The notes under the pieces: model-generated
Databases searched by the model: none
Seen by the model: only the letters and a program-made list of their open reading frames with translations
What the model was told of the DNA's origin: nothing
Part shown: one piece after another, positions 1 through 64,000 of the stretch
Layout: the number at the start of each line of letters is the position of its first letter
Numbering within the stretch: the first letter of the stretch is position 1
Assembly: GCA_907163375.1 (NCBI GenBank)
Contig: CAJQUW010014356.1
Location: forward strand, 167,343-231,342
DNA: 64,000 nucleotides
DNA from: Prostheceraeus crozeri
Lineage: Eukaryota; Platyhelminthes; Polycladida; Euryleptidae
Reading direction: 5' to 3'
Made by a program: the position numbers and the translations under genes

Positions 1-9
1 TCTTGAAAT

Positions 10-143
10 TGAAATAAGTAAATACTGAGCAATCAGTTAATTGAAATTAGTAAATATTTAGCAATCAATTAATTGAAATTGGCATTCTAGAGCAATCAAT
101 TAATCGACATTAGTAAATACTGAGCAATCAGTTAATTGAAATT
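10..143. repeat. Tandem repeat, about 32 bp x 4
   Basis: Four imperfect head-to-tail copies of a unit of about 32 bp, each containing AGCAATCA(G/A)TTAAT followed by TGAAATT. Copies begin near 10, 42, 74 and 105. It is non-coding and lies in the intron or upstream region of the methyltransferase exon. Confidence 0.8.
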
Positions 144-351
144 CAGTTGATTTCTGATAATTCCTGGTCTTTACTAAATGAGGACATGAAAATTCCCAGG
201 GAGATTGAATTTACCAAAGCATTCGACTTGTGTGAAATGATTTGCTTATGCAGTGGCAGCTTTTTGGAGTGCCGTGCGTGACTTCTTGAAGTTGATCATG
301 AGCAGTGAGATTTTACTATGATTCTTATTTCCTTTCAGGTGATTGAATACA

Positions 352-1368
352 ATGATTGGATTGCGTCTGATTATCCGAAGAAATCCCATCAAAGTATTCA
401 TCTCAAGTTTCGTCCTTTTATTATGTGTCTATCATTGGTATCCAATGGCCAAGAGGAGTATTGAAGAACAAATCAAATGTTACAAATATTTCTACAATGC
501 AATGCCAAGAATGACTAAAGAAATAGCAAGCCTGTACAGTCCCACAATTGTTAGTCGAAAGGAAATCTCAAAAGTTTGTATCTACAATCCCTCTGATAGT
601 TTGAAAACATCTTCTGCAAACATGACGATTGGTACTTTACAGACTTTGGCGGGTTCTGTGAAAATTTACACGCACGGGTATGAAGACATTCAGGTTTCAC
701 GAATTATTTTACAATATCACACATGGGAAGCACACAATGGACGCATGGTTGAAGGATTTCTTCAAGCTGATCCAGATTTACACTTCATTGATATTGGCAC
801 AAATATTGGCGTTTTCGCATTAACTGCTGCGAAAAATAATCGTAAAGTTGTAGCTATTGACGCTAACAAAATGAATATTGATCTTTTATCTCGTAGCATA
901 GTTGTGAACAACTTTTCGAACCTCGTAACAATAGTTTACAACGCTCTATCAAATGAGCGGGGTAAAGTTCTGATTCATATTCTAAAATCGAACATGGGTG
1001 GATCTAAAGTTGCTAAAATTAATGAAAATATCAAGAATTCTTTGTCAATTGACGCAGTATTATTAGATGACCTAATTCCTTATATTCCTTTCAAGCGAGC
1101 TATGATGAAGATCGATGTTGAAGCATTTGAGCACTTTGTGATGGCAGGAGGGAGGCGATTTTTTCTAGAAATTGATATTCCTTATGTTCTAATTGAGTGG
1201 GGCAGTCAAATGAAGTCGCTAGATGAAAAATACATCGGTCTTGCATTTCTACATAACTTTTTCAAAGAACACGGCTACTCTCCGTACAGCCCAACAAGCC
1301 TAGTGAGATTGGCGGACTATTTCTGCATGTGGCCTTTTGATGTACTTTTCATGCGAGAAAGATTATAA
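352..1368 (+). CDS. FkbM-like SAM-dependent methyltransferase, last exon
   Basis: A 338-residue ORF with the hallmarks of the FkbM family. Residues about 12-31 form a single hydrophobic segment (IKVFISSFVLLLCVYHWY), which suggests a type II membrane protein of the secretory pathway. Residues about 144-156 carry the S-adenosylmethionine motif I (FIDIGTNIGVFAL), followed by an acidic loop (VVAIDANK). Residues about 251-262 read MMKIDVEAFEH, the family's (M/I)KIDVEG-E motif with the usual glycine replaced by alanine. I chose the ATG at 352; the frame is open a few codons further up but only from a non-ATG codon. A good 3' splice site (TTTCCTTTCAG, ending at 339) lies just upstream, so this exon probably contains the whole coding region after a 5'UTR intron. 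FkbM enzymes methylate sugars or other small acceptors; the substrate cannot be told from sequence. It is the best host gene in the window. Confidence 0.75.
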   Translation: MIGLRLIIRRNPIKVFISSFVLLLCVYHWYPMAKRSIEEQIKCYKYFYNAMPRMTKEIASLYSPTIVSRKEISKVCIYNPSDSLKTSSANMTIGTLQTLAGSVKIYTHGYEDIQVSRIILQYHTWEAHNGRMVEGFLQADPDLHFIDIGTNIGVFALTAAKNNRKVVAIDANKMNIDLLSRSIVVNNFSNLVTIVYNALSNERGKVLIHILKSNMGGSKVAKINENIKNSLSIDAVLLDDLIPYIPFKRAMMKIDVEAFEHFVMAGGRRFFLEIDIPYVLIEWGSQMKSLDEKYIGLAFLHNFFKEHGYSPYSPTSLVRLADYFCMWPFDVLFMRERL

Positions 1369-2149
1369 TCAGTCACTGAAAGTTCAGATTTTGACAGAGC
1401 TATTAGTGCGAGAAAAGTGCGATTCAAAATAGTATTCAAGCTAAACAGAAGTAGACTTCAAATGATATACAACGTTGCAAAATATACATAGACATTTTAG
1501 AATTCTTCACAGTTATTAAGGCAGCCCTAATGAGGATTGACGAGCGTTCCCACAGGCAAAGTTAAAAGTTTCTATCAAAGCATTTAAATTGAAGCTATGA
1601 TAAAACACGGGCGAACGAAAATTACATATTGTTGAATATGTCTATATTTAGTCAATGTAATTGAAAATTTAACATTTTATATGTCAATTTGTTGACACAG
1701 ATTTTAGCAGTGAATGAATTAGAATCGTCTAACATTAGATATTTAACATTACCTTTTATCAAATCTTGAATATATTTTTTTACGACCAAGTACATTTTGA
1801 TTACAAAAAAGCATAACAGGATAAGGTAAGAGTAGGTACGAAAGTCAAAGAAAGAAAAGTAAGAGGTAAGTCGTCAACAAAATTCACTTGGGATTCCAGC
1901 CGCATCATCGAAGCCTAAGTCCGGTTCTCCATTTTCTGCGTGAACCTCTAATACAGCGGCTTGTTGCCCTTATTATCACATTACCTTTTTGACATCACCT
2001 TCAAATAAATATCGCCGATAAGCCATACTTCTATGACAAAGATCTATTTCATGGATATCTTAGCTACATATCTCTGTAAATCTATGGCTTAATTAGTTGA
2101 TGTGATTTGTTTTAAATATCATTTGTATAGCTAATCCCGATGTCTATAT
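1369..2149. other. Non-coding AT-rich stretch
   Basis: Downstream of the methyltransferase. I see no ORF with recognisable protein features and no element ends. Confidence 0.6.
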
Positions 2150-2349
2150 TCAACAATAGCAATGTTAATATTTTCTATATTTTCATATATTTCAATATAT
2201 TTCATATATTATATTTCAATAGCTCGTTCTATATTTTCAATGTCGTATAGACATCGTATTAACATTGCTATATTGAAGATTACCTTTCAAATGACAGCTT
2301 GGTCGGTGCGTAGCGCCAGACGATTTAGGCTGATCATTTGAAAGGTAAT
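2150..2349. repeat. Two adjacent inverted repeats (fold-back sequence)
   Basis: First pair: 2150-2170 (AATAGCAATGTTAATA core) against 2256-2277 (TATTAACATTGCTAT core). Second pair, immediately next to it: 2279-2295 (ATTACCTTTCAAATGA) against 2334-2349 (TCATTTGAAAGGTAAT), an exact 16-bp complement around a GC-richer loop. It could be a MITE remnant; no target duplication was found. Confidence 0.6.
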
Positions 2350-2350
2350 A

Positions 2351-2829
2351 TATGCATTGTTACTGAACTTAAAATCTATGACATAAAAAACCCAACATTT
2401 TGATTTGTAAAAGACTCAAATCTATGATAATTTCTACATAGCCCATGCAGCTCAGAGTAGTATGTCAAGCTTGAGATATACGAGTCCAAATTGTGAATCA
2501 TAGGAATCACCTCAATGTCATTTTCACTGGGAATGCGAAGATGGATGGTGAAATGCTCCTACCTCAATGGTATTACATAGCAAATTACACGGCCTTAATC
2601 ATGCAATTAAGGCCGTCTAATTTGGAATTGGAGGTATATAAACGACTTTCATAGAAAAATGACATGTGAAATATCGGCGGACAGCCCTACTTAGTAACAA
2701 TGTCTAACACAGATTGCGACACCGCTAAGTCACATATTAGGCTTAAATTTCATGTATGTCCTGGTTGGCGTACCAATAGCATGACATAATGCCATATAAT
2801 TTCCTTTCCCAACAAAATGAATGTGTCAG
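2351..2829. other. Non-coding stretch
   Basis: No gene or element end recognised. Confidence 0.5.
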
Positions 2830-2990
2830 AGATATGCTGTGTCATAATGTTAATATATAACACGATGAATTCGATTCTCTGGAGCACGTGTTTTTCTCTC
2901 AAACCAACGAAAACAGGAGACGCATATTCAAATGCCGATCGCATGAGCATGGCCTTATGTAGCTCTGAAGCTGGAAGTCTCTTCAATTAT
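2830..2990 (-). pseudogene. LINE reverse transcriptase C-terminal relic
   Basis: The minus-strand translation contains ELHKAMLMRSAFEYASPV followed by FVGL, resembling the region after the polymerase core of jockey/CR1-type LINE proteins (consensus near R..EYASPVF.GL). The same kind of segment is seen in the LINE fragment at 59.5-59.8 kb (IIEHASPVLANIS). It is short, has no flanking RT motifs, and is a dead fragment at most. Confidence 0.4.
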
Positions 2991-3908
2991 CTCACAAAAC
3001 AAATTCTTGGTCCTGTTCGACAGAGATGTTGGTCAAGAATGAACGGACAACGAATTGTCAGGAGTGCTTTTTTCTGAGCATTCAAAGGTAATGCGTTCTT
3101 TAATCGAATGCCCGACGATTTCTTCCGCTTCCGAAAGTATCATGATATTGACTCAATTCGCGTGTCCGGGAGAGGCACTTCTGACTTTTGATCTTAAGTC
3201 TTGATATGAGTGAAGCAGTAGTTGTCATATTCAGTGCTTACCCTACTACACCTAATTACAAATTGGCACTTGTATCACTAAATGTAGCTGCTTCTAATTT
3301 TCTCATTATGATCAGAACGAAGTTTGTATTTTCTCAGAATACTGACATTCGAAATCAGAAAATCTCAGCATCATTCCATCAATGACAACTTTACACAATG
3401 CGGATTGGTGTGTCATGAGGCAATTTCATTGTAGCATTCTCAAACACTCTCTTGGTCGTTTAATATTTTTTATTACACACGTGTTGGGAAAATATGACGT
3501 TTTCATTTCACAATTTCCAAAAGGTCAACATTTTCATAAATTTGAAAAATATTTGACTTTTTGGCAAGTCGAAAAAACGCATACAAGTCAGTTAGGGTTT
3601 ACGACAGAAACTTTGTGGAGACTGCGAAGCGTTAACGTCAGAACCTATAACTCGTAAAAAAGTGGAAAATGAAGAGAAAGGGACTCGAAATAGGGAGATG
3701 TGTAGCCCATGTCTGGTCTCCAATAATTGGAAGCGGAAGCGGTTGAGTAGAAGCGGAAGCAAATAAAAATCAAACGCTTCCGCAGCCATGATCTGAAGTG
3801 CGTCAGGAAGCCAGAAACTTCCCGAAAATGTCTTCGTAGCTAAATTAATTTTATATGGCCTAGCTGGCTTGTCGAATTCAATAAAAGTGGAACTTCCGAG
3901 ACGAATTA
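2991..3908. other. Non-coding stretch
   Basis: No gene recognised. ORFs here are short and have no family motifs. Confidence 0.5.
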
Positions 3909-3941
3909 GGGTAAACTCGGCTAATTTGGACATTTTTACTA

Positions 3942-4663
3942 CAGGGATGCGGAGTCGGAGTCCCGGAGTCCTATCATTTTTGCTGGAGTCGGAGTCCTAT
4001 CAAATGATGGGACTCCGGCCTATAGACCCGGAATATAATACAAACAAATTATTTATCCTCGTGCATGGCTGTCACTGTCTTGATGTCAACTTTCTCCGTC
4101 ATGCAAAAGTACAGAGACACTGCTGCATGCAAAGCTTGAGGGAATGAACCGTGATAGTGAGAATTGTCTTTTCACACGGTGATTTAGTAGAGAAGACAAA
4201 CCTTTCTAGCCTCGATCACACCTACACGCACCAAAGGTCATATCAGAGACAAATATGAAATACTAGTCTATTTGAGAACATTGTCTCTTACCCTCACGTT
4301 AATCTTGTGTGATGGCTCCTCCAAAGCGCATATTAAAATGTAAAGTGTACTCATATTTTTTGGAGAAGGATGGGGATTTTCCTGCCTGGTAGAGACTGGA
4401 GTTAAACCGTGTGAAGCACATATCAACAAGAAGGGAGGAGCTGAGTATGCATTCAAGTGAAAGCGACATTTGATTAACATTCATCGATAATGATTGATAA
4501 TTGATACAGCAATGATTACTAAAAATAATTAGCCTGTAATGATCAAGTAAGCCTATAATGATATATGATGTAGGTTTACCAGTTTTTTCAAAAAACTAGG
4601 CTATGTATATACTTGCCACCCGGAGTCGGAGTCCTATCAAAATGATAGGACTCCACATCTCTG
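3942..4663. mobile_element. hAT non-autonomous element, copy 1
   Basis: 722 bp with inverted ends CAGGGATGCGGAGTC...GGACTCCACATCTCTG and a perfect 8-bp target duplication TTTTACTA (3934-3941, 4664-4671), diagnostic of hAT transposition. The interior is non-coding, with GGAGTCGGAGTCC repeats near both ends. A second copy lies at 10499-11209. Confidence 0.85.
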
Positions 4664-5649
4664 TTTTACTAACACCTATCTAATACATGCAATGCTATTC
4701 GTCTAATTTGAACACCACATCAGTCTAATTTGGATACCTACTCGACTAAATTGGACACCTTATGCTAGCACCTATTTAATACATAGAATGCTCCTCGGAT
4801 AATTTGGACAGTACAATTTCAAACTTACTTTCTTTTACTTAAGAATGATTTACCTACTAATGAATATTACGACTAGAATATTTCAGTAGGCTAAAGGTGC
4901 TGCAATTTGATGATTTTTTGCATAACGGCTAACGCTCATCAGAAAATAATTTTAGAGGTAAAAACTAGAATCATATAATGTATATATATTGTATAGATTA
5001 GGGCCCTGAAACTGAACTAGATGGCCTTTATATGCGTCACACTTAATGTACCGGTACGTAGATTATATAGTCCATTGATCCAGAAAAAAATTTCAAAGCA
5101 AGATTGTGATCTGAATATATTCATATATGTTCATAAAAAACACTATTATCAAATACAAATGTATGTTTGCAAATATTAATCATATAAACCATATCAAATA
5201 CCGTGCACTTAGGCTATATGCATTTTCATGAATGTCAATCAATTCTGAACAGATATACACTCCTCACTATACAATTATAAATGAATAAACTCCGAACGTG
5301 AATTACTAACATTTCAACAAGATAACATTTCCATCACTTTTTTAGCGCAAACTGCACAGAAAAAGTTCCAACAGTACATTTGCCACAATCTTTGTGCTCT
5401 CATCGTTTACAACACATGCATTGAAGCCATTCAACCCCAGTCGCATCGTCTTTATAGCGAACCCCAAAGATTGGCATATGTTTTCATCAACTACCGAAGA
5501 AGAGGATTTGCGAATAGGCCTACATTCAACAGGTGCTTTTGATTTTGCTCTAGGTGCATTGTGACCGATTGATGACTCTCGCATCCTACAAAATGCATCC
5601 AACGCAGCCTTTCTATTCGAATGCAAAGGCGGACCTAAACTCTCCAAAA

Positions 5650-6345
5650 GACACCTCCTCAGGCATATCTAGAGTGTCTAATTGAAGAGAAGTAGAGGGT
5701 GCAGAGGCAGACCATCAGCTGTCGTAGTGATGCCATCTTCTTCTGGAAGAGTACATGGAGATGCTTTACTTCCCACATTTTGCAGAGCACATGTATAAAC
5801 AGACAAAAACACATTGTTTTCATCACTTTTGGGAGAAGTTGATTCCTCATTACCTTCAATCTGGCTGGAGCCAAGAAGTTCTTTGGAAATAAAAAACTAT
5901 GTTTTGATAATGTGTCAAATGATAGCGGAAATACTCCAGTCCTCCGGAAGCCTGACACAGCATTTTCTTTTTTGCACGCAGTTTTACAGGCTCCCGAGAA
6001 CAACATACGGAAAGAAGTCTTCTTCGAAATTACTATACCGGGGTTTTTATCAATAAATGATCGGCATCTTTCTTGCCATGATCGCTTCAAGGGGCCAAAA
6101 ACACTAACATCAAGGGATGGTTGAAGACAAAGTCAAGGCAAACTAATCAACTCGACATTGTCTTTTGAGGCTTCCTGAAAGAGTTCCCTTTTCTGTCTAC
6201 TCACCATCGATTCACACAAACGTCCTTCTTGTGCATTTGTCAATGGAGTTAGTCGGCCAATCGTAGACATGGCGTTGAAATCGCCTTTGAGCCAAAGTGG
6301 ACGCAACGATGGTCCTCGGAATTTAATGTCTTTTCGCGATAGCAC
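5650..6345 (-). pseudogene. pogo/jerky-type DDE transposase, C-terminal relic
   Basis: The minus strand carries two frames that together match the C-terminal half of DDE_1 (pogo/Tigger/jerky) transposases. Around 6133-6190 the text DNVELISLP precedes the usual HxTxxLQP region; it continues near 6060-6125 as LDVSVFGPLKRSW. Then comes FRMLFSGACKTACKKENAV and SGFRRTGVFPLSFDTL, the well-known A.....(N/A)V.SGFR.TGIFP.(N/D) signature. At least one frameshift and stop codons separate the parts. It sits inside the 5.27-kb TA-flanked element and is the evidence for its family. The N-terminal helix-turn-helix half was not found. Confidence 0.65.
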
Positions 6346-9182
6346 CTAAGCGAATTCTGTTCAATCCTCCAAGGAATAAATGGCGCTCGGGTTCTGTAGC
6401 GCATGTACATAGACCTACCTGTAGAGTCGTGGATACCTACGCGTTCATGTACAATAGAACTATAGGTTCCATAAGCGCTAATTATTCTTGAGGTACTGGA
6501 ATTGAGGTCCATAGTAGAATGGTCGTCATCGTGCACAAACACTATTGCACTTTGGAAAGTTTATTTAGGCTTACAATTATTAATTACAAAATATTAATAT
6601 AATAATTAATTATTACAAAATTATCAAAGTTATCTGCCTCTTATTTGTCATTTATATTGTAATGAGCATTTCATGTAAAATTCCAGATTAACACAAAAAA
6701 GTAAGCTCTGTCCAAATTGCATGTAAGCATGCGACTATGCCTATAGCCTCGAAAAGGTGGATATAGCCACAAGCAATCATTTCAAAGAACTGTACACAAA
6801 CCCCATCGAAAACTTCGTAATAATTTTTTCTAAACGTATCTTAGCGCATTTCTATGCAGACATGGGCCTATAGACCTTAAACCCTGTGGGAACGCATCTT
6901 GCTAATATCAACAGATTATCTGGCGAGGTAGCGATTTGGTGGATAATTTTTTTAAAGGTTCATTTTCGTGTAAAAACTATCTCCGCATGTGAAAATGGTC
7001 ATCATTTATCCAAAAACATGTGTAAAATTAAAAAACGACAGGTGGCGAAAAAGTTGCTATAATTAGCTGGTAGATATTTGTTTACTAATGCGAGCTGATT
7101 TTTCGCCAACCGGCGAAATCGTGGATATTGTAGCAACTAATTAGTGGTAAGTAGTAATGTTCGTATATTACCTTCACATGAAAATATATTGTATACTCAG
7201 TCTGATCTGATAAAAAGGGATCTTTTTTTTAATTCACGAAGGCTTAAACTAAAAAAAGTATTTGTCTTCCATAAATGTCGCAGTAAATACTATGATATTG
7301 TTCAAATATTTGTCATTGTTGTAAATTATTGAATGTCAAGAGATGTTATGAAAATTGATATATGCGGATTCTCTATATAATTCTTATCATTATCAAAGAA
7401 TGATAGTCTGCACTTATTTCTTAGATAGATTAGCCATATGTGAGGGATAGTGAGGAGGTGAGGGAGGGAATAGAGCCTCGACTGTAGAGGCGGATTACTA
7501 AAGAAAACAAGAGAGAAAGTCAAAAGTAAAAGGTGACATATAGAGCGCGAATTGTCGCCGGCGAACTTCGCCAGCGAATATCCCGCAAATATGACTGAAC
7601 TTTAGCATGATATTCTGCAGCTGACATTCGCCAGTTTTTCGCAAGATTCGTTCCCACAGGGAAGCAGTACTTATCAATAGCGTCTTCTTTTCTCGAACAT
7701 TTGGAGGCTTCGAACTCCCTATTCTCATCTCTATCACGGTCCACTGCTGATAATGCTGATCGCGTTTAGAGACTATCGACATAATGGGTATACCCATCTA
7801 GATTATGTCTGAGATTATGCAATCAAGTTATCAGTCTTTGACCTACTATCTGAATTTAATGAGTCCTATGTACATGTACAAGCGGAGGGTTCACTCCTGT
7901 GAATCATGTTATGCTTAGTGCATGGGTATCTATAGATCACTGCCTTAGGCCATGCCTATGTCTTTCAATTTTGTAGCCAAGAGATAGGGCCTGCCCATTA
8001 ATTGTACAGTAAATAGACTGTGCACAAACCTTACTTAAATATTAGAGTATAATGAAGACACTATACCGTACTTATGATCTTAAGTTATAAACAGCTGCAC
8101 GTACCTACAGCAATCTAAAACCTTCTTCAATGGTTCGACTCAAATAGAGAGTCTTCTTTGTTGATATAGGCCTAGGACCACAATAATATAACCTTTTGTT
8201 AATCAATAGGCCTTTGTATCATTCGTGTTTGCCAGAGTTATAGTATAGATCGACTTCATACGATTTTAATTGCTCACAGGCTATAACAAACTTATCATTG
8301 CAGCCAGTGTCCAAATTAGCCTAAAAGTGTCATTACCCTATAAATAAAAGTGATAACCCTAAACATGGTGTCCAAGTTTTCAGCGTCCTTAATTTAATAA
8401 TATCTGGACATAGATTCTCATTTAAATAACCTACAAGCTCAAAACGTAATATTGATTTCCATAGCTAAGTCAGCATATAAAATTCACCGCTTGTGGTACT
8501 CACTTTCACTTTCCGCGCATCCGTTGAAAATAAGGATTCGGCTGCACTTTGCTTACGTGATTTTCTCATACATGCGAACTTGAGGGGTTCTTCTATTCTT
8601 TCCCCCCACATTTCTGTTGTTGACAGCCGGAAGTGTTGCATCGTCAAAGATCTTCTCTTGCTCCTATCTCTTCTCACTAACGTCGCATAGCTTTAAGTGT
8701 GTAAAACTCCTCTTATCTGACTTGTAGAACATTTACATCCTCAGAATTACTACTCATAATTTGTCTGTATACAGCAATCACACGAAGTTCATGATCACAG
8801 CTGTACCTTGTATTCTAAATGAGTATCCAAGGGACCAATCCTTCATCCCAGGGTTCAAGTAAGACTTCTCAGACGTGCTGTAGTGTCACTCAGTGACAGA
8901 TGAAGTCTACTCTAAACCCAATGTGACCAACTTTGGCGAAATTTGATGATTTTGGAAAACTTGAAAAATGTGGGGTGGAAGAATAGAAGTAGAAGAACCA
9001 TCTTGCCTTGTGTTGCTATTGACAACGTATTCGATAAAGTGACTCACATTGACCTTAATCTAATCTGCGGTGAGGATCCCGGTATCTATTCTCATCATAC
9101 ATGATTGATTAAGACTTCCAATTCCTGCAGAAATTAAGAAGTGTCCAAATTAGCCGAGTGTCCACGTTAGCCGAGTTTACCC

Positions 9183-10498
9183 TAATTGATTTGAATGATG
9201 TATTTGAATGATAGGCCTACAAGGACATCAACCGTTTCATAATCCATATGGTCATCTTCCAAGGCATCTAAATCCTAAAATTGCCGCCATTCTGGCAGAA
9301 TAGGGGGAGAATTTGAGTAGTAATGAAAATTCCAGAAATATATTAGAATTCTCTAGCGTATAAGAAAGCTAGAAAACATAGATATGTCTAGCTTATGGTT
9401 TGTAAAAGAACAGTTATATATGTTTAAAAAAGTCCATCAAAAAGTATCAACTAACCCTGTAGGGCAAGTTTGTTGATACACTCGATAAGGTTAGTTGACA
9501 CAAGTTTTACTAAATTAATATATCATAATTGTTCCATATTATGCCTATATAAATACGAAATTGATGCTATATAGCACCAATTTAAAAATTTACTATAGAG
9601 CTCATAGACCAAACGTTAGATTTTGTCAATTATGCAGCATTTTGATGCTGTGGATTAAATACCATTGGCCCATTGTTATGATGCCTGTCATTTAAGGATC
9701 ACGATGATGTGGTAGCAAAATAGTAGAGTAGAGTAGCTCTATCGTGAATGACAATATGAGGCAAGCATGACGATGAGCTTGAGCTTGCGCATTGTACATT
9801 ATGGCATATTTTGCTGATGACTAATATTTATGATTACTGATTTCTTTCCTGTGTCAGTTAGGCCTGCATGTACATGCACATGTCTTCCGTATCTGTCTTT
9901 GGGGAGGCCAGCTATACCTCTCATGGAAGCAGATGTCTCATCAAGCACACTTGAATTTAATTCTTTATTGATTCTTTATCATCACATTATTTAAAAAATG
10001 TCAACAATCTCGTCGGCAGAACTTTGATGAGTTTTATACGTTGAATGCTGTGTAGGCCTATCAGACCTATCACTACTCTGCCTTATAAAGCAATCACGCT
10101 GAACGATTCATGCTACTAAGATAAACACTGACCAAAACCTAATATCAAACCAAAAGCAATCGAAAACTTCTCCTGAACCAACCCTAAAAAAATAATGACC
10201 CAAACCTCATTTTCATTAATTTTTGCATAAACCGCATGATAGGATGATAGGAATTCGAAGTCGATGTGGCCTAAAAGGATCCCACCTATATCTATAGTCA
10301 TAGCTATCATCATTCATGGATATCCATGCTTGATAAACCTACAACTTTCAAGCTTCAGAAAATATTACTGTCAAAAATCTCATACAGTCTATGGTACGAC
10401 AACTTTCGTAAAAGACTTAAAAAGTCAATAAAAAGCCGTTTCAAACGGCTGCGTTGTATAAAGGCGTGTTTATTCAAATATCTTGCACTTTCTTTTTA
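9183..10498. other. Non-coding stretch
   Basis: No gene or repeat ends recognised between the pogo-type element and the second hAT copy. Confidence 0.5.
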
Positions 10499-11209
10499 CA
10501 GGGATGCGGAGTCGGAGTCCCGGAGTCCTATCATTTTTTCTGGAGTCGGAGTCCTGGACTCCGGCCTATAACTAGACGCGAAATATAATGCAAACAAATT
10601 ATTTGTGCTCGTGCATAGTTGTCACTGTCTTGATGTCAAACTTTCTCCGTCAAAGAAAAGCACAGAGACACTGCTGCACGCAAAGCTTGTAATAGTTGAG
10701 GGAATGAACCGTGATAGTGAAAAGAGGATTGTCTTTTCACACGGTGATTTAGTAGAGAAGACAAGCCTTCATAGCCTCGATCACACCTACACGCACCAAA
10801 GGTCACATCAGAGACAAAAATGAAATAGTAGTTCATTTGAGAACATTACCTCCTACCCTCACGTTAATCGTGTGTGATGGCTTCTCTAAAGCGCGTATTA
10901 AAATCGAAAGTGTACTCATATTTTTTGGAGAAGGATGGGGATTTTCCTGCTTGGTAGAGACTGGAGTTAAACCGTGTGAAGCACATATCAAGAAGATGGG
11001 AGGAGCCGAGTCGCATGCATCCAACTTAAAGCAAAATTTGATAAACTTTCATCGGAAATGATTGATGATTGATACAGCAATGACCACTAAAGATATGTTC
11101 AGGTATAAGTCTGTACAGATGTCAGGTACAAATCAACCTCCGCGAGTCGGAGTCCTATCAACGCCTGCGAGTCGGAGTCTTATCAAAAGGATAGGACTCC
11201 GCATCCCTG
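10499..11209. mobile_element. hAT non-autonomous element, copy 2
   Basis: 711 bp, closely similar along its length to 3942-4663, with ends CAGGGATGCGGAGTC...GACTCCGCATCCCTG. The 8-bp flanks (TCTTTTTA and TTTTATAT) do not match, so the target duplication has decayed or the insertion was rearranged. Two copies of one non-autonomous family in 7 kb. Confidence 0.8.
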
Positions 11210-12743
11210 TTTTATATTTAACGCATTCCAACCTTCATCTAACAAGCTCAATGCAGTCAATCGAACGCTTCGTATGTATTCAACATTTTCCTTTTAGGAG
11301 AATTGAAAGAGAATCATAAAACTTCCTACAAAAGGGAAGCATCTACATACTACTAGTAAAGCTGATACTACGTATCTCATCTATCTCAATCTCAGAATAG
11401 TATAAATTTACAATTTATGAACGGGGATGTACATTGACAGACCTTCCGATACCGGGCATTTAGCCTGGGACAGTGTCACATCTTGTAGACCAACACGATT
11501 TATAACTGAAATATGTATATCCAAAGAAATAGTACAACAATTTAACTTCCTCTTTCTGGGCCCGAGGACCGACCCGGTGTAACTGTCCAAAGTTTATTTG
11601 ACGTTGATGCTTCAACTATTTTAAAAACTTAAAAGTAAAGTGGTTCTCATGGAAAAATGTCTGATATCTAAAGTTAATGAACAATCTAAAGTTATACACC
11701 CAAAATCTTTGGCCTGGTGTGAAGTATATAGTTATCATAGAGTAGGCATGTTAGAGAGGCAACTCCGCATTTATCAAGTCCCCAATGTGTATACACTTTC
11801 GAATTTATTAAATGAACTAAAGGGAGATATAGTTGGTAATTGTTACCAAATGTGAGGTATGCAAATTTTTGCCAGTTTTGAAGAAATTTCCACGTAGGTA
11901 ATTGAGCAATCATGATTGTAATGGAAAAAGGAATGATGGTATTTTACAGATTGTCAGTGTCATGAGAACTTTGGAGATTTAATGTCTGTTAAATTAGCAA
12001 TTCGATGGGTTCCTATTACTTTCATGATGAACCTCAAGAGAATCTTCTTAAGCGTGAGAGCGTGATCATATCACAGGCAACCTGCCACTGACAAAGCAAA
12101 ATAACAGAATCAAAGAAAATGATTTCAATGAACTTTTAAAGATGTGCATGGGTCCACATCACTATTCAGATTCAAGAAATGAAACATGAATTTAGTGAAT
12201 CATAAAATCATGCCGGTGAAAATTGAATGAAAAACATGAAATTTCAGCCAAGAAAGCACGAATAGCATCGCGACTTTTTCATGAAGACTTCCATTATAAT
12301 ACAATTCATGAAATTCCCTTGATAATCAGCTTAATTTCCGCTTAGTTAGGATGCTTATTAGCAAATATTCATTCCTTTTGAAATCCAACTTGTTTCATAC
12401 TACTTACATAGGAGAGTCATCTCGGTAGTATATAAATTGGCAAAATTTTGACTTTTTCAAAACTGATCAAATAATGTTTTGGACCACAGGAACGTAATCT
12501 CCGCAAGAAACTGAATCTTTTCATATAAAATTTTTCACTGTATACAGATACTTTTTGAGTCGACAATCTACCCCCTACTCTATGGTATGTTACTCTCACC
12601 AGCAGTCCAAAGTTACTCCCCCTTTATCATGCCTTCTTGCTGTTTTGCGGTGTTTCCAATTCAAATTAGTGTTACTTCATCAATCTAAGCTTTCCGAGTT
12701 TGAATCTGCAATCAGATTCCAGAAAGTAGAAGTTGTGTTTGAT
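11210..12743. other. Non-coding stretch
   Basis: No gene recognised. The word GTCCAAAGTT(A/T) recurs near 11582, 12605 and 13870, which might be subterminal repeats of another decayed DNA transposon; no paired ends were found. Confidence 0.45.
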
Positions 12744-13672
12744 CAGTGGAGGCCCGTCCATATGGGCGCCTGGGGCGCAGCCCTCCATTAAAAATTAGTT
12801 ACATCAAAGAAAATTTACACAGAACATTGCGCTGAAACGCAACTGATCTGATAGACTGAATTGAACTATCAATGGTTCAACCTGTACTGCTAAACACATT
12901 CGAAGCGTGGTTCAGTGACTCATTCAGACGTCACTCTCCCTCTCTTCTACCGGATGGGGCGCACAGTCTGTGCGCCTTGATTCATACATGTTTTGCTGAT
13001 CATACATCTGTATACATCGAAGATTTTTAGCAGCTTCGCACGCGTAAACAATGCATGGATGGGGCGCTCTCAAAAAGTCCCTCTGGCTCGCTTTCGTACA
13101 TTCTGATTAGGTAACGCCGCGCGTGCGTTGGGAAGTCAGATTCTGGTCAAACTCATGTTATTCTGATGCGTGTATACAAAACCTTGGACAGGCGAAGCAC
13201 TTTCAATTATCACTGTGTCGACTGAAAATGAATCAGATTGTATATCTTTTAAGAAAGCCCTTTTCTCAACATTCCCTACAAGAAAAAATTGAAATTAGAA
13301 ATCTCGGTCCGCCAAGGCCACGACTCAACGGCAGCCAAGCTAACGTTTCAAGCGACAGAGGACGAAACTGCAAGAGAAATTTTAATGCAGAATGGTATTC
13401 GAGATGTGAATGGCTTTGTGGATGAACTGGAAGCTGTATTTTGTTTTCCTTGTGTGCTATTTGGTGGTGATCATCGCTGGACTTTACATCTTCCGAAAAT
13501 AATGTCATTATGAAGGACCACAGTAGTATATTTGCAGTGAGACTTATCATGTCATAAACAGGCATTTACATAGGCGTACATGAAATATAGCAGAGACCGT
13601 AGTAGATGATGGGCTAAGATGAAGACGTTTGGATTGCGCCCCACATGAGCAGGACTGCACGAGCCGCCACTG
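12744..13672. mobile_element. hAT element with TTF-type zinc-finger relic
   Basis: 929 bp with ends CAGTGGAGGCCCGTCC...GAGCCGCCACTG and a perfect 8-bp target duplication TGTTTGAT (12736-12743, 13673-13680). Inside on the plus strand (about 13280-13490) is a decayed coding piece split over two frames: IRNLGPPRPRLN, then EWYSRCEWLCG, then VFCFPCVLFGG followed by WT. This is the N-terminal TTF-type zinc finger of ZMYM-like hAT transposases. The catalytic part is deleted, so this is an internally deleted derivative. Confidence 0.8.
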
Positions 13673-14610
13673 TGTTTGATTACGAATTCAAAATGCATAG
13701 TATTTTCAATTGCGAAGTTTGCACATGCTGTATACCTCACATTCTTGGTGTATTCTGCTTAGAGAACATGTGTGGCCACAGATAAGCGAAGTTTTTCTTA
13801 TTGCGATTAATCTTTGCGATGACATAATCGCCTTTTTCAATTTTAGCAAAATCTGCTAAATTTACTATTGTCCAAAGTTACTCCACGCCAATGTGTGGAG
13901 GACGTCACTTTGAATAATATTGCGACTGAAAAGTTTGCATTGCTTGCTAAAATTTATCTTTGGTCAATAAGTTTTTTCCAACAGGTTAAGTGGATCTGTC
14001 CATGTCTCTTGTCCAAATTATTAACTGGCAGACTGCATCCTACGGTCTATAGAAATCATGGTGGGTAGTGTTTTAAGCAATGTGGTTAGACAATTTTAAA
14101 GCACCTTTTAACACACGTTGTTTTTTTTCAATTAAACAAGTTTTTCGCCCACTCTCATAGAAATCATTGTGAAATTGAATTATAAATGGCTAGAATATTC
14201 TATGCAGTTAGAATTCAGCCATTCTACCTAATATACTCCCTCCTCTGCTGCTAGGCTTGTTTTACTAATCATGTGGATATGAACGAATATGTCAATATGT
14301 GATCAATATACGAGTACATGCCAATGAAGTCATTTCATCTTTTTTCAGACGATGGAGGACTCACCTTAATTAGGTGTAAAAGACATTGTCGCCATATTCA
14401 GACATGTAGATTATTGCCTCGATCATCGGTCAGACAAAAGCCTTTATCTGCCGAAATATCTGGAATATGGATTTCTAATTGTTGCGAACTGTGACAATGG
14501 GTGTCATTACGTCTGGAGCTTTAGAACTCTCCGGTGTGTGAAAATGGTTAGACGTTTTTCTCAGCTTGTCATGCGCAATGTCAGCAATTTATTATGCGCA
14601 ATAGTACAAC
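13673..14610. other. Non-coding stretch
   Basis: Nothing recognised apart from one more GTCCAAAGTTACT word at 13870. Confidence 0.5.
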
Positions 14611-14844
14611 CAGGGTTGGAGCAATTACACAATTTTTTTCAATTACAATTACAATTAAAGTTGAACTTTTACAATTACAATTACTCTGAAATCAAAATCT
14701 TCAATTACAATTACAAATACAATTACACGACTTCTATTCAATTGCAACAACAATTACAATTACATGTGTGACTTTGCAATTACAATTACTTCAAAACTTG
14801 TAATTAATTACACAATTACAATTACTGTATTTGCTCCAATCTTG
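14611..14844. mobile_element. Small hAT MITE made of (CAATTA)n-like repeats
   Basis: 234 bp with ends CAGGGTTGGAGCAA...TTGCTCCAATCTTG and a perfect 8-bp target duplication AGTACAAC (14603-14610, 14845-14852). Nearly the whole interior is a simple repeat of AATTAC/CAATTA units, so a microsatellite is carried as the body of a transposable unit. Confidence 0.85.
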
Positions 14845-15519
14845 AGTACAACTGTCCATGGTCAAGGCTCATGAATGTAGATGTGTCTCAGTATCTATGG
14901 ATTCTGTGTCCCTGTTTTCATTTTCATCATTTTTACTGGTATGAGCTTTGTGGAATTTGCTTAAATTCTGATTTACCCGGCAACTCCGTCAATAAAACCT
15001 GCTGCTTTATGACCTGTATAGTTTTCATTTTTGGAATGGTGGTTCCTGAAGGTGTTGGAAGAATAATTGAATTATCTTGTCTTAATTGCGACAAACAGAG
15101 GCTAATATTTGTCTCCATTTTGATGGTCAAAGAATCAGTCCGGGGCTAATAAAATTGTCACAGTAACAGGTTGCATGCCAACAAGTAATGTCAATTGTTG
15201 TGCTAGTGGGAATCGCTTCAAAAGTATCTGTAAATCCATGTCATCAAGAAGTGACAAATCTTCATGAGTTTTTGCTTTTTCTGTTATCCGACATAAGTAG
15301 GCAGTGAACTAGATAGCCACTATCCCAGCCGTGTATCACTTTGCCGTGTATACTCAGTGTACAAAGTTAATGGTCATTCTGTTAAGCTTGCTTTCTATTT
15401 CTAGGTGATGAGACACATGCAATCGCCCTAAGATCTATAAGACAACTGTGTTAACCACAATAGGCCCTACGTTATCTAGAATATCACTCAGGCTTTCCCA
15501 AGTGGGCTTTCACGATTAA
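14845..15519. other. Non-coding stretch
   Basis: No gene recognised. Confidence 0.5.
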
Positions 15520-16473
15520 CCCTCAGAGACCTGAGGTCCAGTGGACCCCGGAGCCACATTTTCTATTTCATTTTTTACGCTGACGATATATCAACCACTC
15601 AAGCCCATACAAAATCATCATTTCTAACAGTGAATCTGCATGTGTTATTTCATTTCAATTGAATCGGTAGAAGTATGCCAGATAGTCCAAGGGGGGTCCA
15701 CCCCCTCAGGTCTCAGAGGGTGTAGACATTCCATCACAAAATTTTTGTAATTAGATGAAAAATGATTTCGAACATGTCCACGATGGTGTATAAAGAGTGA
15801 AAGTCATTTATTCATTGTTTGCATCATGCTCGTAGATGTGCAATGTGTTGGAAGATCGCAAAATGTGAATATTTTGCTTTCGCACATGATCTCGCGTGAC
15901 TGGTTGGCCTATATGAACAACTCGACATAAATCGATGTCCGAAATGAAAGCTATCATTATATTCATAGTTGAGCACCAAAACCTGATTGATGACAAACTT
16001 TTCACAGCAGTAATGATAAGTTTGAGATCTCCACAGCTGTTTTTGGTTCTAGAAGCACATCAATTTTGACTCATTTTAGGTCTATTTCTGATAGCTTTGG
16101 ATTAATTTGAAGGAATGTACAAATGGAAAGGATTAGCTGCATGAATTAAATCAATTTCATCAAAATCAACTATCTGAGGCTTTATGGTGACACAAAATAT
16201 CGTAAAGCCGCCTCCTAGTACAAATGATGCTGTACTAAATGTGGTTGACTTACAAAAACACCATATTTTCGCACGTGATTACTGAGATGGCTGAAAGTCA
16301 CTCAAGGGATTCGTTATACCAACCTGCTACACGCAAACATCATTGTTTTACTTAAAATCAACTTTCCTAATGCTTTGATATCGATTTAAGCAGGTAAACT
16401 AAGAATATGTTAAAGGGGTCCACTGGACCCCCTCAGGTCTCAGAGGGTGTGAAAAAGCTCAGGTCTCTGAGGG
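15520..16473. mobile_element. piggyBac-type non-autonomous element
   Basis: 954 bp flanked by TTAA on both sides (15516-15519, 16474-16477). Ends are CCCTCAGAGACCTGAGG and CCTCAGGTCTCTGAGGG, exact complements. Subterminal copies of GGTCCACTGGACC/CCCCTCAGGTCTCAGAGGG occur near 15540, 15700 and 16415-16450. No transposase remains. TTAA targets and CCC...GGG ends are typical of piggyBac. Confidence 0.8.
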
Positions 16474-18974
16474 TTAAATCCGGTGCGCTCAATCTCATAG
16501 TGAACATCATGCATGTATGTGCACATAATCCGAATTACAACATTCTACTTGGTCGACATGTTTCACTTTTCCTAAAGCTTTCATGCCAACATAGCTCCAC
16601 GATGTTGATTGTTCAAAAACTATTGTGTGTGTTCATCATTTCTTCTTACATCAGCGCACGCTTTCAAAATGTACGTTTTGAATCTAGAAAATAGTCGAGA
16701 AAGATAAACATTCTGACTTACTAGCATCGTGGTGCATTTCTGCAGGATTTATGTTAACATGGCGTTATAATTGTATACTTTTCAAACAGGTGATCTTTAG
16801 CTGCATATTTCAAAATTCAATTTTTGATATGCTTTCTTTGATATTAGGCATCGACACTTCTGATAGCTAAAATATCAAATTATGAGGTCATTCCCTGTTC
16901 CTGGAAAAATCTGTTGACGAAAATCAAGCTCTGTTTCTTGCCATGAATGCTTAATTAAAAGCAAATATTACAGCAGACCAATGGTTGTGTATTTCAAACT
17001 TTGAATTTTTCAATTTTGTTCGTATTTCAACAAGTCGCTGACAGAACTGTTGCAAAGCATAAAGGGTTCTCAGGCTTTCGAGAACAAAGCTTGAGATGGC
17101 CTTACTTGCTCAATGATGAATTGGAGCACCAAGGTCGACGTTTTAATAGGGATCCATGAATTTGGTGAATTTTTGCTATATAGCTGACCTAACAGAGATA
17201 TTGAAAAACGAAATAAAATGTTGCAAAAGAGAGATCGTTTCTGCAGTGACTTGAAGCGGACAATTCATCTCAATCTTCCTTGATTTTAAATGCCTGTCGA
17301 TCTTTCCAATTTTCTCTGATGCGTGAATTCTAAAGGTATGGCGTCGAAATATTGATTAAAAGATTTGAGGACCAAGGAGATGCTGATTGAGTTTCTTGGC
17401 TCCATATTATATCCATATTTAGGAGTCCTTGCTACATTGTGTGGCGTCTTCTCCGTACCTGCGAGGCCTTCGGCGCATCCTCAATAATTATTTACCAACA
17501 TTTATAAAAATGAAAAGTGTCATCATTCATTTAAATTCGATAGCTTCTCGTGATAGCTTCCGTCTCAAAATCAGACGCTCAACCTCAAGAGTGAACAGTT
17601 TTGCAGCACGTGCTTGAATCACCGCTGTTTTCTTCGAACAATTAGACACACAAGCTAGTCGTGTGTTCAGACGGAGCACTGATGTTCAGACAGCGAAAGA
17701 GAGTTGTATGCGTGTGAGGCAGCAAGCGCACACCCACGCGCCAATAATGGCTTTCCTGATGGACATGATGCTTTGCCTTCTCCAATTTTTGCAATGAAAT
17801 TCTACACAATTCTTGATCGAGGCGCGGTGCCTAAATATAGTAAGGGAAGCGCAACCCAATTGTTCCTAGCTTCGCTTAATGTGAGAGAAGCCAATACGTC
17901 AACAGTGACAGATGGATGACGTTCAGACAAGACTGCGATCAGATGATGAGCGTTCTCCAATGAATGCAGAGTGATGCATCTGACTCGAACACCCAGATTC
18001 GATAGAATTCCATAATTTTTTTACGTGATTGATGTAACGCTATGTTTAGTACTGCAGATGAGATCATAACCACGCCTTTCGTCCCAAGTGAATATACTGA
18101 AAAGATGACAGTCGGCAAGTAAGGTAGGCCAACACCTGATATGAAATTGAAAGTCACACAGAAAGAAATACACAAGACATTTTAATGCATCAAAATTTCA
18201 AACATGTGAGTGGCTGACCGGCCGTCAGAAACGCAAGAAACTGTTGCCCTTGCCTCCTTTTTTCTCAAGAAAATGTGGTCTGGACAGAGAGGGAATATAG
18301 TGATCTCAGCTCCTTGAGTAAGGCGGTAAAGTGACATGAGCAATCACTTCTCATGTGCACTTTCACTTGACCTTAAAAGATGTTCGGAAAATTGCTATTA
18401 AAAATTCAGATTTTATGAAAATTAATGATGTGACATAAAAGTGCTTTGTATAGAAATGGTATCCCAATGCCGAATGAAGGCCTATGGTCAGGGAGCACGC
18501 GACGCCACTGTTTAAAAGGCATATTAGTAAATAGAATAATTAAATATTGAGTTGCATCCTCGGGTTGAAAAAGGGAAACAGACCTGAATAGCTGTTACTT
18601 CATCCAATATCAGGAATCATCAGCAGGCCTAGTTCACATTTAAAGTTGCAGCCATGCCCGGGCAAATTTTGGATTTGTTAAACTTACTAAATGCAAATTT
18701 AGTGTTACAAGAGTGCGAGTGTGTTTACAAAAAGCAGCATTTGGTAATTATTACAGGCGCACTAACTTTGGCGATTTACCAGTAGTGCGTGTTTGAAATG
18801 ATACTTAATAAATGCTCGCCCATCGAAAAAGCCTATATAGTCAAATTTCAAAAGAAAAGCAAACGTTGAAACAAATGTGTTTCTTTAAAGCACAATTCAC
18901 GTAATGACACACAGCTGTTGTTTCAATTCATTTGTTTGACGTGTACTTCTCGTTGCATCGTAGGTATACTTTTC
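16474..18974. other. Non-coding stretch
   Basis: 2.5 kb without a recognisable gene. A lone sequence GCACGCGACGCCACTG near 18495-18510 resembles a hAT right end (complement CAGTGGCGTCGCGTGC) but its partner was not found. Confidence 0.5.
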
Positions 18975-19166
18975 TCAGAATATAGCTTTTGTTTCTAACT
19001 TTCTTGTAAAATTCTTTTCAATATTAAATTTGGAAATTAATAAACTTTTCACAGTTTTTTCGCACATTCGACTTCGTTCGTCGGACCAAATATTTGTCAT
19101 CATTGAGAACACTCTTTCTACTGGGGATGAAGCTCCCTGCAGACAGAATGATGCGTATTCCGTCAA
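18975..19166 (-). pseudogene. hAT transposase dimerisation-domain relic
   Basis: The minus-strand translation reads ASSPVERVFSMMTNIWSDER then TVKSLLISKFNI, a clear hAT C-terminal dimerisation domain (consensus .P.(E/S)R.FS.......R.......L..L...N). No upstream catalytic region and no flanking element ends were found, so it is a fragment. Confidence 0.7.
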
Positions 19167-19442
19167 TCGTTAAAGATTCGGTACAGCAACCGCACCTTCG
19201 CTCAAATATTTAAAGAGAGTGACTTTTTTTTTCTTCTAATTATTTACAATTCATTTTCCACCTCTTGATGACCAGTATTCTTTAGATTGTACTACTTCAT
19301 CAAACAGTTCGCCCACATTAATTGCGGTATGTTCAAATCGTTCATTGATTTTCAGGGATGAGGTTTCGATTTTGGACCAGATTAACTAATAATTATTCAT
19401 CCAAACAAATGGTTCTCGACCGGCGAAACTCCAGTTTTATTC

Positions 19443-19445
<3 letters not shown>

Positions 19446-19521
<76 letters not shown>
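19446..19521. repeat. (TA)n microsatellite
   Basis: An uninterrupted run of about 38 TA units that ends exactly at the left end of the Tc1 element. Confidence 0.95.
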
Positions 19522-19522
<1 letters not shown>

Positions 19523-20916
19523 TCAGTGACAAAAAGAATGAAACAAGTCCTGATATGAATACTTATGACTTAAACTTGGTTGTACTGTACGTTTGTTTGT
19601 TGTTTGTAAAAGGAGAACTCGAATGCTTTACTCAAAAACATTTAATTTGTTACTCATGATTTTATCAACTTAAGTTAGAAACGGGTGTGACCACCGCAAG
19701 CATCCAAACAGGCATCGATGCGTGAGGGCATGGATGAGCACAGTCGCTGGATGAATGCCAGGTCTAAGAAGTTCCACTGCTCGATCAGTCTGTCGGCCAA
19801 CATCTTCAAAGACACTGTGGGTGGTTGTACCTCTCCCTCACTCTGCGACCAAGTTCATCCCAGCAGTGCTCGATGGGGGAGAGGTCGGGAGAACGTGAGG
19901 GCCATTCCAAGGTTGGGATTCCACTACTTGCTATCCTGTTAGAGACCACTGAAGCGCGATGGGGCCTTGCGTTGTCATCCTGAAAAATCAATTGATTCGA
20001 TGTCACTGCTGGAACCACGACCGGTGTCACGATCTCGTCGGCATATCGCTGTCCTGTCAATCAATGTTCCTTTCACTACGATTGCTGGTGTTTTTCCATT
20101 GTGCCAGATACCGACCCAAACCATGACACTACCGCCGCCGTACCGTCGTGTTCTTTGACGCAACATGGAGCAAATCGTTCACTTGGCAAGCGATGAACAC
20201 GGATCCGACCATCGTTGAAATCGAGAGTAAACCTCGATTCATCAGTCCAGAGCACACGTTCCCACTGACTGTCACTCCACGACTGATGACCTCGACACCA
20301 CGTCACTCGTCTCCTTCGATGTTCCAGGCTCAGCGGAATTCTCACAGCGGGTCGTCGAGACTGTATACCAGCTTCTCGCAATCTTCGATATGCAGTTCGA
20401 ACGCTACAGGCAACGCTCCCAGCAACCTTCCAGTACACAATTAGCTTCGGGACGGACACAAATCTGTTTCTTTTAGCAGCTAAAACTAAGCGTGCATCTG
20501 TCCGCTTGGATGATGCCCTTGGTCTTCCTGATCCGTTCTTCTTTTCCACATTTCCTTCTGCTTTCCAACGACACCACCAACTCCATACAACGACCCTTGA
20601 AATTTTCAATTCTTTCGCAACAGTTGTAGAACTTTGCCCACAACGCATCATCCCAATTGCCATTCCTCTGGTAAAGTTATCGTGCGCCATTTCATAAGTC
20701 AAATCTGGTCAGCAGTAGGTGGTGATTCTGTTCAACTTCTAGCTGTTACTGTGATCAGTATCAAATTTTGAAATTTGATGGTCCTATATCATTTCCCTTA
20801 TCATATGGAGTTCAATGGTGATACATAGAAAGCGAGATATCATCTCAAACCATAGAAAAAATGAAACAAACTTCCATTCAAGTCAATGATATTGGTTTCA
20901 ATATTTATGTCAGTGA

Positions 20917-20917
<1 letters not shown>
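19522..20917. mobile_element. Tc1-type DD34E transposon inserted in a TA microsatellite
   Basis: 1396 bp. The ends are related inverted sequences (CTCAGTGACAAAAAGAATG at the left; the complement of the right end is CTCACTGACATAAATATTG), each next to TA. Both flanks are (TA)n. It contains a broken Tc1 transposase on the minus strand. Confidence 0.8.
19806..20702 (-). pseudogene. Tc1 family transposase (DD34E), frameshifted
   Basis: Cut-and-paste transposase of the Tc1 family, spread over three minus-strand frames (start near 20687-20702, shifts near 20150 and 20050, end 19806). The N-terminus has the paired helix-turn-helix region (SSTTVAKELKISRVVVWSWW) and a GRP linker (GSGRPR). Catalytic motifs are WTDESRF (first Asp), FQDDNARPH (second Asp) and SPDLSPIEHCWDELG (Glu), with 34 residues between the second Asp and the Glu, which defines DD34E. 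The reading frame is broken at least twice, so the copy is dead. Its codons are otherwise well preserved, suggesting fairly recent inactivation. Confidence 0.85.

Positions 20918-20981
<64 letters not shown>
20918..20981. repeat. (TA)n microsatellite between two transposons
   Basis: Pure TA repeat joining the right end of the Tc1 element to the left end of the mariner element. Confidence 0.95.
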
Positions 20982-20983
<2 letters not shown>

Positions 20984-21444
20984 AGGTGTTTCAAAAGTAG
21001 GCTAACAGTAGAAATTGGCCTTGAAAAGCTATGTCTTAATGCTATAGATTAATAAGCTATGTCATAATAATCTTTTTCACGATGCCACAGATAGCTAATA
21101 TGCCTTGTATTCGTAAGGGGCAAAAATTCAATACTCTTTGACATCGCGTAAATCATATTAAAATATCTCATGATCTCCTGTGTTTTCATGCCTACATATT
21201 TCACTACAACCCAATTTGAATCTATACCGATCATGAGAATTCGAATAACTATCCAACAACTATCAAAAAAAAATTATTAGGAAACCATGTAAACAAGATA
21301 GTAGTTGTTTCAGTGTTACTGCGGAGAAGGAAGAACAGCTGACATTCGAATGTCCTCCGCGCCCCTCAGCCTGGTGCACGAAGACGCTGTCGTCAACACA
21401 AGACAGGGAGGCGAAGAAGGAAGAACAGCTGACATCCAAATGTC

Positions 21445-21535
21445 CTTTACCTTTGTTAATTCCAGCCTCCTCTTAGACCATCGTCAGAAGCTTCTGACGA
21501 TGGCCTAGAGGAGGCTGAAATTAATAAAGGTATTA
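21445..21535. repeat. Long near-perfect palindrome with flanking direct repeat
   Basis: Arms meet at AGAAG/CTTCT (21490/21491) and extend about 40 bp each side (CAGCCTCCTCTTAGACCATC against its complement, few mismatches). A 28-bp direct repeat (GAAGGAAGAACAGCTGACAT...AATGTCCT) occurs at about 21327-21354 and 21418-21445. This looks like a small insertion inside the mariner arm. Confidence 0.7.
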
Positions 21536-21650
21536 ACATTAAAACAACTACCATTTTGTTTGCTTGGTTTCCTAACAAAAAAATGAACAAATGAATAACC
21601 AAGGCCTATTCAACATATCAAAAAATTAATCAACTTAAAGTTGCAAAAAT

Positions 21651-22714
21651 TCACGAACGCAAATGCTCAAAATGTCCACCATGGACATCGGCACATTCTT
21701 GTAGTCTTTCGGCCACACTGTGACACACAGTTCTGCATAAGTTCCTGTCATCACTGATCTCTTGACAGGCATCTGTGATGTAGGAGTGGAGTTGAGAAAG
21801 TGTGTGAGGTTTTCGTCCGTACACTTTCTCCTTTACAACGCCCCAAAAGAAAAAGTCCATCGGAGTTCGATCGGGAGAGCGAGGAGGCCAAAGGATGCTA
21901 CCACATCTCCCGATCCACTTTCCTGGAAAAGTGTCATTCAGATAGCTTCTGACACTCACTGCAAAATGCGCTGGTGCACCATCCTGCTGAAAGTACAGCT
22001 CATTGAAGTTGTTCAATGACTGCATCTCAGGAATCGCAAAGGATTGGAGCATTTGAAGGTACACCTCAGCCGTCACAGTTCTTTCAAAAAATACTGGCCC
22101 AATCACACCGTTGCTTGACATACCGGCCCAGACGGTTAAGCCAGGCTGGTTCAGCTCATTTGTTGATACCATGTGCGGATTTTCAGGGAACCAGTAACAC
22201 AGTTATGTCTATTTACGTGACCTGATAGTTTGAAACTGGCTTCGTCAGACCAAACTATCTTGTCAAGCAAATCTGGGTTCTCCCGAATTTCCGACAACAT
22301 GAGCACAGCAAACTGCAAGCGTCGTTCAGCATCATCCGGTAGAAGGTGCTGCAACAGTCTGGGTCGGTATGGTTTCAACTCAACTTTCCTCATCAGTCTC
22401 CAAGTAGAGCTTAGAGAAATGTCCAACTCAAATGAGGCTCTTCTTGTTGACTTCTTCGGACTTTGAACAAATGTTTGGGCCACTAGCTCCTCGTTTGATG
22501 TTATTGAAACTGATCGAGGGCGTCCTGACTTCGGTGCATTCTCTACCGAACCGGTCTTTTCAAATTTATCTCGAATGCGATAAATAGCAAATCTTGATGG
22601 AGGATTGCTGTGAAAGGCATCTCTCCATTCCATTCGCACCTTTTCAACATTCTTGTTTTTCCAAAAGGATTTCAAAATCCATTTTCTCTGATCATCTTTT
22701 AGATGACCTGACAT
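21651..22714 (-). pseudogene. mariner-like transposase (DD41D), frameshifted
   Basis: Two overlapping minus-strand frames (22714-22151 and 22172-21651) together give an otherwise complete transposase. The N-terminal half has the second helix-turn-helix (SRFAIYRIRDKFEKTGSV) and linker GRPRSVS. Catalytic motifs are WSDEASF, YFQQDGAPAHF and PPRSPDRTPMDFFFWG. I count 41 residues between the second and third aspartates, which places it with the DD41D (rosa/Visitor) branch rather than classical DD34D mariner. A single frameshift near 22160 inactivates it. Confidence 0.85.
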
Positions 22715-23050
22715 GACAGAAGCAGCAAATTCAAAAAAGCTTCAAGCTTGTTTAATTCACTTCAAGTCAAACTAACAGTGTTTGATTCAAATCAAATTAA
22801 TTGAACATATCCATGCACGTAATGTCAGATTGGTGCTATATCTTGTCCATGATAGATTTCAAAATTCCTTTGCCAATGGAATGCTACTGCATAGACTTCT
22901 AAATGATAGTAGCAATTACTTCGAAGTCTATGGCTCATGTTGGACTGATCATGTATATCCATCGACTGATTCAGGTGTAAATCGCCAATAGAACGGTCAA
23001 CATAGATTTCCTAGGGCAAAATCAACTGTTAGCCTACTTTTGAAACACCT

Positions 23051-23052
<2 letters not shown>

Positions 23053-23103
<51 letters not shown>

Positions 23104-23118
23104 ATATATAATTATATG

Positions 23119-23159
<41 letters not shown>

Positions 23160-23234
23160 ATATATAATTATATGTATTAATATATATATATATATATATA
23201 CTATATATATATATATATATGATATGTATATATA
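23053..23234. repeat. AT-rich microsatellite array
   Basis: TA runs interrupted by two copies of ATTATATAATATATAATTATATGTATTAA-like spacers, lying between the mariner and the first Penelope-like element. ORFs read here only encode Tyr/Ile runs. Confidence 0.9.
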
Positions 23235-24950
23235 TTAAAATAAAATAAAACATTCAATTCACAACATGTTTCTGCATTTATTCTAATGCCTTCATCAGGT
23301 GCTAACAGAATTAACATGAAATCAAGCTTATATATGACAAGAATGATAATGAGTAAAATTTACAAGCGATGGCATGGAATGATATGGCAACAGGACAATT
23401 AACAATATAACAATAAAATCAGATGAAATGACAAGTTTACAAAGACTGCTATGTTTATGATGACGTGACCAAACGAGCTATTTACAAATTCAATGCCAGT
23501 GGATTAGAACCTCCTCGATCATTCATGAGTGCATCAGTACTGGTACTCTTAATAAGAATTGATTCCAAAAGACGAGGGTTATTATTAACCGTAGAGATAC
23601 TCGCAAAGCCGTCTTTCTTTGGTGGATGGACGTGCATGCTGACTTCTGTCGGAGTAGGATGCGCTTTGAGATGTTCATTAATGCGAGTAATGAAATGACG
23701 AATGGAACTGCCAATGCAACATTTATCACAATGTTCACAACTATATTTGTATACAATATTTGATTTCAATTCGTTATTTATTTTATCTTTGTTGGGAAAA
23801 AATTGAGAAGTCTTCAGGGTTGTAAAAATAACCCTTACACGTACAGTCTCTGGTAGAAATTTATTTATGTCTCTGATGTGGCGATTTAGATTGCTTTCTT
23901 TGTCAGTAATGAAAGGGAAACTCCAATTCACGGTTGTAGTGTCGCTTTCATTTTCATTTTTGTCGCTTGAACTTTGATCTCTGTAATTTTTTTCGACTTT
24001 TGCCTGGACGCCATCAATGACTCCGTCGGAGAACCCGTTCTCCCGAAAAATAGAACGGATGATCTCCACGGACTCATGACAACACTCAGGAGAAGAAGAT
24101 ACTGCTCTGGCACGGTAAAACAAGGATTTCATGGCTGCCAAGCGATAGTGCTTTGGAGCGTAAGCGCAATTGGGAGTATACACTCCAGTATTCGTCTCTT
24201 TCAAATACCAAACTGTATCAAAAGAATTGCCATTCCGAATGATCTTGGTGACAAGAAAAATAAGAGAATTTTGCTCTTCTTGTTCCATCGTAAACTGAAT
24301 ATTGCTATGAAGCCTGTTAATGAACTCAAAAAAATTTGTTATGTTAGACGAATGATCAAAAATCGTAAAAATGTCATCGACAAACCGTTTGTAGAATCTG
24401 GGGCTATGCGGACAGTCTTGTAAGCGAGACTCAATTAAAGTCATCGCAAAAGCTGACATTGTTGGAGAGAGGCATGAGCCCATGGACAGCCCGTCATTTT
24501 GCACATAGAGCTCACCAGAAGTCAGCATGCACGTCCATCCACCAAAGAAAGACGGCTTTGCGAGTATCTCTACGGTTAATAATAACCCTCGTCTTTTGGA
24601 ATCAATTCTTATTAAGAGTACCAGTTCTGAAGCACTCATGAATGATCGAGGAGGTTCTAATCCACTGGCATTGAATTTGTAAATAGCTCGTTTGGTCACG
24701 TCATCATATGCATAGCAGTCTTTGTAAACTTGTCATTTCATCTGATTTTATTGTTATATTGTTCATATATGTTATTGTTATATTGTCCTGTTGCCATATC
24801 ATTCCATGCCATCGCTTGTAAATTTTACTCATTATCATCTTGTCATATAAAAGCTTGATTTTATGTTAATTCTGTTAGCACCTGATGAAGGCATTAGAAT
24901 AAATGCAGAAACATGTTGTGAATTGATTGTTTTATTTTATTTTAATATAA
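23235..24950 (-). mobile_element. Penelope-like element A with inverted terminal copies
   Basis: A 1.7-kb unit whose 3' end (left arm, 23235-23648) is repeated as a nearly exact inverted copy at the other side (24516-24950). Both arms carry a hammerhead-like motif: minus strand 23262-23299, plus strand 24882-24918. The middle encodes the C-terminal half of a Penelope reverse transcriptase fused to a GIY-YIG endonuclease. Inverted terminal copies are a known arrangement for Penelope elements. Confidence 0.75.
23482..24699 (-). CDS. Penelope RT (C-terminal half) plus GIY-YIG endonuclease, chimeric 405-aa ORF
   Basis: An open 405-codon frame. From about residue 62 it is a Penelope-like protein: RT region SMGSCLSPTMSAFAM, catalytic RFVDDIFTIF, a linker with YAPKHYRLAAMKSLFYRA, then the GIY-YIG nuclease (YKYSCEHCDKCCIGSSIRHF followed by ITRINEHLK). 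The first 60 residues are different: they are the translation of the inverted terminal arm, so the ORF start is created by the inverted repeat and is not the natural N-terminus. The 5' half of the RT (motifs before SMGS) is absent, so it should not be an active enzyme alone. Confidence 0.75.
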   Translation of the reverse strand: MTKRAIYKFNASGLEPPRSFMSASELVLLIRIDSKRRGLLLTVEILAKPSFFGGWTCMLTSGELYVQNDGLSMGSCLSPTMSAFAMTLIESRLQDCPHSPRFYKRFVDDIFTIFDHSSNITNFFEFINRLHSNIQFTMEQEEQNSLIFLVTKIIRNGNSFDTVWYLKETNTGVYTPNCAYAPKHYRLAAMKSLFYRARAVSSSPECCHESVEIIRSIFRENGFSDGVIDGVQAKVEKNYRDQSSSDKNENESDTTTVNWSFPFITDKESNLNRHIRDINKFLPETVRVRVIFTTLKTSQFFPNKDKINNELKSNIVYKYSCEHCDKCCIGSSIRHFITRINEHLKAHPTPTEVSMHVHPPKKDGFASISTVNNNPRLLESILIKSTSTDALMNDRGGSNPLALNL

Positions 24951-25407
24951 TCTGGACACAAGCTTATCAAATGTATATATATATATATATAATATATATA
25001 TATATTGTTGATGATGAATCAGCATGATCTTAAGTGATCTAAATAAATACCAATTACCACGGCGGGCAGCGTCAGTTATATATAGTGTCAGTATATAGTC
25101 AGCTATATAGTGTATAAACATTTCAAAAGTAAGCACGCCTCCATCTGTTTAACATCTGATAAGCTCAAAATATTAGTGCTCCAACACAATTTTTCCAACA
25201 GCTATGAACGAAAGACAGCAGAGAAATATTACATCAAAGTGAATTCAACAGCTATGAATGTAATGCTCAACCAAAATCTATAGATGTATAAAACTTTTTC
25301 AAATTTCGTATGTAAATGTGTTGATAAAATTCTTTTTACCATCAGACTTTGAAAAGAGATAGTCGAAATATTGTCACAATAAGATCTTATTTATTGGCCT
25401 CGTCTTT

Positions 25408-25445
<38 letters not shown>
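24951..25445. other. Non-coding spacer with (TA)n tracts
   Basis: TA microsatellites at about 24974-25004 and 25413-25444 with unrecognised sequence between them. Confidence 0.7.
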
Positions 25446-25447
<2 letters not shown>

Positions 25448-27847
25448 CGGAAATAGCCCAAAATTATTGAAATTCAAAACAAGATTGTTAGGAGCGCACA
25501 ACATGTTTCAGCAAATCATTTGCCATCCTCAGGTGAAATCAAGCAAACAAAGTTAAAAAAATCTTTAAATACAAAATTACAAGTCATTAGGTCACCGAGA
25601 TAAAATCACTGAAGTCACAAAATGAAGTCAATTCTGAAGGTCACTTGCATTGGAAGTAGCTACGCAATAAAATACACAATAGAGCCATGAATTACAAATC
25701 TATCAGCGTATTAATGGAGCTTGCCCTTTCATTCATGAGAGTGCTAAAGTCAGACTTCTTTATTATAATTGATTCCAGAAATCTAGGGTATTCAGTACAG
25801 GCAATGATATCGAAATTTTCTTTCTTTGGTGGATGTACATGCATGCTATTTCGGTTGGTGTTGGATACGCTTTCAAATGTTCGTTGATTCTGGTAGCAAA
25901 ATGGCGGATAGAGCTGCCCACGTAACACTTTTCACAGTGATCACATGTGTATTTGTACACAACATTAGACTTTAATTCGGGCACAACTTTATCCTTATTA
26001 GAGAAAAAATTGCTAGTTTTCAAGGTTTTAAAAACGGGCGAAACTTTCATGTCAGGCGGTAAAAACTTATTGATGTCTTTGACACGAGAAAGAAGATTTT
26101 GTTCACTCTCCGAAATGTAGGGGAAGCTCCATGTTATAAATTTAAAGTCGTCATGAGCGTTTGGTCGAGCAACGTTGGCTTTGTGTCTTGCCTCAACTTT
26201 TTCTCGCATGCGCAAAATAGTTCTTTCAGAAAATCCGTTTTTTTGAAAAGAGCTTGAATAGCAGAAACAGAGTTTTGATAATTATTAGGATTGGAATTCA
26301 ATTTCAAGGCACGATAAAAGAGTGAATTCATAGCAGCCAAGCGATAACGTTTGGGAGCATAAGCAGAATTAGGGGTGTAAATGCCAGTATTTGTTTCTTT
26401 GAGGTGCCAAGCGATATTGAAGGCATTCTCACTTTTGGTAACTTTGGTATCTAAAAACACAAGACTTTCATTGACTTCTCGCTCCATCGTGAATTTGATA
26501 TCAGGATGAAGGGTATTCAGAAAGTCATGAAAGGCGGAAGCATCGGAGTTTTTGTCAAAAATGCAAAATATGTCATCAACGTAACGTTTATAATAAGGAG
26601 ACAACCGTTGACAGGGACAGGAAGAGACAGGGAGACAGGGAGAGAACCGTTGAAGTTTTTCATGCGAGTTTCTATCATGTCCATGGCAAAAGAGGCCATA
26701 GTTGGGGCAAGACACGATCCCATAGACATTACATCGGTCTGCACAAATAGCTTGTCATCGAATGAGAAGAGGATGTTCGTGCAGGCTAGCCTCAAAAGTT
26801 CACGAAGGGCCTGCTTTCCGATAGGGAGCTGATCCTCATTGATGGTGTAAAGGACATGATCAATTGTATCCTCAATAGGAATACTCGTGAAAAGATTTTT
26901 CACATCGTAGCTAATAAGTTGTGTATTCTCTGAACTTAATCCATTCAGAGAATCCACAAACTCGAAAGTATCTTGACAGTATGCGTTTTTGGAATGAGAG
27001 GTTTGAGAACATTGTCCAACCACTTGGCCAATTTTGAAGGATACGAATTGATCATGTTCAAGATCGGACGATAAGGAGGGTCTTCCTTGTTTTTGTGGAT
27101 TTTAGGAAGCCCGTAAAGTCTCGCCGGTTGAGAGCCAACCGGTTTGACAGTCTTAAAGATAGCATCCGAAATTAGGAGCCTCGTTTTCATTTGAGTCAGC
27201 TTGCGAATAAATCTATCCTCTTCGAGGATGAACGGATCCTTCTTTGATCGGGCACAATATGAATATGGTTTGAAACGACTGCTGTCACTGAGCAAAGTGG
27301 TCATTTTTTCAACATAAGAACTGCGTTTGTCAATGACAACGCCATTGCCTTTGTCGAATTTGCTGATGTATAAATGCTTTCTAGAAGATAGGTTTCGAAG
27401 AATCTTTAACTTAGATTTCCAATATTTGGAAACTTTATGACAAGAGAAATAAGACTTAAAAGTACCTCGAAATTTGTGTTTCAAAGTATTCAAAGTGTCT
27501 TCAATAAGAGAAGAAATGCAAGCAATCTGACTAAAGACAGCCTCAGCTTCAGCCTTTTCCTGGTCAATGGAAATTCGTTCCCTTGGCCACGACATAGAAA
27601 ATCCAAGGCTGAGTAATTGAATTTCGTCGCTATTGAAGCTATCTTCAGAAAGATTTATCACCGAATGAGATGCTGCATTATCAGTCACATGATCTCTTAC
27701 GTTATCGGAAATCAATGAAGTTAACTTTTTTTCGTGAATTCCACGAATAGATTTGCCTAATTTTAGCAAATGGTGCCTCATGATTGTCTGATAAAGGATC
27801 CGTTCATCCTCGTTAAAGGACTGCAAGGAGTTCTGCAACTGTTTTTC
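25446..27847 (-). mobile_element. Penelope-like element B (nearly full length)
   Basis: The longest Penelope-like copy here, between (TA)n at 25413-25444 and TA-rich sequence from 27848. The 3' end (left) carries a hammerhead-like motif on the minus strand (25498-25532). The coding part runs 27838 to 25692. Confidence 0.8.
25692..27838 (-). pseudogene. Penelope reverse transcriptase plus GIY-YIG endonuclease, multiply frameshifted
   Basis: All domains of a Penelope polyprotein are present in order on the minus strand, broken by about four frame changes. The N-terminal region (27838-27130) includes KFDKGNGVVIDKRSSYVEKM. RT motifs follow: RLYGLPKIHK with PYRPILNM (about 27085-27125), SYDVKNLFTSIPIE (about 26870-26915), SMGSCLAPTMASFAM (about 26690-26735) and YYKRYVDDIFCIF (about 26550-26595). 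After a linker (YAPKRYRLAAMNSLFYRA) comes the GIY-YIG nuclease: VVYKYTCDHCEKCYVGSS then RHFATRINEHLK (about 25870-25965). Near 26600-26640 a GACAGGGA-type repeat has expanded and breaks the frame. In this family the nuclease nicks the target and the RT primes from the nick. Confidence 0.85.
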
Positions 27848-27895
27848 TTATATATATATATATGTTTTCTATATATATATATATATATATATATA

Positions 27896-29786
27896 TTTCC
27901 ACCATGATATGGCCACATATTCATTTCAAAGAAAAAAAGCAATCTTGTGATAATTTGCTTTTATCCAAACGCGTTTCAGAGCGTTACAGTCTCCTTTGTC
28001 AATGGATTGATGCAAAACAAGGTAAAATCATTTTTATATGAGATGAAATGAAATGAACACTGTTAAAATGGCGTCAGATGGCAATGTACAGATGAAACAG
28101 AAAAAGGACAGACATGAAATGACGTACTTTGAATCCAATGACATAGCTATAGATTTAGTAGATAGAAGTGGAAAGGAACCGTCTCTATTGTTCAGCAAAT
28201 TATTATTGTTTTTAATCAGAATCGATTCGAGAATCTTGTGACTGTTGGTGCACGCAATGACTTAAAAATTCTTTTTCTCTAGCGCGTGTGGATGAACTGA
28301 TATTTCAGTGGGTACTGGGTACCCCTTCATGTGCTCTGAGATCCGAGTAATAAAATGTCTAGAAGTCTCCCCGATATAGACATATTCACATTCTCCACAG
28401 GTGTACGAATACGTACATTTTGATTTCAAGTCGGGAGGGAATAATATCTTTACTTCTAAAGAACATGCTGGTCTTCAACGTTTGAAAGACCGCTCTGATT
28501 TTTACATTGCTTGGTAACAATTTGTTTAGCTCATGTATTCTGCTTTTCAGAACAGGCGCTTTCTCACGGATAAAAGGAAATTGCCAATTGATGATTTTCA
28601 AATTTTCAGGTTTAGCCTCTTTTTCAACTCCAAACTGATTGTCAACTTTCACTTTAACTTTGTCTATGGTATGTTCATCATACCCATTATCAATAAAAAT
28701 TGTCTTGATTTTCAAGCAAGAATTTTGATAAATCTCAGAATTTGACGAAATGCGCCTAGCACGATAAAACAGCGAACGCATAGCAGCCAATTTGTACTGT
28801 ATTGGAGCGTGAGAACAACTAGGAGTTGTAACCTCAGTATTTGTCCCCTTTTGATAACCATGAAGTAACAAACTGACTATCTTCACGTTTGATCATGATA
28901 TCAGGGAAACAAATACCTCTGTCTTTCTCATCTTCATGGTAAATTTGATGTCATTATCCAACGTGTTTATAAATTCAAAGAACTCTTTGGCATCAGCAGA
29001 GTCTTGAATATAGCGAAACAATCGTCAACATATCTTTTATAAAAGACAAACTTGTTTCCAGAAAACTTTCCAAATTTGGATTCTAGAAAACTCATGGCAA
29101 AAGATGCCATGGTAGGGCCTAAATTTGAACCCATAGACATGCCGTCAATTTGTCTGTAAAGTTGGTTATTAAAAGAAAACATTACATCTTTTGCAAGCTA
29201 AGTTAAGCAGCTCCCGCATTGTGCGCTTGGAGACTGGAAGCTCATTTTCAGCTATGTTAGAGATGATGTAATCAATAGTACGGTCGACAGGAATACAGGT
29301 GAACAGAGCAGAGACATCATAGCTGCACATGTAAACATTATTTTTAGGTTCAACTTCGACGGCGATCAAAAAATTCAAACTGTCCTTGACGTTATAAGTT
29401 TTTGGTATGTGCTTCTTTAAAACAGAGTCAAGCCAAGAGGCAATGTTGGAGAGATAAGAGTTTTTCATACTGAGAATTGGACGATAAGGAGGATTCTTAG
29501 AATCTTTATGGACTTTAGGAAGACCATACAATCTTGCTGGTTGGGAACCTTTGGCTTTGATAGCCTGAAAAATGGCATCGGAGATACAGCCATCTTTTTT
29601 GAGCTTACTCAACTTCCGATTAAGCTTATCTTCCTCAACAATGTGGGGATTTTTCTTCGCTCTCTTATCAGGAACATATTGTTTGAACCGTTTACTATCT
29701 GAGAGGAATGATAGAATTTTTCTCAGATACGTGTCTTTAGAATCGATAACAATGCCATTGCCTTTATCAAATTTGGAGATGTATAA
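27896..29786 (-). mobile_element. Penelope-like element C, 5'-truncated at a TA tract
   Basis: Starts (5' side) abruptly inside the region before the RT fingers at about 29786, directly against TA-rich sequence, and ends at the left next to TA sequence at 27848-27894. A divergent hammerhead-like 3' motif lies at about 27965-28003 on the minus strand. It differs in sequence from A and B, so it is a separate lineage. Confidence 0.75.
28260..29785 (-). pseudogene. Penelope RT plus GIY-YIG endonuclease, frameshifted (element C)
   Basis: Minus-strand pieces in order: GSQPARLYGLPKVHK and PYRPILSMKNSY (about 29450-29560), CSYDVSALFTCIPVDRTIDY (about 29270-29330), DGMSMGSNLGPTMASFAM and FYKRYVDDCFAIF (about 29000-29150), linker with YKLAAMRSLFYRARR (about 28750-28800), then the GIY-YIG nuclease near 28330-28440 (CEYVYIGETSRHFITRISEH in a shifted frame). 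At least three frame breaks. The N-terminal region is missing. Confidence 0.8.
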
Positions 29787-29829
29787 ATAATATATATAAT
29801 ATATAATAATATATATATTTTTTCTTTTT
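29787..29829. repeat. AT-rich spacer between Penelope elements C and D
   Basis: TA/TAA repeats marking the truncation point of element C and the 3' side of element D. Confidence 0.85.
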
Positions 29830-31010
29830 CAAAACCATCGTACTCAGCAGTGAGATTTTATTCCGGACATGTTTCGGTATTTGAGGTCATACCATCATCA
29901 GCGTTACAATCAAACGGTAAGAGCAGATACGAAATGGCTTATATACAAAAATGAAAAACTATGGTGAAATTTACAATGAAGTCTGATTGGTTGAGATCCA
30001 CTCCTCTCGTTAGCAAGTGTGGTCAAAGTTGCTTTTGATCAATATCGTTTCTAGAATTTTAGGAAATTTAGTTCTACCGACGATGCTGAAATTCTCACGT
30101 GACGGATTGTGCACGTGCATAGATATCTCTGTAGGGGTCGGTTTACCAGAAATGTGCTCGTTTATCCGAGTTGCTAAATGGCGTGTTGTAACGCCAACGT
30201 ATCGCATTTGGCAGCGATCACAGCTGTAAAGGTACACAATATCAGATTTAAGCTCACTCGAAATAGCATCAACGTTCTGACAAAAATCATCAAGGGTTTT
30301 CAGAGTTTTGAAAATCAATCTAATTTTCAAGTTTTCAGGTAACGATTTATTGACAGTATAAATGCGTTTCTTTAGCTCTTCGACACGCTTGCTAAGAAAA
30401 GGGACATTCCAGTGAATAAATTTGAGATCATTCTCATGCTCGGTGTGTCTATTATTGGCTTGCGTTCAACCTCATCTTTGATTTTCAGCATTAACTTATC
30501 AGAGTAGCCATTCAATCGACTGAATTTCAAAATTTCATCAATGACGTTATTTTTAATGAATTCGTTGAGAGCAAATACGGAAAGCTCGATAGAATAAAGA
30601 GCGGAAAGCCGCTACTTTATAAGAAAAAGGAGCCATTGCAGACGAAGGAATATACATTCCGGTATTTGTATCTTTAAATGCAAAAGAGACAAATAAATCG
30701 ACATGATCAATGGTTACTTTTGTATCTAAAAACCTCAAGGAATCGTCTGACTGATAATCAACAGTAAACTTGATGCTGTTGCTCAACGAATTGATAAACT
30801 CAAGAAAATTCTCAATTTCTTTTCTATTACGAAAAATGCAAAAACAGTCGTCGACATATCTTTTGTAAAACAACGGCTGGTTGCCTGAAAAATTTTTGAA
30901 TTTGCGCTCCATACTGTCCATGGCGAAAGCAGCCATGGTAGGACCCAGCTTCGAGCCTATAGCCATACCGTCAAACTGAGTATAGAGATTGCCATTAATA
31001 GAAAAAATAA
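29830..31010 (-). mobile_element. Penelope-like element D, 5'-truncated at a TA tract
   Basis: The 3' end at the left carries a good hammerhead-like motif (minus strand 29866-29911: CTGATGA, stem GGTAT/ATACC, GAAAC). The 5' side is cut within the RT just before the SMGS motif at about 31005, against AT repeats. Confidence 0.8.
30010..31003 (-). pseudogene. Penelope RT (C-terminal half) plus GIY-YIG endonuclease (element D)
   Basis: Two minus-strand frames. The first covers YTQFDGMAIGSKLGPTMAAF, FYKRYVDDCFCIF and a linker ending YKVAAFRSLFYRAFR. The second (30330-30010) covers the nuclease: IVYLYSCDRCQMRYVGVTTR then HLATRINEHISG. The gap around 30350-30550 has lost frame. The frame is open beyond the element only into AT repeats, giving a meaningless Tyr/Ile leader. 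Confidence 0.8.
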
Positions 31011-31210
31011 AATAATATACATATATAATAAACATATATACACATAATATATACACATATATATATATATACATAAAATAAAATATAATATACATTATAT
31101 ATATTATATAATAATATTATATATATAATATATATATATTATATATTTATTTATATAAATTAATATATATATCTATATATATATATATTTATATATATAA
31201 TTATATATAC
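31011..31210. repeat. AT-rich microsatellite closing the transposon row
   Basis: TA, TATAA and ATATTT repeats with no unique sequence. Confidence 0.9.
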
Positions 31211-31865
31211 TCCAGCTATTCTATCTGCTTTATTTTGCTTTACGTCATCTTTCATCAGTTTCTTTGTTCCTTGAGGAAAGAATTCGTTGGCCTTCATTTC
31301 CAAAAGGTCTCTTTTTCAATTTTTTGAATTCAGGAAATACTCGTATATTTCAGAACTGAAATTCAAGACATATCACTAGCATTCGCATTTGTTTCTCCAT
31401 GCATAATTGTTTTTTTTGTTGAATAAATTCAACTGTCCCTGCAAGAACTACAAATAAACTCAAAATCATAATCAGGAGTATGAAAATAACATAAATTTAG
31501 ATGAAAAAGATCTAATTTTATAGTATTTCATTTCACCAAAAACTGATGGACAAAAGTGACAACCGGCCAGGACCTCGGGACATACAAGTAAAACCGGGAC
31601 GTCTGGTAAATCTACTTTTACTTCAGTCTGCTTTCAGAGTGAGGCGATTAAAAGACGCACAAACTGAATACAAAATGTAGAATATAAAGCGATGATTTCA
31701 TTAATTCTCTTCAATTTTGATTATATCGCTAATTAGGATATTACAAAGAGAGGATTACAGATACTCTAATGCAGCATCAATCTCATAAACAGAATCATCT
31801 CCGCACTATTTAGGGATTGAATTGAAAACTGCATGAGAATTTCTCTTCTTTCTCCTATAGATTAG
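31211..31865. other. Non-coding stretch
   Basis: No gene recognised. Confidence 0.5.
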
Positions 31866-32135
31866 ATCATTGCATTCATCTATCGTGTGACGTTTGGAGT
31901 TCCCCATTTCATGTATCGATCTTGTAATCCAATTCTGTTAGACAAGAAAGAAATAAGTGATGTGGAGCGTCAGTTTCCAACATGTACTAGTTGTCCACGA
32001 ACATTGACTAATCTGTCGATTATGGTTCATCCTAAAGTCATCTTCATATCTCCAGGTTCAATGATGCAATCTTCATTTGCTGACAAACTAACAAAATTCA
32101 TGAAGTCTTTAACAAGGACAATCAATATTTATTGA
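31866..32135 (+). CDS. Possible last exon of an unrecognised host gene
   Basis: An 89-codon open stretch that starts right after an AG acceptor in a pyrimidine-rich context (TTCTTTCTCCTATAGATTAG, ending 31865) and ends at TGA 32133-32135. The peptide looks like real protein rather than chance coding: it includes FGVPHFMYRSCNPILLD, FPTCTSCPRTL with three cysteines, and MVHPKVIFISPGSMMQSSF. I do not recognise the family. It could be the final exon of a secreted or enzymatic protein whose earlier exons lie elsewhere; upstream DNA to the left is the transposon row. Confidence 0.4.
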   Translation: MIAFIYRVTFGVPHFMYRSCNPILLDKKEISDVERQFPTCTSCPRTLTNLSIMVHPKVIFISPGSMMQSSFADKLTKFMKSLTRTINIY

Positions 32136-32861
32136 TATTTTATTAACTTTGTTTTAAAGCAATTTTTGTCTTTTCAAATAGTTGCACCACGATTTATGTA
32201 GAGTCATCAATAGTTATACATTTTACTAACCTTCCTAAGTGTCCTTTGATGATGTTTGGATCAGTGGCGGCTCGTGCAGTTCAAGTGAGGTGCAGTCCAA
32301 ACTTCTGTTTGTAAGCTCATTAGCTAATGTGGTCTCGCCCATCGCGGCTACTACAATTAGCTATAAATGTACACCTTGATGTACATGTGGGCTATGCGTC
32401 CATTTATGACATGGAAAACTTGACATTGAAAAATATATTTCAAATATTTAACTGCGATCCCTTTATAATAAAGAATTCTTTTATAGTTTGGACTCTCCAT
32501 TCAATTAAAAAAAGAAACTAAGTTCAAATTTCATAACAGGTCATTGAAATGAAAGCAAACAATTTCATTTTTAAGCTCTTCCGTTCAAAATGATTTTAAA
32601 TTATTGGTCGCAAAAAGTCGCAAGAGAAAACAGGTTGCATCCGAAATATTATAATTTTATGGGTTGACGGTGAACGCACGAAAGCTGTTTTCCCGTAATT
32701 CGTTGAGCAATTGGTCTTGCAAGTTCTTCACTTCCACAAAATCGATTTTTTGGTACAACGGTCAATAGTGAAGCAGTAGCCATTTTGAAGTAATTTTGGT
32801 TTGCCTTTCTGAGATTTTGCTAATCGTAGCCGTTTACTAATTTATGCTCATGGGTCTAACA
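32136..32861. other. Non-coding stretch with a lone hAT-like end
   Basis: CAGTGGCGGCTCGTGCAG begins at 32262 and closely matches the complement of the right end of the hAT element at 13672. No matching second end was found, so this is a truncated or solo end. Confidence 0.5.
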
Positions 32862-32990
32862 CGTCTTAGGGCCGCATGCTGAAAGTCACCCTTCACTTTC
32901 CCTTAACTTTCACTTCGTCTTAACTTTCGTAAAGTGCGAGTGAAGTGAAGGTGGAGGCAAAGTGTGACTCCAGCATAGGGCCCTAAGACG
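32862..32990. mobile_element. Small inverted-repeat element (MITE-like hairpin)
   Basis: 129 bp with ends CGTCTTAGGGCC(G/C)(C/T)ATGCTG and the complement CAGCATAGGGCCCTAAGACG. The interior has a further inverted GTGAAAGTTAAG/CTTCACTT-type repeat. No transposase; family and target duplication not determined. Confidence 0.65.
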
Positions 32991-33241
32991 ATAGAAAAGT
33001 CGCGCTTTACTTCAACTGATTCAAGCGAAGGCATGAATAATGGAAAGTGGCTCATGACTACCAGAGCAAGGTATCAAAAGCATTGAATGAGGATTGCCTA
33101 TCAAAAAGATGGAGATGAACTATCTGTTTGACTGCCTCTTCATAGAGCTCAAGAAACAATTCACTTCCTACATGGAAATCTTTTATGTTTTCTACTCGTA
33201 TAACAATATTATCTCAACTAAACGAAAGGACGATGACCGGA

Positions 33242-34032
33242 AGTAGTAAGCCCATCCCAAATTCAAGTGCAAAATGTGAAAGGATGAGTCATCCCCCCCC
33301 TCTGGAAGGCAGGGAGTTCGCCAAGGATGTGTTGGGAGGATTGGGTCCGAGAGGAGGAAACGGGTCCCTACCCCCCCTCTGGAAGGAAGGAAGGAGGAAC
33401 TGTGAGGCAAGGGATGGGAAGAAGGTGATAGGAATGTGTGAGGGATAGAATGAGAAAAGGGTGGGTGTTGGTGGTGTTTGTGATGAGAAAAGTTGGAAAT
33501 CGTCATGAAGGAGGGTTTGGATGTGAAAGTGGAGTTTAGATTTGGAATCTGCGTGAAATTGTGGGTGGGGAAGGAAGGCGGGAGGAGTTTTCCTGAGAGG
33601 CAAGGAGTGGAGCGGCAGAGTAGGAAAAGGGCGGGTGTTGGATGTTTTGGGATGAGAAAAGTCGTTTTTCACCATGAAGGAGGGTTCGGATGGAAAAACG
33701 GAGGCCAGATTCGGAATCTACGTGAACTTTTGGGTTAGGAAGAATGTTTCCAGCAAAATCGGAGAGAAAAAGTTCACAGCCCCCTCGGCAGCGATCTTCC
33801 AACTTTGGTGTTAGAGATCGTAGAAAGTCGTGCAATAGCTCATTTGAAAACTAAGAATGAGACAAATTCAGTGGAAGATACGGCTTGTTCCTATCTGCCT
33901 TCGTTTAGAGGTGAGACGTCATTGAAAATTTTGGACATTGGCGAAAAAACGACAGTGTTAGAATTTTTATGAAAATCGGTCTAGCGGGTGAACGACGCCT
34001 CGGATGGGAAAACAGAGACCAGATTTGGAATC
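33242..34032. repeat. Left terminal inverted repeat of the Polinton
   Basis: About 791 bp matching the complement of the right end, including AAGGATGAGTCATCCCCCCC, TTGGTGTTAGAGATCGTAG and ATGGGAAAACAGAGACCAG as shared landmarks. ORFs in it are accidental. Confidence 0.85.
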
Positions 34033-34312
34033 ATCGTCAAATTATGCTTCGGCATGGCAAATTTGAAAGCCATCGGAGAGAAAAAATTTTTCAGCATTTT
34101 TCCGAAAAACGAGTTAGAATTTTACGATGGCTGTGGGCTGTAGAGCCAAAACGAAGCATCGGATGGGAAAACGGAAGGCAGATTCGGATTCAGCGTCAAA
34201 TTCTACATACAGCTGGTGAATTTCCAGCTCAATCGGAGCACTAGAACCGGAGATAGACGGGTTTGAAGTTTTTGGATGATGGGTATTACGTTATCAGCTG
34301 ATCGCCACAAAC

Positions 34313-34320
34313 TATATAAG
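34313..34320 (+). promoter_or_regulatory. TATA box, leftmost plus-strand unit
   Basis: TATATAAG just inside the left terminal repeat. About 30-60 bp downstream a short leader sequence ends at a strong donor (TTATCAAAG/GTAGGT, about 34371). It may drive the plus-strand genes. Confidence 0.6.
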
Positions 34321-34819
34321 CGGGGAACCGACAGAGACTTTTCATTTAGAGGAGAGCGATTATCAAAGGTAGGTCGTCTCTCTGAGCTCCGATGATAGCT
34401 TCGGACATTCCAAATTCCGGGTTTCTGTAAGAGACCGACTTAGAAAATTTCATTACTGATATCAGCTAAGGCGTCAGACTTAGAGGTTCGCCAGGAGATG
34501 GCCTTCGTCTCCAGGCCATAAAAGACTCCAAAACTTTAAAGGCTTGTAACTTTGCTTCTACAAGTCCGTTTGACTTGATTTAAAAAAGGTTCGGTCGCTA
34601 TTGACCTGCCCTAAGTGATAGACTACTTATAAAATTTCACAAGTAGTGCTAAAAAGTTGAATAATTTAAATTCACTATGTTTAGAGGTTTTCTGGGGTTT
34701 TCGACCCTGCTGAAGTCAATGAAAGGATTTTTAATGATGTCTGAGCCAGTCTTCTCATGTCTTACCATGATACAGGCGAGCAAGACACCGAGAGTTTTGT
34801 TGTAATATTCCACTGTCAG

Positions 34820-34965
34820 GGTGTTCCATCGGGACGGCGGATGATGCCGTAGTGATAAGTGTGGCAAGGGAGTGTGTCATAGATTAGACCGAATCCGCTG
34901 GGGCAACTCATGTCTCATGTTGGACATTTGACACAGTTCTCAACGTAGCACTTTGAACGCCAATC
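34820..34965 (+). ncRNA. Structured leader-intron element, copy 1 (twin hairpins)
   Basis: Contains GTTCCATCGGGAC (a stem with G-U) followed directly by CGGC-GGATGAT-GCCG, then a conserved tail with AGACCGAA and CTCATGTTGGAC. A second copy with the same stems but changed loop lies at 39218-39365. It is downstream of the TATA box at 34313. Function unknown. Confidence 0.4.
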
Positions 34966-35550
34966 GGTTGAGTCATAGCTATCTTGTCATGGGTGGCCTC
35001 TAAACATCTCCATTGCAAAACGCTTGTGATTCACGGCTTGCTATCCCTCTCTACGGCTTGCTATCACGCTGATCAAAGCAACGACTTGGGATGTTTCCTC
35101 TTGTAAATAACTCCACCAATTTTTATGTCAAAATCGGGGCCCGGATACCAACACAGTGACATGACGCACGCTCTGTCCGCCCGAGGTTGGATTTGTGGAT
35201 CAAGGCCTTGGAGCTGGGATAAGATCCCCTCTGAGTAATGCCTGTAACGGATTCAAGAGCTTAACACCCAAACAGTTGCTGGCTCGCTATCAGGCCTTCC
35301 TCGTCTAGCCTCAGTAACTCAGGGTTGGCAACGTCTATCGTTTGTCATTGTAACTTGGTAAAAATGAGACGGTAACTGCAGGCATTGACGTCAAACCTTT
35401 TCGCGTCATAGGGTAACCCGTCTTTGTGTTGGGAGTTGGTAACTGAAAGAACGGTGACTGCCGATGCCCATACATGGTAAAACTGCTGTTGTCAAGTCAA
35501 AAGCATGGTCAAATAAGGAAGGTCTGAATCATGGCTTTGTGCTCGCTGGG

Positions 35551-35558
35551 TATATAAA
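35551..35558 (+). promoter_or_regulatory. TATA box of the coiled-coil gene
   Basis: TATATAAA; a leader exon of about 30 nt ends at GTCGAACG/GTGAGT (donor at 35609) and is joined to an acceptor TCTATCTTTACAG ending at 35800. The intron (35609-35800) contains three GCTATCAAA words. Confidence 0.7.
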
Positions 35559-35807
35559 CCGCGACTTTTCTCTAGTCTTCACTCCTGTTTCAAGTTGCAA
35601 GTCGAACGGTGAGTGCTCTGACAAGGTTTGCTATCAAACTTTGGGATTTAGGATAAAGCTAGGAATCATACTCTTTAAATTTGGTTGACGATTTTATTCC
35701 AACGTTTGCTATCAAATGTTTGGTGAATTAGTCTTTCAATGCATATCAGCAAGTAGTATCCTATAAACACTAGCTATCAAATTTTACTCTATCTTTACAG
35801 AATTATC

Positions 35808-37973
35808 ATGACTAAAACTCCGCGTTTTATCGTCAATTAATGCTCCTGCGGTAGATTAACAAGGGGCAGCGAATACCGTAAGCATATCAAAGAGGGGACG
35901 CTGGACAAACATGAGAGAGTGCATGTTTTTAAGGTCTGTGTTCATCATAGGGTGGTGTGTGATGAGGATGATGTTGAGGGTTTCCGGAAGGCGCACGAAT
36001 CTTGCCCATCCGGAAACATTGGAGCGCAGTCGTTTCGTGTGTGGATGAGTGAATTAATTAAGGCGAAGGAGGAGTTGAATGCAGCTGTTAGAAGTATTGA
36101 GGGTGCTGTAGCGAAGGATCGGGAGGTAGTGGTGAGTGAAGAGGAAGTAGAGGTAGAAGGAGTGATTGAGCGGGCGAGTGATGAGACTAGGAAGTTGATG
36201 GTCTCATTGTTTGGGAGTGAGTTGTCTGATGAGTCGGATGGTAAGGTGGCTGAGCCTGTAGCGACATCATCGCCTAGGAAAGAGGTGCATGATATGGAGG
36301 CGTTTGTGAGGTTGAAGGATCGTATGATGGATATGGAGAGTGTGAATAGAAAAGTTTTGAAGGAGAATGAAGAGCTGAAGGCTAAGGTTGAGGGTATAAA
36401 GGTGATGAGAGAGGAGTTGGAGGAGATGCGAGTGAAGGAGCAGGAGTGGTTGAAGGAAAGGAGTGGTATGATGAAGCGAGTGAAGGCGGTTGAGGGCTTA
36501 GAGTCGGAGTTGATGCGTGAGAAGAATGAGGTGGAGCGGATGCGAGGTGTGGTGAAGGAAGTGGAAGAGACGAAGGTAATCATCAGACAGTTGGGTAGTG
36601 AAGTGGAAAAGTTGCGAGAGGTTGAGAGAAGAGTGAAGAGGAAGAGAGTGTATGAGGTCCACCTTCCCCTCTTTGAAAACATCTGCGATGTGCCGACCCT
36701 CACGGATAGTGATGAAAATTTTCCGGAAAATTTTGAATCAACATTTTCCGTGGAAAATTATGGAAAAAATTGGAAAATTTTGGAAAATTATGGAAAATTT
36801 GGGAAAATTTTGAAAGTTTGGATTTTTTTGATAGGCCTCATAATTTGAGCGGTTCCACTGCCGAGGCAGCTTAAGTATCAATAAATTGGTTTTAAAACTA
36901 TTGATTTCATCATTATTTTGATTAAAGTTATCGTAGTAATACGAGTTCCGTCCGCGGATTTTGAACATTCCTTTGCCACCAGTGGCAATTGTGCCATTTT
37001 GTTAGCATTTTTAATTATCACACAGACACCGTTTGGGATAACGTGAATCTTGCTTTACAATAGAGGTATAATTTCATGCAATGTGAAAGATCAGGAGCAA
37101 AAATAATTTTGGAGTTGCCTGTTAGCTTGAAAGTTAAGCTTTATTGTGCAGCCTTGATCATAGTGATACAAATTCTCCATATGTTGATGAATATGTGAAG
37201 TATAAGCACACAGTCCACGCAGCATTATACATGAGCGACCATGTTGGAAGACTGCAAACTCGTGAGATATTTGGAAACTAAAGATATCTGTGATGAGTAG
37301 AAGAATATCTATGACAGTTTCTAAGTTCTGGCATATTGTCCGATCTTCGTTGAGGACAAACTGCATGCACATCTTCCATTTCTAGCTCAGATGGTTCAGA
37401 TAGTTCCAAATCGATTTCAGATCTACCCAAATGAATTTCAGACATTTCCAGATGAATTGGAGACTCTCCAGTTGAATTTAAGATCCTTTCAAAGTTGTGC
37501 TTCTGACAGATATCTGAAATTCAATTAGAGAAATCTGAAATCCATCTAATATCTGAAATTCATTTGGGATGATCTGAAATAGACATGGAAAGGGTGCAGT
37601 TGGTTCCAAAAGGTGACATACATGAATGATAGAGAAGTTTTCGGTCTTTGATTATTGCATAGTCTTTTCAAGCGACTACAACAGGTCTCCAAAACAAAGG
37701 AAAAAATGTCAATCACAAAAAAAAAAATTTCAAAATTTTCCACTGGAAAATTTTCCATTTGCATCACTACTCACGGACGATTCCAATTCGACACAAACAT
37801 GTTATGAAGGCGAAGGTGTGCGATGTCTCCACCTATCCATTAAAATGAATGGCGATTTGGAAGACTTTATCGTCCGAAAAGTTGTAAAGAAAAATCCGAG
37901 TAAGCTATTTCAACATGATCATTTGCTTGCCGCCTCTAATCTCCTTTTTTTTCTTTCAGATTTTTTGCAATAG
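35808..37973 (+). pseudogene. Polinton zinc-finger/coiled-coil protein, interrupted by a MITE and a nonsense codon
   Basis: The coding part starts at ATG 35808, eight bases after the leader-intron acceptor, but codon 11 is TAA (35838-35840). Beyond it the frame is open and protein-like: a Cys/His-rich start (CSCGRLTRG, then HVFKVCVHHRVVCDEDD) resembles paired zinc-binding motifs. Then come about 200 residues of Glu/Lys/Arg-rich heptads (LKENEELKAKVEGIKVM, EWLKERSGMMKRVKAVEGLE), a clear coiled coil, ending in a basic patch. At 36706 a 1063-bp hAT MITE interrupts it. The same frame resumes after the MITE at 37778 (Cys-containing segment, VRCLHLSIKMNGDLEDF) and stops at about 37973. I do not know the function; a structural or DNA-binding role is possible. 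Confidence 0.6.
36707..37769. mobile_element. hAT-type MITE inside the coiled-coil gene
   Basis: 1063 bp with ends TAGTGATGAAAATTTTCC...GGAAAATTTTCC...GCATCACTA and a perfect 8-bp target duplication CTCACGGA (36699-36706, 37770-37777). Rich in GGAAAATTTT simple repeats near the left end. No coding content. Confidence 0.8.
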
Positions 37974-38457
37974 TCGATGAAGAGAGTAGTGTAGGTGGAC
38001 GGAGAACGACCCATGGGCTCTTTTGAGGGCCAACCTTCTAATGCAGCTAAAGCGGTCCCAAGCCCGCCACATATCTTCGGACATGGAATGCAGAGGGGAA
38101 GAATAAATGATGAAATGGAATGAAATGGGAGGCCCCCTTGCGCCACACGCAACACATCAGACTTCTCTTCTCAGTAGTGAACAAGCTCTGAACGCTACCT
38201 AACTGTATCGAAGTCGATTGCTATACAAGTATTCAAGAAAACGTAAGTTATTAAAATCAGCAGAAAAACATAGGGGGACATGTGATGTTCCAAAAATATT
38301 TATTTCAAAAATTGAACTCAATATGATAAACCATTGATGAATAATACTACCCCGAAGGGTAACAAGTCTATCGTTTATAGAAATCAACTGCATGGTATCA
38401 GTAGAGACTCGTTACCTCTAAAGTATAGTTAGCAAAAAGTCGTCATGACAAAATACT
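37974..38457. other. Non-coding stretch
   Basis: Includes a tail-like segment GATGAAATGGAATGAAATGG (about 38108) of the kind seen at LINE 3' ends; no ORF supports a LINE here. Confidence 0.4.
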
Positions 38458-38910
38458 CTATTTGGTCTTTGATTTAACATCATTGAAACCCACTTTACTA
38501 ATAGCAATGACAATATGGTTGATTTTATTCAGAAGCAAATGATTGCCGTAACCATGAAAGTTGTCCATCCGAGAAATAATCTTCCGCAGATGTCGTGTAT
38601 AAAACTCAGAAGCATCAGTAACATATTCTTGTCTATAGGAACGAAATCGAAAGTCAACACTTTCCGCTACTTCGCCTTGTGGAAAATGAATGTAATTGAC
38701 ATGTGCAATTAAGTGAGCCTTGATGAGACTGTCTTTGAAATAAGATATCAACTCTGTAAATATTGCTCGTGTGTAGTCTAAACATGCTTCCATTTTTGTT
38801 TCGTCCCTTTGAAACTCAAGGATGTAATCTTGTATTAAGCCTCCGAAGCACTCTTGATGAAAACGAATCGTGCAATCATCATGTTTCAATGTATTGACTT
38901 CGGGCGCCAT
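38458..38910 (-). CDS. Stand-alone homologue of the polymerase N-terminal domain, copy 1
   Basis: A 150-residue intact ORF starting at ATG 38910. Its pattern matches residues near the start of the adjacent DNA polymerase and two other small ORFs of this element (48766-49212, 51464-51820). Shared landmarks in order: (I/T)RFHQECFGGLIQDYILEF, an alpha-helical stretch, LIAHVNYIHF, VDFRFRSYRQE, D.SEFYTRHLRKIISRMD, FHGYGNHLLLNKINHIVIAI. In the polymerase the equivalents are FSLERLVRDYEL, FYLTARFN, VTIRIAP, NEWIERHATYLVNNLNKF. I infer a common fold used both as a polymerase domain and as separate proteins. Function unknown; a replication accessory or competitor is possible. It is transcribed against its plus-strand neighbours. 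Confidence 0.6.
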   Translation of the reverse strand: MAPEVNTLKHDDCTIRFHQECFGGLIQDYILEFQRDETKMEACLDYTRAIFTELISYFKDSLIKAHLIAHVNYIHFPQGEVAESVDFRFRSYRQEYVTDASEFYTRHLRKIISRMDNFHGYGNHLLLNKINHIVIAISKVGFNDVKSKTK

Positions 38911-39049
38911 GGTTGAGTCTATTGCTAAACATCATGTTTGCCTAGGACGATTTCAATAACTTGTTACAAATGTGTGTGCGCACATCGGGAACTCTAGCTC
39001 GTCTGTGATTGGACGAGAGGTCTGATCCATTCACCGCTTAGGAATATCT

Positions 39050-39057
39050 TATAAAAG
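39050..39057 (+). promoter_or_regulatory. TATA box of the proline-rich/polymerase unit
   Basis: TATAAAAG followed about 50 bp later by a donor CACAAG/GTGAGT (about 39100). The following intronic DNA carries GCTATCA words and the twin-hairpin element. Confidence 0.7.
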
Positions 39058-39217
39058 GCAGTGCACCAGCTCTGTTCTTCACATTTATTTTTCACAAGGT
39101 GAGTGTCGGTGAGCTCCTGCTATCAGGTTGTTTTGACTTGCTATGAAGTTGAATAGTCTCTTGCTATCATATCTTCTGCTCATAAAACATATCATCGCTG
39201 TAATACCTCCTTTGCTC

Positions 39218-39365
39218 GAGCGTTCCTTCGGGACGGCGGGTACTGCCGTAGAGGGATTGCGTTGCACGGGTTGTTCGTCGTTTGTTAGACCGAAACCTCT
39301 CAGCCTTTGCTCATGTTGGGCGTTCGACTTCATACTCAACGTGACGCTTTCTCTCGCCAGGTCAG
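39218..39365 (+). ncRNA. Structured leader-intron element, copy 2 (twin hairpins)
   Basis: GTTCCTTCGGGAC then CGGC-GGGTACT-GCCG, followed by AGACCGAAACC and CTCATGTTGGGCGTTCGAC. Same stems and tail as the copy at 34820 with different loop bases. It lies about 165 bp after the TATA box at 39050. Confidence 0.4.
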
Positions 39366-39542
39366 AGTACTTCAGCCATTCGACAAAGGTTAGTCTTTAT
39401 GATATGGAGTAGAGTGAAATGTAACTCATTAGATGTCACTTCAATGATTGTTCCCAAACGTTGACTAGGCAAATGAAACGATTCTCATCTTTCCTTTTCA
39501 GTGATAGAAGTTTTGCAATTAATCATCTGCAATCGAACAAAA

Positions 39543-40490
39543 ATGGAATTCAACAAAGTTGAGAACTACCACATTGCTGCTGAGATGGAAAAGGCCACCA
39601 TCGAGCAATGTAAGTATTTGTATCAAGGTTGACTCTACTACTAACATCATTAGGGGAGACATCCTCATTAAAATCAAGAGCCCCTCCCTTATTTTGCTCA
39701 TGTTTAAACCGATTCCAAAGTTACCTCTGCTTATCTTTGCTGTCATTCTTTTCAGTGCATGAATGTATTCGTAATGGGGAACCCGTCCCCCAAGGAACAA
39801 TCGGGGAAGCCTATGAGCGGCTTGGCAAGTGTAAGTATCTTTAACATCTCATGTTTAGACTGTTTCAGATTCTCTGCATCATCCTTGTCTCATTATCTAA
39901 TCTCTCTTTCCTCTCTACAGACTTGGCGAAGATGAAAAAATGGGAGGAAGCCGCGAGGCGGAGATTTAATGACGAATTTCCGGCCCTACCTTCCCACCCG
40001 TCTACCTCCGTCCAAGGTGCGACCCCTCTCTCGAGCTCGGGCATCGTCATCGCCCCACCTCCACCGCCTGCTCCGCTCCCTGCACCCGTCCATGATGAGC
40101 AGCCAGTCCCTGCTCCTCGTCACCACGTCCCTCCGACACCGAAGCCCAGGATCCTTCCACTCTCGGCTCGTGTCCCTCTCCTGCCTCCTCCGCGTTCATC
40201 GGTGTTGCCGGAGATTAATTCATTAGATGGTAAGTATCCGTGATTGGGAAATAGGGGGATAAGACTTCAAACTTGAAATTATGATCAAGTTACTAATCTC
40301 GTTTCTCTTTTTCTCAACAGATCTGGCGGCCTACCTCCTGGACGGCGACGTTCCCTCCCGTCTCATCATCATCCCAGCTTCGTCACCACCACCTGCAGCG
40401 GCCGAACTCCCTCTCCTCTCCGTTCAGTCGGTGGAGAGACTGTTGGAGCAGGAGGAGTTGGAGATGGTCGGAGAGGAGAGGGAGATTTGA
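39543..40490 (+). CDS. Four-exon acidic and proline-rich protein, possibly the spliced N-terminus of the polymerase
   Basis: Exons 39543-39609, 39756-39830, 39921-40229 and 40321-40490, each bounded by textbook sites (GTAAGT donors; TTTTCAG, CTACAG and CAACAG acceptors). All three introns are phase 1. Exons 1-2 encode short helical segments (ENYHIAAEMEKATIEQ; VPQGTIGEAYERLGK). Exon 3 starts KMKKWEEAARRRF and then is a long proline-rich tract (PPPPPAPLPAP, PRHHVPPTPKPRILPL). Exon 4 is acidic and ends EEREI then TGA. Directly after that TGA, in another frame, comes an acidic stretch (VEEKDF) and the polymerase zinc fingers, so a single frameshift may have split one long protein. I infer it is a regulatory or scaffolding extension; no known domain is seen. 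Confidence 0.65.
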
Positions 40491-43400
40491 AGTCGAGGAG
40501 AAGGACTTTTGATGCCAGCGGTGTGACAGGGTCTTTGCCTCAGCCTACAGTTTGAGACGTCACACCGCTGGCCATGCCTGCAGGGGAGGAAAGCGCTGAC
40601 CCATCCCTCAACGGCCCAAGTGTGAAGGTTGTGGACGCACGTACTACAACAGCACCAACTTGCGAGTCCACATCGAAGGCGGTTCCTGTGGCAGTGTGAG
40701 GCAACCACCAACGTCATCAGGTAGGAAGCATCCTTCATCGCACGTCGGCTTTTCCTGTTCTTCGTGTCAGAAGACCTTTCCTACAGAGTTTGTTCTTTCT
40801 TCGAACACACTCTGTCACACTCATCCCACTAAGCTTTACACTGACAACAACGTCACTCTAAGGCTGAGCAAGTTTTCCCTTGAGAGGCTCGTTCGCGACT
40901 ATGAGTTAGAAAGCTCGGAAGCTGTGCAAGATATTCATCCTTTCTTGATGAATAATATAGGCTTAATACATCAAATGTTGGCGAGCTTAGATAGATTTTT
41001 GCTCAAAGGCATGTTCTATCTCACTGCTCGTTTCAATAAGGTAGACAGTAGCACGGGAGAAGTAGAGTCCACTGTGACCATTAGGATAGCCCCCTGTGCT
41101 GCTGATATCATAGGTGATGAAAACGAGTGGATAGAGAGACATGCGACCTATCTCGTCAACAACTTAAATAAATTTAATGAAACAGACAGCGGTCTGGTCT
41201 TTGATGGGATAGAGAAGGTAGACATTAAAATAAATCTTTTAGAAAATTTGCAAGGGAGCGGTTAATTCACCCTCCCCAAAGCACTGGCTAGCAAAAAGGC
41301 TGTCGTCAATGTAGAGTGTCAGTCCCAGTGTTTCAAGGATGCCGTCCTCTCCATTGCTCACTATAATGACATAGGTATAAATCGTGAACGAATCAACAAG
41401 TATCGTGAATGGGAGGATGAACTTAAGTTTGACGGGTTAGATGTCAACACATAAGATTTTAAAGGCATCGCCCAATTTGAAAAATTGAATAACATTAAGA
41501 TCGTCGTCCATCTCTGGGAAAAAGGTCTGAAGGGCGTTAGGTATAACAACCGCCAAAGTAACTTCGACCTGGTTGTCAATCTTCTCCTAGTCTATAGCGA
41601 CAACCACCCAGAATGGCATTATTGCGGCATTCCTAAAATTTCTAGATTCTATCACCACCAACAAAGTTATGATGACAAACATTATTACTGTGATCGCTGC
41701 ACACGACGTTTGACATCTAAACCATATTTTGAACAGCATTACGAGTGGTGCTCTCAGGGTAAACTTCAAATGGAGGTCATGCCCAAACATAAATTTTATA
41801 GGTATGAGGAAAACGGCAATGAGCTCAGTCCCATATGTACCATCTATGCAGACATTGAATGTTATATTGAACAATAAGACCTAAGTCATGAGCCAGCAGC
41901 CATTGCCTGTTATGAAGTTCGGCATCCATATTATAGGAATCAAAATAAAATGCATGTGTGGCAAGGCGAGGAGTGTGTTGAAAGCTTCCTCAACTTTTTA
42001 GATAGGAAAGCCCGTTTTCATCAACGGTATGAAACGGAGATGACTAGGAAACCCATGTGCTTCACAGAAGCCGATAAAATCAAATTTGATAGGACCACGG
42101 AATGTCCCCGTTGTTCATCCTTTGATGATCAGCAACATAAGAAAGTGAGGGACAATTTGCCATCTCAGTGGTAAATTTAGGTCTGCCTTATGCAGTAGAT
42201 GCAATATGAAACTTAGGCTCAAAAGGCGAACGCTCCCCGTCATCTTTCATAACTTTAAATGTTATGATGCTCACATCATCATTCGCCATGGATTTGGTAA
42301 AATGAAATCCTGGTCATCCAAAGTGATTGCACAAAGTAAGGAAAAATTTATGTGCATCACTGCCAAAGTCCAAGTCGATAAGACGAAGGAGGGGAAGCCT
42401 GTCTTCTATGACATAAAGTTTCTAGACAGTTTTCAATTTATGTCTTCTTCCTTAGTCGCGTTGGCTAATAATTTAGAAACACTTCCCCTCACTCAACATT
42501 TAAAGAAAGACTATCCCAACATAAGTGACAGTCTGATGCGACGGAGAGGGGTGTTTCCTTATAGCTATTTTAGTTCAATGGACACATTGAAAGAAACATC
42601 CCTTCCGTCCATCGATAAATTTAAAAATGATTTGACGGGTGAGGACTGTTCGCTGGATGACTATAGGCATGCAGAGCAAGCATGGTTAGAATTTGGGTGT
42701 TACACTTTTGGTGACTACATGCTTGCCTACTTAAAATTAGACGTCTATCTGTTGACTGACGTGTTTGAGACTTAGGAAAGTCACATTAGAACAGGACGCC
42801 TTAGACCCCGTCCATTTTGTTAGTCTGCCGGGTCTGTCCTATCAGTCAGCCTTCAAGATGACGAAAGAGAGCATTCATTTACTGCAATATGCAGAAATTT
42901 ACACGTTATTTGAACGTAGTATTAGGGGTGGCTTGACATTTGTCAATAAACATGTTGTCAACAGCACCCAAGACATAGGATCGACCACGTATTCAATGTA
43001 CATAGACCAAAATAATTTAAATGGGAGTGCATTATCCAAGCCTTTGCCACAATCTGACTTCCAATGGGTAGAGCCCCATGACATTGAACACTTCTCCAAT
43101 CCAGCACACATCATGGCACTGGGAGATGAGGCCGACATAGGTTATTTATTTGAAGTCGACCTCATCTATCCAGACTGTATTAAGAATAGAACCGTTGATT
43201 TTCCTCTCGCACCCGAATCTGGCATAGTCAGTCCAGATATGTTCTCTCCCTTTGTGGAAGAACACAATAAGCAGTATGAGGCGGAAAATGACTTACACTA
43301 TAGACCCACTAGGAAGTTGTTGCTCACCCAATTGAACAAGCAGCATTACATCGTGCACTATTCCATCCTCAAATTCTATCTAGGTATGGGGATGCAACTT

Positions 43401-43647
43401 GACATAGTTGATAGCCTGATACGGGAGGTAGTTCTTCATCGTCGATCAAGAAAAGAAATCAATGTAGGCACTCCCTTTAATTGCGGCTGTTTCAAAGTAA
43501 AATAGAAGAAATTAAAATAGTTTACAAAACAGCAAACGTTTCGTGACCCAGTCACAGCGTCAGTGCTAGAAGAAGACCAGCAGTACTGTGTGATTTCCTT
43601 AAATAGTAGCCTTTGACAAATCCCGACACCGCATAGCGGAGTATCGC

Positions 43648-44088
43648 TCAGGCGACCAGCTCGTGTTTGCGATTGAGCTCCGGTCTGTTCTCGCGGATGA
43701 AGCGGGCCTCAGCTAATCTGTTTTCTAAAGGTGATTTATGCTTCGCTAAAAAGTGCACACTAAAGTCAGAAATGGTCAACCTATCGCTATGTTCATTTTT
43801 AGAGTGCTCCGCAAGAGCGCTGGTTTTATTCCTAAGGGCTAGGCTACGCTTGTGTTCTTCGTAACGAATTCTAAACGGCCTATTGGTCTGACCAATGTAT
43901 GATTTGATGCAATAATTACACTTAAATTCATACACTACAAACCGGACATCGCACGGATAATTACAGTCGATCGTATCACACAGTTCACAGTTACTATGTT
44001 TATAATTAGTTTTACGAGAAAGGTATTGACTAGTAGTTTTATTGGGTTTACTTATCAACGTTACGGGCAACTTATATTTATTAATCAA
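43648..44088 (-). CDS. GIY-YIG endonuclease fragment of a Penelope-like element, left arm
   Basis: A 146-residue open frame covering a Penelope GIY-YIG nuclease: SNCELCDTIDCNYPC, FVVYEFKCNYCIKSYIGQTN, RPFRIRYEEHKRS, ending ENRLAEARFIRENRPELN. The Cys-rich start before the nuclease is typical. It belongs to a different clade from elements A-D (YIGQT, longer helix after). The upstream RT is missing because the element is truncated at the palindrome centre. Confidence 0.75.
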   Translation of the reverse strand: MINKYKLPVTLISKPNKTTSQYLSRKTNYKHSNCELCDTIDCNYPCDVRFVVYEFKCNYCIKSYIGQTNRPFRIRYEEHKRSLALRNKTSALAEHSKNEHSDRLTISDFSVHFLAKHKSPLENRLAEARFIRENRPELNRKHELVA

Positions 44089-44397
44089 ACGATTTAATTT
44101 TCTATTACAGCCATCATTAATAAAATTAATAGAGAATTTTACATTATTTTCGTTATATCTATTGTTTCTAGGCTTACATTTAATTCTTGGCTTAAGGTCA
44201 CGATTACTGTAATTATTTTTCCTTAATCTAAAAATCCATTTACAAATTTTTAAAATAGATTAAGGAAAAATATTTACAGTAATCGTGACCTTAAGCCAAG
44301 AATTAAATGTAAGCCTAGAAACAATAGATATAACGAAAATAATGTAAAATTCTCTATTAATTTTATTAATGATGGCTGTAATAGAAAATTAAATCGT

Positions 44398-44832
44398 TTG
44401 ATTAATAAATATAAGTTGCCCGTAACGTTGATAAGTAAACCCAATAAAACTACTAGTCAATACTTTTCTCGTAAAACTAATTATAAACATAGTAACTGTG
44501 AACTGTGTGATACGATCGACTGTAATTATCCGTGCGATGTCCGGTTTGTAGTGTATGAATTTAAGTGTAATTATTGCATCAAATCATACATTGGTCAGAC
44601 CAATAGGCCGTTTAGAATTCGTTACGAAGAACACAAGCGTAGCCTAGCCCTTAGGAATAAAACCAGCGCTCTTGCGGAGCACTCTAAAAATGAACATAGC
44701 GATAGGTTGACCATTTCTGACTTTAGTGTGCACTTTTTAGCGAAACATAAATCACCTTCAGAAAACAGAAGCTGGTCGCCTGAGCGATACTCCGCTATGC
44801 GGTGTCGGGATTTGTCAAAGGCTACTATTTAA
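44398..44832 (+). CDS. GIY-YIG endonuclease fragment of a Penelope-like element, right arm
   Basis: Mirror copy of the left arm, nearly identical over the nuclease core (KCNYCIKSYIGQTNRPF). A deletion of about 60 bp after SPSENR removes the LAEARFIRENRPELN segment and changes the tail. That deletion shows the two arms have diverged only slightly since the palindrome formed. Confidence 0.75.
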   Translation: MINKYKLPVTLISKPNKTTSQYFSRKTNYKHSNCELCDTIDCNYPCDVRFVVYEFKCNYCIKSYIGQTNRPFRIRYEEHKRSLALRNKTSALAEHSKNEHSDRLTISDFSVHFLAKHKSPSENRSWSPERYSAMRCRDLSKATI

Positions 44833-46314
44833 GGAAATCACACAGTACTGCTGGTCTTCTTCTAGCACTGACGCTGTGACTGGGTCACGAAACGTTTGCT
44901 GTTTTGTAAACTATTTTAATTTCTTCTATTTTACTTTGAAACAGCCGTAATTAAAGGGAGTGCCTACATTGATTTCTTTTCTTGATCGACGATGCAACTT
45001 GACAAAGTCCATCGCGCTATCCAGTTTAGGCAGAAGCCCTTTCTAAAACCGTATATAGAATGTGATAGTAAGAAACGGGCTGAATCCAAGAATCCTTTCG
45101 AAAAGGACTTCTTTAAATTTAAGAATAATGCCCTCTTTGGTGAAACCATGGAGGATGTAAGAAAGCGCATGAGCTGTCGTATCGTAACTGATCCGGAAAC
45201 GAATATCAAGTTATGTCGCTCGCCGTTGTTTTGCCACCATGATGTCATTTCCGAAGACATCACTGGTTTTAAATTGCTAAAATCTAAAGTAGAACTTTGC
45301 AAGCCCATTTATGTCGGTCAAGCTGTCTTGGATCACTCCATGTTAGAAATGTACAAGTTATTTTACCACACCTTTAAAACGTGTCTATTGATCCAACATG
45401 TGGAATTAGTGGGAGGCGATACAGACAGCTTCTTCCTAACTTTGACAACCATTAGCCAAGTCAAGCAGGACGACATTTTAAAATATTTAGCACCCAAGTT
45501 TGATAGTTCCAACTATCCCACTGACCATCCGCTTTACTCTACCACAAATAAAGCGAGGCTTGGCTGCTTCAAGGATGAGTGCGCCGGCAAACAGATAGAG
45601 GAGATGATCTTGCTTCGCCCCAAGATGTACTCCATGAAGCTAAAATCCTCAGAGCTTTCTATAAAACGGGCGAAAGGCATCTCGAAGTCAATCGTTAGAA
45701 AAATGACACATAGGGACTATCAAGATGCCTTAGATTCTCTTAAAATTAAAAAAGTAGAAATGACCATTTTAAAATCACAGTCGCATCAAGTCAGAACAAC
45801 GACGTTTAGGAAACGAGGTCTCTCAGCTTGGGAAGACAAGCGATGCTGGATGATTCCTAACCACTCATTACCGTACGGGCATCCAGACACTCATCTACCT
45901 CTACCCAAGAGACAGAAACTTTCTCCTCCTCCGTTCGGCGATGTCTGATGATGAATGCTTCCTCTCTGTTGTGGTTGATGTTTTGCTTTTTCGCTCCATG
46001 GCGTTTTTTATGGGGTGTTGTGATTGAGTGCCTTGTAACATGCGTCCAACTCCTGATCACTTCATATCATGACTTGCATATCAAGTGGTTTTTCCTGACT
46101 TTGTTTTGTCCCTGCACATGAGTGACTTTGTTTTCTCCGGTGATGTGAGCCATAAAATCTTTGTTTTCTGCTACCATCAGTATTAACTATGTGTGACTGT
46201 GATGAAATGTCTTTCATTCAATAACATATCATGTACAGACTGTCTCGTTTTTCTTTTGCCATAAATAAGGGATTCTCACTCAATAGACAGAAGTAAAAGT
46301 TTTGATCATTTTGT

Positions 46315-46540
46315 AAGATGGGTAGGGTTAGAAATAAAGTTGTTGATTGTAAAGTTAGAAATAAAATTATAACCATGTCGCTGTTTGTAAGATAGGTGAA
46401 ATATAAATGAAGTCAGAATCACTTCACTGTTTGTAAAGTTAGAAATAAACTTGATGATTGTAAAGTTAGAAATAAAGTTACAACCATGTCGCTGTTTGTA
46501 AGATAGGTGAAATATAAATGAAGTCATAACCATGTTAGAG
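46315..46540. repeat. Tandem repeat, about 111 bp x 2
   Basis: Two copies of a unit with GTTAGAAATAAA(G/C)TTG.TGATTG and CCATGTCGCTGTTTGTAAG. The unit itself contains two GTAAAGTTAGAAATAAA motifs, each with a polyadenylation-like AATAAA. Confidence 0.8.
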
Positions 46541-46700
46541 TTTGTAAGTTATCATCCTCACCAACGAATGTAGCATCATGACAATTTCTTCGGCTTAGGA
46601 AGCATCAACCACTTGGCTGACTCATGTCTATAAATAGCTCTGACTCATGAAGTGGTAAGGAGCCAGTCAGTTGGATAAGAATCTAATCAGTCTTGTTCAA

Positions 46701-46870
46701 CCTTTTCACCGACACGTGTGTGTGTGGGCGTGTCATTCAACATCGATGGCGCCTCACGTCAGACAGCGTGACCTTTTCACCGACATGTGTGTGGGTGTTA
46801 TTTATCAGACAAAGCGATGGCGCCTCACGTCAGACAGCGTGACCTTTTCACCGACAAGTGTGTGGGCGAT
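46701..46870. repeat. Tandem repeat, 71 bp x 2.4
   Basis: Copies start at 46701, 46772 and 46843 with CCTTTTCACCGACA(C/T/A)GTGTGTG. Each full copy contains GATGGCGCCTCACGTCAGAC followed by AGCGTGA. Located just past the 3' end of the TBP-like gene. Confidence 0.85.
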
Positions 46871-46908
46871 GCTTCATTGCGATGACTCATTCAAAACACA
46901 TCATGTGA

Positions 46909-47448
46909 TTAACACGATTCTATTAACTGTGACTCATACAGATAGCGCATTAAAGATTTAACAATGTCAGCTACTTTACTGATATCACGTAAACCAGTCA
47001 TGATACAATGTCCGTTGTGAAACACTGTAATATGTACAGGATGCCACTTCCGAATCAGAGCAGCAGGAAAGAGTTCAGTTTCATAAAATATACAATGATT
47101 ACTGGTTTTAATGTTGGCTAGATTCACTAACATCTTCAATTGAACAGACACTACTATATTCTTCAATGTCAGGGGACTCAGGCGGAGATGAGGCATGAGT
47201 GTTCGCATTTTCTTGACGACTTCGTAACACATGGACTGCATCACGAAATGAGAAAGGTTTCCTAGGACTTGGATTTTGCCGCAGCGAAAGATTTGAAGAT
47301 TTCGACCGTTGCTCATGCGAATGACCAACATTTGCGGACGACCGCGATGATAGACTGAATCGGGAAGATGGGTATGCATCTGTTCTAAATCGATGTCTCT
47401 TCTGAGATTCATTTCGCGCATGGCGTTGATGATGCGGATGGGGAGCAT
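46909..47448 (-). CDS. TATA-binding-protein-like protein (TBP fold, both repeats)
   Basis: Intact 179-residue ORF from ATG 47448. It covers the two direct repeats of the TBP core, which is about 180 residues in cells. Repeat 1 (about residues 14-80) has QMLVIRMSNGRNLQIF then RCGKIQVLG. Repeat 2 (about residues 92-172) has LKNIVVSVQLK, FYETELFPAALIRKW, ITVFHNGHCIMTG and a C-terminal helix. The YE-ELFP...IR and (I/V)F..G....TG blocks are strongly TBP-specific. Of the four DNA-intercalating phenylalanines, three positions hold Phe (QIF, ELFP, TVF); the first (before MLVIRM) does not. A consensus TATA box lies about 36 bp upstream of the ATG at 47484-47491, inside the end of the preceding ORF. 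By family, it should bind TATA boxes and nucleate transcription complexes in the nucleus. Inference: it directs transcription of the element's own TATA promoters. Confidence 0.75.
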   Translation of the reverse strand: MLPIRIINAMREMNLRRDIDLEQMHTHLPDSVYHRGRPQMLVIRMSNGRNLQIFRCGKIQVLGNLSHFVMQSMCYEVVKKMRTLMPHLRLSPLTLKNIVVSVQLKMLVNLANIKTSNHCIFYETELFPAALIRKWHPVHITVFHNGHCIMTGLRDISKVADIVKSLMRYLYESQLIESC

Positions 47449-47451
47449 GAC

Positions 47452-47802
47452 TCACAAATGACATGAGGGTTGAGTGAACTTCCCTTTTATACTTTTCCCA
47501 TGAGGGTTTGGAATCACAATGTAGCAGTGATCATTATGTAGAATCATCTCTTGAATGCGAATAAATACAATGCCGTCTCCTACGTTAATGACACGACAAG
47601 AGTTGGATAGGACAGCGCGATGCAACCTTCGTAGTTGAAAGCGTTCTAGAGTTATCTGAAGTTGACGTTTCGTATTATGAAATGTAACACACTGATTTTT
47701 CCATGGTACATGGAGACATGCTGATAATTTCCACATGTTTAAAGCCTGAGTGAAGAAGGGTATGCCTACGAAAGAAGAGAGAGTCATGTTCATGTGTGGC
47801 AT
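47452..47802 (-). CDS. Polinton protein of unknown function, 116 aa
   Basis: Intact ORF from ATG 47802, ending three bases before the TBP-like start codon, so the two are nearly contiguous. No domain recognised. Visible features are an N-terminal hydrophobic stretch (LSSFVGIPFFTQALNMW), beta-rich text (KLSACLHVPW; RVINVGDGIVFIRI; HCYIVIPNPHG) and a basic centre (RFQLRRLHRA). It may be a small beta-barrel, possibly distantly related to the paired proteins at 47892-48526 and 50096-50812, but I cannot align it convincingly. The TATA box of the TBP-like gene lies inside its last codons. Confidence 0.5.
   Translation of the reverse strand: MPHMNMTLSSFVGIPFFTQALNMWKLSACLHVPWKNQCVTFHNTKRQLQITLERFQLRRLHRAVLSNSCRVINVGDGIVFIRIQEMILHNDHCYIVIPNPHGKSIKGKFTQPSCHL
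47484..47491 (-). promoter_or_regulatory. TATA box of the TBP-like gene
   Basis: TATAAAAG on the minus strand, about 36 bp before the ATG at 47448, giving a very short 5' leader with no intron. Confidence 0.65.
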
Positions 47803-47891
47803 GGTGAGTGTACATTTTCTTTCTTGATACGGTGGCCATTAGGCCGTGGTCTCATAAAGACCGATGGTGCGATCTCAGTGTGTGAAGAGTG

Positions 47892-48487
47892 TTACTGTAG
47901 TTGATCATCATCAACATGGACATCATTTTTAAAGGTTATGGAGACAAGATAGGGATTCAACGTAAACAACCTTCCGTTCCTGCGCGGACCCATGTAGATG
48001 GTTTGAATTTTAATTTCGAAGGAGTAGAATCCTTTTCCCAAAATGGGGAGTGGTTTGCAATTGAGTAAGTCGAATTCGCTGCCCTCCTTTTCATGGATGA
48101 TGAGACAGTGTCTATCTATATGAACATACATGTATCGTCTTTCCATGATGGGAACTTGTGACCGCTTCCCATTGTGTCGAACAATTTCTTTGGGAATGGT
48201 GAGATTTTCTTTCAGGAATGTTTCAAGAGTATTGAATTGTAACCGTGTCCAATAGTCTAACGGCACGCACACGGCCAGTCCATACTTTGTTGACATAACC
48301 TTTAGATAATCTATCCGATGACTTGGAGTTTTATGGTCACGGCTTTTCCATGATGAGTTATCTTTTGATTGAAAGCATTTTTACCCGATGCTAAAGTAAG
48401 GGAGTTCAGTGTACCCAGTGCGAGAGCATAGGAGTTGATGGCTTCGAGCAACTGCATGGTTAGCGCAAGGACGGAAATGATTGCCAT
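47892..48487 (-). pseudogene. Paralogue 2 of the GFYSF...GP protein pair, one frameshift
   Basis: Two adjacent minus-strand frames (48526-48311 and 48296-47892) align in order with the intact 50096-50812 protein. Shared marks are the start (MAIISVLALT against MIMNVLSGIL), a (V/I)PLDYWTRLQF / IPIDNWLRQQL block, and the signature GFYSFEIKIQTIYMGP then NGRLFTLN against GFYSFHIEVPAIYVGP then NLISLN. A single frame change near 48320 separates the halves. The likely start is ATG 48487, by comparison with the paralogue. The fold is beta-rich and I infer, weakly, a single-stranded-DNA-binding or other replication-associated role. No known domain can be named. Confidence 0.5.
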
Positions 48488-48623
48488 GAGCTCAGTCTTC
48501 CGTTTTATAACCAGACCTAGCTCCAATCACATGCGTTTCCCTTTTCAAGTTTTCCCTGTCTTTGTTATGTGACAAAGAGTTATCACACGTGAACTTTTGA
48601 CTGCGTGGGTGGAAACCTTTCGT

Positions 48624-48632
48624 ATTTATATA
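48624..48632 (-). promoter_or_regulatory. TATA box upstream of the paralogue-2 gene
   Basis: TATATAAAT on the minus strand, about 140 bp before the inferred ATG at 48487. Confidence 0.6.
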
Positions 48633-48765
48633 CAAAGTCGTTCTAGTCCTCACAAAGTCTTCATTTATCTAACAAAGAGCCTGATAGTAATGCACAAACC
48701 GCAATGACTAATGTTGCTCCATACACCATTGCAAAACACTCAGTGAAAAGAAATCTTTATTGCAT

Positions 48766-49212
48766 CTACACAATGTGTCGACCATCAAACAAAGACGTGG
48801 ATGTAAACACACTCAGTTGAATTATGATATGTTTAACAACGTACGCATTTCCTTCCAACGTCTCTTCTATTCTCTCCATAATTTTCTCCATATGACGACC
48901 ATAAAATTGATCACTAAGAGTAATCCATTCTGTGCAATAAGATCCAAAACGAAGTGGTTTTTTCAAATCTTTCAACTCTATATAAGCAACGAGTCTACCC
49001 TTTACATCTTGAGGTTGTAAACTCTCCATCAATCTTTTGAAGAGAGAAAGGCTTTCAGTGAGCACTACTTTCATATCATTCATCTTCATTTTAAATGTAA
49101 GTTTCCAATCTTGTAAAAATCCATCGAATCCTTGTTGATCAAGTGTCAAATGACACATGTGGTTACTTAAGGTACGATGTGCCATCATAAACGTTGTGAC
49201 TATAGATTTCAC
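48766..49212 (-). CDS. Stand-alone homologue of the polymerase N-terminal domain, copy 2
   Basis: Intact 148-residue ORF. The likely functional start is one of the two Met codons at residues 9-10 (MMAHRTL), since the similarity to the other copies begins shortly after. Landmarks in common with 38458-38910 and 51464-51820: a hydrophobic opening strand, FDGFLQDWKLTFKMK, a helix, DVKGRLVAYIELKDL, RFGSYCTEW, SDQFYGRHMEKIMERIEE, and NAYVVKHIIIQLSVF. DVKGRLVA is shared almost exactly with the copy at 51.6 kb. Function unknown. It lies between the paralogue pair and the exonuclease-like gene on the same strand, as part of one cluster. Confidence 0.6.
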   Translation of the reverse strand: MKSIVTTFMMAHRTLSNHMCHLTLDQQGFDGFLQDWKLTFKMKMNDMKVVLTESLSLFKRLMESLQPQDVKGRLVAYIELKDLKKPLRFGSYCTEWITLSDQFYGRHMEKIMERIEETLEGNAYVVKHIIIQLSVFTSTSLFDGRHIV

Positions 49213-49358
49213 ATTGCTTCAATGACTTTCACTATGAATAAAACAGAAATAACAATCATGTTCCACTGTAAGTTTATTCAACACCAGACAAAATTTACAA
49301 GTACAGAATACACTTCATAAAATGATCATCGTTCATTCACAAGGAGTAAAGTAATGCT

Positions 49359-49922
49359 TTACATAGACCCATGCTGTTGCCAATAATATAGATACAGTTC
49401 ATAAACGTCATAGAGACTACAATGCCAGCGTGAAGAGAGTTTTGAAATGTAGGTAGCTTTATTTCTAGTATTACAATGGGATGGTGGTCTGTAGAGGGGA
49501 TGTCTCTCACCGAAACATATAGCCATGTCAAAAATCATTTCATCTCTAAACTTCTTTTGATCACAATGCATATGATAGTCTTGTCTTACACGATCTACCC
49601 AACATGGTAAATATAAATTATCAATGTGCAACTGAAGTGTTGCTGCTTCTCGTTCAGAATCATTTCCTAATATTTTAACAATATGAAAACCTGACAGCCA
49701 CTGTTTGAAATCACTTATCAAATACGTTTCATTTACAAATCCAATATAAATCAAAATAGAAGGATCAAGTCCATGCACATGACGCCGTGACCATTCGTCT
49801 TTGTGTGGAGGACAGTAGGCAAATCTATGATATACACTAACAACAGTTTGATCACTTTCTCTCATTGCAATAGCACTCAATTTCTTCATGGGTGTTCCCT
49901 CACTGTCTATGAAGATGACAAC
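49359..49922 (-). CDS. DEDDh-type 3'-5' exonuclease-like protein
   Basis: Open frame from a 3' splice site (TTTTTGATATTGTAG, exon start 49922) to the stop at 49359, about 187 codons; the first Met is at 49889. I extend it to the splice site because those 11 codons hold the catalytic ExoI strand VVIFIDSEGTP (D-x-E). Next comes HVHGLDPSIL, the family's .HGI....L element, then FKQWLSGFHIVKILGND (ExoII aspartate). Near the C-terminus is HCSLYDVYELYLYYW, the ExoIII H-x4-D motif. Order and spacing fit DEDDh exonucleases of about 180 residues. By family it would remove nucleotides from the 3' end of DNA or RNA. In this element it could proofread, process replication ends or degrade host nucleic acid. 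The upstream exon is uncertain; the RING-like ORF just before it is a candidate. Confidence 0.65.
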   Translation of the reverse strand, partial: VVIFIDSEGTPMKKLSAIAMRESDQTVVSVYHRFAYCPPHKDEWSRRHVHGLDPSILIYIGFVNETYLISDFKQWLSGFHIVKILGNDSEREAATLQLHIDNLYLPCWVDRVRQDYHMHCDQKKFRDEMIFDMAICFGERHPLYRPPSHCNTRNKATYISKLSSRWHCSLYDVYELYLYYWQQHGSM

Positions 49923-49944
49923 CTACAATATCAAAAAGACTTCA

Positions 49945-50124
49945 TTACAAGATAATACATTGAGCAGGAACTTTACAAGAATGTCTGTCCTTTACATAAC
50001 AAAAAATACATACAACATGATTACAATGTTTTATTTGAACATAACGCGCAAGACCGCGTTTTCCACATTCACTACATACTAACTGATTACAATACTTAAG
50101 ATTTCTCTTTGGTGGTAACACCAT
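49945..50124 (-). CDS. Small RING-like zinc-finger ORF
   Basis: A 59-residue ORF from ATG 50124. The pattern is C-x2-C (VCSECGK), 12 residues, C-x-H-x2-C-x2-C (HCNHVVCIFC), then two more cysteines (HSCKVPAQC), close to a C3HC4-type RING finger. It overlaps the last 29 bases of the 50096-50812 gene in another frame. It ends 23 bp before the exonuclease exon, so it might be spliced to it and serve as its N-terminus. If independent, an E3-ligase-like or zinc-binding role is possible. Confidence 0.45.
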   Translation of the reverse strand: MVLPPKRNLKYCNQLVCSECGKRGLARYVQIKHCNHVVCIFCYVKDRHSCKVPAQCIIL

Positions 50125-50812
50125 CTTTCTTTGATGCGCGACGACGTTTAGGTTTAGTGACAGGTTCTTGACACTCTTTGACACAAGAATCAATGACTTT
50201 CTCAATGTGATCAAGACCTGTTAACTCAGGTTGATGATGAATTTGAGCAATGCGCAAATTGAGAGAAATCAAATTACCGTCAGATTGATGAGGTCCCACA
50301 TAAATAGCAGGCACCTCAATATGAAAGGAATAAAAACCTGCATCTAGCGATGACAATTCTGTTTCAACTGTCACTCCCGAAGTGACTTTACAATACTTGC
50401 TTTGCAAAATATAGCAGCGAGTGCCGCGATACAAAGGTTTACTATAAGAAGTTTTCTTTTCTGGCCACAACTGTAATAGTTCAGTAGGAATAAGAGCCCT
50501 TTGCCTCACAACGTCTTCTAAAATGTCAAGCTGCTGACGCAACCAATTATCAATAGGGATACTCAGGTTTTCACCGCAACGATTTACCTGCGTATCCACT
50601 TTTGGTAAGTATACCGCCGGCGTTTGAAGATAGAGTCGAACACCGTTGTAGCGCACTTGTTGTTTGTAGGTAGGATAGCTGTGAATTACCTCTTCAATTT
50701 TCGGATTCCACAGCTCGAGATGTTGAGGATTCAGTGATGCAGCAGTTGGAGTAGGATTCATGGCCATGGCAGTCTGTAACGAAAGAATACCACTAAGTAC
50801 ATTCATGATCAT
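50096..50812 (-). CDS. Paralogue 1 of the GFYSF...GP protein pair, intact
   Basis: A 238-residue ORF from ATG 50812 (the frame extends 23 codons further to another ATG at 50881; I prefer the internal start because the paralogue at 47.9-48.5 kb begins similarly). Middle: a beta-rich region (QQVRYNGVRLYLQTPAVYL), then IPIDNWLRQQLDILEDVV. The conserved core is GFYSFHIEVPAIYVGP followed by NLISLNLRIAQI. The tail is lysine/arginine-rich (KPKRRRASKKD), a likely nuclear localisation or nucleic-acid-binding tail. I do not recognise the family. A single-stranded-DNA-binding protein is my best guess from the beta-rich body and basic tail, held loosely. Confidence 0.55.
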   Translation of the reverse strand: MIMNVLSGILSLQTAMAMNPTPTAASLNPQHLELWNPKIEEVIHSYPTYKQQVRYNGVRLYLQTPAVYLPKVDTQVNRCGENLSIPIDNWLRQQLDILEDVVRQRALIPTELLQLWPEKKTSYSKPLYRGTRCYILQSKYCKVTSGVTVETELSSLDAGFYSFHIEVPAIYVGPHQSDGNLISLNLRIAQIHHQPELTGLDHIEKVIDSCVKECQEPVTKPKRRRASKKDGVTTKEKS

Positions 50813-50890
50813 CAGAGAAAAGAAAATTGTTAGCTTAGCAGTGACATATGAGGTGGCCCTTAAGAGGACCTTTTGGAGCATTCACATGAT

Positions 50891-51124
50891 TTAAAGCTTA
50901 TCACCAAAGTCTAAGTCTTCGTCATCATCCAGTAAATTAAATGTCTTGGGCTTAGGACCCGAATTAAGTTTCAATTCCCTAAAAGACTTAAAGGTAAAGC
51001 GTCTAGGTGGTGGAGGTGGCGGTGGTGGTGATGGTTCAACAAAATAAGCTTGTACAATCATCGGCCACACACTATCCTGCGTCTCTCTTCTAAAATGCTG
51101 GTAAGGTTTAGGCCACGCAGTCAT
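50891..51124 (-). CDS. Small proline-rich protein with acidic tail
   Basis: A 77-residue ORF from ATG 51124. It has a run of eight prolines (EPSPPPPPPPPRRF), a basic/aromatic middle (RFTFKSFRELKLN) and an acidic C-terminus (LLDDDEDLDFGDKL). The frame is open further upstream, but a TATA box lies in that part at 51252-51259 about 130 bp before this ATG, which supports the internal start. The composition suggests a disordered adaptor or transactivator-like protein. No domain recognised. Confidence 0.5.
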   Translation of the reverse strand: MTAWPKPYQHFRRETQDSVWPMIVQAYFVEPSPPPPPPPPRRFTFKSFRELKLNSGPKPKTFNLLDDDEDLDFGDKL

Positions 51125-51251
51125 GACACTCACTTGAAAATTTGCAAACAGGATTGAATCAGACAAAATTGAGACGGAGAATGCCTTTCGCAAGTTACAC
51201 ACGCTTTCCAAGTCAAGAGAATGAAATGAAGAGAAAATGGCGAGACGTCTG

Positions 51252-51259
51252 CTTTTATA
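51252..51259 (-). promoter_or_regulatory. TATA box of the rightmost minus-strand unit
   Basis: TATAAAAG on the minus strand with a leader of about 100 nt before ATG 51124. Confidence 0.6.
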
Positions 51260-51463
51260 GTCTCCTGCGAATCCACATTTGACACTATGAGAGCCAATCA
51301 GAGACCTCCGTTTCTCCCCTGACTTCGTTGCGGCAGGGAAAAGGAGGCACGCGGACGTCTGACTCATGAATGCCTTTCCCAAAGCTTGTAGTCAAATCTA
51401 GTTTAGCACATTGAGTTGAATATGAATGTGTTTTATGCGACATAAGAGCAAGTTGGATCCTTG

Positions 51464-51820
51464 CTAATGAAATGAATCTAGTCGAGATGCAATTTTCGCC
51501 ATGTGTCGCTGATAGAAATCTTTGGGATCATGCATCGTCTCTGCAGAATACGATGCAAAATGAAACACTACACGCTCACCTGCATGTTCATCAGTCACTT
51601 TCTCAAATTCAATCTCTGCAACTAATCGTCCTTTCACATCTTTATTTATCAAACTGTCCATGAGCTGTTAGAAAACGAAGTAACCTTTAGCGATAGCAAA
51701 TTCTAAGTCTGCCTTTTCATGATGAAATGAGATGATGTAGTCCCTAATCACACCACGAAGACTTTGTCGATGAAAACGTAGTGAAAAAAATTCATTCGTA
51801 AACTCTACTGCTTCTGTCAT
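51464..51820 (-). pseudogene. Stand-alone homologue of the polymerase N-terminal domain, copy 3
   Basis: The frame from ATG 51820 is interrupted by one in-frame stop at 51668 and ends at 51464. The text before and after the stop fits the family: FSLRFHRQSLRGVIRDYIIS, then DVKGRLVAEIEFEK, VVFHFASYSAETM, PKDFYQRHMAKIASRLDSFH. The last is strikingly close to copy 1 (FYTRHLRKIISRMD, FHGYG), but the ORF stops before the GYGNHLLLN tail. It is the gene nearest the right terminal repeat. Confidence 0.55.
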
Positions 51821-51880
51821 CTTTCTTCCTTTCACTTTGGAGACATAGCATGAATGACATTCAGGCGTAGAATGGCACGC

Positions 51881-53309
51881 TGATTCCAAATCTGGTCTCT
51901 GTTTTCCCATCCGAGGCGTCGTTCACCCGCTAGAGCGATTTTCGTAAAAATTCTAACTCTGTCGTTTTTTCGCCAATGTCCAAAACAAAATGACGTCTCA
52001 CCTCTAAACGATGGCAGATGGGAACAAGCCGTGTCTTCCATTGAATTTGTCTCATTCCTAGCTTTCAAATGAGCTATTGCACGACTTTCTACAATCTCTA
52101 ACACCAAAGTTGGAAGTTTGACAGGAGGGGGGGGGGGGTCAGAACTTTTTCTCTCCGATTTTGCTGGAAAGAAGTTCCTAGACCCAAAAGTGGTCAAAAC
52201 GTCCGAATTTGCACTCCATTTTCCCATCCGAGCACTCCTTCATGTCGAAAAACGACTTTTCTCATCCCAAAACATCCAACACTTGACGTTTCCAACTCTG
52301 ACGTTTTCCTGCCATTTTCCTCCCTAAACCCAGGAAAATAGGACCAAACTGAGCTTTCCACTGCATTTGTCTCACTCTTAGTTTTCAAATGAGCTATCAC
52401 ACGACTTTCTACGATCTCTAACACCAAAGTTGGAAGATCGCTGCCGAGGGGGGAGGGTCAGAACTTTTTCTCTCCGATTTTGCTGGAAAGAAGTTCCTAG
52501 ACCAAAATTTCGCGTAGATTCCGAATCTTGCACTCCATTTTCCTATCCGAAAACTCCTTCATGACGAAAAACGACTTTTCTCATCCCAAAACATCCGAAA
52601 CCCGCCCTTTTCCAACTCTGACGTTTTCCTGCCATTTTCCTCCCTTAACCCAGGAAAATGGGACCAAACTGAGCTTTCCACTGCATTTTCTCACTCTTAG
52701 CTTTCAAATGAGCTATCACACGACTTTCTACGATCTCTAACACCAAAGTTGGAAGATCGCTGCCGAGGGGGGTGAGAACTTTTTCTCTCCGATTTTGCTG
52801 GAAACATCCTTCCTAACCCAAAAGTTAACGTAGATTCCGAATCTGGCCTCCGTTTTTCCATCCGAACCCTCCTTCTTGGTGAAAAACGACTTTTCTCATC
52901 CCAAAACATCCAACACCCGCCCTTTTCCTACTCTGCCGCTCCACTCCTTGCCTCTCAGGAAAACTCCTCCCGCCTTCCTTCCCCACCCAAAATTTCACGC
53001 AGATTCCAAATCTAAACTCCACTTTCACATCCAAACCCTCCTTTATGACGATTTCCAACTTTTCTCATCACAAACACCACCAACACCCACCCTTTTCTCA
53101 TTCTATCCCTCACACATTCCTATCACCTTCCTTCCCATCCCTTGCCTCACACTTCCTCCTTCCTTCCTTCCAGAGGGGGGGTAGGGACCCGTTTCCTCCT
53201 CTCGGACCCATTCCTCCCAACACATCCTTGGCGAACTCCCTGCCTTCCAGAGGGGGGGATGACTCATCCTTTCACATTTTGCACTTGAATTTGGGATGGG
53301 CTTACTACT
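51881..53309. repeat. Right terminal inverted repeat of the Polinton, expanded
   Basis: Complement of the left repeat, about 1.43 kb. It is longer because a block of about 310-330 bp is present nearly three times (listed next). Confidence 0.8.
52070..52800. repeat. Tandem block inside the right terminal repeat
   Basis: CAAATGAGCTAT(T/C)(G/A)CACGAC followed by TCTAACACCAAAGTTGGAAG and a G-run occurs at about 52070, 52385 and 52710. The left terminal repeat has one copy (about 33770-33850). Confidence 0.8.
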
Positions 53310-53315
53310 ACCGGA

Positions 53316-54959
53316 GGATTCCATCTTGAATTGACGACCACCTCAACAGCACAAAGTAAGTCTTCATCACATTTATTCTTGCCATTTCAATATCTAAATT
53401 CTAAACTACTGAATGGATTAGAATGAACACGAATTGCGTTTGCTCTAATTTATTTACCTACTCATGCTAGAAGTTTTTAACCTGCAATAGTTTATTTTTT
53501 GTGACATTTAGAAATTTACATCTAGGCCTACATAACAAAACACATGCAAAGTCGCATGATAGCTGGAATGTATTTATGATTCAATGAAATCATTGGCTTA
53601 GTGTATGAGTATCAAGTAACGAAAATGAAATCAGTCATGTTAATATATAAAGTATGCATGTATATTTTGCACATGCTGCCCACGCAGAGAAAATTGCTTC
53701 TTTGTATTTATGCTTCTATAAAAGTCCACAAGTATTTTTCATTCAACACCAAAAGCTTGAGCTATTAAGTATATGGTGCAAATCATTTAAGCAATATAAA
53801 CTGGTAACGGAACGTATTCCATCTTTTATTTATTTGCTTATCATTTCATTCCAAAATACAAATGGTAGGATCAATGGCATCAGATTATGATAGCAAATAC
53901 TGTAATATATTTCTTGACTTTACTTCATTGACTACAAAATACCATAAATTTCTTAACAATTCTAATTGTTCTAATTCTTATAATTCTGTTTTAATTCCAG
54001 CTCCCCTTCGAATGATGGATCAATTGTGGTTGCATCACACAGTTGCTATCAAATGCAAATTTTCAATGCCGTGGACATACTACAACAAGCAACAATTTTT
54101 CTAAGCAATGAGATCCAAGAGACGTGATGCAGATGACATAGTACTATGCCTTCTTTCCAATGTGATAAAACATTACTACTTTGACATATCTATTGTCTTT
54201 TGGCCGGAGAAATATATAGTGAGAATTTTAAGCAGATATCAGGGCATAGAAGATGAAATTTCTAATTATTGGATAATTTCTCCTTCTAGCGGTCAAGAAG
54301 CCTAGCGCTTTTCTGGAATAAACACATTGAAAGCTTCTTTAGCTGCAGTCATTTATCAGATAAATGAAATGTCGCTGGAACGCTTTAATTAATCATTGAA
54401 TGAAGTATGCGATATTGTGTGATGATGTTTTGGCAGCTGATATTCGAATACATGCAAAGATTTTGAAAATTGTTGAAACTTAATGTACAGGGGAGCCCTT
54501 TAAAGTAAAAGGAATACTCTGTGATTTCTTGGCCTCTGATTTCAAGCTGGAGGAATGCATTTTCTGTAAACCGACATTACAAGTTGCGTATGTGTCTGAT
54601 TATACTCTTAATTGATTATAGAAGCGATGTTTCAAAATGATGAACGTACAGAACGTTTAAGAGGATTTCCTTCTTTGTCATCCTGTCGCCGCAGTATTTT
54701 GTAAATTCACTATTGCTTTTGTGTACATGATCTTTGGACAAGGGGCAACAATCCAGATCACAAATTGACTTGATAATTGAAAATGCCAACCAGAAACCAA
54801 GAAAGCCAGCTCGCAAAATTTGCTTTTTGCCCCAACTAAGTTCCCCCGGAGTGTGCCATAATTTTCATGCAATTTCCATTCTAGGACTTTCTATGGTATT
54901 GTTAATTTCTATGTATCAGGGTAATTCATCTTCAGGGTGGGATACATGAGGTAAATATA
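53316..54959. other. Non-coding stretch right of the Polinton
   Basis: A donor-like AAAG/TAAGTC occurs about 45 bp after the insertion, but I cannot link it to an exon. Short ORFs here show no family features. Confidence 0.5.
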
Positions 54960-55136
54960 CAGTAGAACCTCCATATTACGGACACCGTCGGGACTGCGCC
55001 TTAGTGTCCGCATTTTAGAGGTGTCCGCAATATGGAGTTACCGGTGATGATACGAACATTATTCGGGACTGAGCTTAACTGTCAGTAATACGGAGGTGTC
55101 CGCTGTATAGAATGTCCCCAATAGGAGGTTCCACTG
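54960..55136. mobile_element. pogo/Tigger-type MITE, 177 bp
   Basis: Ends CAGTAGAACCTCC...GGAGGTTCCACTG, flanked by TA on both sides. The interior has several GGTGTCCGC/GCGGACACC-like words near both ends. No transposase. Confidence 0.85.
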
Positions 55137-56410
55137 TACATCGTTTTAACAATTGCCGTTATTTTCACTATTCGCCAATTGTATACTACAGTTTTTAGCT
55201 AACAGTCCAGGTGTTATATATCTAGGAGATATATTTCTATGGTCCATGATTTGCATGTAGAGATCATAGAATACTAACAATAGGAATCATGGCATGTAAT
55301 CATAATCATGCAGATATTTTTGGCCGCTACGCGGAGTCCTACATTCTAAGTCATCTGTAGATGCAAATTTGCCTATCGCAAGGGAAAAATCTGCGCATCC
55401 AATATCTAGGAGTCCATGGCTGAACTATAGACTTCTAAATTTCTCTGGACAGACAGGTTGATACTGATAGTGTGATTATATGCATAATCGTTTTGGAAAT
55501 ACGTAAATTACATATGTCCATTACTGTATCTTCTTGTTTTATATTATTAGTCACAGAATAATTATATCTCCATTGAAAATTAACTGGATACTGTGAAGTA
55601 TTTAGCCTACATTATTATTAAGTACCGTCCCGTACTCATGAATATGCCTAATTAATTTGAGTGTAAGGCATGTTTCGTTTAAAATATAATTCATTTTTTT
55701 CATAAACCTGTAGGTAAAATTCCCACGTATGATAACGAACATCTCAACAGACTATGCCTATTCTCGAATCTCTACCATTATCGGACAATGAAAAATTATT
55801 AAAATGATATTGATAAGTGTTAGTATTTGATTCTGCTGTGTTAGAATTAGATATCTGCTAGCTAATAACTTTGATTCTTGTTAAAAGATACCATTAACAT
55901 AGATCGGATTACTAGGATAATCGTTTTGTATTTGCTTTATATGAAGACTTATTAGTAAAATAACTTCAAATCCATACTTCGTTGTTATAGCTTCTTGTAG
56001 TTTTGAAATAGATGTACATCAAATCCAGAGAAATTAAATGTCATACTCGCAAGTTAGAAATTCGTGGACAGCCCAGTAACAGATTAGTAAGTTTACCTGA
56101 TTTAGGCCTATGCTAATTTTCTATTTAGTGTATATATTTTTCATCTCATTTTCGGCTACCGTTTCCGTCTGTAATTCTTTTTTTAAGATTGAATACAAGA
56201 ATATTTTTAAGCGAAGTTACGTTTTACATTCGGGGCGCGTTTACAATAAGATCAAAATCAGGGTTTCATTATGTTTTTGAATCTTTAAAATCGACGGATT
56301 GCATTTGAACCGCATAAATATTGAATTTTTAGCAATATCCAGGCTATTAAATTAACGGTATGCCTGTGATCAGATTATGATGATAAAAAGACAGTATCGC
56401 CAACTAAAAC
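55137..56410. other. Non-coding AT-rich stretch
   Basis: No gene recognised. I looked on the minus strand for the rest of the THAP/Kolobok-like gene and did not see it. Confidence 0.5.
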
Positions 56411-57364
56411 TTACCTCCCATCACCGACTAAAACTGCTGATCCATGCGAATTTACTGCTGCCGTCACATCATCAAGTTGAGTTCGATAACATTTCGTCAC
56501 AGTAGGTGAAATCCAATTACTTTGCGATTCATAGAATAACGACTTCGATGGAACAGACAAGTTCATTGTCTCAGAAATTTCACACAATGTTTGATATGTA
56601 TTACCGGACAGAATTGCTGCAGTTGGGAGGGCAATATTTCCTAAGTATATATTGGTATTGGGTAATTTACTTTGGGATTCCCAGAGACTCTCGTGACCTT
56701 GGATGCAACTTGTCTTAACTTTCACCACGGAACCGATTATTTGGCGTTCGGTTACGCCGCTTTCTAATGGAGAACCACATTGGTTACACCATTTAAACAA
56801 ATTCATCAAATTTGAATCGTAGACAAGATAACAGCTTTCATTAGCCAAAGTACAAGCCGTCACACCTAAGTCAGCGTCATATGAATCATCGTTTTCATCC
56901 GATGAGTAGGGGTCAAAATCATCGTCAAAATCATCATCAAAATCATCGTTCGACTTGTCAGATCTATCAGAATCAAAAATTTCAGAGTTTGAAGGATTAG
57001 TGATAAGTTGATGACCAGTTGAAGAAGAGGAATCACATTCCCGAGAAAGACGGGTAGATCTTGGTTTTGGTTTGGGAGTTGGATGGCTTGAAATGGGTAG
57101 ATGAAGAGTGGGAATCGCTGTTGATTTCAGTGGTCGTTTGCATTTAGGCTTGTCTTCTAGTTTCAAAAGATGATAATGAGTCTTTTCGAACGAATCTTCT
57201 GAAAAATGGTCACTGCAAATCACTGCATTAGATGTCGGATTGAAGTTTTTACGTCGTCACGCGTCTGTCCATTTCTTTCGGAGGCGCTTGTCTTTCGGAA
57301 AAGTAAACAGTCTTTTTCCTTTTCCTGAAGCCGTAGAGCAGCCGAATACAGCGCAATTTGGCAT
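56411..57364 (-). pseudogene. THAP-domain transposase-like gene (Kolobok-like), 5' part
   Basis: From ATG 57364 the text MPNCAVFGCSTASGKG opens a THAP zinc finger. TGA at 57259-57257 (codon 36) interrupts it where THAP domains usually have a (C/A)-R-R segment. The frame then continues NFNPTSNAVICSDHFSEDSF (the C-x2-H half of the finger) and IPTLHLP. A Ser/Asp-rich spacer follows (DDDFDDDFDPYSSDEND), then CNQCGSPLESG, SCIQGHESLWESQ, and a run ending AVNSHGSAVLVGDGR. That is followed at once by a consensus splice donor (GAG/GTAAGT, about 56412). The GDGR end matches the start of the catalytic block of THAP-bearing Kolobok-type transposases. The downstream exon with the rest of the DDE domain was not found, so this is probably a 3'-truncated copy. 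Confidence 0.6.
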
Positions 57365-57419
57365 CGCCGCGTCAATATGATAAATGATCGTGAGGTTATT
57401 GTGGGCTCCTACACGCGAC

Positions 57420-58791
57420 TAGGGTTTACAATCTCGAGCCGTTTTCTCAATCCCGGGATTTTCGAGACTGGCTAATCGCAATCCCGGGATCCCGGGATCT
57501 CGATCGAGATTTATATATACTGTATATGTTTTTAATCATTAAGTTTCAAGAAATATTTCAAATGACGATACGTGCTTGTAAAATGTATATCTTTCAACGT
57601 GAACTAAACAAACATCTACAATAGGTAAAACTAGTCAACTCGTAAAAAATATTGGCGAAGTAAGGTAAGACACTGAATTGTGTTATCACTCATTCTCGAC
57701 CGTAATTTCGTTAAGAACAAACCGGCCTCCGAGAATGCCCTTTCGGATTCTAACGAATGTTGAAGAAAAATCTATCAGTGCAATATCAACTGATGTGATA
57801 ATGAGTATTGGCAAAAGATTTTCTATATCTGTGTAAGCAACTGTCTGCACCATCTCAACAATCATGAAATGACAAGTAAAATGAAGTCTATTTTGTTAAT
57901 TTTTAAATTTGATGTAATATTAGCTGAGCTACCGCCAATTTTGTGTTTCGAAGACTTTCTGTCAACGGTACTCACTTATCAGTTGAGCATACATTCACTT
58001 AGAGAACAAATGCATTTTTTTGACATAACTTCTGAACCACTGGGTCGATTTTGATGAACGAAACGTTGTCTTCATCACAACAACAATATGAATACAACTG
58101 CAATGTCATTTTGTCGATAACTGATGATTTTTTTCAAATTGTCTTTCACCGTCAATTAATCACCGAGACACAATTCGTTGTCGATGTGTGAAAACCAACA
58201 CAGCGCAGCTGCAGTAGCAGTCCGGTGACCTGTCAATAGAGCGAATTCGGGAGACTCACTGGGTTGAATGACGGTTTCTCCGACGGTTTTTCCCTCAAAG
58301 ACCGCAAACCGCAAACCTAGCTCTGTCTGAACGAGCCTTGAACGGGCCTTTAGTCGTTATTTTAAATCGTTGTGATTTGTCTTTCAGCTATCAATTTACG
58401 AAGTATTTTCAGTTTACAGAAGCAATGCTAGTAGCAGTGTCATAACACTGTTTATTCAGCGTCTGAACGGTTTTGTGTCACGGCATTGATTTAGCCCAGA
58501 TTTCGCGCTGCTCCTCGGCATTAATGTCACGACACTAGTGTCATCGTGTGAACGAGGTTTACCAGCTGGCTCGGCAAATACAGCACATTGGCAATTTATC
58601 AACTTGGAACATAAAAAATTTAGATGCATTTTCAAAAAAGCCATTGACTCTCTTAACTATGTCACTTAGAAGGAACTCAGGGCCAATCTTTCAAATATCT
58701 CGAAATACCTCGAGATCTCGAAACGTAATCCCGGGATTTTTAATCTCGGAAATAGGGTCGAGATCCCGGGATTCCGGGATTGTAAACCCTA
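57420..58791. mobile_element. hAT element, 1372 bp, internally deleted
   Basis: Ends TAGGGTTTACAATCTCGAG...GGATTGTAAACCCTA with a perfect 8-bp target duplication CACGCGAC (57412-57419, 58792-58799). The subterminal regions are full of ATCCCGGGAT/TCTCGAGA palindromes. A hAT dimerisation relic lies inside. Confidence 0.85.
57648..57760 (-). pseudogene. hAT dimerisation-domain relic
   Basis: The minus strand reads SERAFSEAGLFLTKLRSRM then CLTLLRQYF, the conserved C-terminal block of hAT transposases. It is the only coding remnant in this element. Confidence 0.7.
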
Positions 58792-59316
58792 CACGCGACT
58801 CTCTGTTTGATTCGACATTGCATTGGTCGCATCTACGGCAGGCGTTCATCCGTTCAGCGAAGTGACGTCACACGTCACCAGTTAAAGCTATTTTTAGCGC
58901 TAACAACATCGCTAGCGCAAAAACGAATCGCCACTCATTGTTCTACTCGATAATAGCTTTCATTTCAGCCCATGTTGTAAAATGCGTGGAATTCCCCTTT
59001 AAGGTTACATACAACTCTTCCTTTCTAGGAAACCGAAGCGCGCGCAGGTGAATCTAATTCTGTGATAATAATGTGTCCTCTTCACCAATGAGAACAGTTA
59101 CTCCATGGTTACAAATGTGCGCGGTGCACCGGTTATTTTACTAGCACCGGTTCTCGAGCCGGTGCACCGAAACGAACTTTGAAATCATAACTCATTTAAT
59201 CTGTTATCTTAGTCACATCAAAATGGGAATGAAAAATATTTCAAACTTTCATTACAGTTGATTATTAATTGAGAACATTATTCAATTCTGTTTATCAATT
59301 CAATTCAAACTTTTAA
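58792..59316. other. Non-coding stretch
   Basis: Contains a GGTGCACCGG/CCGGTGCACC inverted pair near 59120-59170. No gene recognised. Confidence 0.5.
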
Positions 59317-60118
59317 TTGCTCTATCAAAAAATTCAAAAAAGCGATTCTGAGAGTTCCATACTTAATGGATATCATGATGTGTTGAGATGGACGGAGGAC
59401 AACTTTATGACCATCAAAGAAGAAAAGTGCAAACAAATGTTTATTTCAAAAAGCCGACAGCATGATTTATCTCTGTACAGTCTCTCTGGTATTCATGTAG
59501 TATCCACCATGAAATTCCTTGGAGTTATTTTATGAATTTCTCAAGTGGGACACGCACGTTTTCAGCACAACGAAGATGGCTTCCTCTCGTTTGTCAGTTT
59601 TGCGGAGGCTGAAGCCTTTTCTTTCAAAAAGTGATCTAGTTTTGGTATATAATGCTTCTATCAGAAGTATTATTGAACATGCTTCACCTGTGCTGGCTAA
59701 TATCAGCGTTTCATCTTCGAAGCGGTTTGAAAGCGTTCAAAATAGGGCCCATCGAATAATTTGCGGTTCATCGAGGTGTCAATGCTGCAACTTTCTGCCG
59801 TTGGAATATCGCCATGTGCATCAATGAACTTGTTTAGAGCTTTATTGCTTGATGAAGATCATCCACTCCATTACCTGGCTCCTGAAATGAATCCCTACTC
59901 ACAAACACTTCGTGTGCCGCAGTGCACAATAAAAATGAGGCAACAATCATTCCTTCTTTCAATGATTCGTGCCTATTATCGTGGTTTGTTCTAATCTGAC
60001 AGTTTGTATTTGTTATTGACTTGTGAATTTTATATGTGTAATTTTTTCCTGAATTTTGGCCTCATGATTTTCAGTATTGAGGCATTCTAAATATAACACG
60101 CTTGTTATTATTATTATC
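59317..60118 (+). pseudogene. LINE 3' end (jockey/CR1-like), 5'-truncated
   Basis: Three overlapping plus-strand frames give the region after the RT palm: LRWTEDNFMTIKEEKCKQMF, FLGVIL, then SSRLSVLRRLKPFLSKSD, RSIIEHASPVLANIS and FESVQNRAHRIICG, followed by HYLAPEMNPYS and LLSMIRAYYRGLF with a stop at 59994. Frame changes near 59520 and 59770. A 3'UTR of about 120 bp ends in a (TTA)n-like tail (CTTGTTATTATTATTATCAT). Typical dead-on-arrival LINE copy. Confidence 0.7.
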
Positions 60119-62127
60119 ATAGAAATGAACGTTCTTGAAAATCACGGCTACATAAACCTACATAAATCACGGCAAAAGCACACTTCCTGATGCTGAGAAA
60201 AATGTGAAAGAGTGACGAAAATTAGATAATTGAAGTTCATGATAAATCTTTCTAGGCCACGAAATCTCAATTCCCGCGACCTCAGAATTTTGGAATCTCA
60301 TGATGAATACTGCGCAACCTGTTGTTCCTCCTCTTGATAAGATATAGGCTATCTCAGCATTCCAGTGGTCAGTGATCCGACCACGATAGACTTATTCATT
60401 ATGCGGCATCGGCAGACTGCTTGAAGAGGGAGCAATGTCGAGATGTTGACCTTGCATAGTGCATGTAAATTGCAGACATCGGTGAATTGTTGCGAATATT
60501 CCTACATCTACAGGTATTCGTGTACAGGCATTTTGGAAAGGAATCTAAAATAAACTCTTCCTTTTGATATGCATAATTTTAATAGAGTAAATAAAATCCC
60601 ACCGATTCGCCCGGCATGTAGAAAGACTTGTAATCTGGCGTGATTTTTAAGATTTTTTGTTGCGTGTCTTCATGTACCGTATTTCTTTGAATAAGGGACG
60701 CCCTCGAATAAGAGACGCATCCGTGAGAGGAAAAAATTTAATATGAGACGCCCTTGAATAAGAGACGCATGTACAAAAAATAGACTGCTATAGACATATT
60801 ACATGCAAGCTATTGTAATGTGGTAGCTACATCCGCCTGAGCGATTATTAGGCCTACTTATCTTAGTAAAATAAGTCAGTCTACTAGTAAATACCGTGTA
60901 TCATGACCAATATTGTATAATATATAAGGCTTCTTGTTGTTGTACATGCAGTACATGCATGTTGTACATCCGTACATGCAGGCCTACTTAAGGTTACTTC
61001 ATCTACTATTTAAGGAGGCATTATACGGTAGTTTCCTTTGCATTTGGAGTCATGTACCGGTCGGTAACTTTTGCTGCAAATACTACTTGATTATCATCGG
61101 TATTTTCGTTTCGGTAAATTCAGATCTAGTCTACATGTATAGTGGCCAACATGTACTGGTATATGAATGTATTAGATGAGTCTACAAGATATGCTATTAC
61201 AAACCATAAAACTCCTTTCATTTCCAAAATATCTGAAAATGATAATTATTATCCGTGCCATATCGTATAAACACATGTGCTTAAGCGCCCTGAAACTGAA
61301 GTGGGCGCACCAGTAAAAATTCACTAAAAATGCACTGAAATATCGGTAATCTGTGCTTAATCTATAACGGCACAATTTATGTAATCGTAAGGGTTGAAGA
61401 AACTTGGAAAAAGTAACAACAAAAGTTGAATGGGAAATGAATTGCTATCAGACATTAAGCAGAGAGCCACGGAAAGTCGAATGGCTGGGAAGGGGCCACA
61501 GACCATGCAAGGTTGAGAACCACTTGTCTATCCTGTGATGTACCGACATATAAGATACCTTCGAGAGCGAATCGAATAGCTAGCACATGTTGTAAGAATT
61601 CCAATTAGTAAACGACTACACATGTGGGTAGACGGTCCATGGGTCGCACTAATTTGAAAGCATTTTGTCGACTTTTTGCGTCAGAGCTCTCAGAGTTGAT
61701 GAGGAGAACATCTGTTAACCCTTTAGGCCCGGCTATATGAAAATTTTCAGCTCTCTATTCCGGCTATATTTGGCAAAAGTATCAAGTATCAAAATAATCA
61801 AGTTTAGTTATCAAAGGAAGGGAAAACGAATATTTCCATCCAAAAGTCACATCTTATTGACAGCAAAATGGCATGCAAAACTATAAAAATTCACACATCT
61901 GAAGACTCAGAGATTAGCATGATAAGTTCAAAACAATCATCCATATGGAGTCCTGGATTATTGGGACACCCAGTGCAATAATACCGCGAAGCACTTACTC
62001 TTGTTCCTGGAGCTGCTTGTTGCCTACACCATGTGCACGGTCTTGTAGGACGCGGTGTCGTGGCAGTTGATGGTATCTTTCTGAGAGTGCTGAATTATCG
62101 ATCGTCGTGGATTTCTTGGTTGACTAA
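60119..62127. other. Non-coding stretch
   Basis: 2 kb without a supported gene. It includes a short block of GAATAAG(G/A)GACGC repeats (60679-60776) and a lone TTAACCCTTTAGGCCCGG (about 61716), which looks like one piggyBac-type end without a partner. Confidence 0.5.
60679..60776. repeat. Dispersed-repeat block, GAATAAGRGACGC units
   Basis: Four copies of TTGAATAAGGGACGCC-like units, some truncated, within 100 bp. It resembles the subterminal part of a DNA-transposon MITE; ends not identified. Confidence 0.45.
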
Positions 62128-62340
62128 GGGCCAATTCACCGATCGTATAACAAGTGTTATGACAAGTAACAAGTAATGAGTAAACAGTAACGCTGTTCAC
62201 GGACATAACAAGCTAACAAGTTAATAAGTAAATTATAACAAGCGAATTATAACAAGTAAATAGTATCATAACAAGTGTTTCAATTCACCGATGTAATTTG
62301 ACAAGTTGTTTTCTTGTCAAAATAGATTGATTTATAACGG
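62128..62340. mobile_element. Likely left end of a PIF/Harbinger element
   Basis: GGGCCAATTCACCGATCG begins at 62128 after TAA, and CAATTCACCGAT recurs at about 62281. About ten copies of TAACAAGT-type words fill the space, probable transposase binding repeats. It lies just upstream of the HARBI1-like gene. The right end is not in the window. Confidence 0.5.
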
Positions 62341-62384
62341 GTCTCAGAAGCTCCGTCATAACTTCATTCCTCCTAATTTTCACT

Positions 62385-63488
62385 ATGTTGTCGGAAGAAA
62401 ACCCTCATTCTAGGCAGCGTGAGAGAATAAATTTTCACTTATGTGCGGGAGAATTTAAGGAACGGTTTTTGCTTTTCTGCTACAGAAGTAGAAGAACTGT
62501 TAAAGGATCTAGGTCCGAAATTAAGAAACACGAGATGTTCCTCACAGGGGCTTCAACCCCATCATCGACTTTTAATAGCATTACGATTTTACGCTAGTGG
62601 CGACTTTTGCTACTCGGTGGGAGATACTCATGGGGTTTCGAAAGTAGCGGTCCATGCTTGCATTGAAAAGGTAACGGATGCGATCAACGAGATCTACTTG
62701 AAAGAGGTGGTCTGTTGGCCATCTTCTGAATCAGAGAGGATGGGGATTGCATCCGCTTTCCATTTGGTGAATCAATTCCCAGCTGTCTGCGGTGCGATTG
62801 ACGGGACTCTAATCCCAATTCAAACGCCAGTGTCAAACGAGTGGCAATTCGTGGACAGAAAAGGCACGCATTCCTTGAATGTTCTTGCAGTGGCGGGTCC
62901 TAATTATCTCTTTTACAATGTCAATGCCGACTTCCCGGGTTCTCTCCATGATGCTCGTATCCTCCGCGAAGGAAAAATGTACAGGTATGCCATTGATCGT
63001 AAAATACTTATATTTAGAGACTTTTAATTTCAATTATCTTTTGTTTCAGACGCTTCGAAAATGGATGGCGACCGTTCCCCAATGCCGTATTGTTAGGAGA
63101 CAGTGCGTATCCGCTCTTGGATTGGCTCATGTGCGAAATTCGCAAACCAGGAGAGAGTATTACATTTCCTGAGAGGCACTTCAATAAATCACTCCGAAGA
63201 ATTCGTCTGATTGTTGAAAGGGCTTTCGGAATTCTTAAGAATAGGTTCCAGTGCTTAAAATTCATTCGAGTTAGAAGCCCTGAAAAAGCCGCCAGAATTA
63301 TTAATTCTTGTTTTGCATTACATAACATAATAATGTCATCGCAACCAGCGACAGATGATGAAATACCGATTGAACCAACAGTTGTGGACAATGATACACC
63401 TGAGAGCAATCCTCCACCGGGAACAAGTGCCCAACGAAGAGACGGCCTAGCTCGCCGTAATAGGATTCTTCAGACATTTTCTCATTAA
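62385..63488 (+). pseudogene. PIF/Harbinger nuclease (HARBI1-like), one frameshift
   Basis: Starts at ATG 62385 (RERINFHLCAGEFKERF, the usual N-terminal helical start), shifts frame near 62465, then continues FSATEVEELLKDLGPKLR, HRLLIALRFYASGDF and a helix-turn-helix (VGDTHGVSKVAVHACIEKV). Catalytic motifs: CGAIDGTLIPI (first Asp), FPGSLHDARIL (second Asp), and after an intron LLGDSAYPLLDWLM with IVERAFGILKNRF for the third acidic site. An intron with good sites (CAG/GTATGC; TTTTGTTTCAG) spans 62985-63049 and keeps the frame. The C-terminal tail is acidic/proline-rich to the stop at 63488. Apart from the single frameshift the gene looks complete (about 330 residues, normal for the family). 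Confidence 0.8.
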
Positions 63489-63870
63489 ACCAAGAACTTT
63501 CTTATTTTAGATCTTTTATGAATAGAATGCTATTGGAAGAAAATTTCTGTTTCATTTTAATAAAAATAGGTTGATAGCAATACCTGTAGTTATACATGTA
63601 TAGTGGCATGTTTTACTTAATACTTTAATACTTAATAAAGTAGCAATCGAAAATGCGCCAGTCTCAGCTTTTTAAAGGAACTGCAGGTGGGAGTGATATA
63701 TTGTATTTCATGTTTGGTTTTAAAACGTTATTATAGCATTCAATGAAAGACGACCCTAAATATACTTATGCGAAATTATTATACAATGATGTAAATTAAG
63801 ATAAATAAAGCAAAAACAAACCGCATCGATTCACTATTAAATTATTGCATAATAATCACTAAAACAAAAA
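63489..63870. other. Non-coding stretch between convergent Harbinger genes
   Basis: Contains AATAAA-type signals (about 63558) for the nuclease gene; no ORF. Confidence 0.5.
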
Positions 63871-63958
63871 TCACAATTTATCAGAAGATGAATCAGTAAT
63901 ATCTGATTCTGAAGGTTCATGGATATTTAGTTTCCTTTTTAAGAACTTTATTTTCAGT
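63871..63958 (-). CDS. Possible last exon of the Harbinger Myb/SANT-like partner gene
   Basis: After a minus-strand acceptor (ACTACTAATACTATAG) the frame reads LKIKFLKRKLNIHEP and a Ser/Asp-rich end (SESDITDSSSDKL) to TGA at 63873-63871. Harbinger elements usually carry a convergent Myb-like gene, and a leucine/lysine-rich helix near the end is common in it. Only this exon is visible; the rest would lie beyond the window. Identification is by position and composition only. Confidence 0.3.
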
Positions 63959-64000
63959 CTATAGTATTAGTAGTAAGAAAACGGCGAACACCAGATAGCG

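Follow-up and report, generated by a model that had tools for sequence, protein, structure and literature searches.

A TATA-binding-protein-like gene of a Polinton-type element and its relatives in the genome of Prostheceraeus crozeri

Background

The genomes of giant viruses, asfarviruses and mirusviruses are far larger than Polintons, and we are aware of no description of how Polintons regulate their genes. Vertebrate Mavericks have (AGT)2//(ACT)2 ends and 6-bp target duplications (PMC8097293); in the available text of that report a TATA-binding protein (TBP) is not among the names given to the eight core genes, TATA is absent from the main text, and 'pm', of uncertain function, is also reported. 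According to the accessible parts of the sources, TBPs are encoded by large DNA viruses of seven families (three described earlier and four added; PMC11410667), by mirusviruses (PMC10132985), by asfarviruses (PMC5825884) and by herpesviruses (PMC12529657, PMC13345323). A TBP fold encoded by the element itself is what the present locus has in common with giant viruses, asfarvirus B263R and mirusviruses. The TBP mimics of beta- and gammaherpesviruses, such as KSHV ORF24 (PMC12529657, PMC13345323, in their available text), are likewise TBP-like domains on a DNA element and use host RNA polymerase II, as the Polinton protein probably does. As described in the accessible text of PMC12529657, KSHV ORF24 is without the acidic residues that contact TFIIB and has a separate polymerase-binding domain, whereas the Polinton protein retains the acidic loop and has little beyond the TBP core.

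No account of a Polinton TBP was found among the titles and abstract openings of the literature matches listed, a set in which subscription literature lies mostly outside the scope, so an earlier report is possible. In the accessible text of an alga paper that joins Polinton and 'TATA-binding protein', the TBP passage concerns elements of putative mirusvirus origin, and in the accessible text of a review the two terms are unrelated. TATA and TBP are absent from the main texts of PMC11071308 and PMC11071296.

The Polinton-type element

The stretch of DNA analysed here, called the window, is 64,000 nucleotides long and contains an element with the following features.

33236..33241, plus strand: left copy of the 6-bp target duplication ACCGGA
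33242..53309, no strand assigned: Polinton-type element of 20,068 bp, delimited by terminal inverted repeats and the target duplication
33242..33876, plus strand: left terminal inverted repeat, 635 bp, 97.3% identical to the other end, 5' start AGTAGTAAG
40600..45948, plus strand: broken gene for protein-primed DNA polymerase B (PolB, PF03175), convergent with the TBP-like gene
about 43409..44990, no strand assigned: Penelope-like insert with inverted halves inside PolB (514-nt arms and a short flanking direct repeat)
47892..48296, minus strand: Polinton ORF upstream of the TBP-like gene, with homologous DNA in the copies and a protein match in L034 and L036
49359..49922, minus strand: Polinton ORF
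50096..50881, minus strand: Polinton ORF whose product weakly resembles (24-26%) the 47892-48296 protein, with matches in L034 and L036 at the gene of that type
52676..53309, minus strand: right terminal inverted repeat, paired with the left one, terminus CTTACTACT
53310..53315, plus strand: right copy of the target duplication ACCGGA

The AGT-AGT ends and the 6-bp target duplication are those of Polinton/Maverick elements, and the polymerase expected of them was recognised by Pfam on one PolB fragment (PF03175, 42206-42775, E=2e-7). In these ends (AGT-AGT...ACT-ACT), the duplication, the size range and the presence of PolB, the element resembles the vertebrate Mavericks of PMC8097293, as far as the available text describes them. 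The window PolB is broken, its longest open frame being 320 aa. All 14 sampled regions that extend across the site lack the insert at 43409-44990, which we take to be Penelope-like with a GIY-YIG domain. No integrase, protease or capsid gene was recognisable in the window element by Pfam on 20 ORFs or by tblastn with proteins of the related lineages B-D described below, and the copy is therefore at best non-autonomous. It is incomplete and derived from a Polinton, and in its approximately 20 kb we saw no RNA polymerase gene.

Three minus-strand ORFs (38458-38910, 48766-49212 and 51668-51922) are alike by eye and also resemble, by eye, the N-terminal portion of the PolB region. A repeat at 46327-46551, in the interval between the ends of PolB and of the TBP-like gene, is present in varying numbers of tandem pieces among copies. 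Outside the element, several fragments of Penelope-like reverse transcriptase and GIY-YIG were noted by eye from the ORF list at 23482-31095.

Identity and fold of the TBP-like protein

46909..47448, minus strand: TBP-like gene, 179 aa (Pfam, PDB, AlphaFold2, Foldseek, VIA-align)
47203..47439, minus strand: first TBP repeat (residues 4-82 approximately), with Pro38 in place of the first wedge Phe
46933..47169, minus strand: TBP repeat 2 (residues 94-172), retaining Asn97, Phe127, Phe143, Thr151 and the YE-x-EL loop

The first-pass annotation had placed an intact TBP-like ORF of 179 residues here, beside a ruined polymerase. The ORF is present at that length, with its strand now corrected to minus, the plus strand containing several stops; the contrast with PolB, whose frames reach at most 320 aa and which houses the Penelope-like insert, was borne out. 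Both TBP repeats, the KNIVVSV, YETELFP and VFHNG...TG motifs and three of the four wedge Phe positions were found as described, and TBP was the top match across both repeats in the sequence and fold searches (Pfam, Foldseek, structure alignment). The Pfam TBP match scored 77.4 bits against a cut-off of 22.9, in two stretches, and the protein has the two-repeat saddle fold of TBP. Up to E=10, phmmer matched 35 distinct chains among the PDB sequences; 34 of them are named TBP, TFIID factor or TBP fusions, and the remaining one, 4wzs_D (ECU04_1440 protein), aligns across all 150 residues of the host TBP query. Structure alignments to cellular TBP and TRF2/TLF gave 18-25% identity. Against PHROGs the ORF had a single weak match, to a family without ascribed function (E=0.0098), and a polymerase match was also obtained.

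Residues were counted in 74 family rows, the denominators being the rows with a letter at the position concerned. As in cellular TBP and TRF2/TLF, which have the same two-repeat fold, the minor-groove Asn residues are kept (first in 59/59 rows, second in 72/73), as are the second, third and fourth wedge Phe (72/72, 74/74 and 73/73) and the acidic TFIIB-contact loop YE-x-EL (Glu in 71/74 and 73/74, Leu in 72/74). Unlike in the cellular proteins, the first wedge Phe is Pro (66/69 rows) and the Thr of the first repeat is Leu, Met or Phe (72/72), the Thr of the second repeat being retained in 72/73; the first-repeat Val beside Asn is Met in 61/64. Since only three of the four intercalating Phe are present, the protein is named TBP-like and not a canonical TBP. 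The roles assigned to the wedge, groove and loop positions are those commonly ascribed to them in TBP. Those of the Phe, Asn and acidic TFIIB contacts agree with the accessible text of PMC12529657.

Copies in the genome and selection

The genome searched comprised 2.05 Gb in 14,165 contigs. Copies closest to the window gene are referred to as lineage A; the best-scoring 150 of 11,358 first-look candidates were 97-100% identical to the window protein and 148 of these 150 were free of stops, a copy count that is a lower bound biased to intact genes because only those 150 were scored. An in-frame stop was present in the TBP gene of 3 of 24 fetched copies. PolB sequence lay beside TBP in 19 of 20 sampled lineage-A regions (L016 and L017 being two views of a single palindromic place); L009 was the region without it, and in L020 about 3 kb of other DNA separates the two genes. 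Elsewhere in the genome, a PolB frame of more than 1,000 aa is open in 5 of the 20 sampled regions.

In some lineage-A copies, namely L016/L017 (C6222), L021 (C6234) and L023 (C381), the PolB end is inverted tail-to-tail, with TBP on both sides of the inverted end in L016/L017 and L021, as if these copies had arisen by snap-back replication.

Purifying selection acts on the Polinton TBP. Among 25 lineage-A copies, pN/pS (from pairwise figures that are not independent) was 0.17 overall, 0.19 in the part overlapped by the upstream ORF described below and 0.13 in the rest. Outside the overlap the same copies contained 14 synonymous, 8 nonsynonymous and 3 stop variants, counted as distinct variants, where site counts with transition bias ignored predict 79% nonsynonymous (p about 2e-5). 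Between the divergent lineages D and D2, dN was 0.087 and dS 0.344, and outside the overlap 0.129 and 0.478, respectively. Three lineage-B pairs gave dN/dS of 0.26 to 0.52 on few changes, which is weak evidence of selection.

Divergent lineages and their gene neighbourhood

A Pfam TBP search of the genome, with 150 scored places, recovered host TBP, a TRF2-like gene and further TBP lineages. Identity to the window protein is 53-55% for lineage B, 36% for C and 42-43% for D. With P0067, a distant relative from metagenomes, as query, at least 150 places came up at 41-46% identity. The lowest of these 150 scores 114.9 and the window protein 112 bits against P0067, so this list and that of the 150 lineage-A copies should hardly overlap.

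In all seven fetched divergent places (L032, L033=L042, L035, L038=L043, L039=L041, L040 and L056), TBP adjoins a protease gene of the adenovirus/Ulp1 type, which it faces and beyond which lies a conserved capsid-like gene. The protein of 428-432 aa encoded by the latter gave no Pfam match and is called capsid-like from its position and from what we take to be a resemblance to capsid proteins. On the other flank of TBP, four longer stretches encode a protein starting FYHVLPSN or a variant of it. In lineage B (L042), rve (E=1.5e-13), Chromo (1.5e-7) and Peptidase_C48 (8.4e-5) all exceeded their cut-offs on the same stretch as TBP, so that the integrase and protease expected of a Polinton accompany TBP in this related lineage; with the capsid-like gene, they extend the likeness to vertebrate Mavericks (PMC8097293, available text). 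The lineage-D protease was below the Pfam cut-offs (C48, E=0.01). Neither the host TBP nor the TRF2-like locus, each of about 3 kb, had a match to the neighbour proteins of the divergent lineages.

It had been proposed that orthologues would lie next to pPolB inside other AG...CT elements. Orthologues with Polinton genes do occur elsewhere in this genome, and pPolB is the neighbour in lineage A; in the divergent lineages, by contrast, TBP faces the protease instead of the polymerase. As to the ends, repeat sequence was seen in some lineage-A regions.

Family and descent

In the protein search, 70 of 76 candidates were at E<=0.01; all of these have a TBP domain, are 38-99% identical and are metagenome proteins. 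The link between TBP and Polintons is observed in this one genome. The family was not found in IMG/VR, phage records or GTDB genomes, where the IMG/VR and GTDB scans begin from a few short exact patterns and can miss distant relatives, and PolB and one neighbour gene used as queries in IMG/VR gave no match.

A maximum-likelihood tree was built from 83 rows, and in it the family, with 68 rows, formed a single clade (100/100) on a stem of 3.2 changes per column. The other rows were the TBPs of human and host, three from archaea and ten of the twelve found in IMG/VR; all ten fall outside the Polinton clade, and several are long branches. The tree omits two partial rows (lineage C and TRF2), five family rows of fewer than 145 aa and the IMG/VR loci L046 and L050. 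Host TBP lies on C9306 as exon pieces with a canonical sequence, and a gene on C3829, which we take to be TRF2-like, is likewise separate from the Polinton TBP; to our knowledge TRF2 is found in animals only. The Polinton ORF has no intron, whereas host TBP is split over exons.

The overlapping ORF and upstream sequences

47108..47838, minus strand: overlapping upstream ORF, here in two frames (47452-47838 and 47108-47530), with homologues in lineages B, D and D2
47484..47491, minus strand: TATAAAAG, 43 nt ahead of the TBP ATG and within coding sequence of the overlapping ORF

In L011 the overlapping ORF is a single frame of 228 aa, with about 340 nt of its 3' part inside the TBP gene in another frame. 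Homologues occupy the corresponding position in lineages B, D and D2. The ORF of the window and those at L056:1371-2060, L041:2159-2821 and L042:1603-2205 have in common a C-terminal motif, PFSF or SFSF ... SIE. Among 65 candidates none was a homologue under E 0.01, no Pfam family exceeded its cut-off, no PDB match was found, and the structure model was useless (pLDDT 42); calling the product PC4-like would be a guess.

Of 25 lineage-A copies, 24 have TATAAAAG at 43 nt ahead of the TBP start codon, as do D and D2; in two of the three lineage-B places the distance is 46 nt. This conservation is no proof of a promoter, since the block encodes a conserved peptide of the overlapping ORF. TATA[AT]A[AG] occurs within 70 nt before the TBP start in all four of lineages A, B, D and D2 and not in the one lineage-C case. 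Before non-TBP starts it was found in 3 of 23, compared with 2.8% of random stretches (p about 0.03), a slight excess, so the other Polinton genes are not all TATA-free. No clear common promoter motif was found upstream of 19 other Polinton ORFs; the hexamer AAGCAA was borderline (6/19 compared with 2.7% of random stretches, p 8.6e-6 uncorrected for the 4096 tests), and the herpesvirus-type TATT[AT]AA was present in none of the 19 upstream regions.

Function of the Polinton TBP

The protein has a TBP fold, the DNA-contact and TFIIB-loop residues, a Polinton neighbourhood, a history of selection and a clade apart from cellular TBP. It is probably the Polinton's own divergent TBP, selected in several lineages, which would bind promoters and recruit TFIIB and RNA polymerase II. 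Host machinery would read the TBP gene; its product, judging from the residues kept, may then bind and bend DNA at Polinton promoters, and the intact second repeat and TFIIB loop would bring in host TFIIB and RNA polymerase II, whereby the approximately 20-kb element would direct transcription to its own genes. Because the acidic loop is kept, the protein should work with host TFIIB. Owing to its altered first repeat (Phe becoming Pro, Thr Leu and Val Met), the protein would be expected to favour the canonical TATA box less. The DNA specificity, the binding of TFIIB and the effect on transcription are predictions. Loss of the first wedge Phe counts against a promoter factor; known TBPs bend DNA using four wedge Phe, according to the available text of PMC12529657. 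Other points against the preferred reading are that the 19 other Polinton ORFs showed no clear common promoter motif, that the window copy is incomplete, that the scored copies are biased to intact genes, that three of the 24 fetched copies have a stop and that the evidence of selection in lineage B is weak.

More tentatively, this clade of animal Polintons may run a two-stage transcription switch, a scheme that we regard as possible and yet rather doubtful. Host TBP would first read the TBP gene via the canonical TATA box buried in the overlapping gene, and the Polinton TBP, its first repeat re-tuned, would then take TFIIB and RNA polymerase II to the mostly TATA-less Polinton promoters.

The strong conservation of the TFIIB loop together with the loss of the first DNA-wedge residue would also suit a decoy that sequesters host TFIIB and damps host transcription during Polinton activity, instead of activating Polinton promoters; such a decoy is unlikely, having no need for the pair of minor-groove Asn and the three wedge Phe that the whole family conserves. 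Recruitment of the fold to bend DNA while the element is replicated, integrated or packaged, with no role in transcription, would fit the position of TBP beside protease and capsid-like genes in three lineages and beside PolB in lineage A, but would leave the conserved TFIIB loop without evident reason, and we consider it quite improbable. A host TBP copy or pseudogene captured by chance and absent from related elements, for which one might cite the accessory genes of vertebrate Mavericks (PMC8097293, available text), is ruled out with near certainty by the separate host TBP and TRF2-like gene, the single deep clade, the orthologues and neighbourhood common to divergent lineages, and the purifying selection.

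Significance

The preferred reading, a TBP of the Polinton's own, suggests that small elements steer the host transcription machinery to their own genes. If the two-stage switch were true, these Polintons would be the smallest elements known to us with their own TBP, and this TBP a possible early branch of viral TBPs. The family adds a deep branch to the question of viral TBP origin. It is also a natural TBP whose two halves have changed unevenly, and a direct handle on Polinton promoters. A TBP in an element of approximately 20 kb means that a basal promoter factor can belong to the kit of a small mobile element.
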